DNA from: Oscillospiraceae bacterium
GTDB lineage: Bacteria; Bacillota; Clostridia; Oscillospirales; Acutalibacteraceae
Direction: 5' to 3'
Assembly (NCBI GenBank): GCA_902762875.1
Contig: CACWPS010000002.1
Span: 62,001-126,000, forward strand
Length of the DNA stretch: 64,000 bases
Each line of letters starts with the position of its first letter. Positions within the stretch are counted from its first letter, which is position 1. Under the pieces are notes generated by a model that had not been told where the DNA came from, ran no database searches, and saw only the letters and a list, made by a program, of their open reading frames with translations. The position numbers and the translations under genes were made by a program. Below are positions 1-64,000 of the stretch, one piece after another.

Positions 1-1
1 T

Positions 2-661
2 GTTAAGGGCTCGCCCTTTGGCCGCGATATTATTGCGGAATGTGCGGCGGCATGTAAAAAATACGGCTTAAAGCTGGGTATTTATTATTCACAGGAGTTA
101 GACTGGCACGAACCAAACGGCGGCGGTTATGTAAGAACCTCTCAACTTAATACCAGCAAACCCCATTGGACAAATGACTGGGATTTTCCCGATGATGACG
201 CTAAGGATTTTGATCAGTATTTCCGCGCCAAGGCACTCCCGCAGGTTCGCGAACTGTTAACAAAATACGGTGACCTTTGCCTTATGTGGTTTGATTTGCC
301 CTCTGTTATAACTAAGGAACAAAGTACGGAATTGCGCCAACTTGTCAAGTCCATTCAGCCCGAGTGTCTCATAAACAGTCGCATCGGCAACGGCTTAGAG
401 GATTACGGCTCCTGCGGAGATAATCAAATCGTCAATAATTACCATGAAAATTTAGCCGAATCTCCCATAACACTTAACGATACATGGGGCTTTAAGTATT
501 TTGACGATAATTGGAAGAGTGCCGACAGGGTTATCGAAATTAAGGAAGCCCTTAATAAAAACGGCGTAAACTGCTTGCTTAATGTAGGACCTGACCATTT
601 AGGCAGACTTCCCCTTCCCGCAGTTCAAATTCTTAAAGAGGTCGGAGAAAAATTAAGATAA
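2..661 (+). CDS. Alpha-L-fucosidase, GH29 (C-terminal part, 5' end outside window)
   Basis: Hydrolyses terminal L-fucose from plant or mucin glycans. The reading frame is open from base 2 to the stop at 659-661 (219 residues), so the start lies upstream of the window. Typical GH29 stretches are visible: GIYYSQELDW, then LMWFD, where the Asp codon at 293-295 matches the family nucleophile, and near the end NGVNCLLNVGPD, a common GH29 C-terminal signature. No signal peptide can be judged because the N-terminus is missing. It is followed on the same strand by fucose isomerase and fuculose-phosphate aldolase, so the released fucose probably feeds those enzymes. Confidence 0.9.
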   Translation, partial: VKGSPFGRDIIAECAAACKKYGLKLGIYYSQELDWHEPNGGGYVRTSQLNTSKPHWTNDWDFPDDDAKDFDQYFRAKALPQVRELLTKYGDLCLMWFDLPSVITKEQSTELRQLVKSIQPECLINSRIGNGLEDYGSCGDNQIVNNYHENLAESPITLNDTWGFKYFDDNWKSADRVIEIKEALNKNGVNCLLNVGPDHLGRLPLPAVQILKEVGEKLR

Positions 662-687
662 GAATAGAAAAAAAGCGATACAAAAAG

Positions 688-712
688 TACCGAAGAAGCC
701 ACAGTGATTTAC
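688..712 (+). repeat. Short copy of the start of the downstream rhamnosidase gene
   Basis: These 25 bases differ at one position from 3291-3315, which are codons about 4 to 11 of the GH78 gene. The similarity extends weakly on both sides. It lies between the fucosidase stop and the fucI ribosome binding site and has no open frame of its own. It looks like the scar of a deletion or duplication that involved a rhamnosidase-type gene. Confidence 0.5.
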
Positions 713-765
713 AGTGTTTACTGTTTACCCAAAAAATATCTTAATGCAAAAAGGAGTCAAACTTT

Positions 766-2562
766 ATGTCAGAAAATAGATATATAGGCGAATATCCGGT
801 AATAGGAATCAGGCCTACGATAGACGGTCGCAGAGGAGTTTTGGGCGTTCGTGAGTCGCTTGAGGAGCAGACAATGAATATGGCGAAAAGCGCCGCGAAG
901 CTGTTTTGCGAGAATCTTAAATATTCAAACGGCGAGCCTGTAAGGGTTATAATTGCCGATACTACAATCGGCAGAGTGGCCGAAGCTGCCGCCTGTGCGG
1001 ATAAATTCCGCAAGGCAGGAGTGGATATTACTCTTACGGTCACTCCCTGCTGGTGCTACGGCGCGGAAACCATGGATATGGAAAAGGACACAATAAAGGC
1101 GGTCTGGGGCTTTAACGGAACAGAACGCCCCGGAGCGGTGTATCTTGCAAGCGTGCTTGCAACCCACGCGCAAAAGGGACTTCCCGCATTCGGTATTTAC
1201 GGCAAGGATGTCTGCGACGCGGACGATACCGAGATACCCGACGATGTAAGAGAAAAGCTTTTGCGCTTCGGCAGAGCGGCTGTAGCGGCGGCTACAATGA
1301 GGGGAAAATCATATCTTCAAATTGGCTCTATATGTATGGGTATAGGCGGTTCTATTATAGACACTGCTTTTATAGAGGATTATCTTGGTATGCGTGTAGA
1401 GTCGGTGGATGAGGTGGAGATTATCCGCCGAATGACCGAGGGTATATATGACGAGGAAGAATATAAAAAAGCCCTCGAATGGTCAAAGAAATACTGCAAA
1501 ATGGGCTTTGATAAAAACCCTGCTGAATTGCAGAAAACCGACGAGCAGAAGAAAGCCGACTGGGAATTTACCGTTAAAATGTGCGTTATTATAAAGGACC
1601 TAATGAACGGCAACAAAAATCTCCCCAAAGGCTGTGAGGAAGAGTCGGTAGGACACAATGCGATTGCTGCGGGCTTTCAGGGACAAAGACAGTGGACAGA
1701 CTTTTATCCCAACTGTGATTTCCCCGAGGCACTTCTTAATACCTCTTTTGACTGGAACGGAGCGAGAGAACCATACATACTTGCAACTGAAAACGATGTG
1801 CTTAACGGACTGGGCATGCTCTTTATGAAGCTACTTACTAATCGAGCGCAAATGTTTGCCGATGTCCGCACTTGCTGGAACGGAAAATCGGTTAAACGAG
1901 TAACAGGCTACGATTTAGAGGGTCACGCCAAAGAGGCAGGCGGCTTTATCCATCTTATAAATTCGGGCGCTTGCTGTCTTGACGCTAACGGCTCTGCAAA
2001 GGACGAGAACGGCAACGCCGTTATGAAACCTTGGTATGAGGTAACCGAAGCAGACCAAAAGGCGATAATGGAGAATACTACATGGAACTATGCCGATTTA
2101 GGCTATTTCAGGGGCGGCGGCTTCTCCTCCCGCTTTGAGACAAAGGCGGAAATGCCTGCTACAATGATAAGACTTAACCTTATAAAGGGCTTAGGCCCCG
2201 TTTTACAGATCGCCGAGGGCTGGACCGTGGCTTTGCCTGATGAGGTAAGTGATACACTTTGGAAACGCACAGATTATACTTGGCCTTGCACATGGTTTGC
2301 ACCGAGAGTTACAGGCAAGGGTGCGTTTAAGTCGGCTTATGATGTAATGAATAACTGGGGAGCCAATCACGGCGCAATTTCCTACGGTCATATAGGCGCG
2401 GATTTAATCACCCTTTGCTCAATACTTCGCATACCGGTTTGTATGCACAATGTACCAGAGGAAGATATTTTCCGTCCTGCGGCGTGGAATGCATTCGGTA
2501 TGGATAAAGAGGGCGCAGACTACAGGGCTTGTCAAAATTACGGCCCGCAGTTTAAAAAGTAG
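766..2562 (+). CDS. fucI: L-fucose isomerase
   Basis: Converts L-fucose to L-fuculose in the cytoplasm, the first step of fucose breakdown. It is 598 residues, close to the 591 of the E. coli enzyme. The Mn2+-site residues of the family can be placed at Glu342 (in TENDV), Asp366 (in ADVR) and His535 (in NHGAISYGH), with the same 24-residue spacing between the first two as in E. coli. The start is supported by AAGGAG nine bases upstream. fucA begins eight bases after the stop, so the two form an operon. D-arabinose is a known side substrate of the family. Confidence 0.97.
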
Positions 2563-2570
2563 GTGTCAGT

Positions 2571-3269
2571 ATGGAATATATGGAAATCAGGGAGCAGATA
2601 TGCGATATTTGCCATAAAATGTGGCAACTCGGATGGGTGGCGGCTAATGACGGAAATGTGTCTGTGAAACTTCCCGATGGTAATTTTTTAGTTACCCCGA
2701 CAGGGATTTCCAAAAGCTTTATAACCCCCGAAAAGCTTGTGATAATAGATAAGGATATGAATGTTATTGCGGCTCAGGGTAATTACAAGCCGTCAAGCGA
2801 GATTAAAATGCATATGCGCTGTTATACCGAGCGGGACGATGTGGGAGCGGTGGTTCACGCCCACCCGCCTACAGCCACCGGCTTTGCGGTTGCGGGCAAA
2901 AGCCTTGATGAATACAGTATGATAGAAACTGTAATTGCGATAGGCTCAATTCCGCTGACTCCTTACGGCACACCGTCTACAGATGAGGTGCCCGAGGCGA
3001 TAGCACCTTATTTAAAGGATCACGATGTATTACTTTTACAAAATCACGGAGCCCTGACTGTGGGCTGTGACCTTATCACCGCATATTACAGAATGGAAAC
3101 GCTGGAGCTTTTTGCAAAAATCTCACTTACCGCTCACCTTTTGGGCGGTGCAAAGGAAATCCCCAAGGAGCAGATAGATAAGCTTTTATATTTGCGAGAT
3201 AATTACTATCATGTTACGGGCAAGCACCCCGGTTACAAGCATTATAATACTCCAAATAAGAAATTATAA
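2571..3269 (+). CDS. fucA: L-fuculose-1-phosphate aldolase, class II
   Basis: Cleaves L-fuculose-1-phosphate to dihydroxyacetone phosphate and lactaldehyde. It has 232 residues of the class II aldolase/adducin family. The zinc ligands are seen as His96 and His98 (VVHAHPP) and His159 (QNHG), with the catalytic Glu77 in SSEIKMH. No fuculokinase is seen in the window, so that step must be encoded elsewhere. RhaD-type rhamnulose-phosphate aldolase is the main alternative, and the adjacent fucI favours fuculose. Confidence 0.9.
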   Translation: MEYMEIREQICDICHKMWQLGWVAANDGNVSVKLPDGNFLVTPTGISKSFITPEKLVIIDKDMNVIAAQGNYKPSSEIKMHMRCYTERDDVGAVVHAHPPTATGFAVAGKSLDEYSMIETVIAIGSIPLTPYGTPSTDEVPEAIAPYLKDHDVLLLQNHGALTVGCDLITAYYRMETLELFAKISLTAHLLGGAKEIPKEQIDKLLYLRDNYYHVTGKHPGYKHYNTPNKKL

Positions 3270-3282
3270 AAGGAATACCAAT

Positions 3283-6162
3283 ATGAGAAATACCGAAGAA
3301 ACCACAGTGATTTACGGCTTAAGAACAGATGATCTTATCGATCCCATCGGTCTTGACTCGCTGTGCCCGAGATTTTCTTGGAAGCTTAAATCTGAATTAA
3401 TCGGCGAAAAGCAGACAGCGTATCAAATCATTGTAAAAAGCGACGAAAAAATAGTATGGGACAGCGGAATTGTAAACAGCGATTGTTCTGTAGGAATTAA
3501 ATATAAAGGGGAGCAGATTTTCTCCTCTTCAAAATACAGTTGGAATGTTTCGGTTTGGAACAAAGATAAGACGAAATTCACCTCAAAAGAAGCCTATTTT
3601 GAAACAGGTCTCTTAGAAGCAGACGCTTGGAAGGACGCAATATGGATAAGCTGTCCTTCAAGCGATGAAGAAGAAAATAATCTTGCCGCTTACAGAAAAT
3701 CGGTATATGTAAGAGACGGATTGAAAACCGCAAAGCTCTATACCTCGGGTTTGGGCGTTTACGATAATTTCATTAACGGTGAACGCGTAGTAAGACTCCT
3801 ACAAAACGGCACTACCGTTTATGATGAATTAAAGCCAGGCTTTACAGAGACATTCCAGCGGAAATTCTATAATACATATGATATTACACATATGTTAAAT
3901 TCGGGCGAAAACATTATTTCCTCTACAGTCTCATCGGGCTGGTATACAGGCGAGGTGGTAAAAAGCTGTAAAGGTAAAAAGACCGCCTACCTTGCTAAAA
4001 TTATTCTTACATACGCCGACGGGACAAGTGAGGTTATAAACACCGATACCACTTGGAAATGCTCGAAGGCTTCTCCCCTACAAAGCCCTACCGGCATATA
4101 TGACGGCGAAACCTATAACGCTATGGCTGACCTTTCTTATATGAAACCGTTTTTTGATGACAGCGGTTGGATTTTTGCTGAGGAAAACAAGGAATTCAAC
4201 GGCAAGATTTCTGCCTGGCGCGGGTCTCCTATCAGGGTTCGCAAGGATTTGGAAAGAAAAGCGCACAGCTTAAAAAAATACACCTTAGAGGATATAATCA
4301 ACGAGGTTAAGGATAATTATTACGGAACGATTAACTATAAGTCGGAAAATATTTTCACCGAAATTCCGGAGGACGGAATTGAAATTAAAAAGGGTGAAAA
4401 ACTTATAGTTGATTTTGCTCAAAACGGCGCAGGTTGGGAAAATTTCGAGATTAAAGCAGGCAGAAGAACGGTTATAACGATACAGCATTCCGAGGCTTTG
4501 TGCGAAAGCAACGGTTGTATTAAACGGGGAAATCCCCGTCCCGAAGGAGGACTTTATGTAACCAGCAACCGCGGAGCCGCCGCCAAAACCACCTATACCG
4601 CAAGCGGAAACGGAATTGAAGCTTACCATCCGACCCATACATTTTACGGCTTCAGATATATCGAGATTTCCGCAACCGAGGATATCGTATTATACAATGT
4701 TACGGCTCAAACCGTTACCTCGGTTGAGGAAAATATCGGCTCTGTCAAAACCGATAATAAGGATATAAACCGATTGATTGAAAATGTAAAATGGAGTATG
4801 TACTCTAATTTTCTGGCTGTTCCTACCGATTGTCCGCAAAGGAATGAACGGCAAGGTTGGACAGGCGATATTCAGTTATTTGCGACAACCGCAAATTATT
4901 TAGGCTTTTCAAAAAGCTTACTTATGAAATATATGGATGATATTAGAGATGAAATGGAAATCAGAAGGATTGCCGCATTTCCTGCGATTGCACCGTGCGG
5001 AATTTACGGCGGTGGTATGGGAAATATCGGCTGGTCGGACGCAGGCGTAATTATACCCTATATCGAGTACGCTATGTACGGTGATACCTCGATAATCGAA
5101 GAAAACTGGGATGTAATGGCGGATTATCTCGACTATCTTAAAAATCTCGGTCCTTTTCTTGAACTTAACGAACCGGAAAGAATCAGATTAATGCGCTATT
5201 GCGGACATCTTTCACTTGAAATGAACGCCGATATTTGGACCGATAAAGGAGTATTGGACGGTCAGCACGAGAAAATTCAAACCTGCATTGCCTATTATGC
5301 GTGGGACGCTATGCTAATGTATAAAATGGCTTTGGCAATAGGAAAAAAAGAAGAAGCGGATTACTACAAAAAAATATACGATACCCAAAAGCAGTATTAT
5401 ATAGTCAACTTTGTAAATAGGGACGGTTCGCTTAATGCCGAATCACAGCAAAGCTATCTGCACGCATTATATCTTGACCTTTTACCTGATGAAAATTCGG
5501 TAAAAGCAGTAACTAAGCAGCTTGTGGATAATTTGGAAAATAATCGCATAAGTCTTAGAACAGGTTTCCTTGGTACAGGTATACTGTTGCCTACACTTAC
5601 AAAGCTCGGCAGAGACGATTTGGCATATTCCTTGCTTTTAAATCACAATTATCCCTCATGGTTATATGCCGTCGATAACGGAGCCACCACAATGTGGGAA
5701 AGATGGGACACCTTTGTTAAAGAGATAGGCTGGAATAATTCGGGTATGAACAGCCTTAATCACTACGCATACGGCTGTGTTGTAGGATGGATTTTTGAAA
5801 ACGCGGCAGGAATAGGTTTTACCGATGAAGCAGCGGGCTTTAAGAGGATTGAATTCAGACCCACTCCCGATAAAAGGCTTAAAAATATATGCGCCGAATA
5901 TGAATCGGCTTACGGTATAATTTCTGCTGAAAATTTATACTCCGATGACCGTTTCGGCTATAAAATATCGGTTCCTGCTAACTGCTGTTCGGCAGTCTAT
6001 CTTCCCGTAAATGAGGAATATTGCGAGAATATAACCGTAAACGGAAAAGCCTTACAGGAGCTTAATATTTACACCGACGGTATTGAATATTTAAGTTATC
6101 AGAACGGCAGAGCTGTTTTTAATACAGTATCGGGTGAATTTAATTTTATGACAAATAAATAA
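3283..6162 (+). CDS. Alpha-L-rhamnosidase, GH78
   Basis: Releases L-rhamnose from plant glycosides or pectin side chains. The protein is 959 residues and has GH78 hallmarks: an N-terminal beta domain starting with DPIGLDSLCPRFSWKL, the acidic motif DCPQRNERQGWTGD (near residue 525), GATTMWERWD, and SLNHYAYG with the C-terminal beta domain after it. The open frame extends 24 codons further upstream, but AAAAGGA lies before the ATG at 3283 and the upstream codons overlap fucA, so the inner start is chosen. No signal peptide is seen, so it probably acts on imported oligosaccharides. It closes the deoxy-sugar cluster. Confidence 0.92.
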   Translation: MRNTEETTVIYGLRTDDLIDPIGLDSLCPRFSWKLKSELIGEKQTAYQIIVKSDEKIVWDSGIVNSDCSVGIKYKGEQIFSSSKYSWNVSVWNKDKTKFTSKEAYFETGLLEADAWKDAIWISCPSSDEEENNLAAYRKSVYVRDGLKTAKLYTSGLGVYDNFINGERVVRLLQNGTTVYDELKPGFTETFQRKFYNTYDITHMLNSGENIISSTVSSGWYTGEVVKSCKGKKTAYLAKIILTYADGTSEVINTDTTWKCSKASPLQSPTGIYDGETYNAMADLSYMKPFFDDSGWIFAEENKEFNGKISAWRGSPIRVRKDLERKAHSLKKYTLEDIINEVKDNYYGTINYKSENIFTEIPEDGIEIKKGEKLIVDFAQNGAGWENFEIKAGRRTVITIQHSEALCESNGCIKRGNPRPEGGLYVTSNRGAAAKTTYTASGNGIEAYHPTHTFYGFRYIEISATEDIVLYNVTAQTVTSVEENIGSVKTDNKDINRLIENVKWSMYSNFLAVPTDCPQRNERQGWTGDIQLFATTANYLGFSKSLLMKYMDDIRDEMEIRRIAAFPAIAPCGIYGGGMGNIGWSDAGVIIPYIEYAMYGDTSIIEENWDVMADYLDYLKNLGPFLELNEPERIRLMRYCGHLSLEMNADIWTDKGVLDGQHEKIQTCIAYYAWDAMLMYKMALAIGKKEEADYYKKIYDTQKQYYIVNFVNRDGSLNAESQQSYLHALYLDLLPDENSVKAVTKQLVDNLENNRISLRTGFLGTGILLPTLTKLGRDDLAYSLLLNHNYPSWLYAVDNGATTMWERWDTFVKEIGWNNSGMNSLNHYAYGCVVGWIFENAAGIGFTDEAAGFKRIEFRPTPDKRLKNICAEYESAYGIISAENLYSDDRFGYKISVPANCCSAVYLPVNEEYCENITVNGKALQELNIYTDGIEYLSYQNGRAVFNTVSGEFNFMTNK

Positions 6163-6234
6163 TATCCCTTGATAAAAGGCTTGAAAGGGCGGTTATCCGG
6201 CGGCTTTTGCCGTTAAGCAGCCGTTCCAAAACCG

Positions 6235-6278
6235 AGTGCCTCGGTACGCAAATGCGTAATCGAGGTGCTTCTTTTTTT
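6235..6278 (+). terminator. Rho-independent terminator after the rhamnosidase gene
   Basis: The arms AGTGCCTCG (6235-6243) and CGAGGTGCT (6261-6269) pair with two G-U wobbles. They enclose a perfect inner hairpin TACGC-AAAT-GCGTA and are followed by a run of T at 6271-6278. Confidence 0.8.
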
Positions 6279-6343
6279 GCAGCTTTTTCTCGCGCGTCAA
6301 GGCGGCATCTTTTTGCTGCATATTTAAAAAATTTATTTTATTA

Positions 6344-6372
6344 TTGACATTAGATACTAATTGATATATAAT
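6344..6372 (+). promoter_or_regulatory. Consensus sigma-A promoter for the Fur-family gene
   Basis: TTGACA (6344-6349), 17 bases, TATAAT (6367-6372), 35 bases before the start codon. The AT-rich spacer (TTAGATACTAATTGATA) has partial symmetry and might hold a Fur/PerR box, but a clear box is not seen. Confidence 0.8.
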
Positions 6373-6406
6373 ATCATTAAGATAAGATTGCAGGGATTGA
6401 ATATCT

Positions 6407-6817
6407 ATGATGAAGCGAAAGACGATTCAGCGCTCTTTGGTATTGGACGCTGTGAACAAATTACATAATCACGCAACGGCGGACGAGATATATGATGCCG
6501 TTATCATTGAACACCCCAACATCAGTAAGGCGACAGTATATAGAAACTTAAATACTCTATCGGAAATGGGAGAAATCCGCAAACTGGAAATCCCGGGCGG
6601 CGCTGACCGATATGACCACTGTACCCATAATCACTGTCACATAAAATGCGACAAATGCGGCCGCCTTTTCGATGTGGATATTGACTATATTTCGGGTCTT
6701 GAAAATAACATCAGGGATACCCGCGGATTTGATTTTACAGGCTATGATATTATTTTTCGCGGAACTTGCCCTGACTGTAAAAAGCATTCGATGTCTCAAA
6801 AAGAGAAGGATGTATAA
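6407..6817 (+). CDS. Fur-family metalloregulator, PerR-like
   Basis: Transcription repressor of the Fur/PerR/Zur family, 136 residues. The N-terminal winged helix carries ISKATVYRNLNTL (about 39-51). The structural zinc site is complete, with Cys81, Cys84, Cys121 and Cys124. The regulatory site has His22, Asp70, His76, His78 and an Asp at about 89, the pattern of PerR (peroxide sensing through Fe/Mn). Zur or Fur function cannot be excluded from sequence. A QueD-like gene follows 54 bases downstream and is probably co-transcribed. It may be autoregulated through the promoter just upstream. Confidence 0.88.
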   Translation: MMKRKTIQRSLVLDAVNKLHNHATADEIYDAVIIEHPNISKATVYRNLNTLSEMGEIRKLEIPGGADRYDHCTHNHCHIKCDKCGRLFDVDIDYISGLENNIRDTRGFDFTGYDIIFRGTCPDCKKHSMSQKEKDV

Positions 6818-6871
6818 CGGAAAAACCGCGACTGAGCGTTTTTCATATAATGAATATTTAGGAGGATTGTT

Positions 6872-7438
6872 ATGAGAAGCATTACCACATTAGATTTGCA
6901 GTACGCGCACCGATTTTACGGATTTAAGGGAGAAGCACAGTATTTGCACGGACATACCGGTGTTCTTACCATTGAAGTTGAGGATACCGTTGAGCCGAGC
7001 GTAAATATGGTTTTCCCCTGTAATGAAATCCAGAAAACAGCTTGGGAGGTTCTAAAGAACTTTGACCACGCATTGATTTTGAGAGAGGACGACCCTCTCC
7101 TACCCGCTATCCTTGATGTTTACGAAAAGCAGGGAATCAAAGCAGGTGCGCCCACCAATAAGATGAAGGGCCCCGCCTTCAAGACCGAGCTTGCAACGGC
7201 TTATCCCGATTGCCGTTTGGTAGTTACCAAAGAAACTATGACGGTTGAAGGTATGATTAAGATTGTATATGACCTTCTCAAGGATAAGCTTAATATTGCC
7301 AAGCTCACCTTTACAAGCGGCGTAAATGCGGCATCCGAGGAGTTTGAGACAAGAAAAGAAATTGACCGCTGTCCGTTGTGCGGCATAGCGCTTAATGAAA
7401 ACGGCATTTGCCCCAAGTGCGGATACAAAAAGAACTAA
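6872..7438 (+). CDS. 6-pyruvoyl-tetrahydropterin synthase / QueD-like protein with C-terminal zinc ribbon
   Basis: COG0720-type T-fold protein, 188 residues. The zinc ligands are in place: His13 (AHRF), His26 and His28 (LHGHTG). Asp-His of NFDHAL and a Glu in MTVEGM match the other active-site residues. The catalytic Cys that lies four residues before the first His of HGH in QueD is Ala22 here (Glu21 next to it), so canonical QueD chemistry is doubtful. It may be a PTPS-III-like or other variant. The C-terminus adds a CPLCG...CPKCG zinc ribbon. The start has a strong AGGAGG six bases upstream. No queC, queE or queF lies nearby. Confidence 0.75.
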   Translation: MRSITTLDLQYAHRFYGFKGEAQYLHGHTGVLTIEVEDTVEPSVNMVFPCNEIQKTAWEVLKNFDHALILREDDPLLPAILDVYEKQGIKAGAPTNKMKGPAFKTELATAYPDCRLVVTKETMTVEGMIKIVYDLLKDKLNIAKLTFTSGVNAASEEFETRKEIDRCPLCGIALNENGICPKCGYKKN

Positions 7439-7522
7439 ATTATTTTAATCGGGTGAATTAAGGTGCAGTAAGTAGCTTGTATCTTTTGCAAACAACCCTG
7501 ACGGCACGCCCGATATGAAAAG

Positions 7523-7565
7523 CCCGCCTGATAAAGCTCTTTTGCTTTATCAGGCGGGTTCTGTT
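7523..7565. terminator. Bidirectional terminator between convergent genes
   Basis: A perfect 15-bp stem, CCCGCCTGATAAAGC (7523-7537) with its complement at 7544-7558, followed by CTGTTTTT on the + strand. It separates the QueD-like gene (+) from gltD (-) and probably serves both. Confidence 0.85.
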
Positions 7566-7574
7566 TTTAAAAAA

Positions 7575-9059
7575 TCATATTAAATTGGTATATCCCATTA
7601 GATACTCGTCAATTTCCTTTGCCGCCGCTCTGCCCTCGGCTATAGCCCAGACTACAAGGGACTGTCCCCGCCGTGCGTCGCCTGCGGCGAAGACCTTTTC
7701 TGTATTTGTTTTATAAGAGCCGTCGGGGGTTGAAATATTGCTTCTTGCATCTCTTTCGGTTCCGAATGCGTCGGCAATATAATCCTTCGGGCCTAAGAAG
7801 CCTGCGGCGATAAGCAAGAGGTCGCAATCCAGCGTTTTTTCACTGCCCGAAATCTCGCTCATAACCGTTCTGCCTGTCTTTTCGTCCTTTTTAGGCTCTA
7901 ATTCTACCGTCACTACCGCCTTGATATTCCCCTGTTCATCGGGGATAAATTCCTTTACGGTTGTGCAGTAAACACGGGGGTCGTTGCCGAAAACCGCCTT
8001 AGCCTCTTCCTGACCGTAATCGGTCTTGCAAACCCTCGGATACTGGGGCCAAGGATTGCTTTCCGCTCTTGTGTCGGGCAATTTCGGCATCATTTCAAGC
8101 TGGGTTACAGACCTGCAGCCGTGACGGATACAGGTGCCGACGCAGTCGTTGCCCGTATCACCGCCGCCTACTATAATAACATTTTTATCCTTTGCCGAAA
8201 CAAAGCCCTCTTTAAGCCCGTTATCCAAGAGAGCCTTGGTTGTGGATTTTAAGAAATCCACCGCAAAGTATACACCGCCCACATCTCGGTTTTTCACCTT
8301 AAGGTCACGGGGATTGCCCGCACCGCAGCAAAGCACCACAGCGTCATATTCTCTTGTTAGCTCCCCGGCGGTTATATCCTTGCCGACATCTACCCCCGTC
8401 TTAAAAACAACGCCCTCTTTTTTCATTATATTAACCCTGCGGTCAACAATGTTTTTCTCAAGCTTCATATTCGGTATGCCGTACATCAAAAGTCCGCCGA
8501 TACGGTCGTCCTTTTCGTAGACGGTAACCGAATGTCCCCGTTTATTAAGGCGCTCAGCGCAGGCAAGTCCCGCCGGACCCGATCCTATTACCGCCACCCT
8601 TTTACCTGTTCTGACCTCGGGGGCGGCGGGCTTTACAAAGCCGTTTTTAAAGCCGTTTTCAATTATTGCAAGCTCGTTTTCCTTTACCGTTACGGGGTCG
8701 CCGTAAAGTCCGCAGGAGCATGCCGCCTCGCAAAGGGCGGGGCAAACTCTGCCGGTAAACTCGGGGAAAGGGTTGGTCTTTGTAAGCCTTTTAAGGGCGT
8801 AATCCCAGTTACCCTTGAATATCTCGTCATTCCATTCGGGGATAAGGTTGTGCAGCGGACAGCCTGATACCATACCGCCGAGCTTCATAGCCGACTGGCA
8901 AAAGGGCACGCCGCAGTTCATACAGCGGGCACCCTGAGACTGCCTCTGGGGCTTTGACATACCCGAATGAAATTCCTTAAAATTCTTAATTCGCTCGTTA
9001 GGCTCTACCGCCTTATTTTCTTTTCTATCGTAATCTAAAAATCCTGTTGCTTTTCCCAT
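7575..9059 (-). CDS. gltD: Glutamate synthase (NADPH) small subunit
   Basis: Transfers electrons from NADPH through FAD to the large subunit for glutamate formation from glutamine and 2-oxoglutarate. It is 494 residues. The N-terminus has the Cys motifs for 4Fe-4S clusters ([23 protein letters not shown]). These are followed by the FAD site [13 protein letters not shown] and the NADPH site [10 protein letters not shown]. It is 12 bases downstream of gltB, and the pair forms an operon read leftward. Confidence 0.97.
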
Positions 9060-9071
9060 TGTTATCCCCCC

Positions 9072-12000
9072 TTAATTCTGCACCGAGTAGAAGGCTTCAA
9101 GCTCCGCCTCATCACGGGAAAGTCCCTTTTCCTCAAAGCGGCTTATCTCGCCTAACATACGGCTATAATCGTTGGGCAATATTTTCTTAAAGTAGGGCAG
9201 GTAATTTGCAAAATCGTGAAGTATGCGCTTACCCTTAGGGGAGCCTGTGGCTGCTACATGCTTTTCAATCAGCGTTCTAAGCTCCTCTATATCGTGCTTT
9301 TCCTCAACCCCCGTCATAGTTACAAGGGATTTATTAAGCCGCAAATAGAAATCGTGATTTTCGTCTAACACATAGGCAATACCGCCGCTCATACCTGCGG
9401 CAAAGTTCTTGCCTGTAGGCCCTAAAATAACGGCTCTGCCCCCTGTCATATACTCACAGCCGTGGTCGCCCGTACCTTCGCAGACAGCGTACGCACCCGA
9501 ATTACGAACGCAGAAGCGCTCACCTGCAATACCGTTAATGTAGGCCTCGCCCGAGGTTGCGCCATAGAGAGCCACATTACCGATGATTATGTTTTCCTCT
9601 GCCTTGTAAGCGGCGTTATCGTCGGGCTTTACAATAAGCTTGCCGCCCGAAAGTCCCTTGCCGAAATAGTCGTTACTGTCCCCCGTAAGGCTTATTGTAA
9701 GACCCTTAGGGATAAACGCACCAAAGGACTGACCGCCGCCGCCGTGACATTCTACCTTATAGGTATCGTCAGGCAGGGTGTTTTTGTACTTCTTGGTGAT
9801 TTCCGAGCCGAAAATCGTGCCGACAGTACGGTTTGTGCTGGAAACCTCAACCTTGATAGTTTTAGGCTTACCTGTTTTAAGGGCGGTCTTAAAGGCAGGG
9901 ATAATAACGCTCTCGTCCACCGTCTTTTCAAGCTCGAAGTTGTAAGCATTTTCCTTTCTGAAATGCTTTTCCTCTTCGGGTGCGGGGACATTATAAAGTA
10001 TCTGTGAAAGGTCCGCCATAGCCGCACGCTTTGTAACGGTTTTTTCACGCACCTTGATTAAATCGGTTCTGCCGACCAATTCCTCAACCGTTCTGACCCC
10101 TAAGGAAGCCATAATTTCACGGAGCTCTTCGGCGATATAGGTCATAAAGTTCATAACATATTCAGGCTTACCGCAAAAACGACCTCTAAGCTCTGGATTT
10201 TGGGTAGCAATGCCGCAGGGGCAGGTATCAAGATTGCAGACACGCATCATAATACAGCCCATTGTGATAAGGGGAGCAGTAGCAAAGCCGAACTCCTCTG
10301 CACCCAATATTGCCGCTATTGCAACATCTCTGCCGCTCATAAGCTTACCGTCGGTTTCAAGTATAACCCTTGAGCGAAGACCGTTGCTGATAAGGGTCTG
10401 GTGCGCCTCGGCAAGACCTAACTCCCAGGGCAGTCCCGCATTGTGAATAGAGCTTTGGGGGGCGGCTCCGGTACCGCCGTCATAGCCCGAAATAAGCACT
10501 ACCTGTGCCCCCGCCTTTGCAACGCCTGCGGCTATTGTGCCGACCCCTGCCTCGGAAACTAATTTTACCGAAATTCTGGCATCACGGTTGGCGTTTTTAA
10601 GGTCGAAAATAAGCTGTGCTAAATCTTCTATAGAATAAATATCGTGGTGTGGCGGGGGTGAAATCAGGGAAACACCTGGGGTTGAATAACGGGTTTTGGC
10701 AATCCAGGGGTAAACCTTTTTACCCGGCAGATGTCCGCCCTCGCCCGGCTTTGCACCCTGTGCCATTTTAATTTGAATCTCATTTGCGGAAACTAAATAT
10801 TCGCTTGTTACGCCGAATCTGCCCGAAGCCACCTGTTTAATGGCGCTGTTGCGCTCGGTGCCCAGTCTTTCGGGTCTTTCGCCGCCCTCGCCCGAGTTCG
10901 ACTTACCGCCTAAGCGGTTCATGGCAATCGCCATACACTCGTGGGCCTCCTGCGAAATCGAGCCGTAGGACATAGCGCCCGTCTTAAAGCGCTTTACAAT
11001 CTCGCTTACAGGCTCAACCTCATCTATGGAAATGGGGGTGACATTTTCGGTTTCAAAATCGAGAAGACCACGCAAGGTATGGGGACGGTTTTCGTTATCC
11101 ACCATAGCGGTGTACTCCTTAAACCGCTCGTAAGAGCCTAACTGTGTAGCCTCTCGAAGGGCGATAACGGTTTCGGGGTTATACATATGGTCTTCCTTAT
11201 CGTTGCCCGAGCGGAGCTTATGCTCGCCCACGCTGTCAAGGGTGGTGTCAACACCTAACCCCAACGGGTCAAAGGCGTGGCTGTGGCGGTATTCAACCCC
11301 CTCGTTTATCTCTTCAAGACCTATTCCGCCCACACGGCTTACGGTGTTGGTAAAGTAGCGGTCGATAACCTCCCCTTTTATACCGATAGCCTCAAAAATC
11401 TGTGAGGACTGGTAGGACTGAATTGTGGAAATGCCCATTTTAGAGGCGATTTTAACAATACCGTGAAGTATGGCATTATTGTAATCTCTGATAGCGGTGT
11501 GATAATCCTTGTCAAGCAGCTTTAAATCAATAAGCTCGGTAATACATTCCTCGGCAAGGTAGGGGTTTACCGCCCTTGCGCCGTAGCCTAAAAGGGTTGC
11601 AAACTGGTGAACATCCCGAGGCTCTGCACTTTCAAGAATAACCGAAAGAGCGGTGCGCTTTTTAGTGCGTATAAGGTGCTGTTCAATAGCCGACACCGCA
11701 AGCAATGACGGAATAGCCACATGGTTTTCGTCCACTCCTCGGTCGGAAATTATAAGTATATTCGCTCCGTTTTTATAGGCACGGTCGCACTCCACAAAGA
11801 GGTGGTCAAGCGCCCTTTCAAGGGGAGTGTTTTTATAATAAAGCAGAGAAACCGTCTCAACCTTAAAGCCCGGGCGGTCGATTGCCTTAATTTTTACAAG
11901 CTCCGCCGAGGTAATAATCGGATTTGGAATTTCGAGCACAACGCAGTTTGAAGCCTTTTCCTCAAGCAGGTTTCCGTCCGAGCCCACATATACGCTGGTA

Positions 12001-13589
12001 TCGGTTACAACCTCTTCCCGGATAGCGTCGATAGGCGGATTAGTGACCTGCGCAAAAAGCTGTTTGAAATAGTTAAACAGGGGCTGATGCTTTTCCGAAA
12101 GCATTGCAAGGGGAATATCCGTACCCATAGCGGCTGTAGCCTCGGCACCGTTTTTAGCCATAGGGATTATAGCGTCCCTTATATCCTCATAGGTGTAGCC
12201 GAAGGCCTTGTAAAGGCGGTCTCTTGTCTGCTGGTCGTACCGCTCAATGCGGCAGTTGGGCATTTTAAGCTCGTCAAGCCTTACAAGATTTTGGTCAAGC
12301 CACTCGCCGTAGGGCTTTCTTGTGGCGTAATATTTCTTGCATTCCCCGTCGGATATTATGCGCTTTGATTTGGTATCAACAAGCAGCATCTTGCCCGGCT
12401 CTAAACGGCTTTTCTTTACAATATGCTCAGGAGATATATCGAGAACGCCCACCTCGGAAGACAGTATAAGCATATTATCGTCGGTAATATAGTATCTTGA
12501 GGGGCGAAGACCGTTTCGGTCAAGCACTGCGCCGACGGTATCGCCGTCCGAGAAAAGTATTGCGGCAGGGCCGTCCCAAGGCTCCATCATTGTGGAATAA
12601 TAGTGGTAAAAATCCCGCTTGTCTCTAGTAATAGTCTTGCTGTTGCGCCAGGGCTCGGGTATCGTAACCATTACGGCGAGGGGCAGCTCCATACCGTTCA
12701 TCACAAGGAATTCGAGGGTATTATCAAGCATAGCCGAATCGGAGCCAGAGGCATTTACAACGGGCAAAACCTTATCCATATCCCCCTTCATAACGGTGCT
12801 TTCCATGGTCTCCTCACGGGCAAGCATTCTGTCCACATTGCCTCTGATAGTGTTAATCTCACCGTTATGGAGTATAAAGCGGTTGGGGTGGGCACGCTCC
12901 CAGCTGGGGGTTGTATTGGTGGAAAAGCGGGAATGAACGAGGGCTATTGCACTTTCAAAGCTTTCGTCAAGCAAATCAAGGTAAAAACGCCTTAGCTGAC
13001 CCACAAGGAACATACCCTTATATACAATCGTGCGTGAAGAAAGGGAAACAACATATGTATTATCGTTGCTCTGCTCAAAAACACGGCGGATTATATAAAG
13101 CTTGCGGTCAAAATCAAGCCCTTTTTTCACATCGGCAGGCTTTTTTAAAAAGCATTGCATAATGTGGGGCATACAGTCGAGGGCCTTTTTGCCGAGGGTA
13201 GTGCTGTCAATCGGCACCTCACGCCAGCCCAAGAACTCCACCCCCTCTTTTCTTGCAATAACCTCAAGCATTTTCTTTGCCTGATTGCGCTTTAGGGTGT
13301 CCTGCGGGAAGAAGAACATACCTACGCCGTATTCCCGCTCGCCGCCTATATCTATACCAAGCTCCCTTGCGGCTAAGGAAAAGAATTTATGCGAAATCTG
13401 AACGAGTATACCGACGCCGTCGCCCGTCTCGCCCGAAGCGTCCTTACCCGCCCTGTGCTCAAGCTTTTCAACAATGGAAAGTGCGTTATCAACAACCCTG
13501 TGGCTCTTTATTCCGTCCACATTCACAACTGCGCCTATACCGCAGGCGTCGTGCTCAAATTGCTGTCGGTAAAGTCCTTTATCCGTCAT
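9072..13589 (-). CDS. gltB: Glutamate synthase large subunit
   Basis: FMN and 3Fe-4S enzyme that makes glutamate from glutamine and 2-oxoglutarate, 1505 residues, the usual length. The N-terminal amidotransferase nucleophile is Cys16 (DACGIGAV) after a short propeptide that is normally removed. The synthase domain has GEGGERPERLG and GYDGGTGAAP, the 3Fe-4S cysteines are in CIMMRVCNLDTCPCG, and the C-terminal beta-helix (GXGXG) domain is present. A GGGGG ribosome binding site precedes the ATG. Transcription runs through a leader hairpin with a U-tract, so expression is probably set by attenuation. Confidence 0.98.
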   Translation of the reverse strand: MTDKGLYRQQFEHDACGIGAVVNVDGIKSHRVVDNALSIVEKLEHRAGKDASGETGDGVGILVQISHKFFSLAARELGIDIGGEREYGVGMFFFPQDTLKRNQAKKMLEVIARKEGVEFLGWREVPIDSTTLGKKALDCMPHIMQCFLKKPADVKKGLDFDRKLYIIRRVFEQSNDNTYVVSLSSRTIVYKGMFLVGQLRRFYLDLLDESFESAIALVHSRFSTNTTPSWERAHPNRFILHNGEINTIRGNVDRMLAREETMESTVMKGDMDKVLPVVNASGSDSAMLDNTLEFLVMNGMELPLAVMVTIPEPWRNSKTITRDKRDFYHYYSTMMEPWDGPAAILFSDGDTVGAVLDRNGLRPSRYYITDDNMLILSSEVGVLDISPEHIVKKSRLEPGKMLLVDTKSKRIISDGECKKYYATRKPYGEWLDQNLVRLDELKMPNCRIERYDQQTRDRLYKAFGYTYEDIRDAIIPMAKNGAEATAAMGTDIPLAMLSEKHQPLFNYFKQLFAQVTNPPIDAIREEVVTDTSVYVGSDGNLLEEKASNCVVLEIPNPIITSAELVKIKAIDRPGFKVETVSLLYYKNTPLERALDHLFVECDRAYKNGANILIISDRGVDENHVAIPSLLAVSAIEQHLIRTKKRTALSVILESAEPRDVHQFATLLGYGARAVNPYLAEECITELIDLKLLDKDYHTAIRDYNNAILHGIVKIASKMGISTIQSYQSSQIFEAIGIKGEVIDRYFTNTVSRVGGIGLEEINEGVEYRHSHAFDPLGLGVDTTLDSVGEHKLRSGNDKEDHMYNPETVIALREATQLGSYERFKEYTAMVDNENRPHTLRGLLDFETENVTPISIDEVEPVSEIVKRFKTGAMSYGSISQEAHECMAIAMNRLGGKSNSGEGGERPERLGTERNSAIKQVASGRFGVTSEYLVSANEIQIKMAQGAKPGEGGHLPGKKVYPWIAKTRYSTPGVSLISPPPHHDIYSIEDLAQLIFDLKNANRDARISVKLVSEAGVGTIAAGVAKAGAQVVLISGYDGGTGAAPQSSIHNAGLPWELGLAEAHQTLISNGLRSRVILETDGKLMSGRDVAIAAILGAEEFGFATAPLITMGCIMMRVCNLDTCPCGIATQNPELRGRFCGKPEYVMNFMTYIAEELREIMASLGVRTVEELVGRTDLIKVREKTVTKRAAMADLSQILYNVPAPEEEKHFRKENAYNFELEKTVDESVIIPAFKTALKTGKPKTIKVEVSSTNRTVGTIFGSEITKKYKNTLPDDTYKVECHGGGGQSFGAFIPKGLTISLTGDSNDYFGKGLSGGKLIVKPDDNAAYKAEENIIIGNVALYGATSGEAYINGIAGERFCVRNSGAYAVCEGTGDHGCEYMTGGRAVILGPTGKNFAAGMSGGIAYVLDENHDFYLRLNKSLVTMTGVEEKHDIEELRTLIEKHVAATGSPKGKRILHDFANYLPYFKKILPNDYSRMLGEISRFEEKGLSRDEAELEAFYSVQN

Positions 13590-13614
13590 TTAAAATTCCC
13601 CCGTTTTTACAAAA

Positions 13615-13656
13615 TAAAAAAGCGTTCAAAGATAAGGAATCCCTTATCAATGAACG
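13615..13656 (-). terminator. Intrinsic terminator / attenuator in the gltB leader
   Basis: On the - strand, GCGTTCA, TT, GATAAGG, a GATT loop, CCTTATC, TT and TGAACGC form a symmetric 14-bp stem with one 2x2 internal loop. TTTTTTATTTTG follows. It begins only about 15-20 bases after the predicted transcription start and ends about 25 bases before the gltB start codon, so it must be read through for gltB expression. Confidence 0.75.
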
Positions 13657-13680
13657 CCATTGCTCATTTATACTTTTAGC

Positions 13681-13709
13681 AGTATACCACAAACTAAACC
13701 GTTTGTCAA
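13681..13709 (-). promoter_or_regulatory. Promoter of gltBD
   Basis: On the - strand TTGACA (13709-13704), 17 bases, TATACT (13686-13681). It is followed directly by the leader hairpin. Confidence 0.8.
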
Positions 13710-13825
13710 TTATTTATTAAATTCTTTTGTAACAACGCAGAACCGCCCCCTTTTGTTCCTCTAACCGATACGCTGTATTCACAGTTGGGCTCAAGTCCGG
13801 CAGGAAAAGGATATTTTTTTGTCAT
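13706..13825 (-). CDS. Possible 39-residue peptide downstream of metK
   Basis: A short open frame starts 20 bases after metK with GAGG eight bases before its ATG and ends in the gltB promoter. The product would begin MTKKYPFPAGLEPNCEYSVS and contains a RGTKGGGSALL stretch. I do not recognise a family. The good ribosome binding site and the position in the metK transcript are the only support. It could also be a chance frame or the remnant of a larger protein. Confidence 0.3.
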   Translation of the reverse strand: MTKKYPFPAGLEPNCEYSVSVRGTKGGGSALLQKNLINN

Positions 13826-13844
13826 AAATAAAGCCTCAGTTCAA

Positions 13845-15035
13845 TTACTTTACTCCGTTAAAAGCGTTAATAAGCGCCTTTGTGCGGTCGGTTTTTTCCC
13901 ACGGAATGTCAAGGTCGGTTCTGCCCATATGGCCGTAAGCAGATAGCTGTTTGTAAATCGGATTCCTAAGCTCTAAGGTGTCAATAATAGCGGAGGGGCG
14001 CAAATCAAACACCTTTTTTACCGCCTCAGCGATTTTTTCATCATCATATTTGCCCGTGCCAAAGGTATCCACCATAACCGAAACAGGGCGTGCAACGCCT
14101 ATTGCGTAGGCCAACTGCACCTCGCATTTTGAGGCTATTTTCGCCGCTACAATATTCTTTGCGATATAGCGTGCGGCGTAGGCGGCGCTGCGGTCAACCT
14201 TTGTAGGGTCCTTGCCCGAAAACGCTCCGCCGCCGTGACGGGCAAAGCCGCCGTAAGTATCGACAATTATTTTACGCCCCGTAAGTCCCGTATCCCCCTG
14301 CGGGCCGCCGACAACAAACCGTCCTGTCGGGTTTATGTAAACCTTTGTGTTTTCATCGAACAGCTCGACGGGAACGGTGGGTTTTATCACCTTTTCCAAA
14401 ATATCGGCACGAAGAGTCCCTAAATCAACCTCGGCGCTGTGCTGTGAAGATACTACAACTGCGTCTATTCTAACGGGCTTGCCGTCATCATATTCCACGG
14501 TCACCTGGGTTTTGCCGTCGGGTCTGAGGTACTTAAGCTCTCCGCTCTTTCTGACATCGGTCAAGCGCTTTGCCATTTTGTGCGCAAGGGAAATCGGCAG
14601 GGGCATTAATTCGGGCGTTTCGTCGCAGGCGTAGCCGAACATCATACCCTGATCCCCTGCGCCGTTAAGATTATATTTATCCTCTTGACCGTCCTTAAAT
14701 TCAAGGGAATTGTCAACCCCCATAGCAATATCCGGCGACTGCTTATCAATAGCCGTCATAACCGCGCAGGTGTTGCCGTCAAAGCCCGCTTCGGGGCAGT
14801 TGTAGCCTATTTCACAGACGGTATCCCGCACAATCTGTGGAATATCAACCTGACAGCTTGTACTAATTTCGCCCATAACCGTAACGCTTCCGGTTGTGCA
14901 GAAGGTCTCACAGGCAACACGGGCGTTAGGGTCTTTTTTAAGAAGCTCGTCTAATACAGCGTCCGAAATTCGGTCGCAGACCTTATCGGGATGACCCTCG
15001 GTTACCGATTCAGATGTAAAAAGCATTTTTGACAT
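13845..15035 (-). CDS. metK: S-adenosylmethionine synthetase
   Basis: Makes S-adenosylmethionine from methionine and ATP. It is 396 residues, the normal length. Family signatures [16 protein letters not shown] near the N-terminus, [12 protein letters not shown] (about 118-129) and the lysine-rich loop KDPTKVDRS in the second half are intact. It is a single-gene transcript controlled by the SAM-I riboswitch just upstream, a standard feedback arrangement in Firmicutes. Confidence 0.98.
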
Positions 15036-15072
15036 TTTTAATTCCTCCGTTTTTTATGTCCTAAAAGCAAGA

Positions 15073-15205
15073 AAAAAAGCCGCTCACCGAAAGGCAAGCG
15101 GCACAAAACCTCATCTTTCGGATAATCCGCCGGAATTGGCACCTTGATAAAAATCAGGTTGCCGGGCATCACAGGGCCGGTTCCCTCCGCCTCTCTTGAT
15201 AAGGA
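15073..15205 (-). promoter_or_regulatory. SAM-I (S-box) riboswitch with terminator, metK leader
   Basis: Read on the - strand, the leader has the S-box core: CTTATCAAGAGAGGCGGAGG, then ACCGGCCC, then GATGCCCGGCAACC and the P3/P4 arms. It ends in the strong terminator stem GCCGCTTGCC/GGTGAGCGGC followed by TTTTTTTC. SAM binding should favour termination and shut off metK. Confidence 0.93.
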
Positions 15206-15227
15206 CATATTTAATTTTACGGTTACT

Positions 15228-15255
15228 ATTGTAACACATTATTTCCGTTTGTCAA
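15228..15255 (-). promoter_or_regulatory. Promoter of metK
   Basis: On the - strand TTGACA (15255-15250), 16 bases, TACAAT (15233-15228), about 25 bases before the S-box. Confidence 0.8.
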
Positions 15256-15264
15256 CAAGAAATT

Positions 15265-15876
15265 TTAACCGTTCTGCTTTTTAAGCCCGTACTTTAGTAT
15301 CGGGGAAATTCGCTTATAAACCGCAAAGCATACGCCTGCGTCAATTATTCCCTTAATAAAGGTAAAGGGAAGATTGAAGATTAAAAGGGATTTTATAAGC
15401 GTGTCGGACGCAGGCAAAATAGCCTGATACATTCCGATAATCGCCTCCATTGGCATACCGTAAAGCACCACATAGGCGGGATAAACCACAAAATAATTTG
15501 TAACAACGCTTATCGCCGCCATTGCAAAGGAGCCGACAAGGGCACCTACAAGTGCACCCTTATGGTTTTTGTGCTTCATATAAATAAGTCCCGCAACGCC
15601 CGTGAAAACCGCTCCCAAAAGGAAGTTTGAAAGCTCCCCCACGCCCGCCGAGGTGGTGACGAAAAGGTGCAGAAGATTTTTAATAAGGCAAACCAATACT
15701 CCGTACTGCGGGCCGAAGGCAAAGGCGGTGATAATTGCGGGAATTTCCGAAAAATCAAGCTTGATAAAGGACGGAATGATAAAGGGCAACGGAAATTCAA
15801 GGAGCATAAGCACAAATCCGAGCGCTCCCATAACTGCGCTTACCGCAATACCTCTGATTAAATTTTGTTTTTTCAT
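15265..15876 (-). CDS. ribU: Riboflavin ECF transporter, substrate-binding S component
   Basis: Membrane protein that captures riboflavin for an ECF transporter. It is 203 residues with about five or six hydrophobic helices, starting MKKQNLIRGIAVSAVMGAL and containing DFSEIPAIITAFAFGP and KNLLHLF, both typical of RibU. The open frame runs 48 codons further upstream into a repeat, but AAAGGAAA before the ATG at 15876 and family length support the inner start. The FMN riboswitch in its long leader confirms the substrate class. The ECF A and T subunits are not in this window. Confidence 0.93.
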   Translation of the reverse strand: MKKQNLIRGIAVSAVMGALGFVLMLLEFPLPFIIPSFIKLDFSEIPAIITAFAFGPQYGVLVCLIKNLLHLFVTTSAGVGELSNFLLGAVFTGVAGLIYMKHKNHKGALVGALVGSFAMAAISVVTNYFVVYPAYVVLYGMPMEAIIGMYQAILPASDTLIKSLLIFNLPFTFIKGIIDAGVCFAVYKRISPILKYGLKKQNG

Positions 15877-15936
15877 TTTACATTTTCCTTTCTTTTTGGG
15901 TTCTATTCCTAATGTTGGGGTTCTATGAGATTTCGC

Positions 15937-16176
15937 CTCCCTCTGACGAGGGTGCGGGTGTCCTGTGGACACCGCCCAGAAGCAACAGCACCGACCGAAA
16001 CGGCAGTTGAGAGGTGGCACGGCAATGCGCCCCTTGCCTAAAGGGGAGAGGGCCGACCGTTAGGTTGGCGAGGGGATTCCCGTGACGGAGGGAGAGAAAG
16101 GGTAAGGTTGCAAGAAAACGCAACTTTTTCTCTCCCTCAGTCTCGCTTCACTCGACAGCTCCCTCGTCAGAGGGAG
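15937..16176. repeat. MITE-like inverted-repeat element in the ribU leader
   Basis: 240 bp bounded by perfect 16-bp inverted ends CTCCCTCTGACGAGGG (15937-15952) and its complement (16161-16176). Inside are a small hairpin GGTGTCC/GGACACC and the block CCGACCGTTAGGTTGG, which recurs at about 24007 with similar flanks. The short open frames across it have no coding character. It lies between the FMN riboswitch terminator and ribU, so it is part of the ribU transcript. Confidence 0.7.
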
Positions 16177-16224
16177 CCAAAATACATCCAACATTTGCAA
16201 AAGAGCCTCTTTTTTCAGGGGAAT

Positions 16225-16265
16225 TAAAAGAAAAAGAAGAAACGCCCTTACATAAAGTAAGGGCG
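16225..16265 (-). terminator. Expression-platform terminator of the FMN riboswitch
   Basis: On the - strand CGCCCTTAC, TTTAT, GTAAGGGCG (16265-16243), then a T-rich run to 16225. It starts about 25 bases after the aptamer, where an FMN-controlled terminator is expected. Confidence 0.75.
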
Positions 16266-16289
16266 TAAAAATGCAAATAATTATACATT

Positions 16290-16672
16290 CTTCTTTCATC
16301 CGGACTGTAGTCATTGAAGAGTCGAACCCGACAAGCCTGACAATGTAAATTTTGTGTTATCAGTTTGTCTTGTCTCTTGAAAGGCATCAGCCTTTCGGCG
16401 TTTCGCAACTTCCTGACAACAAAAAATTTTTCATTGGCAGGTCGTGCCGAGTTTCTGCCACCGATTTTTCTATTCGGCGAAGCGTGAATTTGCAGGAATA
16501 CTGGCGTATTTCAAAAATGAACGCAAAGCCGTAATATAAAAAGCGGTATGCGAAACCTTATCGTGTTCGACTCTTCAATGACTTAACCGTCGGCTTCGGA
16601 GTTTCACCGAATCAGCCAAAAAGGCTCGCGGGCTTTACCGCCGGTGGGGAATCTCACCCCGCCCTGAAGATT
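16290..16672 (-). promoter_or_regulatory. FMN riboswitch (RFN element) split by an insertion
   Basis: On the - strand the 5' part (16672-16584) has the conserved RFN pieces GGGCGGGGTGAGATTCCCC, ACCGGCGGTAAAGCCCGCGA, GATTCGGTGAAACTCCG and AAGCCGACGGTTA. The 3' part (16308-16290) is ACAGTCCGGATGAAAGAAG. These should be a few bases apart. Here a 275-bp element separates them exactly in the short variable loop between GACGGT and AGTCCGGATG. Removing it leaves a canonical aptamer. The insertion has complementary ends and may fold as an extra arm that leaves FMN binding intact. Confidence 0.92.
16309..16583. mobile_element. 275-bp inverted-repeat element inside the FMN riboswitch
   Basis: The ends are AGTCATTGAAGAGTCGAAC (16309-16327) and its perfect complement (16565-16583), extendable to 27 bp with two mismatches. 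It has no credible ORF. Blocks inside, such as GCAGGTCG, TTTGCAGGAATA and TATTTCAAAAATGA, recur in the same order at 63771-64000, so this is a dispersed family. It may be a non-autonomous transposable element or a structured repeat. No clear target duplication is seen. Confidence 0.75.
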
Positions 16673-16680
16673 ATGTTAAT

Positions 16681-16709
16681 ATAATATTACTAAATTTTAA
16701 ATTTGTCAA
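16681..16709 (-). promoter_or_regulatory. Promoter of the ribU leader
   Basis: On the - strand TTGACA (16709-16704), 17 bases, TATTAT (16686-16681), about ten bases before the FMN aptamer. Confidence 0.75.
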
Positions 16710-16723
16710 CAGTAATATGAAAA

Positions 16724-17149
16724 TTATTCCTTACTATTTTTAAGCGAATCACGGATTTCACGAAGTAACAGTACCTCTTCGCTGGGCTCTGCGGGCTTTG
16801 CCTCCTCGACTGCCTCCTCTTTTTTGCGCTTAAATGCGTTCATTCCCTTTATTACAAGGAAGATAACCATTGCTATAAGCAGGAAATTAACCACGCACTG
16901 AATAAAGTTGCCGTAGCCGATTGCCGCCTCCTCTGTAGTTTCGGTGGCCTCACGGATAACAAGTCTTAAGGAAGTGAAATCAATTCCCCCGAAAAGCACA
17001 CCTACAGCGGGCATTATAATATCGTTTACAAGCGAGGTTACGATAGCCGTAAAGGCACTGCCCATTACAACGCCCACCGCAAGGTCGATTACATTGCCTC
17101 TTGAAATAAACTCCTTAAATTCCGCTATGATTCCCTTTTTCTTTGACAT
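16724..17149 (-). CDS. mscL: Large-conductance mechanosensitive channel
   Basis: Emergency release valve in the inner membrane that opens under hypo-osmotic stress. It is 141 residues. The N-terminal amphipathic helix and first pore helix (RGNVIDLAVGVVMGSAFTAIV) are typical, a second transmembrane segment (about 80-105) follows a short loop, and the C-terminal cytoplasmic helix is charged. Its start is two bases from the end of the RNA methyltransferase gene, so it may be read from the same transcript. Confidence 0.97.
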   Translation of the reverse strand: MSKKKGIIAEFKEFISRGNVIDLAVGVVMGSAFTAIVTSLVNDIIMPAVGVLFGGIDFTSLRLVIREATETTEEAAIGYGNFIQCVVNFLLIAMVIFLVIKGMNAFKRKKEEAVEEAKPAEPSEEVLLLREIRDSLKNSKE

Positions 17150-17151
17150 TT

Positions 17152-18285
17152 TTACCTCTCCTTATTTTTAAAATACATAAACAACTGGCATTTTATCATA
17201 CCGTTGTAAAGCTTACGCCGTTTATCTGCCGTTCTGCCGAAATATTTTTCAAACTCATCGTGGGGGCTTATAACATAGTACTTTCTGCCGCCCCCCTCTT
17301 TAAAGCGGTTACCCATTACGGTGTAAAGCTCCTCTGCCGCCTTAACATCCAAAAGCCGCTCGCCGTAAGGGGGATTTGTAATTATGAGGCATCTTTCCTC
17401 GGGCGGGGTAAAATCTTTTACATCTGCAACCGCCGCCTTAACATATTTTGAAACTCCCGCCTTTTTAGCATTTTCGAGGGTCAGCTCCACCGCATTTTTA
17501 TCAATATCAAAGCCCTGCGCTCTGAAATCCACATTATGAAGTATTAAATCCTGCGCCCTTGTTCTTTCCTCACGCCAAACCTTTTCGGGAATAAAGCCGA
17601 AGCGCTCCGCCGCAAAAAATCGCCTTAACCCAGGGGCGGTTTTGGTCGCCATAAGCGCCGCCTCTATAAGCAAGGTTCCGCTGCCGCAAAATGGGTCTAA
17701 CAGCTTGGTATCAGGGTAAATTCGGGCTAAATCGCACATTGATGCCGCAAGTGTTTCCTTTAAGGGGGCGGCGTTGGAATTGCGCCTGTAGCCCCGCTTG
17801 TGCAGTCCCTCGCCCGAGGTATCAATCATCATTGTGACGCTGTTTTTGTGAATCGAAAATCTTATTCTATATTCGGGCCCCGTCTCGGCAAAGCGGGAAA
17901 CAGAGTATTTAAGCTTTAATCTCTCAACTATCGCCTTTTTGATAATCGACTGGCAGTCGGGTATGCTGTGAAGAATAGAATCAATGCTCCAGCCGTTTAC
18001 GGGAAAGGCGTCGTCCTTACCTATAAAATTCTCCCAATCAAGCGCCTTTACCCCGTCAAACAGCTCGGTAAAGGTGGCGGCGTAAAACTCCCCCACATTG
18101 ATTAAAATTCTCTCCGCAAAGCGGGAGCAGATATTGGCACGGGCCAGCATATTAAAGTCGCCCGCAAGCTTTACCCTGCCGTTTTCGGTGACAATCTCCG
18201 TAAAGCCCATACGGCGAAACTCGTCTGCGGCGATGCTCTCTGTTCCGAAAAGGCAGGGAGCTATCAAATTAATTTTTTCCATCAT
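17152..18285 (-). CDS. THUMP-domain class I RNA methyltransferase (RlmL/YpsC-like)
   Basis: SAM-dependent methyltransferase of the RlmK/L N-terminal (UPF0020) family, likely acting on 23S rRNA. It has 377 residues: a THUMP-type RNA-binding domain (about 1-160), then a Rossmann methyltransferase with LLDPFCGSGTLLIEAAL and the catalytic NPPY motif (ITNPPYGERL). Two ATG codons in a row (18285 and 18282) overlap the fumarase stop, and GGAGG four or seven bases upstream fits either. Coupled translation with the fumarase gene is likely. Confidence 0.88.
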   Translation of the reverse strand: MMEKINLIAPCLFGTESIAADEFRRMGFTEIVTENGRVKLAGDFNMLARANICSRFAERILINVGEFYAATFTELFDGVKALDWENFIGKDDAFPVNGWSIDSILHSIPDCQSIIKKAIVERLKLKYSVSRFAETGPEYRIRFSIHKNSVTMMIDTSGEGLHKRGYRRNSNAAPLKETLAASMCDLARIYPDTKLLDPFCGSGTLLIEAALMATKTAPGLRRFFAAERFGFIPEKVWREERTRAQDLILHNVDFRAQGFDIDKNAVELTLENAKKAGVSKYVKAAVADVKDFTPPEERCLIITNPPYGERLLDVKAAEELYTVMGNRFKEGGGRKYYVISPHDEFEKYFGRTADKRRKLYNGMIKCQLFMYFKNKER

Positions 18286-19127
18286 ATAACCTCCGAAGAG
18301 TGCCGTGTTACATGACAGCCTATATTAACCGCCACGGGAAGTCCGGCAATATGGGTGGGTGCCGTCTCAATATTTACGGCTAAAGCGGTGGTTTTTCCGC
18401 CGAAGCCCTGCGGGCCTATATCAAGCTGATTAATCTTCTCTAACAGCTCGTCCTCAAGTTCCTTATAAAAAGGGTCGGGATTGCGCTTGTCGGTGCTTCT
18501 GCAAAGAGCAAGCTTTGAAAGCAGGGCGCATTGCTCAAAATCGCCCCCTATGCCAACCCCCACAACCATAGGCGGGCAGGGGTTGTTTGAAGCCTTCTTT
18601 ACAATTTCGAGCACTGCCTCTACTACGCCTTCTCTGCCGTCAAAGGGGGTAAGCATTTTAACTCCGCTCATATTCTCACTGCCAAAGCCTTTAGGCGCAA
18701 CAGTTATTTTTACCTTGTCACCCTCGGTAATAACGGTGTGGATAACTGCAGGGGTATTATCATTTGTGTTGACCCTCTTTAGCGGGTCGCCCACAACAGA
18801 CTTGCGCAGAAGTCCCTTTTCGTAGCCTTGCCTTACGCCCTCGTTTACCGCCGCATAAAGGTTGCCGCCGGTAAAGTGCACATCCTGCCCGATTCGGAGA
18901 AAGACTACCGCCATTCCCGTGTCCTGACAGATAGGCAAATCATACTCATTTGCCGCCGCAATATTTCTTTTAAGGTCGCAAAGCACGCTTTTTGCCAACG
19001 AATTTGTTTCGCACCTCTCACAGACGGTTATTTTTTCCTCAATATCCTTTGGCAGTTTTTTATTAGCTCTTATGCAAAGCTCGCTTACTGTTTCGGTTAT
19101 TTTTTCTACTGAAATTTCTCTTATCAT
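18282..19127 (-). CDS. Class I fumarate hydratase, alpha subunit
   Basis: Iron-sulfur hydro-lyase subunit (fumarase or tartrate-dehydratase alpha), 281 residues, the usual size. Cluster cysteines fit ICQDTGMAVVF, NNPCPPMVVGVG and FEQCALL. In two-subunit enzymes the beta gene normally follows directly. Here an RNA methyltransferase overlaps the stop codon instead, so a beta subunit must be encoded elsewhere for activity. L-tartrate dehydratase alpha is the main alternative. Confidence 0.88.
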   Translation of the reverse strand: MIREISVEKITETVSELCIRANKKLPKDIEEKITVCERCETNSLAKSVLCDLKRNIAAANEYDLPICQDTGMAVVFLRIGQDVHFTGGNLYAAVNEGVRQGYEKGLLRKSVVGDPLKRVNTNDNTPAVIHTVITEGDKVKITVAPKGFGSENMSGVKMLTPFDGREGVVEAVLEIVKKASNNPCPPMVVGVGIGGDFEQCALLSKLALCRSTDKRNPDPFYKELEDELLEKINQLDIGPQGFGGKTTALAVNIETAPTHIAGLPVAVNIGCHVTRHSSEVI

Positions 19128-19197
19128 TTTTTCTCCTGAATTAAATAAATTTAAAGGCAGAAATCGCCTAAGGGCAAAATCCGCCTTGAATAAAATC

Positions 19198-19644
19198 TTA
19201 TTTTGCCGCTCCCCGCTTGGTGCGTCTGGCTTCGGGGTTTTTGCGCTTTAGGTCAGAAAACTTTTCATCGCTGGTCTGCTTGAAGCGGTTCATCATTTCC
19301 TCAAAGCTTTGGGGCTCTTCCTTCTTGGGCATCCAGGTATAGGAGCCGTCTATCTTAGGCTGAGAGTAGCTGCGTCTTTCACGGCGTTCCTTTGGCTCGG
19401 TCTTTTCGGGTTCAAGAGCACGCTTAATACTAAGGCTTATCTTACCGTCCTCCCCGATATTAAGCACCTTCATTTTAACGGTGTCGCCCACCTTCACAAA
19501 TTCATTAATATCGTTCACATAGGTGCGTGCAACCTCAGAAATATGTACCATTCCCGATTTGCCCTCGCCTATGTCCGCAAAGACTCCGAAGTTTGTGATT
19601 CCGGTAATTTTTCCCTCAACAATCTGTCCTACAGTAAGCTCCAT
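19198..19644 (-). CDS. yabR: S1 RNA-binding domain protein, YabR-like
   Basis: It is 148 residues with one S1 domain (about 1-75: GQIVEGKITGITNFGVFADI, VHISEV, SLSIKR) and a charged, probably disordered tail. It matches the B. subtilis YabR/general stress protein 13 type. The position right after divIC is the same as in B. subtilis, where the order is yabO-yabP-yabQ-divIC-yabR. The exact RNA target is unknown. Confidence 0.87.
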   Translation of the reverse strand: MELTVGQIVEGKITGITNFGVFADIGEGKSGMVHISEVARTYVNDINEFVKVGDTVKMKVLNIGEDGKISLSIKRALEPEKTEPKERRERRSYSQPKIDGSYTWMPKKEEPQSFEEMMNRFKQTSDEKFSDLKRKNPEARRTKRGAAK

Positions 19645-19669
19645 ATAAGCTTTGTATCCTCCTCAAAAA

Positions 19670-19960
19670 TTAATTGCCTGATATATCGATAAAAACCTGT
19701 TCGTCGGGATAGACGAAGCCCAGTCTTTCTCTTGCCGCTTTTTCAATTATTTGTGACTGCGAGCCGTCCTCAAGCATAGAGCGAAGCTCCTCAATATCAT
19801 TTTGCTCTTGGTCGTACTGTGCCTTCAAGGCTTCAAGCTCCTTGCGGCTTTGACTCAGGGTATTCCAAAGCCCCGAGAGGGTAGCTATCATATAAACGCA
19901 TACACCCAAAATCAAAACCCGCAGTATAATACTTTTATTTTTTCTTTTTTTCTTTTTCAT
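19670..19960 (-). CDS. divIC: Septum formation initiator DivIC/FtsB-like
   Basis: Small bitopic division protein, 96 residues: a basic N-terminus, one transmembrane helix (about 11-30), then a coiled coil (about 33-65) and the family C-terminus KAARERLGFVYPDE. It joins FtsL and DivIB at the septum, and its place between yabQ and yabR is conserved in Firmicutes. Confidence 0.9.
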   Translation of the reverse strand: MKKKKRKNKSIILRVLILGVCVYMIATLSGLWNTLSQSRKELEALKAQYDQEQNDIEELRSMLEDGSQSQIIEKAARERLGFVYPDEQVFIDISGN

Positions 19961-20020
19961 AACTCACACTCCGTAGAAATGCAAGACCGATATTCTATCG
20001 GATTAAGTATACAACAAACA

Positions 20021-20479
20021 CTATTTCTTTTTCAAGTGTTTTTTTAAAGTATTTGCGGGTAAACTGTATATTTTTTTAACTTTTTCGCCCAAATGCTCGG
20101 TTTGCGCTGAAATTACGGTGAAAAATCGGCTGAAAATCACCGAAATCCATTTAAAAACAAACCGCATACCCCGTAACACTTTAGAAAAAGCAAAAAACAA
20201 AATGCGTGAAACCGTAAGCCTTGTAGCCAAAAAGCCTACCGCCGCTCCCGCAAAAACAAAGCCTCGGGGCTGACCGCCCGTTACCGCAAGCAAAAAACAA
20301 AAACAGGTAACGGCGCAAAAAAGAGAATACAAAATATCCGAAACAAAAACTGCGGCTGTGCTAAATTTAATTTCTTTTCTTAAAGCACGCAGGCAATCGT
20401 ATACAATACAGTAAATTCCGCCTAAAACGGCGGAATATAAAAAGCCCAGCAGTTGAGAGAGGTTATCTATTTCCCACAT
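20021..20479 (-). CDS. yabQ: Spore cortex biosynthesis protein YabQ
   Basis: Integral membrane protein needed for spore cortex formation in B. subtilis. It is 152 residues with about three or four hydrophobic segments in the first 95 residues, starting QLLGFLYSAVLGGIYCIVYD, and a basic C-terminal tail. It starts three bases after yabP. Its presence is direct evidence of a spore-forming lineage. Confidence 0.9.
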   Translation of the reverse strand: MWEIDNLSQLLGFLYSAVLGGIYCIVYDCLRALRKEIKFSTAAVFVSDILYSLFCAVTCFCFLLAVTGGQPRGFVFAGAAVGFLATRLTVSRILFFAFSKVLRGMRFVFKWISVIFSRFFTVISAQTEHLGEKVKKIYSLPANTLKKHLKKK

Positions 20480-20482
20480 AGC

Positions 20483-20761
20483 TCACCTGAAAATACGGGA
20501 AAATACACCGCCGCTTTTCTCTTCCGAGGTATATACAAGTGCGTATAGCCGCCCTTCTGCCGAAAGGTCGCCGCTTTTGGTATCGAAATTAATTATATGT
20601 AACCCCGAGCCCTTTACGGTAAGTCTTCCAAGCGAGGTATCAAGCACCACGGTCTCCTCGTCAAAGGAAAGAACATCCTTTACCCCTGTAAGGGTCATTT
20701 TCTTGCGGTCCTCAACTATTATATTATGATTTAAGCGCACATTTTCTTCCACAGCCAACAC
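20483..20761 (-). CDS. yabP: Sporulation protein YabP
   Basis: It is 92 residues of the YabP/YqfC family, with the typical start HNIIVEDRKKMTLTGVKDVLSFDEE and a beta-rich body. It is required for late spore development in the mother cell and is encoded next to yabQ as in B. subtilis. Confidence 0.9.
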   Translation of the reverse strand: MLAVEENVRLNHNIIVEDRKKMTLTGVKDVLSFDEETVVLDTSLGRLTVKGSGLHIINFDTKSGDLSAEGRLYALVYTSEEKSGGVFSRIFR

Positions 20762-20810
20762 CTCTAATTAAATATATTTAATCAGAGTATGTTTTATACC
20801 GCCATAGGGC

Positions 20811-21065
20811 TTAAGGTATTATTTTATAAAGCCCCGCCGCATCGTCCTTTTTAACGGTCTCTGCAACCGAGGTGACCTGAGCTTTAAAATCTCTGGCGCC
20901 GAAGGATATTTCGATAACATCCCCCACCTTTACATCATACGATGCACGAGCCGTCTTGCCGTTTACCGTAACTCTGCCCGCATCGCAGGCCTCATTAGCA
21001 ATCGTGCGCCTTTTAATTATTCTTGAAACCTTTAAATATTTATCAAGTCTCATTTTCTTCTCCAT
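20811..21065 (-). CDS. rqcP: S4-domain RNA-binding protein YabO/RqcP
   Basis: It is 84 residues, almost entirely an S4 domain (MRLDKYLKVSRIIKRRTIA, then VNGKTARASYDVKVGDVIEI). In Firmicutes this protein helps the ribosome quality control factor RqcH add alanine tails to stalled chains. It lies between hup and yabP, as is common. Confidence 0.9.
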   Translation of the reverse strand: MEKKMRLDKYLKVSRIIKRRTIANEACDAGRVTVNGKTARASYDVKVGDVIEISFGARDFKAQVTSVAETVKKDDAAGLYKIIP

Positions 21066-21073
21066 TCAAAAAC

Positions 21074-21098
21074 TAAAGCCGCCCTTACGGACGGCTTT
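21074..21098 (-). terminator. Terminator after hup
   Basis: On the - strand AAAGCCGTCC, GTAA, GGGCGGCTTT (one wobble), then AGTTTTTG. It lies in the 45-base gap between hup and rqcP and likely reduces read-through from the highly expressed hup gene. Confidence 0.65.
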
Positions 21099-21110
21099 TC
21101 GTAAGTACAA

Positions 21111-21401
21111 TTATTTGGAAACTGTATCCTTAAGAGCCTTGCCTGCCTTGAATACGGGATTCTTGGAAGCGGCAATCTTAATGGTCTGCTTAGTCTGGGG
21201 ATTGATACCTGTTCTTGCAGCACGCTCACGAACCTCAAAGGTACCGAAGCCTACGAGCTGAACCTTCTCGCCCTTCTTTAACTCGTCTGTTACGGTGTCA
21301 AGAAAAGCAACGAGAGCCTTTTCAGCGTCCTTCTTAGAAATGCCGGCCTTATCAGCCATAGATGCTACTAATTCAGTTTTGTTCATTGTAAGAACCTCCA
21401 A
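21111..21401 (-). CDS. hup: HU family DNA-binding protein
   Basis: Small nucleoid protein, 96 residues, starting [20 protein letters not shown]. It has the DNA-binding arm signature [20 protein letters not shown] (about 51-70) with the conserved Pro. It bends and compacts DNA as a dimer. Confidence 0.97.
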
Positions 21402-21563
21402 AAAATTTTTTCAACGAATAACTCCGTTAGAAAGCTATATTGTACAAACTCAAGCCTGTACTATATATTTTTACCATACTTTCTTGGAAAAATCAATATA
21501 TTTTCGTATATATTTTAAATTTTCTGTAAAAAAACATAAAAAATGCGTTTTTTGAGTGGCAAT

Positions 21564-23243
21564 TCAGCGAATAATTCTATGTTTTTTACAAAAATCCGTA
21601 AGCTTTTCTGCCTTAGGAAGAGACCTTAAATCGTCTTCCTCCAAAGCCTTCAGCAACACAAGACAAATTATATAAACTAAAACCGCCGCCAAAATTGCCA
21701 AAGTCGTTATAAAAAACGAATTGCCTATATATAAAACCATCTGTGCGGCAACTCCGCAAAACAATGCGGCAGCAAGGGGTTTAAAAAATACGGCTTTAAT
21801 ATCAAGGGCTGTTTCTTTGCTTTTAAGCAAAACCGCCATATGCAAAACAAATATCACCGCATAACAGGCAAGGGTACCTAAAGCCGCTCCCTTAACATTA
21901 ATTTCGGGGACAGATACGGTAAGCATTCCTATTATAAGCTTAACCGCCGCACCTGCACCTATGTTTATAAGCGCCGCCTTTTGTTTACCCATAGCCTGCA
22001 AAATTCCCGTTAAGGGAATCCCAATACCCGCAAAGACCGCCGCAATACCGAATAACTTAAGCATAGGAGCGCCTATTTCCACCGAGGCGGCGCTGTCATA
22101 CAAAAGCTCCATTATCCTATCCGATGCCACAAAAAGACCTATGCCCGCAGGGAGAGAAATAAGGGAGACAAGCTTTAAGGCAGAGTTTAAATTGCGGTTT
22201 AAAGCCTTATAATCCTTTTCGGTGTTAAGTCCCGCAATTACCGGCACAGCGCTTACACCGATAACCGTAGTAAGGGTAGGAACCAAATTAAAAAGGGTAT
22301 AGGCCTTTCCCCTTATGCCGTAAAGCAGGGCGGAAAGCTCACCGTTTGTTATGGGAGCCGCCGCAGTTTTATTATAGTCTGCTACCGAATAAGCATACAT
22401 TTCCCTTATTATATTGAAGGAGCTTTCGTCAAGCCCGCCTAATTGCCGCCTTACGGTAAGTGCGTCTATAATAAGTGCAATATTACCCGCAAGTGAGGCG
22501 AGTGCTACGGGAACGGCAATCAAAACGAGGGCTTTTGCGGCAGACCTGCCCCCTAAAATCGGACTGCCCGATAATTTAACGGGAGAGATTCCGTCCCCCT
22601 TAAACCTATAATAAAGCTTTAAATAAAGGGTTGATACCGCCGTACCCACCGTAATTCCGAAAATCGCCGCCGCCGCACCGAAAGCGACATTACCGGTTAT
22701 TTTAACCGTCAAAAGTCCAAAGCCAAAGCCCAATACCAGCTTGCAAAGCGCCTCTAAAAGCTCGGAAACCGCCGTGGGAAGCATATTGTTAAGCCCTTGA
22801 TAATAGCCTCGGTAAGAGGACATAAGGCAACAAAAAATAACCGACGGGGTCATTGCAAAGAGGGAATATATGCCCGCCCCTGTAGAATCGGTAAGTCTCG
22901 AAAAGGGATATATAACGGCACTAAGGCACAAAAAGCAGATAAGCCCCGCCGAAAGATATACCCTGCGGCTCACATTCAGCATCTGCTTTACATCATTATA
23001 TCTTCCCTTTGCTAAATATTCCGAAACCGTTTTTGATACGGCAACAGGGAACCCTGCCATAGCAAGGGCGTAAAAGGGTGTAAATAAATCGTAGGCAGAG
23101 GAAAAATAGCCGAAGCCCAAATCGCCCAGACAGTATTTAGAGGAAAGGGGAATTTTAAAAAGTGCTCCTATAAGCTTTACAATAACCGCCGAGCATAAAA
23201 GCAAAAGCGCACCCCGTTGAAAGCTCTTTTCTTGTGTTTTCAT
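21564..23243 (-). CDS. SpoVB/YabM-type oligosaccharide flippase (MATE/MOP)
   Basis: Polytopic membrane protein of about 559 residues with roughly 14 hydrophobic segments, of the polysaccharide-export/SpoVB/MurJ superfamily. It probably flips a cell-wall or spore-cortex lipid-linked precursor. The start MKTQEKSFQRGALLLL matches SpoVB-like N-termini. The open frame extends 21 codons further and overlaps mtnN, and an ATG at 23255 is the other candidate. The neighbourhood matches the B. subtilis yabM-yabO-yabP region. Confidence 0.85.
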   Translation of the reverse strand: MKTQEKSFQRGALLLLCSAVIVKLIGALFKIPLSSKYCLGDLGFGYFSSAYDLFTPFYALAMAGFPVAVSKTVSEYLAKGRYNDVKQMLNVSRRVYLSAGLICFLCLSAVIYPFSRLTDSTGAGIYSLFAMTPSVIFCCLMSSYRGYYQGLNNMLPTAVSELLEALCKLVLGFGFGLLTVKITGNVAFGAAAAIFGITVGTAVSTLYLKLYYRFKGDGISPVKLSGSPILGGRSAAKALVLIAVPVALASLAGNIALIIDALTVRRQLGGLDESSFNIIREMYAYSVADYNKTAAAPITNGELSALLYGIRGKAYTLFNLVPTLTTVIGVSAVPVIAGLNTEKDYKALNRNLNSALKLVSLISLPAGIGLFVASDRIMELLYDSAASVEIGAPMLKLFGIAAVFAGIGIPLTGILQAMGKQKAALINIGAGAAVKLIIGMLTVSVPEINVKGAALGTLACYAVIFVLHMAVLLKSKETALDIKAVFFKPLAAALFCGVAAQMVLYIGNSFFITTLAILAAVLVYIICLVLLKALEEDDLRSLPKAEKLTDFCKKHRIIR

Positions 23244-23244
23244 A

Positions 23245-23946
23245 TCACAGCTCATTTGCGGCGGCTTTAGCGCATTCGAGTATAAAGTCAGATAAAACCG
23301 TCTCACCCGAAGTGTTCATTTCACGGTAGCTTTCAAGTGCCGATTCACCCGCGTCGTCGGAAACCCTGCGCACCGAGGCAAAGGGCACCCCCGCATACTC
23401 GCAGACATAGGCGATGGCCGCCGTCTCCATATCACAGCACATAGCGCCAAATTCATCCTTTAAAAAGCTACGCAGCTTTTCATCGCACACAAAGCAGTCG
23501 CCTGTTGCGGCAAGCCCCTCTTTAATATGGGGCAAAAGGGATTTTACAATACCGTTTAAGCGCTTGTCCGAATTATAAACAAAGCTCTCCTGCCCCGGCT
23601 TTTCACAGGGCTTATAGCCGATTGTTGTAAGGTTGAAATCGTGCTCTAAAAACTTATTGCAAAGGCAAATCTCACCCCGCCTTACACCGCTTATTCCGCC
23701 GGAAAGCCCGTAATTAAGTATAACTTCACAGCCTATATCCACCAAATGGGCGGCCCCCGCTGCCGCATTTACCTTGCCAATTCCGCAAAGCATAGCACAA
23801 AGCTCGGTGTCTCCGATTTTAAATTCGAATATCCTTCTTTTAAGAAAGGTTTTTTCGGTATATTTGCCCCTTTTGATGTTTTCCTCAAGGGGTGCAAACT
23901 CGTCCGAATCGGCGACGATTATGCCTATTTTCTTAATTCTTTCCAT
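23245..23946 (-). CDS. mtnN: 5'-methylthioadenosine/S-adenosylhomocysteine nucleosidase
   Basis: Cleaves adenine from methylthioadenosine and S-adenosylhomocysteine, linking to methionine salvage and to the SAM made by metK. It is 233 residues. Family motifs are GIGKVNAAAGAA, LSGGISG, DMETAAIAYVC (substrate-binding Met-Glu pair) and RRVSDDA with the catalytic Asp. A related futalosine or nucleoside phosphorylase activity is possible but less likely. Confidence 0.88.
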   Translation of the reverse strand: MERIKKIGIIVADSDEFAPLEENIKRGKYTEKTFLKRRIFEFKIGDTELCAMLCGIGKVNAAAGAAHLVDIGCEVILNYGLSGGISGVRRGEICLCNKFLEHDFNLTTIGYKPCEKPGQESFVYNSDKRLNGIVKSLLPHIKEGLAATGDCFVCDEKLRSFLKDEFGAMCCDMETAAIAYVCEYAGVPFASVRRVSDDAGESALESYREMNTSGETVLSDFILECAKAAANEL

Positions 23947-23973
23947 ATATTCTCTCCGTAAATATTTTTACAC

Positions 23974-24001
23974 AAAAAAGCCTCCCAAGCCTCATGGGAG
24001 G
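23974..24001 (-). terminator. Terminator downstream of the zinc-ribbon gene
   Basis: On the - strand CCTCCCA, TGAGGCT, TGGGAGG, followed by CTTTTTTGTG. It also forms the left end of the repeat described at this site. Confidence 0.7.
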
Positions 24002-24101
24002 GGGACCGACCGTTAGGTTGGTGGAGGGATATATTTAAGATTTCCAAAATCCTAATATCCCCCAGTCAGCTTTGCTGACAGCCCCCTTTAGGCAAGGGGG
24101 C
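23980..24101. repeat. Second member of the CCGACCGTTAGGTTGG repeat family
   Basis: The interval has a hairpin at each end (CCTCCCA/TGGGAGG and GCCCCCTT/AAGGGGGC). It carries CCGACCGTTAGGTTGG near 24007 and the complement of CCCTTGCCTAAAGG at its right end, both found in the 15.94-16.18 kb element. It is a shorter, rearranged relative without coding capacity. Confidence 0.6.
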
Positions 24102-24146
24102 CCATTGTTTTATAAAATTTCACATTAATTCAACAGTGGTCGGTTT

Positions 24147-24533
24147 TTACTCTGTCTTGTCTTCCTCGCTGTCGTAAAAAAGCTTTTCGCCGCAGGCGTT
24201 GCAGTAATTGGAGATTTGGTCGATTGCCGCTCCGCACTTAGGGCAGATGCGCTTATTCTTAGCGCTGTTAATTTCTGCCTTAAGGGCATCAATCTTATCG
24301 CTTTTTTCCTTTATTGCAAGCACTAACTCGCTGATGTTTTCGGCATCACACTCGCCGTCCTTGATTTTATTGTAATAAATCTCGCCCAAAACCGCAAAAT
24401 CCTTTGCTCTTTTGCTTTCAAGAGAGGCTATGTCAAACTTCTGCTTTTGGGTATTAACAACCTCGCCCGTCTTCTTAGAGGCAACATCAATCGCATCCTT
24501 AGCCTTGCTTAGCATATCGTCAAAAAAATCCAT
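24147..24533 (-). CDS. Zinc-ribbon coiled-coil protein
   Basis: It is 128 residues. The first 90 are charged and mostly helical, with likely coiled coil around 75-90. The C-terminal zinc ribbon is CPKCGAAIDQISNYCNACG. No enzyme motif is seen. Proteins of this layout are common and uncharacterised in Clostridia. It stands alone between a terminator and the nucleoside kinase. Confidence 0.8.
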   Translation of the reverse strand: MDFFDDMLSKAKDAIDVASKKTGEVVNTQKQKFDIASLESKRAKDFAVLGEIYYNKIKDGECDAENISELVLAIKEKSDKIDALKAEINSAKNKRICPKCGAAIDQISNYCNACGEKLFYDSEEDKTE

Positions 24534-24591
24534 TGTTAAAACCTCCGTTTTTTCTTATTCTATCACAAATTTATGAACATTTCAAGTAGAG

Positions 24592-25524
24592 TTACAGTTG
24601 ATATTTACCGTTGCCCACAAATTCCGTAATCAGGGAATCGGGCGGCAAAAGGGATATATCAATCGGGACGAATTTTTCAATAGCCTTAACTGTTTTAAAA
24701 AAATAGCCCCTGAACGGCACATCATCCTTTACCTCGTCTGCAAGCTTTAAAAACTCGTTACGGTAAAGGCAGGGCTCATATATGTGCAGGGTTTTAATCT
24801 GCGCATCGGCAGTATCCTTAAAGCAGTAAAGATACTTTTCCTCACCCTCCACAACCCCCTGCCAGAGGCACAGGGTATCATTAACGGGAGTGCCCCTAAA
24901 GGTGCGGTCACGAAGCAGACGCCGCATTAGCCTTATTTGCTTGCTTGACAAAAGCTTACTGCCGTCCTCATTATCAATACCTCGGTTTACGCTGATGTAC
25001 GCCTTAAATATATTCTTTCGGGGCACTAAATCGGTTATAAGGGGATTTAATGCGTGAAGCCCCTCTACTATAGCTATACCCTTTCCCGAAACATCAATTT
25101 CTTTAGCTTCAAGAAGCCTTGTTTTATTGGAAAAATTAAATTTCGGAAGCAATGTCTTACCCGTTTTAATAATCTCGCTAAAGCATTTGTTAAGGAGCTT
25201 AATATCAAGGGCATTTACCGATTCAATATCTTTAGTTCCATCCTCTAATACGGGCAGTTTATCCACAGGTAAATAAAAATCGTCAAGAGATATTATTTCG
25301 ATTTTTTCGCCCAGATTTCTTAGCTTTTCGCAAAGTATATGGGCAGTTGTAGTTTTACCCGATGCCGAGGGCCCCGCCAATGCTACAATTTTAATATCCT
25401 TATTATCGGCTATTCTTGCGGCAATTTCGGTAAGCTCTTTTTCGTAATGCCGTTCAGCACGGGATACTAACTCCCCCGGATTATTAAGTGCTAAATCATT
25501 TATTGTTTGCAGGGTACTTTTCAT
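24592..25524 (-). CDS. Uridine kinase-like nucleoside kinase
   Basis: P-loop kinase of the phosphoribulokinase/uridine kinase family, 310 residues. Walker A is GPSASGKTT (about 50-58), followed by SLDDFYLP and EGLHALNP. The first 40 residues resemble the tail of the longer TGS-type nucleoside kinases of Clostridia, so this may be a shortened form. It starts 29 bases inside hemZ, which shows tight coupling. Confidence 0.85.
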   Translation of the reverse strand: MKSTLQTINDLALNNPGELVSRAERHYEKELTEIAARIADNKDIKIVALAGPSASGKTTTAHILCEKLRNLGEKIEIISLDDFYLPVDKLPVLEDGTKDIESVNALDIKLLNKCFSEIIKTGKTLLPKFNFSNKTRLLEAKEIDVSGKGIAIVEGLHALNPLITDLVPRKNIFKAYISVNRGIDNEDGSKLLSSKQIRLMRRLLRDRTFRGTPVNDTLCLWQGVVEGEEKYLYCFKDTADAQIKTLHIYEPCLYRNEFLKLADEVKDDVPFRGYFFKTVKAIEKFVPIDISLLPPDSLITEFVGNGKYQL

Positions 25525-26977
25525 AAAACCTTAAAACACCGTCCTTTCTCGCCGCCAGTTCATTAAAGCGGCTTATATATTCATACGGATATTTATAGTT
25601 AAATATTCTTTCAATATAAGGGCCGTTCGGCTCTCTGAGCTTAGTGACCGCCGAAGCACCGCAGGCTAATACCGTATGGGTTTCGTCCATTGTGTAAACA
25701 TTATAAAGGCATTCTTTACCCCTTTTAGCATAACCTACATTTTCAAGATTACCCACAGTCTTGCTCTGCCTATACATATAATACGGGAAAATTCCCTTTT
25801 CCGTGAGGGTTTCACGGGCAAAATTCACCATTTTTGCCGCCTCGGCACCCATTTGCGCCTCGGGAAACAGCCCGTTTACATTAAGGGTAGACGACCGTTT
25901 CATAGAAAGAGAGTGAACAGTAACGCTTTCAGGCTCAAGGGACAAAACACGCTCCATAGTAGTTTTAAAGCTTTCATAGGTATCCCCGTGAAGTCCCGCT
26001 ATTAAATCGGTATTAATATTGCAGAAACCACATTCCCTCGCAAGCAAAAACGCCTTTTCGGTCTCCTCGGCGGTGTGCCGTCTGCCTATAGACTTTAGTA
26101 CCTCGTCATTCATAGTCTGGGGATTGATGCTGATTCTCGTCGCTCCAAGGCTCTTTATTGTTTCGAGCTTTTCCCTTGTTACGGTATCGGGTCTGCCCGC
26201 CTCGACTGTGTATTCCCGCAAACCGCTTAGGTCAAAATAAGCTTTAACGGCAGACATAATTTCGCCTATCTGCTCTGCTGTAAGCGATGTGGGTGTTCCC
26301 CCGCCGATATATATTGTTTCAAGCCTTAAGCTAAGCTTTTTTGCAATTTCGGCAGTAAGCCTTAATTCTTCCTTTAAAAGGCGCACATAGTCGGGTATTA
26401 AGCCCTTTGCCTGCTCAACCGAGTGGGACACAAAGGAGCAATAGGCGCACCTTGTGGGGCAAAAGGGTATGGAAATATAAAGGCTGTAAGAATCAGGTTT
26501 GGAAAGGGCGGTAATTTTATTTTCACTTTCCACCGTCTCACGGCACAGCGAAATTTTATTTTCGCTTACCATAAGCCCCTTTTTAAACCAATCTTCTGCC
26601 AAAGTCTTGCCGTTATCGGCAGAAAGTCGGGAGAAAAGCTTTGCGGGGCGGACTCCTGTAAGTATTCCCCATTCGGGAACATAGCCCGATGCCTTAACAA
26701 AGCAGTTATAAAGAGCTACCGCCAAAAGCCGCTCACATTCATTATCATAATCGGGATTATCGTTTGAAAGGGTTTCAGAAAACTCAAAGCTTTTATTATC
26801 GATTAAAAGCTCTGCCGAAAGGCGGGTTTCCTTTTCGCCCCTTAAAAGCGAGGTTATAGAAGTGCGGTCTTCCCTTTCTTCCCCTTCGCAAAACTCGATT
26901 TTCTCAAAGGGTGAAAAAATTCTTATGAGCTTTTCAAGCTCATATTTATATGAATGATTTATAAGACAAAGCTTCAT
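25496..26977 (-). CDS. hemZ: HemZ-type radical SAM protein (coproporphyrinogen dehydrogenase-like)
   Basis: It is 493 residues. The radical SAM 4Fe-4S motif is in PFCPTRCAYCSFVS (about 170), followed by YIGGGTPTSL and the HemN-type SINPQTMNDEVLKSIGR. The extra N-terminal domain of about 160 residues is typical of HemZ. Whether HemZ proteins really oxidise coproporphyrinogen is uncertain, and no other heme genes lie nearby. It belongs to the recJ-relA operon. Confidence 0.88.
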   Translation of the reverse strand: MKLCLINHSYKYELEKLIRIFSPFEKIEFCEGEEREDRTSITSLLRGEKETRLSAELLIDNKSFEFSETLSNDNPDYDNECERLLAVALYNCFVKASGYVPEWGILTGVRPAKLFSRLSADNGKTLAEDWFKKGLMVSENKISLCRETVESENKITALSKPDSYSLYISIPFCPTRCAYCSFVSHSVEQAKGLIPDYVRLLKEELRLTAEIAKKLSLRLETIYIGGGTPTSLTAEQIGEIMSAVKAYFDLSGLREYTVEAGRPDTVTREKLETIKSLGATRISINPQTMNDEVLKSIGRRHTAEETEKAFLLARECGFCNINTDLIAGLHGDTYESFKTTMERVLSLEPESVTVHSLSMKRSSTLNVNGLFPEAQMGAEAAKMVNFARETLTEKGIFPYYMYRQSKTVGNLENVGYAKRGKECLYNVYTMDETHTVLACGASAVTKLREPNGPYIERIFNYKYPYEYISRFNELAARKDGVLRFYEKYPANNK

Positions 26978-26981
26978 TTCC

Positions 26982-27593
26982 TCACCCTACAAACATATTG
27001 TTTTCCTTTTCACGGGCTATGGTAGTAGCGTCGCCGTGACCGGGGTAAACCGCTGTGTCAGGCGGCAGTGACATAAGCTTTTTTAGGGAGTGCTGAAGCA
27101 CCCTTAAATCGCCGCCGGGAAAATCGGTTCGTCCTATAGAGTTTTGGAACAAAGTATCTCCCGAAAAAAGGCAATCACCTACAAGATAAGATACACCGCC
27201 CACCGTGTGCCCCGGTGTGCTTATAACCTTAATCTCAATATCCCCTACCGTTATTATATCGCCGTTTTTATAGGTGAAATCAGGCTTAAAGGGGGATATA
27301 TGGGCGTGGAACATATCAGAGAGGTTAAGCTTAGTGTCATTAAGTCCGTCGGCGTCAAGCTCGCCTATCCCTATTTTGGCCCCCGTTTTTTCACGCAGTA
27401 TTTCCGCCCCGCCAATATGGTCAAAATGGGCGTGGGTAAGAAGAATAAGCCTCTCCTTATCGGCGTTTTCATTTAAAAAATCAAGGGTGCTCGGCCTGTC
27501 AAAGCCGGGGTCTATTACAACCGCCGCCTTCCCGGTTGAAAGCAGATAGCAGTTGGTTTTAATAAGTCCTAAATGTAAGGTTTTAATTTCCAT
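26982..27593 (-). CDS. MBL-fold metallo-hydrolase (glyoxalase II-like)
   Basis: It is 203 residues. The metal-binding motif THAHFDHIGG (about 53-62) and later GHTVGG, FSGDTLF and PGHGD give a full binuclear site of the hydroxyacylglutathione-hydrolase-like group. The open frame has an ATG eight codons earlier, but GGAG before the ATG at 27593 fits best. That start overlaps the end of dtd by 11 bases. The substrate is unknown. Confidence 0.87.
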   Translation of the reverse strand: MEIKTLHLGLIKTNCYLLSTGKAAVVIDPGFDRPSTLDFLNENADKERLILLTHAHFDHIGGAEILREKTGAKIGIGELDADGLNDTKLNLSDMFHAHISPFKPDFTYKNGDIITVGDIEIKVISTPGHTVGGVSYLVGDCLFSGDTLFQNSIGRTDFPGGDLRVLQHSLKKLMSLPPDTAVYPGHGDATTIAREKENNMFVG

Positions 27594-28047
27594 TTTTACT
27601 CCATATATCGGTATCAAAAAGTATGGTCACGGGTCCGTCGTTTATAAGCTCGACCTTCATATCTGCGCCGAAAATCCCCTTTTCAACCCGCTTTACGCCA
27701 AGCTCCTTAAGCCTTTCACAGTAAAAATCGTAAAGCTCTTCCGCCTTTTGCGGCTCTAATGCGCCGATAAAGGAGGGGCGGTTGCCCTTTTTAACATCAG
27801 CACAAAGGGTAAACTGGGATATTGCCAAAACCTCTCCCTCAACATCAAGCAGGGATTTATTCATTTTATCGTTTTCATCACAAAAAACACGGAGATTAAC
27901 CGTTTTCCTTGCAAGCAGGTCGGCTTCATACTCGGTGTCACCCTCTGCGGCGCCGAAAAGAATCATATATCCCTTATTACAGGAGCCGACAGTCTTACCG
28001 TCCACCCTAACAGACGCACTCTCCACCCTTTGAATTACAGCCTTCAT
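27583..28047 (-). CDS. dtd: D-aminoacyl-tRNA deacylase
   Basis: Removes D-amino acids mischarged onto tRNA. It is 154 residues. The start MKAVIQRVESASVRVDG and the motifs SQFTLCADVKKGNRPSF and NDGPVTI are diagnostic. Its ATG uses the last base of the relA stop codon. Confidence 0.96.
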   Translation of the reverse strand: MKAVIQRVESASVRVDGKTVGSCNKGYMILFGAAEGDTEYEADLLARKTVNLRVFCDENDKMNKSLLDVEGEVLAISQFTLCADVKKGNRPSFIGALEPQKAEELYDFYCERLKELGVKRVEKGIFGADMKVELINDGPVTILFDTDIWSKNGN

Positions 28048-30239
28048 TACTGATTTATCCTTTCAATACTGAACACGCCCTTTAGCTTTTCAAGGCGTGA
28101 AATAATGCTCCTTAAATGCTCCACGCTCTCCACCGAGATTGTAAGCACCACAATACAGTTGCCGCTCTTTGTAGGCCTTGCGGTAACGCTGTGGGCGGTA
28201 ACCCGCATATTGTAAACCGTGTTCATAACATCAAGCAAAATTCCGTCACGGTCAATAGCCGCAATTTGAAGGGTTGATATAAAGGAATCGGTCTTTGTGC
28301 CGTCCCAATGGGCGGGAATCCAGCGCTCCGGCTCGGCGGAATCGGCAATATTAACAGGTACATTCGGGCAGTCCCGCTTGTGAATGGAAACCCCGTGCCC
28401 CCTTGTGATAAAGCCTATTATATCGTCCCCCGGAAGCGGAGTACAGCACTTTGAAAGCTTGATAAGGCAGTTATCAATGCCGTCTACAATAACCCCGTCA
28501 GAGGATTTAGTTGACTTGGTTTGGGCAATAGGCACAACCTCGGGGGGGCTTGCCGCCGCATGCTTTTTGTTGTACTCCTCTTTAATGCGGGGCATTATTT
28601 TTGAAAGCAGTACCCCGCCGTAACCGATAGCCGCAAAAAACTCCTCTGCATTTGCAAATTTCTGCCTTTTAGCTATCTCGTCAATAAACTCGGCGTACTC
28701 TTCATCTGTCATATCTATGCCCGCACGGCGGAATTCCTTTTCCATTTCAAGCTTGCCTGCGGCAATATTCTCGGTACGCTTTTCCTTTTTAAACCAGGAA
28801 CGAATCTTTGACTTTGCCTGAGAGGTAACCGCAATATTAAGCCAGTCACGGCTGGGTCCGTGACCCGCCTGATTAGTGGTTAAAATCTCAATAACCTCGC
28901 CTGTTTTAACCTGATGGTTAATAGGCACAATCTTGCCGTCCACCTTTGCGCCCACCATTCTCGTGCCTACGGCAGAGTGAATGGCAAAGGCGAAATCCAC
29001 AACCGTAGCCCCCATAGGCAGATTTATAACATCGCCCCTCGGGGTAACCGCAAAAACATCCTCCTGCGACAGGTCTACCTTAATGCTCCTTACAAGGTCG
29101 GAAGCGTCGGTTGACGCCGCCTGGGAATCAAGAATCTGTCTAATCCAGGCGAGCCTGTCCTCCATTTTTTTGTTATTATCGGTTATTCCCTCTTTGTATT
29201 TCCAGTGTGCCGCAATACCGAACTCGGCGGTATGGTGCATTTCAAAGGTGCGAATCTGTATCTCAAAGGGTATCCCCGCACGGCTTATAACCGTGGTGTG
29301 GAGCGACTGGTACATATTCGGCTTCGGTGTAGAAATATAGTCCTTAAACCTATTTGGAATAGGTCTGAACATATCGTGCATAATGCCTAATATATTGTAG
29401 CAGTTAGCCACCGTATCGGTTATAATTCTAATTGCGTAAATATCGTAAATCTCGTCAAAATCCTTGCCCTGAACATACATTTTACGGTATATTCCGTGAA
29501 TAGACTTAACCCTGCTCTGAAACGCCATTTCTACGCCCGGCATAGCCTCTTTAAGCCGTTCCTCTATATTGGCTTTTATTTCCTTTAAAATCTGCTCTCG
29601 GTGCTGTTTGCGGTGGGAGAGCAAATTTTCAATTTCCTTATAAGCTACAGGGTCAAGGTGCTTAATCGCAAGGTCTTCAAGCTCCTCCTTTACGGGGCGG
29701 ATACCTAAGCGGTGGGCAATCGGGGCGTAAATTTCCAGCGTTTCAAGGGATTTATCACGCTGTTTCTGCTCGGGCATAGCGTCAATCGTGCGCATATTAT
29801 GCAGTCTGTCCGCCAGCTTAATAATAATAACCCGTATATCCTGACCCATCGCTATGAGCATTTTTCTAAGGCTTTCCGCCTGCTGCTGCTCCTTGGTGGT
29901 GAAATTAAGTCTTCCTATCTTTGTAACCCCGTCCACAAGCAATGCCACATCGTCGCCGAAGTCCCGTTTTATGTCCTCAACCGTGGTGTCGGTATCCTCT
30001 ACAACATCGTGCAGAAGCGCTGCGGCTATAGATTCGCTGTCCATTCCGAGGGTAACGATAATAAGCGCCACATTTAAGGGGTGGATATAGTAATCCTCAT
30101 TGGTGCACCTTTTCTGCCCCTCGTGCTTTAAGACGCAAAACTCAAAGGCCTTTCTTACCAAATCATAGTTATAATTGCCGCCGAATTCCTGCATTTGCTT
30201 ATATAATTTTTCATAATCTCTTTCCTGTTCGGGCTTCAT
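28047..30239 (-). CDS. relA: (p)ppGpp synthetase/hydrolase RelA/SpoT (Rel)
   Basis: Bifunctional stringent response enzyme, 730 residues. Domain order: HD hydrolase (ALLHDVVEDTD, near 75), synthetase (TPKPNMYQSLHTTVI, near 310), TGS (VFAVTPRGDVINLP), conserved Cys/helical region (KCCTPLPGDDIIGFITRGHG) and a C-terminal ACT domain. Both catalytic halves look intact. It overlaps recJ by four bases and is followed by dtd, a common Firmicutes order. Confidence 0.97.
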   Translation of the reverse strand: MKPEQERDYEKLYKQMQEFGGNYNYDLVRKAFEFCVLKHEGQKRCTNEDYYIHPLNVALIIVTLGMDSESIAAALLHDVVEDTDTTVEDIKRDFGDDVALLVDGVTKIGRLNFTTKEQQQAESLRKMLIAMGQDIRVIIIKLADRLHNMRTIDAMPEQKQRDKSLETLEIYAPIAHRLGIRPVKEELEDLAIKHLDPVAYKEIENLLSHRKQHREQILKEIKANIEERLKEAMPGVEMAFQSRVKSIHGIYRKMYVQGKDFDEIYDIYAIRIITDTVANCYNILGIMHDMFRPIPNRFKDYISTPKPNMYQSLHTTVISRAGIPFEIQIRTFEMHHTAEFGIAAHWKYKEGITDNNKKMEDRLAWIRQILDSQAASTDASDLVRSIKVDLSQEDVFAVTPRGDVINLPMGATVVDFAFAIHSAVGTRMVGAKVDGKIVPINHQVKTGEVIEILTTNQAGHGPSRDWLNIAVTSQAKSKIRSWFKKEKRTENIAAGKLEMEKEFRRAGIDMTDEEYAEFIDEIAKRQKFANAEEFFAAIGYGGVLLSKIMPRIKEEYNKKHAAASPPEVVPIAQTKSTKSSDGVIVDGIDNCLIKLSKCCTPLPGDDIIGFITRGHGVSIHKRDCPNVPVNIADSAEPERWIPAHWDGTKTDSFISTLQIAAIDRDGILLDVMNTVYNMRVTAHSVTARPTKSGNCIVVLTISVESVEHLRSIISRLEKLKGVFSIERINQ

Positions 30240-32254
30240 ACCGTTTCCCTCCTTTCAAGTAAAGCTCTGTAAATCGCCGAGTTTGTAAGCTCGGTTTTGG
30301 TATGTACTCCCGTACTTCTGTAAATTCCCCCGCTGTCCTTAATTATAAGCCCTAATTCGGTCAGCGTCATAAGAGATATTGAGGTTTTAGCATATCCCAC
30401 CGAATTTAGGTGGACATATTTAATTCTTTCCTCTGAGGCGGGCGATGCAGTTATGTATTTATATATTATGCCAATTTCCGCTCTTGATGGGAGAAGCAGG
30501 TTTACATCAAATTCTCTGCCCGCCATATAGCTATTAAGACTGTCAATTTCCCTGAACAGCCGCTCATCATCAGTACCGCTCATTCTAAGCGCCTTTACCT
30601 GAACAGAAAGGTTTAATTCCCCGTTATAAAGGGTAGTATCCACCGTTACGGCGGCGTCTAAAATATCGCCCTCACTAAAGCAGAAGCGTTCCTTAGTCAT
30701 TCCGAAAAGCAGGGCCTGAAAGGAATTTTCACCCTTTGAAAACAAAAGCCTTAAATGCTTGCCGCCGCCTATAGGGGTGATTCTTACAAGGGTTACGCCG
30801 TATACCCCGAAAAGCGGGGTGGGGTTGCCGTGGCCGAAGGGCTCCAAGTCCTTTAAGGCCTCGGCTAAATCAAGGCTTAATGCCGAGGGATTAAGCCTAC
30901 AGTCAAGCTTAAGCACAGGCGGCACATATTCCTGCCCCGCCGCATATTCATTTATTTTTTGCCTGAACAGCTCTATATTTTCGGATTTAAGGCTTACCCC
31001 TGCGGCAAGCTCATGACCGCCGAATTTAAGTAGAGTGTCCGAGGAATATTTTATCGCATTATAAAGCGAAAAGCCCTCTATACTTCTGCCCGAGCCGCTT
31101 GCAGTTTCCCCGTTTTTAGAGATTACAACAGAGGGACAGCCGTACCGCTCGGTTATTCTTGAGGCCACAATTCCCACCACACCGTTATGCCAGTTTTCAC
31201 CGTCCACAACGATAACGCGGTCGTATTTATACCCCTTTTCCTCAATTATTTCCACAGCAATAGCGAAAATTTCCTTTTCTATGCGCTGGCGTTCGGCATT
31301 TGCATCGTCAATTTCCCCTGCAATGCCTAAAGCCTTTAGCATATTGTCACAAAGGAGTAGCTCCACCGCCCGCTTTGCGCTGCCCATTCTGCCTGCGGCA
31401 TTAATACGGGGGGCTATTCCAAAGGAAATTCTCCCCGCATTTACCGAATCAGCGGAAATCCCCGCCACATTAAGAATAGCCGAAAGCCCCGTCGCAGGTG
31501 CGGTTTTAAGCTTTTCTACCCCGTATTTTACAATCCCGCGGTTCTCAAAGGTCAAGGGCATAACATCAGCCGAAACCGCCACGCTTAAAAGGTCTGCAAA
31601 ATAGGGCAAAAGCTCCTCGGGCTCCTTGTCTTCCATAACGCATATAAGCTTAAAGGCAACCTCTGCTCCGCAAATTTCCTTAAATTCCGAGGGGCAGTCA
31701 GATCTGTGGGGATCAACCACCGCATCTGCCTCGGGCAAAGTATCGGGCGGCAAATGGTGGTCGGTCACCACAACCGAAATACCAAGTTCCTTTGCAAGCT
31801 TTATTTCATTATGGCAGGCAATGCCGTTATCCACCGTGATTAAAAGACCTACACCGTCTTCCTTGAGCTTTTTAACGGCATCGCAGTTCATACCGTAGCC
31901 CTCGTCAAAGCGGTCGGGTATATAGTATGTGCAATCCGCTCCCCTGCCTGAAAGATAGCCGTACATAATAGCGGTGGCAGTTACGCCGTCACAGTCATAA
32001 TCCCCGAAAACCGCAATTTTAGTACCCTTTTCAACTTCGGCGTTTATTATCTCTGCCGCACTTTCGATATCCGCAAGATTTCGGGGGTCTTCAAAATACG
32101 GCTCGTCGGACAAAAACTCCTCAAGGGCGGCGGGGTCGGTATATCCCCTTGCAGAGGCGATAAGCGCAATTATCGGGTCAACATCGCACTCTTCTGCCAG
32201 TTCCTTCGCAAGAGCCTTATCAAAATCCGCAACCTGCCATTTCTTCATACCCAT
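30236..32254 (-). CDS. recJ: Single-stranded-DNA exonuclease RecJ
   Basis: 5'-3' exonuclease in recombination and repair, about 672 residues. DHH motifs are visible: FGDYDCDGVTATAIM, TVDNGIACHNEI, VVTDHHLPPD and the DHHA1 signature SGSGRSIEGFSLYNA. The start is chosen at the ATG 11 bases after AAAGGG. A GTG at 32263 is too close to that site, and an ATG at 32248 is also possible. It heads an operon of recJ, relA, dtd, MBL hydrolase, hemZ and the nucleoside kinase. Confidence 0.95.
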   Translation of the reverse strand: MGMKKWQVADFDKALAKELAEECDVDPIIALIASARGYTDPAALEEFLSDEPYFEDPRNLADIESAAEIINAEVEKGTKIAVFGDYDCDGVTATAIMYGYLSGRGADCTYYIPDRFDEGYGMNCDAVKKLKEDGVGLLITVDNGIACHNEIKLAKELGISVVVTDHHLPPDTLPEADAVVDPHRSDCPSEFKEICGAEVAFKLICVMEDKEPEELLPYFADLLSVAVSADVMPLTFENRGIVKYGVEKLKTAPATGLSAILNVAGISADSVNAGRISFGIAPRINAAGRMGSAKRAVELLLCDNMLKALGIAGEIDDANAERQRIEKEIFAIAVEIIEEKGYKYDRVIVVDGENWHNGVVGIVASRITERYGCPSVVISKNGETASGSGRSIEGFSLYNAIKYSSDTLLKFGGHELAAGVSLKSENIELFRQKINEYAAGQEYVPPVLKLDCRLNPSALSLDLAEALKDLEPFGHGNPTPLFGVYGVTLVRITPIGGGKHLRLLFSKGENSFQALLFGMTKERFCFSEGDILDAAVTVDTTLYNGELNLSVQVKALRMSGTDDERLFREIDSLNSYMAGREFDVNLLLPSRAEIGIIYKYITASPASEERIKYVHLNSVGYAKTSISLMTLTELGLIIKDSGGIYRSTGVHTKTELTNSAIYRALLERRETV

Positions 32255-32288
32255 ACGCTTCACCGCCCTTTAATTCTATATTATATCT

Positions 32289-32317
32289 ATTATATTATAC
32301 TTTCCTTTCATAATCAA
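32289..32317 (-). promoter_or_regulatory. Promoter of the recJ-relA operon
   Basis: On the - strand TTGATT (32317-32312), 17 bases, TATAAT (32294-32289), about 35 bases before the recJ start. Confidence 0.7.
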
Positions 32318-32321
32318 CTGC

Positions 32322-32368
32322 AATTTTGAAAAGAAATTAAAAACAAATTTTGAAAAGAAATTAAAAAC
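32322..32368. repeat. Two tandem copies of a 23-bp AT-rich unit
   Basis: 32322-32344 and 32346-32368 are identical copies of a unit that reads AATTTTGAAAAGAAATTAAA plus AAC. They lie between the divergent recJ and AEC promoters and may affect both. Confidence 0.7.
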
Positions 32369-32382
32369 CGCCTTAGATATGC

Positions 32383-32412
32383 TTGAAAAGCGTATCTGTG
32401 TTGTGCTATAAT
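32383..32412 (+). promoter_or_regulatory. Promoter of the AEC transporter gene
   Basis: TTGAAA (32383-32388), 18 bases, TATAAT (32407-32412), 33 bases before the start codon. Confidence 0.7.
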
Positions 32413-32445
32413 CAAACAAAACAACATAATAGTGAGGAGATTAAA

Positions 32446-33369
32446 ATGCAGGTTTTTTCGGCAACACTCAATCAAATGCTGGTGCTGTTTATATTTATGG
32501 CGCTGGGCTTTATGTTAAACAAAAAAGGTCTCTTACCGCAAGATGGCTCCACGGTGCTCTCTAAGCTTGAAACCTATCTTTTTGTACCCTGTCTTGTTTT
32601 CTCGGTATTTTTTAAATACTGTACGGTGGAGAATTTCAAGCAAAAATCGGTTTACATACTGTACGGAACGGCTGTAATGGCAGTCTCTCTTATTATCGGT
32701 ATTTTTTTGGCAAGGCTCTTTGCAAAGGACGGCTATCTTCGCAAAATATATACATATTCCTTTGCGGTTGCTAATTTCAGCTTTATGGGTAATGCGGTAG
32801 TGCTCGGCGTATTCGGCGAGGAAATCCTTTTTGATTATATGATTTTCACCCTTCCCCTTAACCTCTATGTCTACTCCATAGGCACAGCCTCACTTATACC
32901 AAGCGATAAGGGAGGAAAAGTAAGCCTTAAAACCTTTGTAAACCCGATTTTTATTTCCTTAATTTTGGGGGCGGTTTGCGGGCTTTGCTCGGTTCAGCTG
33001 CCTAAATTCATAACCTCTGCAATTTCCTCGGCGGGGGCTTGTATGTCACCCCTCGCAATGCTGCTTACGGGCTTTGTTATAGGCGGCTACAGCCTTAAAA
33101 AGCTGGCGAGCGACAAAAAGGTATACTTAGCCTCGGTTATTCGCCTTATAATTCTCCCCTCTTTGTTTATGCTCGTTTTACTGGCCATGAAAACCGATAA
33201 TGCGATTATCCGTGCGGCGCTTTGCGCTACCGCTATGCCGCTGGGGCTTAACACGGTGGTATTCCCCGCCGCTTACGGTGGAGACACTACTCCCGGTGCC
33301 TCAATGGCGCTAATCTCTCATTTAATTTCAATTATCACAATCCCCGTAATGTTTGCGATTTTCTTATAA
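32446..33369 (+). CDS. AEC (auxin efflux carrier) family transporter
   Basis: Membrane carrier of about 307 residues with roughly ten hydrophobic helices in two halves. Family motifs are LGFMLNKKGLL near the N-terminus, NFSFMGNAVVLGVFG in the middle and ALCATAMPLGLNT near the end. Members move malate or other small organic acids, and the substrate here is unknown. The chosen ATG has GAGGAG seven bases upstream. The open frame extends 21 codons upstream across the promoter and is not used. Confidence 0.88.
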   Translation: MQVFSATLNQMLVLFIFMALGFMLNKKGLLPQDGSTVLSKLETYLFVPCLVFSVFFKYCTVENFKQKSVYILYGTAVMAVSLIIGIFLARLFAKDGYLRKIYTYSFAVANFSFMGNAVVLGVFGEEILFDYMIFTLPLNLYVYSIGTASLIPSDKGGKVSLKTFVNPIFISLILGAVCGLCSVQLPKFITSAISSAGACMSPLAMLLTGFVIGGYSLKKLASDKKVYLASVIRLIILPSLFMLVLLAMKTDNAIIRAALCATAMPLGLNTVVFPAAYGGDTTPGASMALISHLISIITIPVMFAIFL

Positions 33370-33467
33370 AAATTTCTCGATACATCTGCCGACTGATGAA
33401 ATCTATATATGTTCTATCCGTCCTTCAAAAATCATATTTTAAAAACAGTAGCGACTGGAGTGATAAT

Positions 33468-33641
33468 GTGATTTTTAAGAAAAAAATTGCGGTGATTTTG
33501 GCGGTTGTTTTGTCCCTTGCGATACTTAGCACCGCAGTAGCAAAGGGATATGAATATATCGCCGTCGGCGGTACTGTGACCGAACAGCGGACAATAATCC
33601 TCGATGCAGGCCACGGCGGGTTAACTAATACTATAGATTAG
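33468..33641 (+). CDS. cwlD: cwlD 5' part, interrupted by the 19.4-kb element
   Basis: Start of N-acetylmuramoyl-L-alanine amidase CwlD, which with PdaA makes muramic-delta-lactam in the spore cortex. GTG at 33468 has GGAG seven bases upstream. A signal-anchor helix (about 6-25) leads to RTIILDAGHGG, with zinc ligand His49. At residue 51 the frame runs into the element and stops six codons later. All other catalytic residues are at 53046 onward. This fragment alone cannot be active. Joining at the 12-bp core restores a 237-residue protein, the length of B. subtilis CwlD. Confidence 0.9.
   Translation: MIFKKKIAVILAVVLSLAILSTAVAKGYEYIAVGGTVTEQRTIILDAGHGGLTNTID
33611..33622 (+). other. Left attachment core (attL)
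   Basis: CCACGGCGGGTT lies within the codons for His-Gly-Gly of DAGHGG in cwlD. To the left the sequence is cwlD. To the right (AACTAATAC onward) it is element DNA. Confidence 0.88.
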
Positions 33642-33679
33642 GTCCAAAACTGCCGTGAAAATTCAATAAAAAACCTTAG

Positions 33680-33704
33680 AAAACCCGCATAAACAGCGGG
33701 TTTT
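33680..33704. terminator. Terminator at the left end of the element
   Basis: AAAACCCGC, ATAAACA, GCGGGTTTT: a 9-bp stem that works in both directions, placed 60 bases inside attL. It may insulate the element from cwlD transcription. Confidence 0.65.
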
Positions 33705-33739
33705 CGCCATTTTATGACAATTTAACTAAGGGAAGTGAA

Positions 33740-33794
33740 TTTAACCTACAAATTTCTAAATTTTAATGCAATGCAGGTTAAAATATGGTATAAT
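33740..33794 (+). promoter_or_regulatory. Promoter region with inverted repeat before the VbhA-like gene
   Basis: TATAAT at 33789-33794 lies 23 bases before the start codon and no good -35 is seen. TTTAACCT near 33740 and AGGTTAAA near 33776 form an inverted repeat that ends just upstream of the -10, a possible operator for autoregulation of the toxin-antitoxin pair. Confidence 0.45.
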
Positions 33795-33817
33795 ATTTTA
33801 TAGTAGGTGACGAGATA

Positions 33818-34051
33818 ATGGATAAAGCTATGAAACGAAAGCAAGATTTATTTAAACTTTGTAACGGTATGGATGAACTTAATATAAATATAAAAGAGAA
33901 ATGTCTTTCTTTTTCTGAAGCAATGCTTTCAATTGAGGGAATGAAGGTTAGCAATGAGGTTACACTTGCTCTTGAAGAATGGAAAGAAGGTAAAGCAACT
34001 TATTTATCAATTTTCGAATCAACACTTCAAAGATACGGGTTTAACACATAA
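33818..34051 (+). CDS. Small VbhA-like antitoxin-type protein
   Basis: It is 77 residues and helical. The stretch EAMLSIEGMKVSNEV followed by LEEWKEGKATYLSIFESTLQRYGF resembles the VbhA antitoxin family that inhibits Fic toxins (pattern SxxxEG, then a GE-type helix and a C-terminal RYG). Here it precedes a HipA-like kinase, not a Fic protein, by 75 bases. It may be an antitoxin or regulator of that kinase. The family call is by pattern only. Confidence 0.6.
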   Translation: MDKAMKRKQDLFKLCNGMDELNINIKEKCLSFSEAMLSIEGMKVSNEVTLALEEWKEGKATYLSIFESTLQRYGFNT

Positions 34052-34126
34052 TTAAATGCTTAACAGTTGAATTTTAAAATAGAATCGTGTATAATATATT
34101 AAAAACAAAGAAAGGAGAAAAAGTTT

Positions 34127-35161
34127 ATGAAGGATTTTGAGATTTTAAGCCGTGATACAGTTGTCGCTGTTTGGAAAGATAACGAGCTTAAAGTGTTGAA
34201 CAGCGATTTATTGCCTTTATATTTAAAGCGTGTAAACGATGCTAAATCTTGGCTTGAAACAAGGGCTATTGACTCACACAGAGCAAACTCTAGACTTCTC
34301 AAAAAGGCATTGCGACTTGCTGAGAAAGACGATGTTTCAACTGTGCTTCACGTTAACGCCGCAACTATTACCGACACATATTGGGTGCGCGCTATCGGCA
34401 GTGATTTGAAATATGAAGATGTTCGCTTTAATAAAGACTATTTCTCCAATCTGGCACTAAGAGGACTTTATTCAAGCTTTAATTCTGCCGCAAAGCGTAA
34501 GGATACAAAAACACCGGAGCTGACCAATATCGGTAGCTTTGAAAAGTGCTGGAAGCTCAAAGACGGAAAATGGTGGATTTATAAATCTGCTAACCAAAAG
34601 GAGCAGTTTTCGGAGCTTTTTGTATATGAATTAGGTAAATCCCTTGGAATGAATATGGCTCATTACGAAAAGGGTGACAAATGCGTTAAGTCGCTTGATT
34701 TTACCGATTCGGCAAAGGTCATATTTGAACCGGCTTCATCCTTTATGGGTGACGAGGAAGATTATATTAAAGTAGTTGAAAAGTTAAAAGAACTTTGTCC
34801 TAAAGCGATTCCTGACTATATTAAGATGATTTTCCTTGATACCATAACTGCTAACCCTGATAGACACACCGGAAACTTCGGTTTAATGCGTGATGCTAAA
34901 AGCGGTGAACTGTTAGGACTCGCACCTAACTTTGATAACAATATGGCGCTTATTGCCCGCGGATATCCTACAAGCAAATCCGCAAATGACCTTTTAATAA
35001 CACTCTTTAATGAACTAATGGAAAAACATCCTGAATATAAAGAATACTTGCAAAAAGTCACAGAGCAAATGATTAAAAAAGTCATTAGCAAACTTAATAT
35101 GAAAGTGAAATCTCAGGTAATTGTTGATTTTGTAATCAATCGTTATCAAGCAATTAAATAA
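34127..35161 (+). CDS. HipA-like kinase (putative toxin)
   Basis: It is 344 residues. The second half has the HipA/PI3K-like kinase motifs: NPDRHTGN (Asp245, Asn250), then LAPNFDNN with metal-binding Asp270, and a likely ATP-lysine in WWIYKS. The first 100 residues lack an obvious HipB-like DNA-binding domain. HipA toxins phosphorylate tRNA synthetases and stop growth. A substrate cannot be named here. GGAG before the start supports it. With the preceding small gene it forms a probable toxin-antitoxin or phage-defence pair. Confidence 0.8.
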   Translation: MKDFEILSRDTVVAVWKDNELKVLNSDLLPLYLKRVNDAKSWLETRAIDSHRANSRLLKKALRLAEKDDVSTVLHVNAATITDTYWVRAIGSDLKYEDVRFNKDYFSNLALRGLYSSFNSAAKRKDTKTPELTNIGSFEKCWKLKDGKWWIYKSANQKEQFSELFVYELGKSLGMNMAHYEKGDKCVKSLDFTDSAKVIFEPASSFMGDEEDYIKVVEKLKELCPKAIPDYIKMIFLDTITANPDRHTGNFGLMRDAKSGELLGLAPNFDNNMALIARGYPTSKSANDLLITLFNELMEKHPEYKEYLQKVTEQMIKKVISKLNMKVKSQVIVDFVINRYQAIK

Positions 35162-35165
35162 ATGA

Positions 35166-35208
35166 CAAAAACCCTTGTAGCAGATAACATTCGCTACAAG
35201 GGTTTTTT
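35166..35208. terminator. Terminator after the HipA-like gene
   Basis: AAAAAACCCTTGTAGC and its complement (35193-35208) form a 15-16 bp stem with an 11-base loop and a T-run within the right arm. It lies between convergent genes and probably works both ways. Confidence 0.8.
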
Positions 35209-35341
35209 GTTTATGCTTTAGAAGAAAATGAAGTTAAAATTGATTATGACAAAACTTTATGCAAATCTTTTTTATAGAACCAAAGTAATGACTTTTTAAA
35301 GTTTTGTATGTTTAATTTAAAGGCTTCAAATAATTACATTT

Positions 35342-36073
35342 CTACAACCGAACTACAAAAGGAAAATATGGTGTACTACGAGGTTTTTCGATTTGAGGGT
35401 TTTGGTTATTATTGCTTTTTTCCCTTGTAGCGACACACGCTTGGTTGTGGATGCTTACTATGCTTTGGAATGATTTTGAAAAAGTTGGTTGTGCGGCCCA
35501 TTTTCGTGCACACTGTAACAGAGAATAACTATAGTATCCGCCTTTTCTACTATCGTCTCCAGCGGTTTCGTTTAAATCGCATGCATATGCAACGACTGTT
35601 CCATCTGGACAAGCAGCAAGTAACTCTTCGTAATATTTTCGTGCTGCAATGCCGTTCATATCTCTTTTTTCTATTAGTGAAGAAAATTCATGTATTAGGC
35701 TTTCATTAATAGATTCAGCGTTTTTTCTGCAACAATCTAAAATAATGGTTCTTTTCTTAGCATCATTATTTAATAAATGTGCATAAATTTCACAATCTTT
35801 TTTTAACTCTATTATTGTTTCACCTTTATATGAACAACCGTGTCCACAAAAAACAATGATTGAATAATCAATATTTTTTAATAAATTCAAATGAATTTCA
35901 AGCAAAATTGATGAAGGTTTATTTAAACATTCAATCTCACTTTCATACCAATAACCACCTTGTGGAGACATTAAAAAATTCTTATAATTGACAACATCTT
36001 TATTTACTCCTTCACAATAGTTTTCAGAACCTATTTCACCCGGATTAGATATTATTAAAGCTTTTCTAGTCAT
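35342..36073 (-). CDS. Caspase-like (peptidase C14) protease
   Basis: It is 243 residues. A caspase/metacaspase fold is indicated by a beta strand ending in the catalytic-His motif VFCGHGC (His78) and the catalytic-Cys motif TIILDCCRK (Cys114 or Cys115), with VVAYACDLNETAGDD further on as in C14 proteins. There is no signal peptide, so it is cytoplasmic. The ATG at 36073 has AGGAG ten bases upstream and overlaps the stop region of the membrane-protein gene by eight bases. Bacterial caspase-like proteases often act in immunity by cleaving a partner, and the coupled membrane protein is the obvious candidate. Confidence 0.8.
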   Translation of the reverse strand: MTRKALIISNPGEIGSENYCEGVNKDVVNYKNFLMSPQGGYWYESEIECLNKPSSILLEIHLNLLKNIDYSIIVFCGHGCSYKGETIIELKKDCEIYAHLLNNDAKKRTIILDCCRKNAESINESLIHEFSSLIEKRDMNGIAARKYYEELLAACPDGTVVAYACDLNETAGDDSRKGGYYSYSLLQCARKWAAQPTFSKSFQSIVSIHNQACVATREKSNNNQNPQIEKPRSTPYFPFVVRL

Positions 36074-36923
36074 TGCAACAGTTCTCCTTATATTCTTTAT
36101 TTTCAAAATTACTAATAATTGATGGTACTAAGCGCTCGCTAAAACCCGCTATAATACATATAAGTATCAAGCAGTATTGAGAATTTTCTTCTGAATGGAA
36201 ATTTGCAAAAATTAAATCTAAATTATATAAATATATAACTACAAAACCACTAATAACACTTGCGAACATTCGTGATAGAATTTCAAGGAAATTAAGAAAT
36301 CTTCCTGATTCGCAATCATAACATTTTTTACCGCTTTTTTGAATTATTGAAAGTGTTGCTCCAATAGTTCCTAAAACAGAATACCCTAGGGTATCAATAA
36401 CTTCAGTGGATATTCCTAAAAAATTAGATATAACCAAATAGTTTTGTTTGGCAAACCCAGCTATTAATAAAATAACAAATAAAATTATGAAGCAAAACTC
36501 TAATTGCCATTTTCGGGTTATTTCACAATTTCTATTGTTTAAGTATTGCTCTGCAGCGAGGATATGTTTATCTGCCTCACAAAATTCGTTTTCTAATACT
36601 AAAACAACCGCTTCTGCCAACATATAATTGAATTCTTTATATTGTTTTTTAGACAAACAGCGGGCTATTGGCTGGTGCTGCAATAAACCTATTTTTGAAA
36701 TATATGTATTAATATCATTTTTATTATCTGTGTCATATTTTTCTGTTGTTTCCCAATCAAACTCATTTTCACTATCAAGCCATACTATATATCTTTCACT
36801 ACTGTATCGGACCAAAGTGTTAACGTTATCTACCGATATGTCAGAAAAATTTTTTAATATTTCAAGAATTTCTGTGCGTCGTATGTTGTTCTTGTTTATA
36901 ATCCGTATGTTTCCTATATCCAT
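36066..36923 (-). CDS. Four-helix membrane protein paired with the caspase-like protease
   Basis: It is 285 residues. The first 138 are soluble and charged. Hydrophobic segments follow at about 141-158, 176-195, 218-236 and 250-265, with a short tail. I recognise no named family. It has an AGGAGG ribosome binding site and its own promoter, and its end overlaps the protease start. A membrane protein next to a protease suggests an effector or pore that is released or activated by cleavage. That role is inference. Confidence 0.7.
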   Translation of the reverse strand: MDIGNIRIINKNNIRRTEILEILKNFSDISVDNVNTLVRYSSERYIVWLDSENEFDWETTEKYDTDNKNDINTYISKIGLLQHQPIARCLSKKQYKEFNYMLAEAVVLVLENEFCEADKHILAAEQYLNNRNCEITRKWQLEFCFIILFVILLIAGFAKQNYLVISNFLGISTEVIDTLGYSVLGTIGATLSIIQKSGKKCYDCESGRFLNFLEILSRMFASVISGFVVIYLYNLDLIFANFHSEENSQYCLILICIIAGFSERLVPSIISNFENKEYKENCCND

Positions 36924-36952
36924 ATTGCCTCCTATAAATTTTACTTTAAAAT

Positions 36953-36981
36953 ATTATACCTTATTTTTCCAAGTAAATCAA
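36953..36981 (-). promoter_or_regulatory. Promoter of the membrane protein-caspase pair
   Basis: On the - strand TTGATT (36981-36976), 17 bases, TATAAT (36958-36953), 30 bases before the start codon. Confidence 0.75.
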
Positions 36982-37097
36982 TTGTTTTCGACAGGTTTGG
37001 TGTGAATATAAGGATATATAGGATTGCAAAAGACATAATTTTGTGTTGTCATATAAAGAGAGTAATTATAATTGGAAGCAAAAATTAAATATGGTCT

Positions 37098-37149
37098 CAG
37101 CACAAAGATTGGCGGTGTGGTTTACACTGCATATGTGCTGTATTTTTTC
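37098..37149 (+). other. Hairpin with T-run in a gene-free stretch
   Basis: CAGCACA (37098-37104) pairs with TGTGCTG (37134-37140) around an inner stem GCGGTGT/ACACTGC, and TATTTTTT follows. It could be a terminator or the 3' end of a small RNA. Apart from this and the promoter at 36.95 kb, the 336-base gap between genes shows nothing recognisable. Confidence 0.45.
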
Positions 37150-37220
37150 TAGTAAATTAAATGAAATACTCTTAGAACAAACACAAAACAAATGATTTTT
37201 TTATAAAGTGAATATTAAAT

Positions 37221-37261
37221 AAGCAACAAGCCGCACCCATTGAAGGTGCGGCTTGTTGCTT
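37221..37261. terminator. Strong terminator downstream of the XRE gene
   Basis: A perfect 17-bp stem, AAGCAACAAGCCGCACC (37221-37237) with its complement (37245-37261) and a 7-base loop. It begins at the stop codon of the leftward XRE gene. Confidence 0.8.
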
Positions 37262-37577
37262 ATTTTTGTTCTTTTGTCAAACGGCGAATATGCCCGATAA
37301 TCAGCATCATATCGTCATCGTTAAGTTTTCTGAGTTCATCAATCGCACTTTGAAGCAGTGCAGGGTTTTCAATAGAATCATCGAAGAATTGGCTGGGTGT
37401 AATTTCAAAATAATTACATATCTCAAGGAACTCTGCCATAGGCGGCAAGGACTTGCCAGAAGATATGTTATAGATATAACTTCTGCTATGACCGAGGTCA
37501 TAACTCATTTGGTATTCTGAAACACCCTTTTTGAGCCGCAATTCTGTAATTCTATTTCTAATAAAAGTTCCGTCCAT
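37260..37577 (-). CDS. XRE-family helix-turn-helix regulator
   Basis: It is 105 residues. HTH_3 domain at about 7-60 (RITELRLKKGVSEYQMSYDL, then SRSYIYNISSGKSLPP), followed by a short helical tail. The ATG at 37577 is ten bases after GAGG. A GTG three codons earlier is too close to it. It is divergent from the SLOG gene, with which it shares about 190 bases of upstream DNA, so it may control that promoter. Confidence 0.88.
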   Translation of the reverse strand: MDGTFIRNRITELRLKKGVSEYQMSYDLGHSRSYIYNISSGKSLPPMAEFLEICNYFEITPSQFFDDSIENPALLQSAIDELRKLNDDDMMLIIGHIRRLTKEQK

Positions 37578-37654
37578 ATTGTTCACACCTCTCTATGTTT
37601 ATATTTTAGTCTATTGGGAGGGCAAACTATTCCAAGAATATATGTTGAATTATC

Positions 37655-37683
37655 TTGTTTAATAGCGAATAATATGTTATAAT
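37655..37683 (+). promoter_or_regulatory. Promoter of the SLOG-family gene
   Basis: TTGTTT (37655-37660), 17 bases, TATAAT (37678-37683), in the space divergent from the XRE gene. Confidence 0.55.
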
Positions 37684-37771
37684 CGAATATAATATGTTTA
37701 CAAGTTCGTATTATTGCAAAAACATCAAAAATAATATTGTTAAAACATAAATACTTGGAGTTTGATATAAC

Positions 37772-38251
37772 GTGTTGGGGATTTTTACTGTCGCCTTTTT
37801 CGGTCACAGGTATATAGATAATCCGTTGAGGGTTGAAGAATTACTTGAAGAACAGATAAGGAAACTTATTGACGAAAAAGAGTATGTGGATTTTTTGGTG
37901 GGGCGTAACGGCGAGTTTGATCAGTGCGTTTCATCAACCGTGCTTCGTGTACGAAAAAATTATAGGGATGATAACAGTTCTCTTGTTTTGATGCTACCAT
38001 ACCCAACCGCCGAATATATTAATAACCAAAATTATTATGAAGATTATTATAGTGACATTGATATTTCATATGCAGCTTCAAAAGCGCACCCGAAAGCTGC
38101 TATACAAATTCGTAATCGAGAGATGGTAGATAGAGCTGATTTGGTTATTTGCTATATCGAGCATAACGAGGGCGGTGCTTATAAAACCATAAAATATGCT
38201 TCGGAACAGAATAAACCCATAATCAATCTTGCTGATTGTGTTGACTATTGA
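37772..38251 (+). CDS. SLOG-family (DUF1273-like) nucleotide-binding protein
   Basis: It is 159 residues. The start FTVAFFGHRYI, the glycine-containing loop FLVGRNGEFDQC, the block IQIRNREMVDRADLVICYIE and the end GGAYKTIKYA match the SLOG/YpsA-type Rossmann family, which binds nucleotides or ADP-ribose-like signals. Such proteins are frequent in phages, elements and defence islands. The start is GTG with GGAG 11 bases upstream. The ligand is unknown. Confidence 0.8.
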   Translation: MLGIFTVAFFGHRYIDNPLRVEELLEEQIRKLIDEKEYVDFLVGRNGEFDQCVSSTVLRVRKNYRDDNSSLVLMLPYPTAEYINNQNYYEDYYSDIDISYAASKAHPKAAIQIRNREMVDRADLVICYIEHNEGGAYKTIKYASEQNKPIINLADCVDY

Positions 38252-38264
38252 AAAGGAGAAGAAA

Positions 38265-38438
38265 ATGAAAGTTTTTAAATTTATTGTAGTAAGTATTCTA
38301 GTTTTAATTACGCTTCAAACCGCATATTTTGCTTTGTTATATAAAGCAAATACAGCAACCGGGACTTTTCTTATATGTTTAGGGATAACACTATTTGTCA
38401 CTTGTGATGGCGGACTAGAGAGAAAGAAATCACGGTAA
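38265..38438 (+). CDS. Small membrane protein
   Basis: It is 57 residues with two hydrophobic segments (about 3-22 and 29-46) and a basic tail. AAAGGAG lies seven bases before the ATG, 13 bases after the SLOG gene, so the two are co-transcribed. No family is recognised. Confidence 0.65.
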   Translation: MKVFKFIVVSILVLITLQTAYFALLYKANTATGTFLICLGITLFVTCDGGLERKKSR

Positions 38439-38451
38439 AAATGCTTTGGTT

Positions 38452-38560
38452 GACATAAACTTTCACAGTTTTCTGTTGTATGCACCTTTAAAGATACACC
38501 CTAAGTCAACTAGACAAATTTGTAAGCGTGAAATGGTAGTTGTAGCAATTATAATTTTAA
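38452..38560 (+). pseudogene. Remnant of a second SLOG-family gene
   Basis: In one frame this stretch reads IHPKSTRQICKREMVVVAI, which parallels AHPKAAIQIRNREMVDRADLV of the intact gene 400 bases upstream. It has no start, no ribosome binding site and no complete domain. It is best read as a decayed duplicate. Confidence 0.5.
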
Positions 38561-38581
38561 CCAAATTCCGTTAAAATTATG

Positions 38582-38610
38582 TTGATTTTATCGAAAATTG
38601 GTGTTATAAT
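38582..38610 (+). promoter_or_regulatory. Promoter of the repressor-ImmA-chaperone operon
   Basis: TTGATT (38582-38587), 17 bases, TATAAT (38605-38610), 33 bases before the HTH start codon. No other good promoter or terminator is seen before 48.1 kb, so it may drive the whole run of genes. Confidence 0.7.
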
Positions 38611-38643
38611 AGATTTGGTAAATATTAGAAGGAAGTGATACCT

Positions 38644-39075
38644 ATGGATAGTATTACTAATTTAATAAAATCTGAAATCAAGCGTCAGTATAAAAGTCTG
38701 CGCCAATTCTCAGAGCAAAGTGGTATTCCGTACAGCACCTTATCCAATGCTTTAACTAAGGGCATTGGCGGAACATCATATGATACTGTTGTTAAGATAT
38801 GCGACCTTTTAAATCTAAAGCAGATTTATGATACTGAGGTTTCATTGTTTAACGAGCAATTTCACGAAATAGGTACAATGCTTACCGCTCTTGACGAACA
38901 GGGTGTTCATACGGTTAAAACTATTTTAACGTTAGAATATAACCGTTGTATAGATAAGCAGTCCGAACCGGCTATAAAAGGATTTAACGGTATAGCGTAC
39001 GCAGCAAAAAAGATACACGACGAAAAGCGAAATGAAATTAAGCGCCTGGTTGATGAGGTAAAGAGTAATGAATAA
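38644..39075 (+). CDS. HTH-domain repressor paired with ImmA/IrrE protease
   Basis: It is 143 residues. An N-terminal helix-turn-helix is seen (SLRQFSEQSGIPYSTLSNAL, about 18-37) and the rest is helical. The ATG at 38644 is nine bases after AAGGAA. The following ImmA/IrrE gene overlaps its end by eight bases. In ICEBs1-type systems such a pair is a repressor and its anti-repressor protease, so this is the likely control switch for the genes downstream. Confidence 0.8.
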   Translation: MDSITNLIKSEIKRQYKSLRQFSEQSGIPYSTLSNALTKGIGGTSYDTVVKICDLLNLKQIYDTEVSLFNEQFHEIGTMLTALDEQGVHTVKTILTLEYNRCIDKQSEPAIKGFNGIAYAAKKIHDEKRNEIKRLVDEVKSNE

Positions 39076-39760
39076 TACTGTCATTCGTCAGAAGGCTTCG
39101 GATTTTTTAAAGAAATTTTCTGTTAGCCAATTGTCGCTGGATAGCCTGCTTAAAGTTTTTCAGAACCAAGGTTTTGATATCATTGAATATAGTTCTTCAA
39201 AAAATTCAGAATCGGTCAGTAAATTAATATCTGCATTAGATATTGAAAAATATCTGTCGGATGGCAAGGCCCTTGCATATAAATCGGATGATATAAAATT
39301 GATATTTATTTGTGAGGATTTAACTGCTGACGAAAAATTATATGCTCTTGCACATGAAGAAGGACATGTATTTTGTGGACACTTGCGCGACGGAAATGTT
39401 TTGTATAGTGTTGAGGAAGAACGTGAGGCAAACGAATTTGCTCATTACATTCTACATCCAACTGTATTTCAAAGAGCAAAGTCTTTTATAAAGGAAAATA
39501 AAAAGCTTTCAATCGCTACAATATGTCTTGCTTTAGTGATAATCGTAATGATACCGTGTTCGATACATATATTCACTTCAAAAGATAAACCGGTCTATTC
39601 CGAAACATATAACGGCAATTACTATATTACTCAAAGCGGAACCAAATATCATAGAGAAGATTGTACTTATATAAAAGGTAGAAAAACGCAAGTTTTGACT
39701 GAAAAGAAATTGAAATCAGGACATTATGAGCCTTGTAAGGTTTGTTTGCCCAACGAGTAA
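39068..39760 (+). CDS. ImmA/IrrE-type metalloprotease with membrane anchor
   Basis: It is 230 residues. The zinc protease motif HEEGH is at 96-100 with a downstream Glu in EEEREANEFA. Then come a transmembrane helix (about 148-168) and a small C-terminal domain with YHREDCTYIKG and CKVC, which resembles short Cys-rich extracellular or nuclease-associated modules. Most ImmA proteins are soluble, so the anchor is unusual. It may cleave the adjacent HTH repressor in response to a membrane signal. Confidence 0.82.
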   Translation: MNNTVIRQKASDFLKKFSVSQLSLDSLLKVFQNQGFDIIEYSSSKNSESVSKLISALDIEKYLSDGKALAYKSDDIKLIFICEDLTADEKLYALAHEEGHVFCGHLRDGNVLYSVEEEREANEFAHYILHPTVFQRAKSFIKENKKLSIATICLALVIIVMIPCSIHIFTSKDKPVYSETYNGNYYITQSGTKYHREDCTYIKGRKTQVLTEKKLKSGHYEPCKVCLPNE

Positions 39761-39772
39761 AGGAGATTTAAT

Positions 39773-41005
39773 ATGTATTTCTTAACTATAGTTTTAGCGG
39801 TTATATTTATAATTTGTGCATTAGCGGTAGAAGAAGCCGGACTGGCAGCTTTCTTAGTAATCTTATCTGTGATTATGATTGTTTTATCAGCTATTTTAAT
39901 CTACAGAGACTATAAAAAATCAAAAAATATTACATATAAGCCACAATTCTTTGATAATGATACTCCTACCACTGTTGATAAGAGTGGATACGGTTACAGT
40001 ATGGATAATCCGATATATACGAGCTCGGTTCATAATGCCTACTCATTTCTTGATAATTTAAGAACATCGGATGGCAAAAAGATTAAATATAAACGTTCAG
40101 GAGCATATTATGGCGTTGTTTGTAATGGCAAAAAAGAAACTGCTGTAGATAAATATGAAATAACTGTTTCTGGTAGAGTATATGCCACACTTTATATTTG
40201 TCCCTATGGTAAAGATTCTAATAAGGTTCCTAACGGATTTTCTCTTCAAACTAAACCACTTAATAAAAAACAGGCTATGGAAAAAGCTATAGCTAACTCT
40301 TCTAATGATGATATAAACAAATTATGTGATGGCTTAGAAACCGAACCACAAACAATGAAGATGGCTTTTCCTGGCGGTGAACGTCAAAAAGGCAGTGTTG
40401 TTCGTTCGCTTTGTAAAATATTTAATATTAATTCATCTGATGCACTTATGCAAAAGAAATTAGTGAGAATATATCTTGACGTTTTAGTAAGAAAAGTAAT
40501 AATAAAATGTTCGGATGAAGACATTTTATCAAGTCTTAAGATTAATCATAATGATTTAATTAAAACAAAAGAAACAGCAAATTCTGTTATGACATATATA
40601 TTTATGAATATGATGAATAACGATTTTGAGATTAAATCGGATGAAGATTTGGAAATGATAGGTATCGTTTCTACTGGATTTGCAGAAAACGAAGAAAGTC
40701 GCGAAGAGAATGAAGTTCACCAAACCGAAAATCTTGATGATGCTGACTATGGTCTTGTACCCGAGAAGCCTATATATACAAATGGTGTTGCAGGTTCAAA
40801 TTCCTATTTGGAGTGATTAACAACAACGCTTGGTGAAACACTTTCATGGGAAAGACAAGGTTCAATGAGTGTTGACGGTATAAACGGTATGATAGATATT
40901 TATGAAGGATACTTACCTTCAGGAAAGCGTTATAAAACCTTATATGTGAATATGTATGGTACTGCAAATTCTACAACTGCACCAAAAGGATTTAAAATGA
41001 AGTAA
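39773..41005 (+). CDS. Membrane protein with two related domains, split by an in-frame TGA
   Basis: Translation stops at 40814-40816 (347 residues), but the same frame stays open to 41005. Two hydrophobic helices (about 1-20 and 23-45) open the protein. A domain at 80-156 starts PIYTSSVHNAYSFLDNLRT. A second copy starts at 333 with PIYTNGVAGSNSYLE, is cut by TGA, and continues LTTTLGETLSWERQGSM to ...PKGF. The stop aligns with an inner residue of the first copy, so it is probably a recent nonsense change (for example from CGA or AGA). The truncated 347-residue form may still be made. Function is unknown. Confidence 0.7.
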
Positions 41006-41020
41006 AAATTGGAGGTAAAA

Positions 41021-42256
41021 ATGAGTATTCCTTATCGTTTCCCAAATGGCTCTTATGGAAGAATAATGATTGCTCCTGGTGGCTTTAGAGAAAGTATGGC
41101 GCATCTTTCGTTTAGGGAAGATTCCGATCCTGTTGAGGGAAAATATATAAAGGTAATCGAAGATTGTAATTGTCAATTATTAACTGTATCAGATAATTAT
41201 ATATGTTATTTTTCTAAGATAACAGATGTTAGTAAGTATCTATATGGTATTACGGCAGATGAACTTTGTACACCAAACGATCCAGAGTCTAGATATTCGT
41301 CTTATCCAGAAATGATTGAGTGGAACAATGATAAAGTATCCTCTCTGAATTGGGATATGTTCCTTCTTGCATTTTACTTATTCGTATTTTCGGATAGTGA
41401 TTTTTCTTCTTTTTATTGGCGGCAACTTCAACAAATTTTACGTATTATTGAGAATGATAACAATTTATTTAAACGAGTTACTTTTGGTAAAACAAAAAAC
41501 TTTAATGAAGATGTAAATATATTTTGGAACAAAATATACGAAGAACTTGGAAAAAAGGTTTTGCGTATGTGTTCAGCACAAACTTGTTGGCTTGCTTTCC
41601 AAGGTTTAAAAGAAATCCAAGAAACCTTTTCTATAGCAGAACATACACAATGCATTGAACTTGAAAAAATGTTTTGTATGTTAATGGATGGTATTGCTGT
41701 TGAAAAAATCCGCCGTGATGATAGAGATAAAATAAGGTATCTTACATTTGATTCGTTGGATATAAATAACATATTCTTTTATGACGAATATTTCGAACTT
41801 GAATCTGTTGATTCCAAGACAAAAGAAGAAGTGTTCAATATGGCTTTTGAGCGCTTTTTATGGGCAGCTGATTTATTAAGAGATAATAATCGAAACTATA
41901 TTTCTGCAGATAAATTATACGAGAAGGCTTTAGAGTACGCTAACGCTGAGCAAAGGTTATTGATAGATTCTAGACGAAAAGCAATTATACCATACATTAA
42001 AGAGCAAGAAGAAATCAAAAGAAAAGAAAAACAAAAAGAAACTAGAATTAAACTTACGGAAAATATAACATTTTCTATTATTTTAGTTACAATCCTTGCA
42101 TTGATTGTTTTTGTGATTTTATTAGTTGTTTCATTAATCTTTTCGTTAAAAGGATTGTTAAATGTTTCTTGGGTAGGTGCTGTTATATCTATAGCAATTG
42201 CTATTATTAGTTTTTTGGTTGGGAAAATATTTGATCCGGAATTAAAACTTTTTTAA
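41021..42256 (+). CDS. Uncharacterised protein with C-terminal membrane hairpin
   Basis: It is 411 residues. No named domain is recognised. The N-terminal 60 residues look beta-rich, the middle is helical (AADLLRDNNRNYISADKLYEKALEYA resembles a TPR-like pair), and two transmembrane helices lie near the end (about 352-380 and 384-404). GGAGG lies five bases before the ATG. It is followed within 25 bases by the GrpE-like gene, so it is part of the chaperone operon and could anchor the machinery to the membrane. Confidence 0.7.
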   Translation: MSIPYRFPNGSYGRIMIAPGGFRESMAHLSFREDSDPVEGKYIKVIEDCNCQLLTVSDNYICYFSKITDVSKYLYGITADELCTPNDPESRYSSYPEMIEWNNDKVSSLNWDMFLLAFYLFVFSDSDFSSFYWRQLQQILRIIENDNNLFKRVTFGKTKNFNEDVNIFWNKIYEELGKKVLRMCSAQTCWLAFQGLKEIQETFSIAEHTQCIELEKMFCMLMDGIAVEKIRRDDRDKIRYLTFDSLDINNIFFYDEYFELESVDSKTKEEVFNMAFERFLWAADLLRDNNRNYISADKLYEKALEYANAEQRLLIDSRRKAIIPYIKEQEEIKRKEKQKETRIKLTENITFSIILVTILALIVFVILLVVSLIFSLKGLLNVSWVGAVISIAIAIISFLVGKIFDPELKLF

Positions 42257-42278
42257 CAATGTATGTGTGAGGGTTTAT

Positions 42279-42632
42279 ATGAAAGATATAGAAGTTTTAC
42301 AAAATTCAATTGCTAATATTTCTTCGGAATTATGTAGATTTAAAAATGTGTTTGAAAAAGCTATAAGTAAACTTGATTTTGAAGAACAAAGCAAGTATAT
42401 GAGCCAATTTGCTTGGTTTTCAAAAAAGGTTACAAAAGCTGTCGAAGAGGCAGGTCTTAGAATTGTAAGTCTTGAAGGACAGGCGTATGACCCAGGCATG
42501 GCGGTTACGCCGCTAAACATTGATGATTTTGAGGTTGAGGATGAGCTTAAAATCGTTCAAATGATAGAACCTATTATTATGCAAGAAGATACTGTATTAA
42601 AAACAGGCACTGTTTTACTTGGGAGGATTTGA
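42279..42632 (+). CDS. GrpE-like nucleotide exchange factor
   Basis: It is 117 residues, shorter than housekeeping GrpE (about 180-200). A helical N-terminus is followed by a region like the GrpE beta head: VEDELKIVQMIEPIIMQED and VLKTGTVLLGR. The ATG at 42279 has GAGGG upstream. It ends three bases before the Hsp70 start, so it is probably the dedicated exchange factor of that Hsp70. Confidence 0.72.
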   Translation: MKDIEVLQNSIANISSELCRFKNVFEKAISKLDFEEQSKYMSQFAWFSKKVTKAVEEAGLRIVSLEGQAYDPGMAVTPLNIDDFEVEDELKIVQMIEPIIMQEDTVLKTGTVLLGRI

Positions 42633-42634
42633 AA

Positions 42635-45118
42635 ATGAAATATTACATAGGAATTGACTTAGGCACAACAAACAGTGCTATTTGCTCGTACGACGGTGAA
42701 AATATCCGTGTTTGGAAAAGTCCTGAACAAAACGATGTAACACCATCTGCTATTTATGCGGATAAGCGTGGCAACCGCTATTACGGTAATAAAGCATACA
42801 ATCAGGCACCGTATAACCCTGATAATTCAGCAACCTTATTTAAGCGTTATATGGGTACGACAATGAAGCTTGAACTAAAAGCTTCGGGGATTTCGCTTAC
42901 CCCCGAAGAATGCAGTGCAGAAATATTGAAGGTTTTATACGGATACTTACCTGAAGAAATACGCAATAGCGATGACACAGCAACCGTTATTACAGTTCCC
43001 GCTGCATTTAATCAAATGAAGAAAGATGCAACCTTGCAAGCTGCGAAGCTTGCAGGGCTTGGTAATGTTGCTTTAATGCAGGAACCCGTTGCTGCTATTA
43101 TGAGCATTATGCGCCTTTCTAAAAAAGAAGGCATCTTCTTGGTTTATGATTTGGGTGGCGGTACATTTGACGTTACTATAGCAGAAAATATTGGCGGTAA
43201 AGTAAATCTACTTGCAACAGGCGGCGTTGAATCCTGCGGTGGTAGAGATATTGACCGAATGATTTTTATGCAAATTGTAGTTCCGTGGTTAAAGCAAAAT
43301 TTTGCTCTACCTGATGATTTTCTTGGCAACAGCAAATATAAAACCTTTATCCGTGTAGCACAATGGGCAACCGAGCGTGCAAAAATCGAGTTATCTGCAA
43401 TGGGCACAAGCACTATTGCTCTTAGCGAAGGCGAAGCCAGAACAACGGATGAAGAAGATAATGAACTTTATTTGGATATTGACCTTACTCGTGAACAAGT
43501 GGATAATATTATTGCGGACTTAATTGCAGAAACCGTAGCCGCAACGCGTGAAACCTTAGCTAAGGCAGGACTTTCTGCTAATGATTTGGAGCGTATTGTT
43601 TTTGTTGGTGGTCCTACCAACTATAAGCCTTTAAGGGATAAGGTTGCATTTGAACTTTCTTTGCCAGCAGATATTGATGTTAATCCTATGACCGCTGTTG
43701 CTGAGGGCGCAAGTATTTTTGCCGAGTCTATCGACTGGTCAACATCTAACCACAACCGTAAAGCAACTAACGAAACTGCGAATACACAGTTGGATCTTTC
43801 GTTTAAATACACAGCGAGAACACCTAATGATTCTGCAAAGATTATGTGTGTGCTTGGCAAAGAACTTAACGGATATACTATTCTTTTCACAAGTCTTGAT
43901 ACAGGTTGGACTTCGGGTAATGCACCGTTAAAGGATAAGGCTATGCTTGATTTACCCTTATCTAAAAACGGTGAAAACCGCTTTTCTGTAAAAGTATTTG
44001 ATGAATTTGGTAAAGAAATTAGCGCAGTATCCGAGCCAATTATAATAACTAAAACTTTAGCTACTATTGGTGCTATTCCTGCTTCACATTCTATCGCCAT
44101 CGAGGTTATTGATAAACTAGGTGGAACACCAACCCTTGAATTCCTTGTAAAAGAAGGAGATGCTCTACCTAAAAAGGGCGGTATTAACTTTAAGGCTGGT
44201 CAGACAATTAAAGCCGGTTCAAACGATTCTCTTAACATCAAGCTTTGGGAAGGCGAAATTAAATCACCCATAGATGATAATAGATTTATTGGAGTTTTGA
44301 AAATAGCTGGAACTGATATTGATAGCGGTGTAATACCTACCGGTGCAGATATTGAGTGTGAATATGAAATGTCAGATTCAGGCACAATTAATCTTGAAGT
44401 ATCTATTCCTTGTATAGGTGCATCGTTTGGAAATCATAATTTCTATTCCCGTCAAGAAGGACAAACTGACCTTGAAAACATCGATGCTTTAGCTGAACAA
44501 GGTCGCAAATTATTAGAACGTATTGAAGATATGTCCGATAAGGTTTCAGATCCAAATTTAGAAAATGCTCGCAAAAAGGCAGAACTTGCTGCAAATATTG
44601 ACAGTATGGAAAACTGTGAGCCTGAGGATGTTCAAAAGGCGAATAACGAGCTTCTCGATGCTAAAAAATTGATGCATCAGTCCCGTCAGGATAATTTACA
44701 GATTATCAGACAGATGGAGCTTGATAATTGTGTAGAATTCTTTAATGAGGTTGTTCGCCAGTATGCTACATCTAGTGAACAGCAAATGTATGATAATTTA
44801 GTTCGTACTGCTCAACATGCTATTGACCGCAATGAAAATAGTTTTGATAATCATCTTAGCAATTTGAGAACTAAAAATACTATGATTTTATTGCGTCAAG
44901 ATTGGTTTATTGTTGACTGGTATAATCGTGCAACCTCCGCAACTGCGAATTATATTGATATTGCTCGTTTCAACGAACTAAAAAGACGCGGTGATATCGC
45001 TCTTGCAAACGATAACATTGACGAGCTTCGCCAGATTCTGTTTGAGCTTCTTTCAATTCAAATTCATGCAGATTCCGGTGACGGTATGTATGATGTAGCA
45101 AATATAATAAAGGGGTAA
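42635..45118 (+). CDS. Hsp70 (DnaK-like) chaperone with extended C-terminus
   Basis: It is 827 residues, well above the 600-640 of DnaK. The ATPase domain (about 1-375) is complete: GIDLGTTNSA, VPAAFNQMKKDAT, LVYDLGGGTFDVT and IVFVGGPTNYKPLRD. After it come an extra beta-rich insert of about 100 residues, a substrate-binding-like beta domain (near 480-590), and then some 230 residues of helix instead of the short DnaK lid. The housekeeping EEVD/acidic tail is absent. This layout suggests a specialised Hsp70 working with the GrpE-like, AAA+ and J-like neighbours. Confidence 0.9.
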   Translation: MKYYIGIDLGTTNSAICSYDGENIRVWKSPEQNDVTPSAIYADKRGNRYYGNKAYNQAPYNPDNSATLFKRYMGTTMKLELKASGISLTPEECSAEILKVLYGYLPEEIRNSDDTATVITVPAAFNQMKKDATLQAAKLAGLGNVALMQEPVAAIMSIMRLSKKEGIFLVYDLGGGTFDVTIAENIGGKVNLLATGGVESCGGRDIDRMIFMQIVVPWLKQNFALPDDFLGNSKYKTFIRVAQWATERAKIELSAMGTSTIALSEGEARTTDEEDNELYLDIDLTREQVDNIIADLIAETVAATRETLAKAGLSANDLERIVFVGGPTNYKPLRDKVAFELSLPADIDVNPMTAVAEGASIFAESIDWSTSNHNRKATNETANTQLDLSFKYTARTPNDSAKIMCVLGKELNGYTILFTSLDTGWTSGNAPLKDKAMLDLPLSKNGENRFSVKVFDEFGKEISAVSEPIIITKTLATIGAIPASHSIAIEVIDKLGGTPTLEFLVKEGDALPKKGGINFKAGQTIKAGSNDSLNIKLWEGEIKSPIDDNRFIGVLKIAGTDIDSGVIPTGADIECEYEMSDSGTINLEVSIPCIGASFGNHNFYSRQEGQTDLENIDALAEQGRKLLERIEDMSDKVSDPNLENARKKAELAANIDSMENCEPEDVQKANNELLDAKKLMHQSRQDNLQIIRQMELDNCVEFFNEVVRQYATSSEQQMYDNLVRTAQHAIDRNENSFDNHLSNLRTKNTMILLRQDWFIVDWYNRATSATANYIDIARFNELKRRGDIALANDNIDELRQILFELLSIQIHADSGDGMYDVANIIKG

Positions 45119-45122
45119 ATTT

Positions 45123-46520
45123 ATGGAACAGTGGTTACCGAGAGGCTATAATATTGCCGATGACAATAGAATAAAAAGAGTATTTTCACAGGATGATAGT
45201 TGGCAAATTTATCTTACTAACAGGGATAATTATGTCCTTGCGGTGACCGCTGATTTATACCGACTTTGGATAGAGGAATATAGTTTACCCGAGAAAATTT
45301 TTTCAAAGTTAGATTTAGGATATTTCATATTCTGCGGTACTAATACATATTTGGTATCATCCTTAAAAAGTGGACCGTATCCCGAAAATGGCGGACAGGT
45401 TGAGGCTTTTTCTCTTGCTTTTAACACCGCAGCAAGATTATATCCTAATGCTGATTTGCAAAATGCGGTTTATATTGAGGAATATTCTTTACTGTTACCA
45501 ACAGAGTTTAATCTGCCCGAAAGCAATAACGCTATTGCATACGGTAAATGGCTTACGGGTGGTATAAATATTCCCGTAACATCAATTAAAAGAATCAGCC
45601 AAATTGCGTCTTGGCTGAATAAAGACTTTCTTTATAATTCCGTTAAACTTGCAGGATTTGATGTTGAACCTATAGAGTATGATGATAATTCAGCTCTTGT
45701 GACAGAAACAAAAACTGAAACTGTCGCTCCAATGGCACCACCAACTGATTCTGTATGTAACGGTCAGTTCTCGTTAATAGGAAGGCCTGATCTTGAGCAG
45801 TTCTTCAACGACAATATTATTGATATTGTTACAAACCGTGAAGCATATGCTCGTATGGGCATAAACTTCCCGGGAGCTACTATTCTTTACGGACCTCCCG
45901 GTTGCGGTAAGACATATGCAATTGACAGATTGGCAGAATTTTTAGGGTGGCAGAGATTTGATATCGATTCAAGTAATATTGCCAGCTCGTATATCCACGA
46001 TACCCCTAAAAAGATATCCGAAGTGTTTAATTCTGCAATAAAAGCTGCACCATCTATTTTGGTTATAGATGAGATGGAAGCCTTTTTGATGGATAGAAAT
46101 TCTTCGGGACCTGGTACACATCACATAGAGGAGGTTGCCGAGTTCTTGCGCAGAATACCTGAAGCTATTTCAAAAGGTGTATTGATTTTTGCTATGACAA
46201 ACATGCTTGATTCTATTGACCCTGCTATTCTTAGACGTGGTCGTTTTGACCATATTATTGAGGTCAAGATGGCAAGCAAGGAAGAGTTAACGGCACTCTT
46301 CTCAGCAAAACTTAGCGAATTGCCTACAGAAGATGATGTTATTGCTGAAGACTTGGCGGTAAAACTTGATAAGCATCCGTTGTCCGACGTAGCCTTTGTG
46401 CTTAGAGAAGCAGGAAGACTTGCCGTTAAAAAGAAGTTAGATAAGATTAGCAAGGAATGTTTTGATGAAGCGGTTAACGCTTTGCCAAAAGAAACGGAAG
46501 ACAAGCATATAGGGTTTTAA
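45123..46520 (+). CDS. AAA+ ATPase (CDC48/FtsH/spastin-like module)
   Basis: It is 465 residues. The first 230 have no recognised domain. The AAA+ core has Walker A GPPGCGKT (257-264), Walker B LVIDEME (313-319), the sensor-1 region IFAMTNMLDSIDPAILRRGR with arginine finger, and a lid helix domain. It starts four bases after the Hsp70 stop. The nearest AAA+ types unfold or remodel proteins, so it may feed or receive substrates from the Hsp70. Confidence 0.87.
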   Translation: MEQWLPRGYNIADDNRIKRVFSQDDSWQIYLTNRDNYVLAVTADLYRLWIEEYSLPEKIFSKLDLGYFIFCGTNTYLVSSLKSGPYPENGGQVEAFSLAFNTAARLYPNADLQNAVYIEEYSLLLPTEFNLPESNNAIAYGKWLTGGINIPVTSIKRISQIASWLNKDFLYNSVKLAGFDVEPIEYDDNSALVTETKTETVAPMAPPTDSVCNGQFSLIGRPDLEQFFNDNIIDIVTNREAYARMGINFPGATILYGPPGCGKTYAIDRLAEFLGWQRFDIDSSNIASSYIHDTPKKISEVFNSAIKAAPSILVIDEMEAFLMDRNSSGPGTHHIEEVAEFLRRIPEAISKGVLIFAMTNMLDSIDPAILRRGRFDHIIEVKMASKEELTALFSAKLSELPTEDDVIAEDLAVKLDKHPLSDVAFVLREAGRLAVKKKLDKISKECFDEAVNALPKETEDKHIGF

Positions 46521-46538
46521 TTTTGGAGTGTGAAAATA

Positions 46539-48131
46539 ATGCGGCTTATAGATAATCCTTTTTATATTTTGGATGTATCTACAACTGATAATCGCCAAAC
46601 TATTATTTCTAAGGCGGAAGAAAAGAGCTTTTTTGAGGATTCTTCTGTTTGCAGTGAGGCACAAAATATTTTATTAAATATCATTAAGCGAACATCTGCA
46701 GAACTTTCGTGGTTTCCGGGTGCGGATAGCTCTAAAATTCGGGAAATTTCTAATGCAATAAAGAATAATCAGTCGATTAATCTTTCGGGTCTTGGTTCTA
46801 TTGCAAGGTTGAATGCTTGTGTTTACAATTTTTCAATAGGAACACAGGTAGATGTTTATGAAACCGGATATTCTGTTTTAGAAATTGATGAATTATTTGA
46901 GAGCTTAGATGCAGTTGAAGTTACCGATATTATAAATAATGACCGTCAAAAAGCTGGAATTAAAGAAATATCAGAAAACGAAGTTTTAGCAGAACTTCAG
47001 AAGATTCGTGAATACATAAGCCATGTTATTACAGAAAAGGTTCAGAGTTTTCCTAATAAACAACGTATTGATTTTCATACATTAATTGCGGAAAAATGCA
47101 TTGCTGATAGTTCTTATAACGATGGTGTTATAATTGAAGATATTATCAACCAATATGAGATTTTTGTTCAATCAATGCTTGAATTAAAGGAAACTGGAAT
47201 AAGAAAACTGATTAGTGACGTTAGATTGTTAATAAGCGGAGAACGGAGCATTTCAAATATTGGTCAAAACATATCTTATGATGAATGTTTACAGAAAGAA
47301 ATAAGAATTAATGTTGATGCTATTCTTCACACATTAAAAGACTGGGATGTTTATGCTCAACCTATACAGTTGCGTGATACCGCCAGAGGATACATTAATA
47401 CTAATAGTCAAAAACTGGCAAACGAAATAAGAGACTTAGGAATACTTATTTATAATGAAAAAGGGTATACAGAAATATCATTGAAAATTTCAAAAATACT
47501 CAAATCAGTATTTGCAGAATTACCTGAGTTTGTTGACAAGGTTAGTAATGATGAACGTATTCTTAATGAGAATAAGGCTAAGGAAGCGTTAGATAAATTA
47601 AGAGAACAAAATAGACAAGTTGCGGTTGCTCAGCAACAGAAAAGAAATTTTGGCTCAAATTTAATTGGTTGCTTATCACCGTTTGCGGGATTTGCTATTT
47701 TTATAGTGATAATTTTGATTATAGCAGGACTTTCTGAATGTTCTTCGGATTCTAACGATAGTAGCTCAAAATCGACCAAACCATCTTCCTCGTATTCGGG
47801 TGGTACAAATAATTACTACGATTATGACGACTATGACTACACCCCATCACAAAATTATGATTCGGGCAATTCAGTAAAGGCAAATCAACTCAAATCCGAA
47901 TTAGAAGATTTAAAAGATGAAATTGAGGATATGGAGTGGGATTTAGATCAACTTAAAGACGATATAGATTATTATGAGCGTCAATATTACAACACTGGTT
48001 ATGATTTTTATATTAATTATTACGATGATGCAGTTGATGATTATAATGATTTATACGATGAATACGAAGCCGCGATTGATGAGTATAATGATAAAGTGAA
48101 TGAGTATAATCGGTTAATAGGTGCTTATTAA
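46539..48131 (+). CDS. J-domain-like membrane protein with coiled-coil tail
   Basis: It is 530 residues. The N-terminus (DNPFYILDVSTTDNRQTI ... ELSWFPG, about 5-62) has the pattern of J-like domains with NPF and a conserved ElxWFPG, though the canonical HPD is not visible. A long helical region follows, then one transmembrane helix (near 388-405), a Ser/Tyr/Asp-rich linker and an acidic coiled coil to the end. It is the likely co-chaperone that ties the Hsp70 to the membrane. GGAG ten bases before the ATG supports the inner start. Confidence 0.68.
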   Translation: MRLIDNPFYILDVSTTDNRQTIISKAEEKSFFEDSSVCSEAQNILLNIIKRTSAELSWFPGADSSKIREISNAIKNNQSINLSGLGSIARLNACVYNFSIGTQVDVYETGYSVLEIDELFESLDAVEVTDIINNDRQKAGIKEISENEVLAELQKIREYISHVITEKVQSFPNKQRIDFHTLIAEKCIADSSYNDGVIIEDIINQYEIFVQSMLELKETGIRKLISDVRLLISGERSISNIGQNISYDECLQKEIRINVDAILHTLKDWDVYAQPIQLRDTARGYINTNSQKLANEIRDLGILIYNEKGYTEISLKISKILKSVFAELPEFVDKVSNDERILNENKAKEALDKLREQNRQVAVAQQQKRNFGSNLIGCLSPFAGFAIFIVIILIIAGLSECSSDSNDSSSKSTKPSSSYSGGTNNYYDYDDYDYTPSQNYDSGNSVKANQLKSELEDLKDEIEDMEWDLDQLKDDIDYYERQYYNTGYDFYINYYDDAVDDYNDLYDEYEAAIDEYNDKVNEYNRLIGAY

Positions 48132-48146
48132 TCTTTTCTTGAAACT
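48128..48146 (+). promoter_or_regulatory. Shared promoter-like motif, copy 1
   Basis: TTAATCTTTTCTTGAAACT: one mismatch to copies 2 and 3. TTGAAA could be a -35, with TAATAA 18 bases on. It overlaps the stop codon of the J-like gene and precedes the small HTH gene. Confidence 0.5.
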
Positions 48147-48169
48147 AAATAATAACCTTATGTAATAAA

Positions 48170-48213
48170 AATATGACCTTTAAAGTTTTATGGCTTTAGA
48201 GGTCATATTTTTT
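48170..48213. terminator. Terminator after the chaperone operon
   Basis: AATATGACCTTTAAAG pairs with CTTTAGAGGTCATATT (16 bp, one wobble) around an 8-base loop, and TTTT follows. Confidence 0.8.
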
Positions 48214-48233
48214 ATGAAAAGAGGATAAAATCA

Positions 48234-48467
48234 ATGAAAAAGTACATTGATACAGCAGTTTGGGAAAATGATTACAGAGAAAGGCTTAAGAAACTTATGG
48301 AGCAAAAGAATATTACTGCTCGAGAATTAAGTTTAACGCTCGGGTATAACGAGGGGTATATCAGCCGAATTCTCAAAAGAAAAATTGACCCGTCATTTAA
48401 ATCTATGATGGATATTATGTTGTATTTTGACATAAGTCCAGCTGAATTCTTTACGCTTGATTTATAA
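48234..48467 (+). CDS. Small XRE-family HTH protein
   Basis: It is 77 residues, almost only a helix-turn-helix (LKKLMEQKNITARELSLTLG, then NEGYISRILKRKIDPSFK). GAGG lies nine bases before the ATG. It follows copy 1 of the repeated promoter-like motif and precedes copy 2, so it may regulate them. An excisionase-type role is also possible. Confidence 0.8.
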   Translation: MKKYIDTAVWENDYRERLKKLMEQKNITARELSLTLGYNEGYISRILKRKIDPSFKSMMDIMLYFDISPAEFFTLDL

Positions 48468-48481
48468 AGTCATACTAAATA

Positions 48482-48500
48482 TTAATGTTTTCTTGAAACT
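48482..48500 (+). promoter_or_regulatory. Shared promoter-like motif, copy 2
   Basis: TTAATGTTTTCTTGAAACT. With TTGAAA as -35, TAGAAT lies 17-18 bases on. It would drive the structured non-coding region that follows. Confidence 0.55.
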
Positions 48501-48544
48501 TGAAAAACTCTTTCTTAGAATTTAAGTGTCATCTTAAAATCTTG

Positions 48545-49003
48545 AGAAGGAGTTTTTAAATTTATTTAGGTGTACGAAGGAATGTTACACCATTAGCACG
48601 GGAAGTAAGGGTATCTTCGACAAAGGTTTGTCGAGAGATGATGAAGTGTACCTGAAAAGGTCCGACTTGCACAGCTGCCGAAATGTTGCAGGTTGAGTAG
48701 CAGATTTAAGTTTTAAGTTGTTAACGAAAATCTGCGGCAGCACACCTGAGCGATGACAGGTAGGTTCATCGTTGCTACCGTGAAAGACACGGCTGAAAAA
48801 TATTTGCTTGGATATATTTTCAGTATTTTAATCAAGCGCCGAAGTTATGGGATTTAATCGGTAATGAAAATCCTTGCCGTACCACTATTCAGCGGTGGAC
48901 CGATCCATTGTATCGGTATATGGTATTGCGTTCTCTTAAGTTAGAGGCTTAGGCACACCTAAGTATACGCTGGGCTTGTCCCATTATGCTGACCTTCAGC
49001 CAA
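48545..49003 (+). ncRNA. Putative large structured RNA
   Basis: About 460 bases without a credible ORF but dense in complementary arms. GCTGCCG (48674-48680) pairs with CGGCAGC (48735-48741) and encloses GCAGATTT/AAATCTGC. Others are CCGTG/CACGG (48778-48792), a ten-pair stem at 48793-48823, GGATTT/AAATCC (48850-48873), ACCGAT/ATCGGT (48899-48917) and CTTAGG/CCTAAG (48948-48963). Around 48744-48779 ACCTG/CAGGT, GCGATGA/TCATCGT and GGTAG/CTACC overlap, which implies a pseudoknot or switching. A promoter-like motif lies just upstream. It may belong with large mobile-element RNAs such as GOLLD or ROOL, but I cannot match it to a named family. Confidence 0.55.
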
Positions 49004-49013
49004 AATTAAATAT

Positions 49014-49625
49014 GATTTACGTTTCGAGATAATGATGATTATAATTTCGAGAGTCATTTCGAAATCTGTTCTCTTTTCGAGAGGTATGATTATCTTTTCG
49101 ATATGATAGATGACAGAGATGATGCTCATTTTGAAATGATGATGACTTTCATTTTGAGAGGCGCCGGTTTCTATCTTTCCTAGCAAGGAAGATAGAAACG
49201 CGACCGAGGGCCTGCCCGAGGGAGCGGCGCCAAGGCATAGTACGCATAGTTAGAAAAAGAAAATTGGAGAAACGTATGGTTTTTATATAAAAAAGTCCCT
49301 GGGCGTACTATGCCTTGCTATCATTTTTAGATGATAGATGACAATATTTCGAGATGATATTTTGATATGATTTATGATACACATTTTGAAATGATAGATT
49401 AACTATCTTTTCGAAATTCGTTTTGAAATTAACTGTCGGTGCTTAGTATGAAAATATGATTTACTTTTTGATATGCTCCTAACAGATTCTTATAAGAGTA
49501 AGCAAGGATATAAAATATTAATGAGACCAATCTTTAACAAATCTGCAAAAGAATCTATCCTGTCTTTTTGAAATGATATATGACTGTCATTTCGAAATGA
49601 GTGTATGATCATCATTTTCAAATGA
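49014..49625. repeat. Array of degenerate TTTYGAAATGA-type repeats
   Basis: At least a dozen loosely spaced variants of CATTTYGAAATGATATATGA are spread over 600 bases and interrupted by the large hairpin at 49.16-49.32 kb. Many contain TTTCGAAA-like or TTTTGAAA palindromic cores. Spacing is irregular. They could be binding sites for a replication, mobilisation or recombination protein. Confidence 0.6.
49160..49316. repeat. Large compound inverted-repeat structure
   Basis: GGCGCCG (49160-49166) pairs with CGGCGCC (49225-49231) around a 13-bp hairpin (GTTTCTATCT.../49187-49199). Directly next to it AAGGCATAGTACGC (49232-49245) pairs perfectly with 49303-49316 across 57 bases. GC content here is far above the surroundings. 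No coding frame. It could be a small non-autonomous insertion or a cis-acting site such as an origin of transfer. Confidence 0.6.
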
Positions 49626-49656
49626 GTACAGGAAATATGATTATCATTTATAGAGC

Positions 49657-49703
49657 GGCTCCCATAGACTGCGAATCAGTCTGTGGGAGCCAAAATTTTT
49701 TGT
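49657..49703 (+). terminator. Terminator in the non-coding region
   Basis: GGCTCCCATAGACTG (49657-49671) pairs with CAGTCTGTGGGAGCC (49677-49691) with one mismatch, followed by AAAATTTTTTG. It could end a transcript that starts at copy 2 of the shared motif. Confidence 0.75.
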
Positions 49704-49799
49704 GATTAAAATTTTCGTTAATAAATTTATTTGTACAGCAACCGCCTTAATCAAAATTTTTCGTACACAAACCTATGATTTTATAAATCATACAAAAAG

Positions 49800-49818
49800 T
49801 TAATGTTTTCTTGAAACT
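49800..49818 (+). promoter_or_regulatory. Shared promoter-like motif, copy 3
   Basis: TTAATGTTTTCTTGAAACT, identical to copy 2. With TTGAAA as -35, TATATA lies 18 bases on. It is about 230 bases before the tyrosine recombinase gene. Confidence 0.55.
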
Positions 49819-49922
49819 CGAAAAAATTATTCCTTATATATTTAACATCCAAATATTTTGGTACACAGTTTCAACCTGAACCACTGAGATTGTGAACGAA
49901 AATTTAGATAAATTCATATGAG

Positions 49923-49940
49923 TTAATGTTTTCTTGAAAT
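49923..49940 (+). promoter_or_regulatory. Shared promoter-like motif, copy 4
   Basis: TTAATGTTTTCTTGAAAT, one base different at the end, 110 bases before the tyrosine recombinase start codon. A -10 is not clear here, which favours an operator or protein-binding role over a simple promoter. Confidence 0.5.
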
Positions 49941-50050
49941 GGCATAAAAACATTATCCACATTTAAGTATCGGAAATTTGTGAAGGGCATCGAGTAGCAC
50001 ATAGATGTTTTTTTATAAATTCACGAAATATTACGAAAGGAGTAATACTT

Positions 50051-51028
50051 ATGAGTTTAACCCCTGAAGAACACGAACGAAAAGCCGAGAACCAAAAGCA
50101 GAATTTGCTTAATCAAACTCTTCCTGTGATTGATAGGTCAAATCAAGGAAGTTTTAAAACACGTAGACGCTATAAAGCAGTAATGAATAGATTCTGTGGG
50201 TATTTAGGAGAGAATACCACATTGCAGAATTTTAGAAATGTTGAAGTCCGACACGTGCGAAGTTATGTTGAGCATCTTCAAACCAGCGGTTGTAAGCCAG
50301 GATATATACTCACCGAACTATCCGGCATAAAGTGGGTACATCAGCGAATGAACCCTAAACGAAATTTGCCTAAGAGTAATAAATGCTTTTTTGTTGCTAA
50401 GCGCCAATTATATGTAAAGGATAAATCTATTCTTCCGCATGAGTTTGATGACCTTATAAAAGTTGCACTAGATATGGGCCGTATGGATGTGGTTATCGAA
50501 GCGTATATGGATAGATACTTCGGACTTCGCCACGAGGAGTTTGTAACCCTTCGTGTGCATCAAATTGAGTATGCGCTTAAATATAAACAATTAAATCTTA
50601 CAAACACCAAGGGCGGCAGGCCAAGAGATATACCCGTTGAAACTAAAATGCAGGAGAACATTTTAAGACGAGTATTAGCATACACTCAGAAAAACGGTAA
50701 GTGTTCTATGGACTATGTTATATGCGATAACCATACAAACAGTGTTAAAAAGAAAAGCAAATCCTTGGATAACTGGATGAACAACAATAAAAAGAAATTT
50801 ATGGACTCCGAGCGCACCAAGTACAAAAGCCCAGGCAAACGGCCGAGAGAACAATCGATACATTGGCATAGTCTCAGGCATTTGTTTTATCAAGAAACTA
50901 AAGAACGATACAAAGCCGAAGGCAGAATGACCGATGCACAAATTGAACGAGAACTTTCCGAATCTATGGGACATTCTCGCAACGATGTTAATAACACTTA
51001 TTCGAATGAAATTAAAAGAATACGGTAA
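50051..51028 (+). CDS. Tyrosine recombinase (phage integrase family)
   Basis: It is 325 residues. An N-terminal SAM-like DNA-binding domain (about 30-115) precedes the catalytic domain with Arg160 (FGLRHEE), a Lys in TKGGRPRD, His273/Arg276 (HWHSLRH), His308 (MGHSRN) and nucleophile Tyr317 (NTYSNE). All catalytic positions are present. AAAGGAG lies about eight bases before the ATG. Since the cwlD junctions look like a serine-integrase product, this enzyme may act on another site, for example resolving or inverting DNA, or be left from another element. Confidence 0.9.
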   Translation: MSLTPEEHERKAENQKQNLLNQTLPVIDRSNQGSFKTRRRYKAVMNRFCGYLGENTTLQNFRNVEVRHVRSYVEHLQTSGCKPGYILTELSGIKWVHQRMNPKRNLPKSNKCFFVAKRQLYVKDKSILPHEFDDLIKVALDMGRMDVVIEAYMDRYFGLRHEEFVTLRVHQIEYALKYKQLNLTNTKGGRPRDIPVETKMQENILRRVLAYTQKNGKCSMDYVICDNHTNSVKKKSKSLDNWMNNNKKKFMDSERTKYKSPGKRPREQSIHWHSLRHLFYQETKERYKAEGRMTDAQIERELSESMGHSRNDVNNTYSNEIKRIR

Positions 51029-51029
51029 A

Positions 51030-51048
51030 TTATTGTTTTCTTGAAACT
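51030..51048 (+). promoter_or_regulatory. Shared promoter-like motif, copy 5
   Basis: TTATTGTTTTCTTGAAACT, one mismatch to copies 2 and 3. TTGAAA with TAATAC 18 bases on. A hairpin (GACAA/TTGTC with GAGC/GCTC inside) follows in the leader of the next gene. Confidence 0.5.
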
Positions 51049-51188
51049 TGAAAATAATATTACTTAATACTTTCCCGACAATCGAGCAAAGCTCAAATTC
51101 TGGTTGTCGGAAAGGATTTTAGTAATGCTGAAAACATTAAATTATTTAAATCAGCATAAACATTATGTAGGCAAGGAGGGCGTGTTAT

Positions 51189-51398
51189 ATGAAGAAAAAT
51201 AAAACCGAATATATTGTAGTTAATACGTTCTCCGAAATTAGTGAGGCAGAACGCAAGGAAAAAATAAATAATGCAATTAGAACTCTTTGCGTTATGGATA
51301 TTGAAAAATTATACGAATTGGATTATAATAATAGTGTTGCATTTCACGGCAGCACTCAGGACCTAAGTGGGAAGGAGTGCTTTGAAAATGCTAACTGA
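51189..51398 (+). CDS. Small protein upstream of the serine recombinase
   Basis: It is 69 residues, charged, starting MKKNKTEYIVVNTFSEISEA. No family is recognised. GGAGG lies before the ATG, and the serine recombinase start codon lies inside its 3' end (11-base overlap). Tight coupling to the recombinase suggests a partner, perhaps the recombination directionality factor needed for excision, but nothing in the sequence proves this. Confidence 0.65.
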   Translation: MKKNKTEYIVVNTFSEISEAERKEKINNAIRTLCVMDIEKLYELDYNNSVAFHGSTQDLSGKECFENAN

Positions 51399-52974
51399 AA
51401 TTGCGGATATTTATGTTCGCCTTTCTTCAGAAGATAGGGATAAGAAAAACAAGACTGACGAGAGCGAAAGTATCCAAAATCAAAAGACGATGCTTATAAA
51501 CTACTGTATCGAGAAAGGATGGCAAATCAACGGCATTTACTGTGATGAGGATTACAGTGGTGCCGACGCTTCAAGACCTGCTTGGAATCAGGTGCTAAAA
51601 GACTGCGAAGAAGGCAGATGCACGATAGTTGTCTGCAAAACACAATCCCGTTTTTCACGTGATATGGAAATGATTGAACACTTCATTCACGGAAAGTTTC
51701 CTGAATGGGGCGTGCGATTTGTTGCGGTTGTTGATAACATTGACACAAACGTTAAAGGCAATAAAAAAACACGGCAAATCAACGGGCTTGTAAATGAATG
51801 GCAGTTGGAAGAGTTATCCGACAACGTTAAAGCCACTTTAAGTGTTAAACGTAAAAACGGCGAATTTGTCGGCTCTTTTGCACCTTACGGCTATTTAATT
51901 GACCCCGATAACAAGAATCATTTAATTATTGATGAAGTTGCAGCGCCTACAGTTCAACGGATATTTGATTTATATATCGGTGGACTTGGGTACATAAGCA
52001 TTGCGAAAATATTAAATGATGAGATGATTCCACCACCTTGTGTTCACAAAAAGGAGCTTGGCACTAAGTATTATAACGGTAATTATGAGAAGAACAATGC
52101 GCCACGGACAACCTGGTCCGATTCGGCTGTTTATGCAATTCTTCGCCGCTTTGAATACACAGGTACTCTGGTCCAGGGAAGACAAGAAGTTGTAAACTAC
52201 AAAACGGGCAAACGCCGTAAAAAGTCGCAAAGTGAGTGGGATATTGTAGAGGATACCCACGAGCCGATTATTTCTAAAGAAACCTTTTATAAGGCACAGG
52301 AGATTAGGTTATCACGTGGCAGAGGTCAAAAAATCCCAAGCGGTAGTTGTTATTCGCTTGCTAAAAAGGTGTTTTGTGCCGAGTGCGGTAACACGATGTG
52401 GAAGATGAGCTATAAGTTGCGTGACGGAAGATATAACTATCTTTCTTGCAGAACTCGAAAAACCACTAACGGAGTTTGCCAAAACGCACACAGTATTCGC
52501 CTTGACGAGTTGGAACAAATCGTAGTAGATGAAATCAATAAGTTACTTGATAAATATTACGATGAAAAGCAGATCGGCAAGTTGGATGCACCCAAAAGGA
52601 AAAAGAACGGTGCTAAAACCTTGCAGTCGCAAATTGCAGAGCTTGAAGAAAAGGTGAAGCGGAACGATAACCGAATGGCTCAGATGTACACCGATAAATT
52701 AGATGGTATCATCAGCGTAGCGGAGTTTACAAAATATCGAGAAAGCTATCAAAAGGAATCTGCAGAAACAGAAAAACGCATCGAAATTTTGAAATCAAAG
52801 CTTGCTACACTTATGGGCGGCGAAACAAAAATGGATACTACTCAGGTACTTGAAAAGTACAGAAAAATTGACACTCTTACTTTCGAGATTGCCGATGAAT
52901 TTATAAGCAAAATCTTCATCGGAAAGCTCAAAAAGGATGGCAAGAGAGAAATCAAGATTGAGTGGAAAATTTAG
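51388..52974 (+). CDS. Large serine recombinase (integrase)
   Basis: It is 528 residues. The resolvase domain has the catalytic pattern YVRLS with nucleophile Ser13 and QSRFSRDMEMIE further on. Then follow the recombinase domain (SFAPYGYLIDP ... PRTTWSDSAVYAILRR), a zinc ribbon (CAECG ... CRTRKTTNGVCQN) and a coiled coil (about 410-470). AAGGAG upstream supports the ATG at 51388 over a start seven codons earlier. It ends 70 bases from the right attachment core and is the best candidate for inserting the element into cwlD. Confidence 0.95.
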   Translation: MLTEIADIYVRLSSEDRDKKNKTDESESIQNQKTMLINYCIEKGWQINGIYCDEDYSGADASRPAWNQVLKDCEEGRCTIVVCKTQSRFSRDMEMIEHFIHGKFPEWGVRFVAVVDNIDTNVKGNKKTRQINGLVNEWQLEELSDNVKATLSVKRKNGEFVGSFAPYGYLIDPDNKNHLIIDEVAAPTVQRIFDLYIGGLGYISIAKILNDEMIPPPCVHKKELGTKYYNGNYEKNNAPRTTWSDSAVYAILRRFEYTGTLVQGRQEVVNYKTGKRRKKSQSEWDIVEDTHEPIISKETFYKAQEIRLSRGRGQKIPSGSCYSLAKKVFCAECGNTMWKMSYKLRDGRYNYLSCRTRKTTNGVCQNAHSIRLDELEQIVVDEINKLLDKYYDEKQIGKLDAPKRKKNGAKTLQSQIAELEEKVKRNDNRMAQMYTDKLDGIISVAEFTKYRESYQKESAETEKRIEILKSKLATLMGGETKMDTTQVLEKYRKIDTLTFEIADEFISKIFIGKLKKDGKREIKIEWKI

Positions 52975-53031
52975 TGAAAATAACCACTCAAAAAACGACA
53001 AAATATACAAGAACAACAAAAAAGTGTAGTA

Positions 53032-53616
53032 TTGGCTAACTCAGCCCACGGCGGGTTTGACGGCGGAGCGGTGGCGCCCGACGGTACTGTTGAAAAGGAC
53101 ATAAATTTAAAGATTGCCCTTACCCTAAAGGATTTTCTAAAGCAAAGCGGCTTTAGAGTTATAATGACGAGGGAGAGCGATGTTTCAACCGACGATGTTG
53201 AAACTGATAAGATTGCAACCCGCAAAAAAAGTGACCTTAAAAACCGCTTGGAGCTTATGAGAGATAATCCGAATGCAGTTTTTGTGAGCATCCACCTTAA
53301 CAAATTCACAACCTCGGCGGCGAACGGCTCCCAGGTGTTTTACAGCGCAAAACAAGAGGACTCCAAGGTGCTTGGCGACTGCATACAAAAATCTATCGTT
53401 AAACTTTTACAGCCCGAAAATACAAGGGTCAACAAGCAGGCCACCAGCAGTACCTATCTTCTCTACAACGCCACCGTCCCCGCTGTGCTGGTGGAATGCG
53501 GGTTTTTAAGCAACACCGCCGAGCTTAAAAGGCTTAAGGACGAGGAATACCAGAAGAAAATGGCATTTTCGATTTTTTGCGGAATAATAAGCTTTTATTC
53601 CGATAGCAGTATATAA
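53032..53616 (+). CDS. cwlD: cwlD 3' part (amidase catalytic domain), interrupted
   Basis: True cwlD sequence begins at the core (53046). It continues GFDGGAV, EKDINL (zinc-ligand Glu), SIHLN (zinc-ligand His) and VECGFLSN (catalytic Glu), the complete Amidase_3 set except His49 of the 5' part. The TTG at 53032 gives an open frame, but no ribosome binding site or signal sequence precedes it, so this half is probably silent while the element is present. Fusion at CCACGGCGGGTT is in frame with the 5' part. Confidence 0.9.
   Translation: MANSAHGGFDGGAVAPDGTVEKDINLKIALTLKDFLKQSGFRVIMTRESDVSTDDVETDKIATRKKSDLKNRLELMRDNPNAVFVSIHLNKFTTSAANGSQVFYSAKQEDSKVLGDCIQKSIVKLLQPENTRVNKQATSSTYLLYNATVPAVLVECGFLSNTAELKRLKDEEYQKKMAFSIFCGIISFYSDSSI
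53046..53057 (+). other. Right attachment core (attR)
   Basis: CCACGGCGGGTT, identical to 33611-33622. Bases further out differ on both sides (GG before it at the left end, GC at the right end), as expected for attL/attR of a serine integrase. Confidence 0.88.
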
Positions 53617-53633
53617 TATTTAGGAGAATTAAA

Positions 53634-54998
53634 ATGGCAGGAAAAAGTAAAACGGTATATGTCTGCACCGAGTGCGGCTTTGAAAGCCCGAAATGGATGG
53701 GCAAATGCACCGAGTGCGGGGCGTGGAATACTATGGAGGAGGATGTGCGGCTGCCGCAGAAAGCGGCGGTAAGCGCAGTAAAGCCCGTCCACTCCTTTTC
53801 GGCAAGACCGCTTTCAGAAATCAGCGCCGACGATGAGCACAGGTTTGTCACCGGTATTTCCGAGCTTGACAGGGTTTTAGGCGGCGGAATTGTAAAGGGG
53901 TCTGTGGTGCTTTTGTCGGGCGACCCGGGTATCGGTAAATCCACAATCCTTTTGCAGGTCTGCTCCGCTTTGCAGGACAAGCTTGACATACTTTATGTAT
54001 CGGGCGAGGAATCTGCTATACAAATAAAGCTCCGCGCAAGGCGCATAGGTGTCGACAGCGACCGAGTCTCTGTTATGACTGAAACCGATGTTCAGACCGT
54101 TTGCGAATATATAAACTCCGCAAAGCCGGGACTTGTGATTATCGACTCCATTCAGACTATGCAGCACAGCGACATCTCCTCTTCCCCCGGCAGTATCGTG
54201 CAGGTAAGGGAATCTACAAACCTGCTCCTTAGAACGGGTAAAAGCCTTGATATCCCCATATTTATTGTGGGGCATGTAAACAAGGGGGGCGACATTGCAG
54301 GTCCTAAGGTTATGGAGCATATTGTGGATACAGTGCTGTATTTCGAGGGCGAGCGCAACCAGTCCGGCAGAATTTTAAGGGCAATGAAAAACCGCTTCGG
54401 CTCCACAAATGAAATCGGCGTTTTTGAAATGACCGAAACGGGGCTTAGTGCTGTAGAAAATCCGTCGGCTATGATGCTGTCGGGCAGAATGAGCGATGTT
54501 TCGGGCGGGTGCATCACCTGCATTATGGAGGGTACAAGACCAATTTTAGCCGAGGTACAGGGGCTTGTAACCGCAACCGGCTTCGGCAATGCAAGGCGCA
54601 CCTCTGCGGGCTTTGATTACAATCGCTTAAATCTTATGCTTGCTGTCCTTGAAAAGCGGTTGGGTCTTTATTTTTCAAATCTTGACACCTACCTTAATAT
54701 AGTGGGTGGCATCCGTCTTGACGAGCCCGCCGCCGACCTCGCCGTGGCTATGGCGCTGGTTTCGGGACTTCGTGATATACCCATTGACGAATACACAGTA
54801 GCCTTCGGGGAAATCGGTCTTTCGGGGGAGCTAAGGTCTGTTCCCCGTGCCCAGTCCCGTGTTACCGAGGCGGCACGAATGGGCTTTAAAAGGTGTATTT
54901 TACCTAGAGCCTGTCTTAAGCAAATTACCAACTGTCCCGACTCAATCGAGCTTATCGGCGTCAGGCGGCTCTCCGAGGCTGTCGCCCTTATCAAGTGA
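53634..54998 (+). CDS. radA: DNA repair protein RadA
   Basis: Branch-migration helicase in recombinational repair, 454 residues. It has the N-terminal zinc finger CTECG ... CTECG, Walker A GDPGIGKST (near 97), the RadA motif KNRFGSTNE, and the C-terminal Lon-like domain (GGIRLDEPAADLAVAMAL). AGGAG lies before the ATG. It follows cwlD directly. Confidence 0.97.
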   Translation: MAGKSKTVYVCTECGFESPKWMGKCTECGAWNTMEEDVRLPQKAAVSAVKPVHSFSARPLSEISADDEHRFVTGISELDRVLGGGIVKGSVVLLSGDPGIGKSTILLQVCSALQDKLDILYVSGEESAIQIKLRARRIGVDSDRVSVMTETDVQTVCEYINSAKPGLVIIDSIQTMQHSDISSSPGSIVQVRESTNLLLRTGKSLDIPIFIVGHVNKGGDIAGPKVMEHIVDTVLYFEGERNQSGRILRAMKNRFGSTNEIGVFEMTETGLSAVENPSAMMLSGRMSDVSGGCITCIMEGTRPILAEVQGLVTATGFGNARRTSAGFDYNRLNLMLAVLEKRLGLYFSNLDTYLNIVGGIRLDEPAADLAVAMALVSGLRDIPIDEYTVAFGEIGLSGELRSVPRAQSRVTEAARMGFKRCILPRACLKQITNCPDSIELIGVRRLSEAVALIK

Positions 54999-55115
54999 TT
55001 TTTCGGTAAAGTACGGGCATACCCCTTTAAGCGAATTAACCGTGCCGCAGTTGTTTAGCTGACAGTATCCGTCAGCCTGATATTTGCAGTTTTCGGCGCA
55101 CCAAATAACACCCAA
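54942..55115 (-). CDS. Possible small Cys-rich protein (DUF1540-like)
   Basis: An open frame of 57 codons with a TTG start and GGGGTG about eight bases upstream. The product reads CAENCKYQADGYCQLNNCG and later GVCPYF, close to the spacing of small DUF1540-type metal-binding proteins common in Clostridia. It overlaps the 3' end of radA antisense by 57 bases. The cysteine pattern is good evidence of coding. The unusual start codon lowers confidence. Confidence 0.5.
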   Translation of the reverse strand: MGVIWCAENCKYQADGYCQLNNCGTVNSLKGVCPYFTEKSLDKGDSLGEPPDADKLD

Positions 55116-55141
55116 GCAATTTCACCCCATAAGCTTTGCTT

Positions 55142-55170
55142 AAGCCGTGAGTAAAATCACGGCTTGGTTT
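55142..55170 (+). terminator. Terminator after radA
   Basis: AAGCCGTGA, GTAAAA, TCACGGCTT, then GGTTTTTG. Confidence 0.8.
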
Positions 55171-55233
55171 TTGCAATAATTATTATTGTGTTTTAGCCTT
55201 TCAATATTCATATGGAAAAATTTAAAAAATATG

Positions 55234-55270
55234 TTGACTTTAGCACGCTGATGTGATAAAATGCTAAAGT
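55234..55270 (+). promoter_or_regulatory. his operon promoter with inverted-repeat operator
   Basis: TTGACT (55234-55239), 17 bases, TAAAAT (55257-55262). A perfect inverted repeat ACTTTAGCA (55237-55245) and TGCTAAAGT (55262-55270) overlaps both elements. This fits binding of the TrpR-like YerC/HisR protein encoded first in the operon, giving autoregulation by histidine. Confidence 0.8.
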
Positions 55271-55295
55271 ATTTTAATTCAGGAGTGCGTAAAAT

Positions 55296-55586
55296 ATGCA
55301 TAAGCTTGATAAAGAAAGAATGAGCCTGCTTTACAAAGCGGTGCTCTCCCTTAAAACAGAGGAAGAATGTGCGGCGTTTTTCGAGGATGCCTGCACCGTG
55401 CAGGAGACCGAGGCGATAGCCCAGCGAATAGAGGTTGCCTGTCAGCTAAACTGCGGCAAAAGCTATGTTGACATTAACAAAAGCACAGGAGCCAGCACCG
55501 CAACCATTTGCAGGGTAAGCCGTTGTTTAAATTACGGCAGCGGCGGCTACAAAACGGTAATCGGGCGTTTGGAGGAGAATAAATGA
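55296..55586 (+). CDS. TrpR-like regulator YerC/HisR
   Basis: It is 96 residues of the YerC/YecD family related to TrpR. The helix-turn-helix is near the end (YVDINKSTGASTATICRVSR), with the dimerising helices before it. Its place at the head of the histidine operon and the operator-like repeat in its promoter point to a HisR-type repressor that uses histidine as corepressor. It overlaps hisZG by four bases. Confidence 0.87.
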   Translation: MHKLDKERMSLLYKAVLSLKTEEECAAFFEDACTVQETEAIAQRIEVACQLNCGKSYVDINKSTGASTATICRVSRCLNYGSGGYKTVIGRLEENK

Positions 55587-57145
55587 GCTTTGACGAGAGT
55601 ATTTTAAAAAGCGACGAACGGGCGGTATATGAGCTTCGTGCCCTTTACAGGGAATATGGCTACAGCCAGTTTAAAATGAGCAAGTTTGAGGAGTACGATT
55701 TATATTCCGAAAACAAGGATTTTTTGGTTTCGGACGGGGTAATAACCTTTAACGATACAAACGGCAAGCTGTTGGCCTTAAAGCCTGATGTCACCCTTTC
55801 TATTTTAAAGAATTTTAAGGATGAGGCGGGCAGTACCGAACGCCTTTACTACAACGAGAATGTTTACAGAATTTCCGAAACCTCACATACATACAAGGAA
55901 ATTATGCAGACGGGCCTTGAATGTATAGGGGATATAAACGGCGATAGCGAGGCAGAGGTTATAATACTTGCCCTTAAAAGCCTTTCCCTTATAAGTAATG
56001 ACTTTGTGCTGGACCTATCCCATGTGGGGCTTGTTTCGGCCTTGCTTGACGGCTTCGCTTTAGAGGGCACGCAAAGAAAAACCGCTCTAAATGCCATAGT
56101 TGCCAAAAACGGCGATTTGTTAAAGGAAGTGTGCGGCGAGGAGCTTTTCGGCAGTCTTAAATGCCTTATTAAAAGCTTTAAAAACGCAAAGGATGCCCTT
56201 AGTGCGGTAGAAAAGATTTGCAATACCGATGAGGCTAAGCAATACGCCAAGGAGCTAAGCGACATCTACAACCGTGCGGAAAATGAGGGATTTGGCAGTA
56301 ATATAAATATCGACTTTTCTATCGTTGACTCCGCCGCATATTACAGCGGAACGGTATTTAAGGGCTACATCGGCGGTGCGGAATCAAGGGTGCTTTCGGG
56401 CGGCAGATACGACGGTCTTATGCGCAAGATGGGCAGACGCTCGGGCGGTATAGGCTTTGCGGTATATCTTGATGCCCTTGAACGCACAGACGAGAAGGCA
56501 GAAACAGACAGCGGATATATAAATGTAGCCCTACCTAAAGGACGGCTTGGGGAAAAGGTTTATTCAATGTTTGAGAGTGCGGGCTTCCCCTGCCCCTCTA
56601 TTAAGGAAAACAACCGCAAGCTGATTTTTGAAAACGAGGAATTGGGTCTTCGCTTTTTCTGGGTAAAGCCCTCCGATGTTGCTATCTATGTTGAGCGGGG
56701 TGCGGCGGATATAGGCGTTGCAGGTAAGGATATTCTGCTTGAATACGAGCCTGATGTTTACGAGCTGTTGGATTTGAAGCTTGGCATTTGCCGTATGGCA
56801 GTTGCGGGCAAAAAGGGCTTTAAGGACGACACCTCTAAAACACTTCGTGTGGCCACAAAGTTTTCCAATATAGCAAGGCAGTACTACGCAGAAAAGTGCC
56901 GAGATATTGACATTATCCACCTTAACGGCTCTATTGAGATAGCCCCTATTTTAGGGCTTTCCGATGTTATTGTGGACATTGTGGAAACGGGTAAAACCCT
57001 GCTTGAAAACAACTTAGAGCCCTTTGAAACCATAGTACCCATAAGCGCAAGGCTGATTTCAAACAAGGCAAGCTTTAAGTTTAAGGCAGAAAAAATAGAA
57101 AAAATCAAAAAGGGACTTTTAGGTCTTACGGAGAATGAAAAATGA
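55583..57145 (+). CDS. hisG: ATP phosphoribosyltransferase, HisZ-HisG fusion
   Basis: First and feedback-controlled step of histidine synthesis. It is 520 residues. The N-terminal part (about 1-305) is a HisZ domain, a histidyl-tRNA synthetase paralogue (KPDVTLSILKNF, YYNENVYR, LSGGRYDGL). The rest (about 312-520) is a short-form HisG catalytic domain (NVALPKGRLGEKV, ERGAADIGVAGKD, DIVETGKTLLENNL). Short HisG needs HisZ for activity, and here both are one chain. The junction has no stop or frameshift. Confidence 0.93.
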   Translation: MSFDESILKSDERAVYELRALYREYGYSQFKMSKFEEYDLYSENKDFLVSDGVITFNDTNGKLLALKPDVTLSILKNFKDEAGSTERLYYNENVYRISETSHTYKEIMQTGLECIGDINGDSEAEVIILALKSLSLISNDFVLDLSHVGLVSALLDGFALEGTQRKTALNAIVAKNGDLLKEVCGEELFGSLKCLIKSFKNAKDALSAVEKICNTDEAKQYAKELSDIYNRAENEGFGSNINIDFSIVDSAAYYSGTVFKGYIGGAESRVLSGGRYDGLMRKMGRRSGGIGFAVYLDALERTDEKAETDSGYINVALPKGRLGEKVYSMFESAGFPCPSIKENNRKLIFENEELGLRFFWVKPSDVAIYVERGAADIGVAGKDILLEYEPDVYELLDLKLGICRMAVAGKKGFKDDTSKTLRVATKFSNIARQYYAEKCRDIDIIHLNGSIEIAPILGLSDVIVDIVETGKTLLENNLEPFETIVPISARLISNKASFKFKAEKIEKIKKGLLGLTENEK

Positions 57146-58422
57146 TTAAGATTATGAAATACGACGAGGTTTCGCCCGAGGAAATATTCGCCCGAGGTAC
57201 GGCGGCAACCGATGTTTCGGAAATTGTACGGGATATTATAGATAATGTAAAAGAGAACGGCGATAAAGCGCTTTATCAGTACTGCGAGAAATTTGATAAG
57301 GCGAAATTATCCTCCCTTGAAGTAAGCAAAGAGGAAATTGACGAGGCGTTCGCTACGGTAGAGCCCCAATTTATCAAGATTTTAAAGCAAGCAGCGGAAA
57401 ATATACGCAATTTTCACAAACAGCAGGTGCGCCAAAGCTTTATTTTAAACGGGGACGGCTATGTGACAGGTCAAAAAATCACCCCCATTGAAAAGGTGGG
57501 GCTTTATGTGCCCGGCGGCACAGCGGCCTATCCCTCTACTGTTTTAATGGACAGTATTCCCGCTAAAATTGCGGGCTGTGAGGAGATTTGCATTACCACT
57601 CCCCCGTCGGCTGACGGCAAGGTTAATCCCGCAATACTTGCGGCGGCAAAAATAGCGGGGGTTGACCGCATCTTCAAAATAGGCGGAGCTCAGGCGGTAG
57701 CGGCGCTTGCCTACGGCACCGAAACAGTACCGAAGGTTGATAAAATTGTAGGCCCCGGCAACGCCTTTGTAGCCGAGGCTAAGAGACAGGTTTTCGGGCT
57801 TGTTTCAATAGATATGATAGCGGGACCCAGCGAAATTTTGGTAATTGCGGACGGCAAGAGCAATCCGAAGTTTGTGGCGGCGGATTTGCTCTCCCAAGCA
57901 GAGCACGATAAAATGGCATCGGCGGTGCTTGTGACCGACAGCGAGGAGTTAGCCGAAAAGGTTAGTGCCGAGCTTGAAAGGCAGATACCTTTGCTCCCCC
58001 GTGCCGAGATAGCCCGTATTTCCATTGATAACAACGGCAAAATCATAGTAGCCGACAATCTTTTTGATGTAATAGATGTGGCAAACGAAATAGCCCCCGA
58101 GCATTTGGAGCTTTCGGTTGATAACCCCTTCGATTACCTTGACAAAATAAAGAACGCAGGCAGTATTTTTATGGGCAGGTATTGCCCCGAGGCTTTGGGC
58201 GACTATTTTGCAGGGCCTAACCACACACTGCCCACCTCGGGCACGGCGAGATTTTCAAGTCCTTTATCGGTTGACGATTTCGTTAAAAAATCCCAGTACA
58301 CCTATTATACTAAAGAAACGCTTAAAAAGTCTGCCGAATCGGTGGCTTTCTTTGCCGAGAAAGAGGGACTTTCCGCCCACGCAAGGAGCGTTACGGTGCG
58401 TTTTGAGGATGAAATAAAATGA
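57142..58422 (+). CDS. hisD: Histidinol dehydrogenase
   Basis: Oxidises histidinol twice to histidine, zinc-dependent, 426 residues. Motifs GLYVPGGTAAYPSTVLM, GPGNAFVAEAKRQVFG, SQAEHDKMASAVLVT and APEHLEL are intact. It overlaps hisG by four bases. Confidence 0.97.
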   Translation: MIKIMKYDEVSPEEIFARGTAATDVSEIVRDIIDNVKENGDKALYQYCEKFDKAKLSSLEVSKEEIDEAFATVEPQFIKILKQAAENIRNFHKQQVRQSFILNGDGYVTGQKITPIEKVGLYVPGGTAAYPSTVLMDSIPAKIAGCEEICITTPPSADGKVNPAILAAAKIAGVDRIFKIGGAQAVAALAYGTETVPKVDKIVGPGNAFVAEAKRQVFGLVSIDMIAGPSEILVIADGKSNPKFVAADLLSQAEHDKMASAVLVTDSEELAEKVSAELERQIPLLPRAEIARISIDNNGKIIVADNLFDVIDVANEIAPEHLELSVDNPFDYLDKIKNAGSIFMGRYCPEALGDYFAGPNHTLPTSGTARFSSPLSVDDFVKKSQYTYYTKETLKKSAESVAFFAEKEGLSAHARSVTVRFEDEIK

Positions 58423-59480
58423 GCAGATTTTTAAGCCAAAAATTAGCGGGGCTTGAAGCTTATGTCCCGGGTGAACAACCAAGGGACAAGCGCTACATAA
58501 AGCTTAACACAAACGAATCCCCCTATCCCCCGCCCGCAGATGTTGTAAAGGCTGTAGGAAAGGCGGAGATTGAAGATTTACGGCTTTATTCCGACCCCGA
58601 GTGCACCGTCCTTAAGGCGGCGTTAGCAGAGCAATACGGAGTAAACACAAAAAACATATTTATCTCCAACGGCTCAGACGAGGTTTTAAATTTTGCCTTT
58701 ATGGCATACGGCGATAAGGGGGCGGTTTTCCCCGATATTACCTACGGCTTTTATTCGGTTTTCGCCGATTTGTACGGCATTAATGCCGAGGTTGTACCGC
58801 TGAAAGAAGATTTTACGGTTTATATTAACGCTTTTTGCGGTAAAAACAGCCTTGTAGTAATAGCAAACCCCAACGCACCCACAGGTATCGCCTTAGAGCT
58901 TTTTGAAATTGAGAAAATCGTTTCTTCAAACCCTGACGGGGTTGTTATAATAGACGAGGCTTATGTGGATTTTGGGGCAGAGAGCGCTGTAAAGCTTACC
59001 GAAAAATATTCAAACCTGCTTGTGATTGAGACCTACTCAAAGTCCCGCAGTATGGCGGGGGCAAGACTTGGCTTTGCTTTTGCAAATGAGCAGATTATCG
59101 AAGACCTTGAAAAAATAAAATACTCCACCAACCCCTACAATATTAACAGAATTACCCAGATTGCGGGGGCGGCGGCGCTTAATAATCAGGCGTATTTTGA
59201 CGAAAACTGTCACAAAATCGCCGTAACAAGGGAATATGTAAAAGAAGAGCTTATTAATTTAGGCTTTACGGTTACAAACTCCAAGGCGAATTTCCTATTT
59301 GCCAAAAGCGATAAAATAGGCGGTAAGGAGCTTTATTTATCCCTTAAGGAGCGTGGAGTTTTGATAAGGCATTTTGAAAGCGAGCGTATTAAGGACTTTA
59401 ACCGCATTACTATAGGAAGCCGTGAGGAAATGGAAATTTTCCTTAAAAATGTGCGTGAAATTATGGGAGGCAGGAAATGA
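58419..59480 (+). CDS. hisC: Histidinol-phosphate aminotransferase
   Basis: PLP enzyme converting imidazole-acetol phosphate to histidinol phosphate, 353 residues. Visible are KLNTNESPYPPP at the N-terminus, SNGSDEVLNFAFMAY, ANPNAPTGI, and TYSKSRSMAGARLG with the PLP lysine. It overlaps hisD by four bases. Confidence 0.96.
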   Translation: MSRFLSQKLAGLEAYVPGEQPRDKRYIKLNTNESPYPPPADVVKAVGKAEIEDLRLYSDPECTVLKAALAEQYGVNTKNIFISNGSDEVLNFAFMAYGDKGAVFPDITYGFYSVFADLYGINAEVVPLKEDFTVYINAFCGKNSLVVIANPNAPTGIALELFEIEKIVSSNPDGVVIIDEAYVDFGAESAVKLTEKYSNLLVIETYSKSRSMAGARLGFAFANEQIIEDLEKIKYSTNPYNINRITQIAGAAALNNQAYFDENCHKIAVTREYVKEELINLGFTVTNSKANFLFAKSDKIGGKELYLSLKERGVLIRHFESERIKDFNRITIGSREEMEIFLKNVREIMGGRK

Positions 59481-60064
59481 GAACTGCGGAAATTAACAGA
59501 AAAACCAACGAAACCGATATTAAGCTGAGGTTAAATTTAGATGGTACGGGAAAAAGTGAAATCAACACAGGCTGTGGTTTTCTTGACCATATGCTCACCC
59601 TTTTTACCCGTCACGGCGGCTTTGACCTTGCCGTTTCCTGCAAGGGGGACACAAATGTTGATTACCACCACACTGTGGAGGATATAGGCATAGCTTTGGG
59701 TGATGCTTTTAAATCGGCCCTCGGTGATATGCGGGGCATCACCCGCTATGGAAGCTTTATTCTTCCTATGGACGAGTCCCTTATTATGACGGCGGTGGAT
59801 ATTTCGGGCAGAGCGCATCTGTCCTACGGTTTAACAATCCCCGCCCAAAAGGTTGGAGATTTTGATACCGAGCTTACAGAGGAGTTTTACTTAGGATTTG
59901 TCCGTCACTCGGCAATTACCTTGCACATTAAACAGCTTAGCGGCACAAACTCCCACCACATTATTGAGGGTGCCTTTAAGTCTGTTGCGAGAAGTCTTGC
60001 GGCGGCGGTTAAGATTGACGAAAACCGCAGGGATGAAATTCCGTCCACAAAGGGTGTGCTTTAA
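59477..60064 (+). CDS. hisB: Imidazoleglycerol-phosphate dehydratase
   Basis: It is 195 residues, the monofunctional form. Metal-binding repeats GCGFLDHMLTLFTRHG and YHHTVEDIGIALG in the first half, and FVRHSAIT and NSHHIIEGAFKSVARSL in the second, are present. No phosphatase domain is fused, and a separate PHP phosphatase ends the operon. Confidence 0.97.
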   Translation: MRTAEINRKTNETDIKLRLNLDGTGKSEINTGCGFLDHMLTLFTRHGGFDLAVSCKGDTNVDYHHTVEDIGIALGDAFKSALGDMRGITRYGSFILPMDESLIMTAVDISGRAHLSYGLTIPAQKVGDFDTELTEEFYLGFVRHSAITLHIKQLSGTNSHHIIEGAFKSVARSLAAAVKIDENRRDEIPSTKGVL

Positions 60065-60685
60065 ATGATTGCAATTATTGACTACGGTGTGGGTAACCTT
60101 TTTTCCCTCTCCTCTTCCCTAAAAGCAGTAGGAGCTGATGCGGTTATCACGGGGGAGCCCGAGCTTATAAAAAAGGCAGATAAGCTGATACTCCCCGGTG
60201 TAGGTGCCTTCGGCGACGCTATGGAAAAGCTTAAAGCCGACGGCTTAGACATACTTATAAAAGAGGAAACCGACAAGGGCAAACCGCTCCTTGGCATCTG
60301 CCTTGGTATGCAGATGTTATTCCAAAAAAGCTATGAGTTTGGGGAGCATAAGGGATTAGGGCTTATAAAGGGCGAGGTTGTGCCTATGGAGGGCAGAATC
60401 CCGCAAAACCTCAAAATCCCCCATATCGGCTGGAATGCGCTGAAATTTAACGGCGACTGCCCGATTTTTAAGGACAATAAAGACGGTGATTTCGTTTACT
60501 TCGTCCATTCCTTTTATGCGGACGGCTGTAACGAGAGCGTTACCGCCACCACCGAATACGGTATTACCGTTACTGCGGCGGCGGCGAATAAAAATGTTTT
60601 CGGCTGTCAGTTCCACCCCGAAAAAAGCGGCGAAACGGGGCTTAAAATTCTTAGTGCCTTTTGCGGCTTGGAGGCAAATAAATGA
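60065..60685 (+). CDS. hisH: Imidazole glycerol phosphate synthase, glutaminase subunit
   Basis: It is 206 residues. Class I amidotransferase triad: the nucleophile in LGICLGMQMLF, and His/Glu in FGCQFHPEKSG. It delivers ammonia to HisF. Its ATG follows the hisB stop without a gap. Confidence 0.97.
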   Translation: MIAIIDYGVGNLFSLSSSLKAVGADAVITGEPELIKKADKLILPGVGAFGDAMEKLKADGLDILIKEETDKGKPLLGICLGMQMLFQKSYEFGEHKGLGLIKGEVVPMEGRIPQNLKIPHIGWNALKFNGDCPIFKDNKDGDFVYFVHSFYADGCNESVTATTEYGITVTAAAANKNVFGCQFHPEKSGETGLKILSAFCGLEANK

Positions 60686-61395
60686 ACATTTTCCCTGCAA
60701 TAGATTTATATGAGCACAAGGCGGTACGGCTTTTTAAGGGCGATTACGCCGAAATGACCGTTTACAGCGATAACCCCATAGAGATTGCCCGTGATTTTGA
60801 GGCTAAGGGTGCAAAATATATCCATATAGTTGACCTAGAGGGGGCTAAAAACGGCGAGACCCCAAATTTTGAAATCGTAAAAGAAATTGCCCAAAACACG
60901 GGGCTTTTTTGCGAGATAGGCGGCGGTATACGCAGTCTTGATACCGTTGAAAAGTACCTAAACGCAGGGCTTGACCGTGTTATCTTAGGCACGGCGGCGG
61001 TAAATGATGAGGCATTTTTGCGTGCCGCAGTTAGTAAATACGGCGATAAAATAGCGGTAGGGGTAGATATTAAGGATGGCTTTGTGGCGGTAAAGGGCTG
61101 GACCGAAAAATCCAGCTACAGCTGTTTTGATTTCTGCGAAAAAATGCGGAAAATAGGGGTTAAAACCCTTATTTGTACCGATATTTCAAGGGACGGCGCA
61201 ATGAAAGGCACTAACCGTCAGCTTTATAAGGAGCTTTCCGAAAAATTTGATATGAACATCACCGCCTCGGGGGGAGTTTCAACCCTTGAGGATATAAAAG
61301 CATTAAGAAGGCTCAACCTTTACGGCGCTATAATCGGTAAGGCGTACTATATCGGAGCAATCGACCTTGAAGAAGCATTGGAGGCGGCAAAATGA
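60682..61395 (+). CDS. hisA: ProFAR isomerase
   Basis: TIM-barrel isomerase of the fourth step, 237 residues. It starts MNIFPAIDLYEHKAVRLFKG and has VDLEGAKNG, GGGIRSLDTVEKYL, TDISRDGAMKG and ASGGVSTLEDIKAL. It overlaps hisH and hisF by four bases each. Confidence 0.97.
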   Translation: MNIFPAIDLYEHKAVRLFKGDYAEMTVYSDNPIEIARDFEAKGAKYIHIVDLEGAKNGETPNFEIVKEIAQNTGLFCEIGGGIRSLDTVEKYLNAGLDRVILGTAAVNDEAFLRAAVSKYGDKIAVGVDIKDGFVAVKGWTEKSSYSCFDFCEKMRKIGVKTLICTDISRDGAMKGTNRQLYKELSEKFDMNITASGGVSTLEDIKALRRLNLYGAIIGKAYYIGAIDLEEALEAAK

Positions 61396-62150
61396 TTACC
61401 AAAAGAATAATTCCCTGCCTTGATGTTAAGGACGGCAGGGTTGTTAAAGGCGTAAATTTTGAGGGGCTTAACGATGTCTCCTCCCCCGTAGAGCTTGGCA
61501 AGTATTACAGTGACTGCGGCGCAGACGAGCTTGTGTTTTACGATATTACCGCCTCGAGTGACGGAAGACGGCTTTTTACCGATATTTTAAAAGAGGTGGC
61601 GAGCAATATTTTTATTCCCCTCACCGTTGGCGGCGGAATTAATACCTTAGAGGACTTTGACCGTGTGCTTAAATGCGGGGCGGACAAGGTAAGTGTTAAT
61701 TCAGGCGCTATTAAAAACCCCGACCTAATAAAAGCGGCGGCGGAAAAATACGGCAGTCAATGCGTGGTTATATCGGCAGATATTAAGCGGGTTGACGGCG
61801 AGTTCCGTGTTTTCGCCCGTGGCGGCAGGGACGATACTGGAATGGAGGGGGTCTCCTGGATAAAGCGGTGCGTGGACAACGGCGCAGGCGAGGTGGTTGT
61901 AAACTCCATTGATACCGACGGGGTTAAAAAGGGCTTTGACATAGAGATGCTAAAAGCCGTATGCGAAGCGGTTAATGTACCGGTTATCGCCTCGGGCGGT
62001 GCGGGCAGAGCCCAAGATTTTGTGACCTTATTTAACGAAATTCCCGATATTGACGCAGGCCTTGCCGCTTCAATCTTCCATTTCGGCGAGGTTAAAATAT
62101 CCGATTTAAAGCAACTTTTAAATAAAAACAATATTAATGTGAGGCTGTAA
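61392..62150 (+). CDS. hisF: Imidazole glycerol phosphate synthase, cyclase subunit
   Basis: TIM barrel that closes the imidazole ring and releases AICAR, 252 residues. Catalytic Asp near residue 11 (IPCLDVKDGRVVKG) and another in NSIDTDGVKKGFD, with PLTVGGGINTLEDF and ASGGAG phosphate loops. It pairs with HisH. Confidence 0.98.
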   Translation: MITKRIIPCLDVKDGRVVKGVNFEGLNDVSSPVELGKYYSDCGADELVFYDITASSDGRRLFTDILKEVASNIFIPLTVGGGINTLEDFDRVLKCGADKVSVNSGAIKNPDLIKAAAEKYGSQCVVISADIKRVDGEFRVFARGGRDDTGMEGVSWIKRCVDNGAGEVVVNSIDTDGVKKGFDIEMLKAVCEAVNVPVIASGGAGRAQDFVTLFNEIPDIDAGLAASIFHFGEVKISDLKQLLNKNNINVRL

Positions 62151-62153
62151 ATT

Positions 62154-62813
62154 ATGATAAACATTGACGAGCTTAAATTTGACGAAAAAGGGCTTATCCC
62201 CGCAGTTGTGGTGGACGCACACAGCAAAAAGGTGTTAACGGTGGCTTATATGAATAAAGAAAGCCTTAAAATCTCTATGGAAAAAGAGCTTACCTGCTTT
62301 TACAGCCGTTCAAGGGATGAACTGTGGCTCAAAGGGGAAACCAGCAGCAACTATCAGCACATTGTTTCAATAACCGCCGACTGCGATAAGGATGCGCTGA
62401 CGGTGGTTGTGGAAAAGGAGGGCCCCGCCTGCCACATGGGTAGCGATTCCTGCTTTACAAACCCCGTTTTTCAGAGTGAAAACCGTGCGGAATTTTCTAT
62501 GGACGGACTGTATGAGCTTTTAGAGGGCAGAAAAAAGGATATGCCCGAGGGCTCTTACACAACCTACCTTTTCCAAAAGGGAATTGATAAAATCCTTAAA
62601 AAGGTGGGAGAAGAATCCACCGAGGTTATAATTGCCGGCAAGGCAAATGACAAAAAGGAAACGGTTTACGAGATTGCCGACCTTGCATACCACATTATGG
62701 TTATGATGGTTCAAATGGGCATTTCGGTTGATGATGTAAGAAAAGAGCTTGCCTCACGCCATGTTATCGACCACAAGGTTAAGCAGGAGAAAATGGCAAG
62801 CGATGAAATGTAA
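62154..62813 (+). CDS. hisI: Bifunctional PR-AMP cyclohydrolase / PR-ATP pyrophosphatase
   Basis: Second and third steps in one chain of 219 residues. The HisI part (about 1-115) has AYMNKESLKISMEKELTCFY, the metal-ligand block VSITADCDKDALTV and a CHMGSDSCF motif. The HisE part has SYTTYLFQKGIDKILKKVGE and ADLAYHIMVMM. Confidence 0.96.
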   Translation: MINIDELKFDEKGLIPAVVVDAHSKKVLTVAYMNKESLKISMEKELTCFYSRSRDELWLKGETSSNYQHIVSITADCDKDALTVVVEKEGPACHMGSDSCFTNPVFQSENRAEFSMDGLYELLEGRKKDMPEGSYTTYLFQKGIDKILKKVGEESTEVIIAGKANDKKETVYEIADLAYHIMVMMVQMGISVDDVRKELASRHVIDHKVKQEKMASDEM

Positions 62814-63606
62814 TTTTCATACACACTCCTACTTTTGCGACGGCAATGACTCTCCCGAGGAGCTGGTAAAAGCGGCACTTAATAAGGGCTTTTTCGCTCT
62901 GGGCTTTTCTTCCCATAGCTATACCGAAATGGACAAAAGCTTTGCCTTGAGCCCAGAAAATGCGAAAAAATACCGTGACGAAATTGCCGCTCTTAAAGAG
63001 GAATATAAAGGCAAAATCGAGCTTTACTGCGGAATTGAGCAGGATTATTTTTCAGAGGAGCCCACAGACTGCTACGATTTCGTTATAGGCTCGGTGCATT
63101 ATTTCTTAAAAAACGGGGAATATGTCTGCGTTGATAATACCGCCGAAATCGTAAAGGATGCGGTAAACAGGCTTTACGGCGGCGATTTTGACGCTTTAGC
63201 CGAGGATTATTTTGCCCTCGTCGCAAAGGTTGCCGAGAAAACCAACGCCGATATAATAGGGCATTTTGATTTAGTTTCAAAGTTTAGCGAGAAAAACGGC
63301 TACGGAGAAAGCAAGCGATTTTTAGCGGCGGCTCAAAAGGCTGTAAAGTCGCTTATACCTTACGGCTTGCCCTTTGAAATCAACACGGGCGCTATGGCGA
63401 GGGGTGTGAGGAGTGTTCCCTACCCCTCCCCCGAAATTCTTAAAATGATTAAAAAGCACGGCGGGGAAATTATGCTCTCCAGCGACTGCCACGATAAAAA
63501 TCACCTCGATTTCGCATTATTGGGGGCGGCTGATTTAGCCCGTAAAACAGGCTTCACCCGCACCGCCGTAATAAAAAACGGTAAAATAGAGTATATAGCA
63601 CTTTAG
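62803..63606 (+). CDS. hisK: Histidinol-phosphatase, PHP family
   Basis: Removes phosphate from histidinol phosphate, about 267 residues. Metal ligands of the PHP fold: NFHTHSYFCDG at the N-terminus, SSHSYTE, GIEQDYF, IGSVHYF, IGHFDLVSKF and SSDCHDKNHL. The open frame begins 18 codons earlier inside hisI. The ATG at 62803 gives the standard PHP start MKCNFHTHS and overlaps hisI by 11 bases. It completes the histidine pathway. Confidence 0.93.
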   Translation: MKCNFHTHSYFCDGNDSPEELVKAALNKGFFALGFSSHSYTEMDKSFALSPENAKKYRDEIAALKEEYKGKIELYCGIEQDYFSEEPTDCYDFVIGSVHYFLKNGEYVCVDNTAEIVKDAVNRLYGGDFDALAEDYFALVAKVAEKTNADIIGHFDLVSKFSEKNGYGESKRFLAAAQKAVKSLIPYGLPFEINTGAMARGVRSVPYPSPEILKMIKKHGGEIMLSSDCHDKNHLDFALLGAADLARKTGFTRTAVIKNGKIEYIAL

Positions 63607-63654
63607 TATCTAAATACTGGACGATTTAGGGCTGTCCCATACGATTGCCAAACA

Positions 63655-63700
63655 AGCTTGTGTAGGGGACGGTGCCCACACCGTCCCGTAAAAGCTTTAA
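63655..63700. repeat. GGGACGGTG/CACCGTCCC hairpin
   Basis: A 9-bp perfect palindromic hairpin with loop CCCA downstream of hisK. It lacks a T-run, so it is not a clear terminator, and resembles short dispersed palindromes of Clostridia. Confidence 0.45.
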
Positions 63701-63770
63701 TAAACCTACTATTGCAAAAGCGGCCATAAACTGATATAATACCTTCGTAAGGCAAACCTTAGGCTAGCGA

Positions 63771-64000
63771 GAGCCGAACCCGTCATGCCTGACATTTGAA
63801 TAATTTTGTTCGGACTTGTCTCATCTCTTGCAATACGCCGGTATTACTGCGTTCTTCGACTTCGCCCGAATCAAAATTCTTCTAAATGGCAGGTCGAAGA
63901 GTTTGTGTTGCCGCCTTTTTTCGTCCGGTGAAGCGCAAATTTGCAGGAATATGCGATATTTCAAAAATGAGCGCAAAACAGGCGGGAAAAGGCGGCAACA
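63771..64000. repeat. Second copy of the riboswitch-invading repeat (runs off the window)
   Basis: GAGCCGAACCCG then GCCTGACATTTGAA then GGCAGGTCG, GAAGCGCAAATTTGCAGG and TATTTCAAAAATGAGCGC follow the same order as in the 16.31-16.58 kb element. The last 48-base block is nearly identical, and the middle part diverges. The other end lies beyond base 64000. The stretch after hisK holds no gene. Confidence 0.7.

Follow-up and report, generated by a model that had tools for sequence, protein, structure and literature searches.

A mobile Hsp70–AAA+ operon with membrane partners as a candidate chaperone-based immune system in bacteria

We analyzed a 64,000-nt window (contig CACWPS010000002.1, positions 62,001–126,000 of the forward strand, assembly GCA_902762875.1) in which a 19.4-kb integrative element with a serine recombinase and a 12-bp direct repeat spans positions 33611–53057. 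The repeated 12-mer occurs twice in total across the 64 kb, and the element interrupts an amidase gene whose parts sit in both flanks. This amidase was matched in 37 of 41 genomes of the host's family (the host's own included), and the open frames that gave the best matches were ~240–290 aa long. GC content is 34.8% within the element versus 45.8% outside. Together, the unique repeats, the divided gene and the GC contrast bear out the original prediction that the cassette is carried on an integrative element.

The element contains an operon that encodes, in order, an HTH regulator, a membrane ImmA protease, two membrane proteins, a GrpE-like protein, an Hsp70, an AAA+ ATPase and a J-like protein, with the open reading frames at the positions first reported for them (Table 1). 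By sequence inspection, gaps between the genes measure 2, 4, 9, 12 and 22 bases, one pair overlaps, and ribosome-binding sites are plausible; the stop-interrupted 347-aa frame is the exception to this close spacing.

Table 1 Features of the integrative element and the chaperone operon, in window coordinates
Feature	Position	Strand	Basis
12-bp direct repeat, left copy (att core)	33611..33622	.	within amidase gene
XRE-type HTH regulator, operon head	38644 (ATG)..39075	+	Pfam HTH_26 8e-4, HTH_3 1.1e-3, below curated cut-offs
ImmA/IrrE-like M78 peptidase	39068..39760	+	Peptidase_M78 E 3.9e-8; HEEGH motif
Membrane/repeat protein, 347 aa	39773..40816	+	cluster CL1, 19 loci; in-frame stop
Two-TM membrane protein, 411 aa, variable component	41021 (ATG)..42256	+	TM prediction; L018 comparison
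GrpE-like putative nucleotide exchange factor, 117 aa	42279 (ATG)..42632	+	hhalign to true GrpE
Dedicated Hsp70, 827 aa	42635 (ATG)..45118	+	HSP70 E 1.9e-57
Classical AAA+ ATPase, own N-terminal domain	45123..46520	+	AAA E 3.5e-27
J-like protein	46530..48131	+	hhalign to DnaJ Prob 11 vs 0.15 reversed
Large serine recombinase of element	51367..52974	+	Resolvase and Recombinase E ~1e-24
12-bp direct repeat, right copy	53046..53057	.	second copy of same 12-mer

A near-identical relative, L018, helped to interpret the upstream genes. The interrupted frame runs on for 189 bases past its stop, to position 41005 (read by eye), and we regard the membrane/repeat protein of the window as truncated because L018 has an intact 412-aa copy; in alignment it has a domain in common with a ~214-aa protein located downstream of the J-like gene at other loci. 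The ImmA-like peptidase carries a TM helix at 148–166 followed by a C-terminal tail containing Cys, and the HTH regulator shares 99% amino acid identity with its L018 counterpart. In Clostridia this repressor and membrane protease probably control expression; the pair heads the run in the window as first described, but it is not a general feature, being found at clostridial loci only (cluster 15, three loci and the window).

We next considered the four downstream genes, whose domains were assigned from sequence profiles. Profile searches of the PDB with cassette proteins returned nothing useful, and none matched for the GrpE-like protein. Aligned to true GrpE with hhalign, the latter scored Prob 87 (E 4e-6, 51 columns) against Prob 0.3 for a reversed control, and Pfam GrpE matched 13 of 46 family members at E ≤ 0.1 (best 0.0043). 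The profile match is confined to the C-terminal half, as for a halved GrpE. The Hsp70 comprises an NBD, an inserted region, an SBD-beta-like region and a C-terminal tail. Within the NBD, 10 of 11 checked positions were identical in 43/43 sequences and the eleventh in 42/43, the alignment taking in 43 of the 57 full-length sequences. The SBD-beta-like region, which follows the ~105-residue insert, is a weak assignment (hhalign Prob 10 versus 0.5 reversed), and the tail gave no match to the DnaK lid. The ATPase has one classical AAA domain (PF00004), in which the positions of Walker A, Walker B, sensor 1 and the Arg finger did not vary among the 35 sequences aligned; no Clp/Hsp100 family appeared among its profile matches, and an McrB-type AAA match was sub-threshold (E 0.098). 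The J-like protein consists of an HPD-less J-like N-terminus, a conserved middle, a TM segment at 381–399 and a coiled-coil-like tail. Its weak resemblance to J proteins stands, but the HPD motif is missing: the DnaJ alignment has a gap where HPD would lie, and Pfam DnaJ matched none of 42 members at E 0.01. None of the core genes encodes a nuclease, an NADase or any other known effector.

The core genes do occur together in other genomes, across several phyla: among 48 loci with 8 kb of downstream sequence, 44 kept the order GrpE-like/Hsp70/AAA+/J-like. The host phyla include Bacillota, Pseudomonadota and others, and the loci sit on plasmids, in Tn7-like elements and beside phage genes. Because the genome scan was seeded with two GrpE-like peptides, the locus count is a lower bound and the GrpE-like gene is present by construction in the loci so found; moreover, the window and plasmid loci, from which the core profiles derive, are themselves part of the 74 loci counted. 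As a duplicate of L015, L020 was left out, and L023 was counted as a miss because the Hsp70 profile is limited to the C-terminal part and the L023 contig ends early. Two loci on MAG contigs, the Alistipes-labelled L026 and the Oxalobacter-labelled L028, may be misbinned, and L007 and L008 (= L016, L017), weak J-like matches in the same order, were rejected as lacking core genes. Near-identity extends across classes (Sinimarinibacterium–Acidovorax, 93.6% nt), and Pseudomonas and Acidovorax are sisters in the Hsp70 tree. The idea that the cassette is ordinary phage cargo was rejected, as 50,697 phage records yielded no J-like or GrpE-like match; four cassette loci were found in IMG/VR, one adjoined by phage tail genes.

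A separate GrpE was present in 38 of 39 host genomes searched, and the window's genome has dnaK and dnaJ elsewhere too, in agreement with the claim that this Hsp70 set is distinct from the housekeeping one. Taken with the conserved operon and the invariant catalytic residues, this retained housekeeping set identifies the four proteins, by sequence criteria, as a private set and not a DnaK replacement, and we infer that they form one complex.

The membrane partners behave differently from this constant core. The 411-aa protein, previously listed among the cassette's partners, lies in the operon but occupies a variable slot outside the conserved core: it shares 27% amino acid identity with its L018 counterpart, versus 83–99% for the seven other operon proteins. 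Its assignment as a SLATT effector was rejected (Pfam SLATT_1 E 0.077). Among near-identical operons, compared in pairs with members common to several pairs, the envelope-facing membrane protein was the most variable component. Outside Clostridia there are single-pass accessory proteins whose cytoplasmic tag is conserved and whose extracytoplasmic region is variable and in part peptidoglycan-binding. A loose form of the tag (GFxGLSSxVSD-like), preceding one membrane helix, was found in 55 of 62 such proteins; the strict form occurred at 41 loci versus 0 of 256 control ORFs, and was absent from the window and from 11 other loci having AAA+ and J-like genes. On sequence evidence, the clostridial machine is tied to the envelope through the J-like TM segment and the upstream membrane proteins, and its counterparts elsewhere through the tagged single-pass proteins.

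We then examined neighboring genes. PADLOC-matched neighbors included Dsr2, Cas3e, SngC, a C3a139-type helicase, two SoFic, a type II methyltransferase and Orf5/HEC-06. Zorya and BREX-2 flank the Polaromonas cassette, one on each side, and RADAR RdrB lies near that of E. coli HeN100; cad-type genes lie near the Shewanella locus, and Tn7 and plasmid cargo includes stress and metal genes. Several matches were generic helicases, and in two batches of 10 neighbors picked by hand, 3 and 4, respectively, had no PADLOC match. Counted by protein, the flanks gave 10 or more matching ORFs among 124 sampled (from 307, with three ORFs >1600 aa left out), versus 3–6 of 117 control ORFs (from 256, in segments chosen by hand, not at random, at round positions of long host-genome contigs), an excess that was not significant. 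The scan tallies families, and the figure of 10, verified singly, is a lower bound because the verified proteins were hand-picked; family totals (108 in flanks versus 5 in controls) overstate the excess, since a single helicase or Cas3 is hit by many models. Enrichment in defence islands, proposed as a check, is therefore suggestive but not significant by protein count. The identity of the neighbors suggests a possible role in phage defence.

The full gene set is not represented by any PADLOC or Pfam family, and the literature searched gives no description of it; the original impression that it matched no described system thus held in the libraries searched. An HSP70/GrpE theme characterizes GAP1-N2 GTPase-centred conflict systems (Kaur et al. 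2020, PMC7159879). In the portions of that paper compared here, these resemble the cassette in placing HSP70 and GrpE genes and a DnaJ-domain fusion in one neighborhood, and their wider class has TM and peptidoglycan-binding domains and a predicted conflict role (PMC7159879). By that description, GAP1 and GTPases stand at their centre together with FNIII-J fusions (PMC7159879), whereas the cassette has a classical AAA+ as a core member; no GTPase was found in the cassette or, in the annotation of six records, between the core genes, and none of 42 J-like proteins showed FNIII. Type III CoCoNuT systems also place an Hsp70-like protein (CnuD) in a predicted defence operon, and the sections of that report compared here describe Hsp70s paired with McrB/McrC homologues and bearing degenerate Walker A-like motifs (PMC11090510). 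The checked NBD residues are, in contrast, invariant in cassette Hsp70s, and no McrBC, McrC/CnuC or HEPN was found among cassette proteins. The AAA+ domain is distantly related to IetA (PADLOC E 3.1e-23) of IetAS, an AAA ATPase defence system. The IetAS partner is a subtilisin-like (S8) protease; the cassette has no such partner, its gene set differs, and ImmA is its sole protease. Zorya, an envelope-anchored anti-phage machine adjacent to the cassette in Polaromonas, shares envelope anchoring but no homologous component, its ZorA match to the Hsp70 tail being insignificant (E 0.046).

The DnaK-DnaJ-GrpE system with ClpB likewise combines an Hsp70, a J-like adaptor and an AAA+ motor with an exchange factor, a role that the GrpE-like protein may have; the cassette differs from it in the HPD-less J-like protein, the halved GrpE-like protein, an AAA+ that is not Hsp100, the envelope partners and the mobile location. 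A disaggregase or translocation role, as first suggested, is possible. Mobile ClpG/ClpK islands embody a comparable idea, and the cassette could be transmissible protein quality control, giving its host a second Hsp70-AAA+ disaggregase for heat, oxidative or envelope-stress tolerance. The complete ATP-driven Hsp70 and AAA+ composition, the mobile cargo positions and the weak protein-level defence excess all fit this explanation, yet we consider it unlikely: the AAA+ has one AAA domain and no Clp/Hsp100 match, where the Clp type has two rings and an M domain. Furthermore, the named neighbors are defence rather than stress genes, and a disaggregase has no need of a hypervariable membrane partner.

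Such partners, with TM and peptidoglycan-binding regions in the operon and a tag that could be a targeting signal, would suit a membrane-tethered assembly or secretion chaperone for an element-encoded envelope structure, but we rate this as improbable, since none of the conserved accessory genes examined was recognized as a secretion channel, pilin or surface client and the E. coli set has only five genes. They fit poorly with the least probable explanation, a helper for replication, transposition or counter-defence of the mobile elements themselves. Host DnaK/DnaJ/GrpE assist lambda and P1, and the cassette does occur in Tn7-like, plasmid, serine-recombinase and phage-type contexts; however, the replication and integration enzymes of these elements are unrelated, and thus no shared client is apparent.

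We lean, by a little better than even chances, toward a mobile immune system, most likely anti-phage, that would run on a dedicated chaperone engine; the count of defence neighbors by protein lowered this estimate slightly. Many groups of bacteria have the same machine, frequently next to genes against viruses, and it may therefore be an undescribed immune system; we read it as a constant, envelope-tethered engine with variable membrane sensors or effectors, probably immune. Counted in favor were the synteny, the cross-phylum spread, the cross-class near-identity, the defence neighbors, the mobile context, the variable envelope component, the tag motif and the hosts' own GrpE. Counted against were the weak PADLOC protein excess, the generic helicases, the unmatched neighbors, the stress and metal cargo, the effector-less core and the loci without the strict tag, the window among them.

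In the proposed immune mechanism, the four core proteins would act as a single ATP-driven machine. The variable membrane protein would sense or mark infection at the envelope, while Hsp70 and the J-like protein would hold its cytoplasmic tag. Once triggered, the AAA+ ring may pull on or unfold the protein so held, or else a phage protein entering the cell, such that a membrane effector is released or the phage protein destroyed. More tentatively, and short of an even chance, these steps would define a new class of immunity, with a private Hsp70-AAA+ motor at its core in place of a nuclease or STAND receptor and with tagged variable envelope receptors.

Viruses usually exploit protein-remodelling machinery, and host immune receptors elsewhere depend on it; if the immune reading is true, this would be a bacterial immune machine with such an engine as its core. 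With five genes in E. coli HeN100 the system is compact, and it occurs in tractable genera; the variable membrane part and conserved tag offer direct handles on client and trigger. Should it prove not to be immune, the operon would still be a conserved and mobile Hsp70-AAA+ set whose function is undescribed, and an 'Hsp70 family protein' annotated beside an 'ATP-binding protein' on plasmids or Tn7-like elements should not be read as stray housekeeping.

All eight ORFs of the operon in the original prediction were found in the window (table), and homologues of four of them lie together in other genomes: this core of GrpE-like, Hsp70, AAA+ and J-like proteins was complete in 44 of 48 loci with 8 kb of downstream sequence. 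A GrpE-like alignment search identified 64 loci in a set of 84,980 genomes, and viral contigs contributed 4; core-gene profiles were made from the first sequences, and 74 loci were counted, the window among them. Hsp70 was present in 69/71 loci whose downstream sequence reached 1 kb or more (absent from L023 and L081), AAA+ in 54/60 with 3.8 kb (absent from L013, L028, L071, L076, L080 and L081), and J-like in 46/48 with 8 kb (absent from L028 and L080). A tblastn search with J-like gave matches in 6 of 72,556 plasmid records but in none of the phage records. The Aeromonas, Shewanella, Polaromonas and Vibrio plasmids encode a small protein, Hsp70, a protein annotated as ATP-binding or AAA, and one annotated as hypothetical that corresponds to J-like, with a peptidoglycan-binding protein adjoining in three of them; the Hsp70 frame is broken in Aeromonas, and the Aminobacter locus gave no AAA+ match beside its J-like, GrpE-like and Hsp70 genes.

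Features of the window and its integrative element
Feature	Position (strand)	Match
HTH	38644-39075	Pfam: none above curated cut-off
ImmA-like	39068-39760	Pfam Peptidase_M78, 3.9e-8
Membrane/repeat protein	39773-40816	Pfam: none above curated cut-off
Two-TM protein	41021-42256	Pfam: none above curated cut-off
GrpE-like	42279-42632	Pfam: none above curated cut-off
Hsp70	42635-45118	Pfam HSP70, 1.9e-57
AAA+	45123-46520	Pfam AAA, 3.5e-27
J-like	46530-48131	Pfam: none above curated cut-off
Integrative element	33611-53057	
Amidase gene, left part	33468-33641	
Amidase gene, right part	53046-53616	Pfam Amidase_3, 6.4e-46
Caspase-domain/membrane-like gene pair	35345-36106 (-), 36069-36923 (-)	Peptidase_C14, 9e-16 (caspase-domain protein)
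HipA_C-domain and YpsA-SLOG-like proteins	34127-35161, 37772-38251	HipA_C, 1e-7; PADLOC PDC-M03A (HipA_C-domain protein)
TTTTCTTGAAA repeat	48134, 48488, 49806, 49929, 51036	
Short imperfect repeats, non-coding	49000-49660	

Host labels, many of them from MAGs, comprise Bacillota, Pseudomonadota, Thermodesulfobacteriota, Planctomycetota, Chloroflexota, Synergistota, Nitrospirota, Verrucomicrobiota and Bacteroidota; in an E. coli collection, 1 of 5,426 genomes gave a DNA match. Most non-clostridial Hsp70s are 49-57% identical to that of the window over their whole length (L080, 41%), and nearly identical Hsp70 genes occur in different families, with nucleotide identities of 96.6-97.5% among Lysobacter, Methylotetracoccus and one Pseudomonadota bin, 93.6% for Sinimarinibacterium against Acidovorax, and 99.0% for Aeromonas against Shewanella. 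The Hsp70 tree pairs Pseudomonas paracarnis with Acidovorax soli (100/96) and groups the window with the three other Bacillota sequences (100/100).

The predicted private Hsp70 set proved distinct from the housekeeping one: host genomes also encode GrpE over the curated cut-off (38/39 searched), DnaJ (15/15) and an additional DnaK-type Hsp70 (14/14); in the genome of the window, dnaK and dnaJ lie on a different contig. Ten of 11 checked positions of the Hsp70 nucleotide-binding domain (NBD) are identical in 43/43 sequences and the eleventh in 42; in AAA+, all 35 of 35 aligned proteins share the same residues at the Walker A, Walker B, sensor and Arg-finger positions. A Y/F-I-H-x-T stretch that separates the two Walker motifs is likewise invariant at I, H and T and, by analogy, would occupy the pore-loop position. 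The remaining assignments come from pairwise profile tests, distinct from database searches. GrpE-like matched the true GrpE profile in its C-terminal half, across 51 columns (Prob 87, E 4e-6; reversed control 0.3). The J-like assignment stood only in part: the N-terminus gives a weak, in-register alignment to DnaJ (Prob 11, reversed 0.15) and lacks the HPD stretch. The Hsp70 consists of the NBD, an inserted region of ~105 residues, a stretch resembling the beta part of the substrate-binding domain (SBD-beta; Prob 10 against that of DnaK, reversed 0.5) and a tail that did not match the DnaK lid (0.65 vs 0.87 reversed); the two weak matches, J-like to DnaJ and SBD-beta, are insufficient alone.

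We compared the window with L018, a close relative in different surroundings. Nucleotide identity is 95% at 38547-40996, 92% at 42335-47155 and 87% at 47310-48132, with no match beyond HTH to J-like, which thus delimits the shared unit. Within it, the two-TM gene is unmatched at the nucleotide level, and the encoded proteins share 27% identity. The window's membrane/repeat gene is damaged, its 347-aa ORF ending at an in-frame stop; the L018 counterpart is an intact 412 aa, in which a domain near the start recurs, by eye, at the end. Clostridial loci have membrane protein genes upstream, and J-like itself has a predicted TM in 4/4 cases (window, L015, L018, L019); weaker TMs were predicted in 2/48 other J-like proteins. 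Outside Clostridia, a single-pass protein is encoded either between AAA+ and J-like or downstream of J-like, and some loci have one at each place. These form a cluster of 62 proteins from 47 loci; a TM was predicted in 57, usually within residues 60-130, and 55 match a relaxed version of the cytoplasmic motif GF[AS]GLSS[LM]VSD; the one member examined contains PG_binding_1 (1.5e-15). The strict motif occurred in 55 ORFs outside the core, from 41 loci, vs 0/256 control ORFs from elsewhere in host genomes, and is missing from the window and 11 other loci having AAA+ and J-like. Amongst nine proteobacterial pairs, which have members in common, the membrane protein between AAA+ and J-like was the least conserved of five genes in eight, and J-like in the ninth; the membrane protein's extracytoplasmic part was less conserved than the rest in 6/8 pairs and more in 2/8. 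An unchanging engine coupled to an envelope part that evolves quickly would be expected of an arms-race receptor or effector, and Hsp70 and J-like may hold the membrane protein's cytoplasmic tag while AAA+ pulls. At L019 (9153-11828), J-like has an N-terminal extension bearing Cys pairs and is immediately followed by cas3; one J-like member of the set, perhaps this one, matches Pfam CpXC (3.6e-31).

PADLOC models (E<=1e-15) were scanned against 124 sampled of 307 flank ORFs and 117 of 256 control ORFs. The flank scan matched 108 families in all, and at least 10 flank ORFs matched: Dsr2 (L018), Cas3e (L019), SngC (L065), a C3a139/DrmD-like helicase (L072), SoFic (L062, L058), MTase_II (L031), a mad2-like protein (L043), a GajB-like helicase (L022) and Orf5/HEC-06 (L048). 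Control matches were three families of RtcR-type regulators with three members each, mad3 (two) and BrxL (one), memberships that correspond to 3 to 6 proteins. The proposed check for defence-island enrichment thus returned defence-type neighbours but no significant excess per protein (at least 10/124 vs 3-6/117); on our reading the matches differ in kind, being system-specific in flanks and regulator- or protease-like paralogues in controls. Seven of 20 singly checked neighbours had no match within the thresholds applied (L025, L037:1400, L056, L030, L060, L037:6215, L028). The chaperone genes lie between ZorA and BREX-2 in a Polaromonas record, and in E. coli HeN100 their neighbours are RdrB and remains of DptF; Tn7 transposition genes occur in the Aeromonas and Shewanella records, phage tail genes adjoin L082, and the fetched stretches of the Vibrio and Aminobacter records contain no named defence system. 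Immediately downstream of the L018 cassette is a metallophosphatase-STAND NTPase protein (15843-18869) with a weak PDC-S60 match.

Against PADLOC, only AAA+ of the eight cassette proteins matched strongly (IetA, 3.1e-23), and ImmA matched weakly (about 1e-4). The literature search returned two related ideas, the GAP1-N2 HSP70/GrpE systems (PMC7159879) and CoCoNuT Hsp70s (PMC11090510), and an earlier listing in a table is possible. By word search, Hsp70, DnaK and DnaJ are absent from the main text of DefensePredictor (PMC13092281), and the sole mentions of HSP70 in the searched text of PMC8195603 concern a fusion domain of animals and a reference. The cassette fails at least one defining test of each described family considered, in keeping with the original remark that no described system of this composition was recognised; it would therefore be new as a gene system, with the caution that chaperone-centred conflict systems already exist as an idea. 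Host DnaJ is reported to take part in phage sensing by bNACHT25 (PMC12169576), a precedent for chaperones in bacterial immunity. Overall, the original observation was confirmed and extended and its interpretation upheld only in part, with a defence function slightly favoured.

The predicted integrative element is borne out by a 12-bp sequence with exactly two copies in the window, one per element end, a split amidase gene, an adjoining serine recombinase at the right end (about 1e-24) and a GC content of 34.8% vs 45.8% outside. The amidase gene, which we take to be cwlD-like, starts before the left end (frame by eye), is interrupted at codons for HGG and resumes at the right end; it was matched in 37/41 genomes of the family, its own included, with best frames of ~240-290 aa. 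In spore formers, the mother cell can excise elements that interrupt sporulation genes, and this element might behave likewise. Elsewhere in the element, a caspase-domain gene overlaps that of an apparently membrane-bound protein (by eye), possibly a second defence module, and the YpsA-SLOG-like protein falls slightly under the Pfam cut-off. An Rfam search of the element gave zero matches. Between cassette and recombinase, TTTTCTTGAAA copies follow some stop codons, that of J-like among them, and the non-coding stretch holds numerous ATGAT...CATTTTGAAATGAT-type repeats, short and imperfect, which perhaps represent recombinase or transfer-origin sites.
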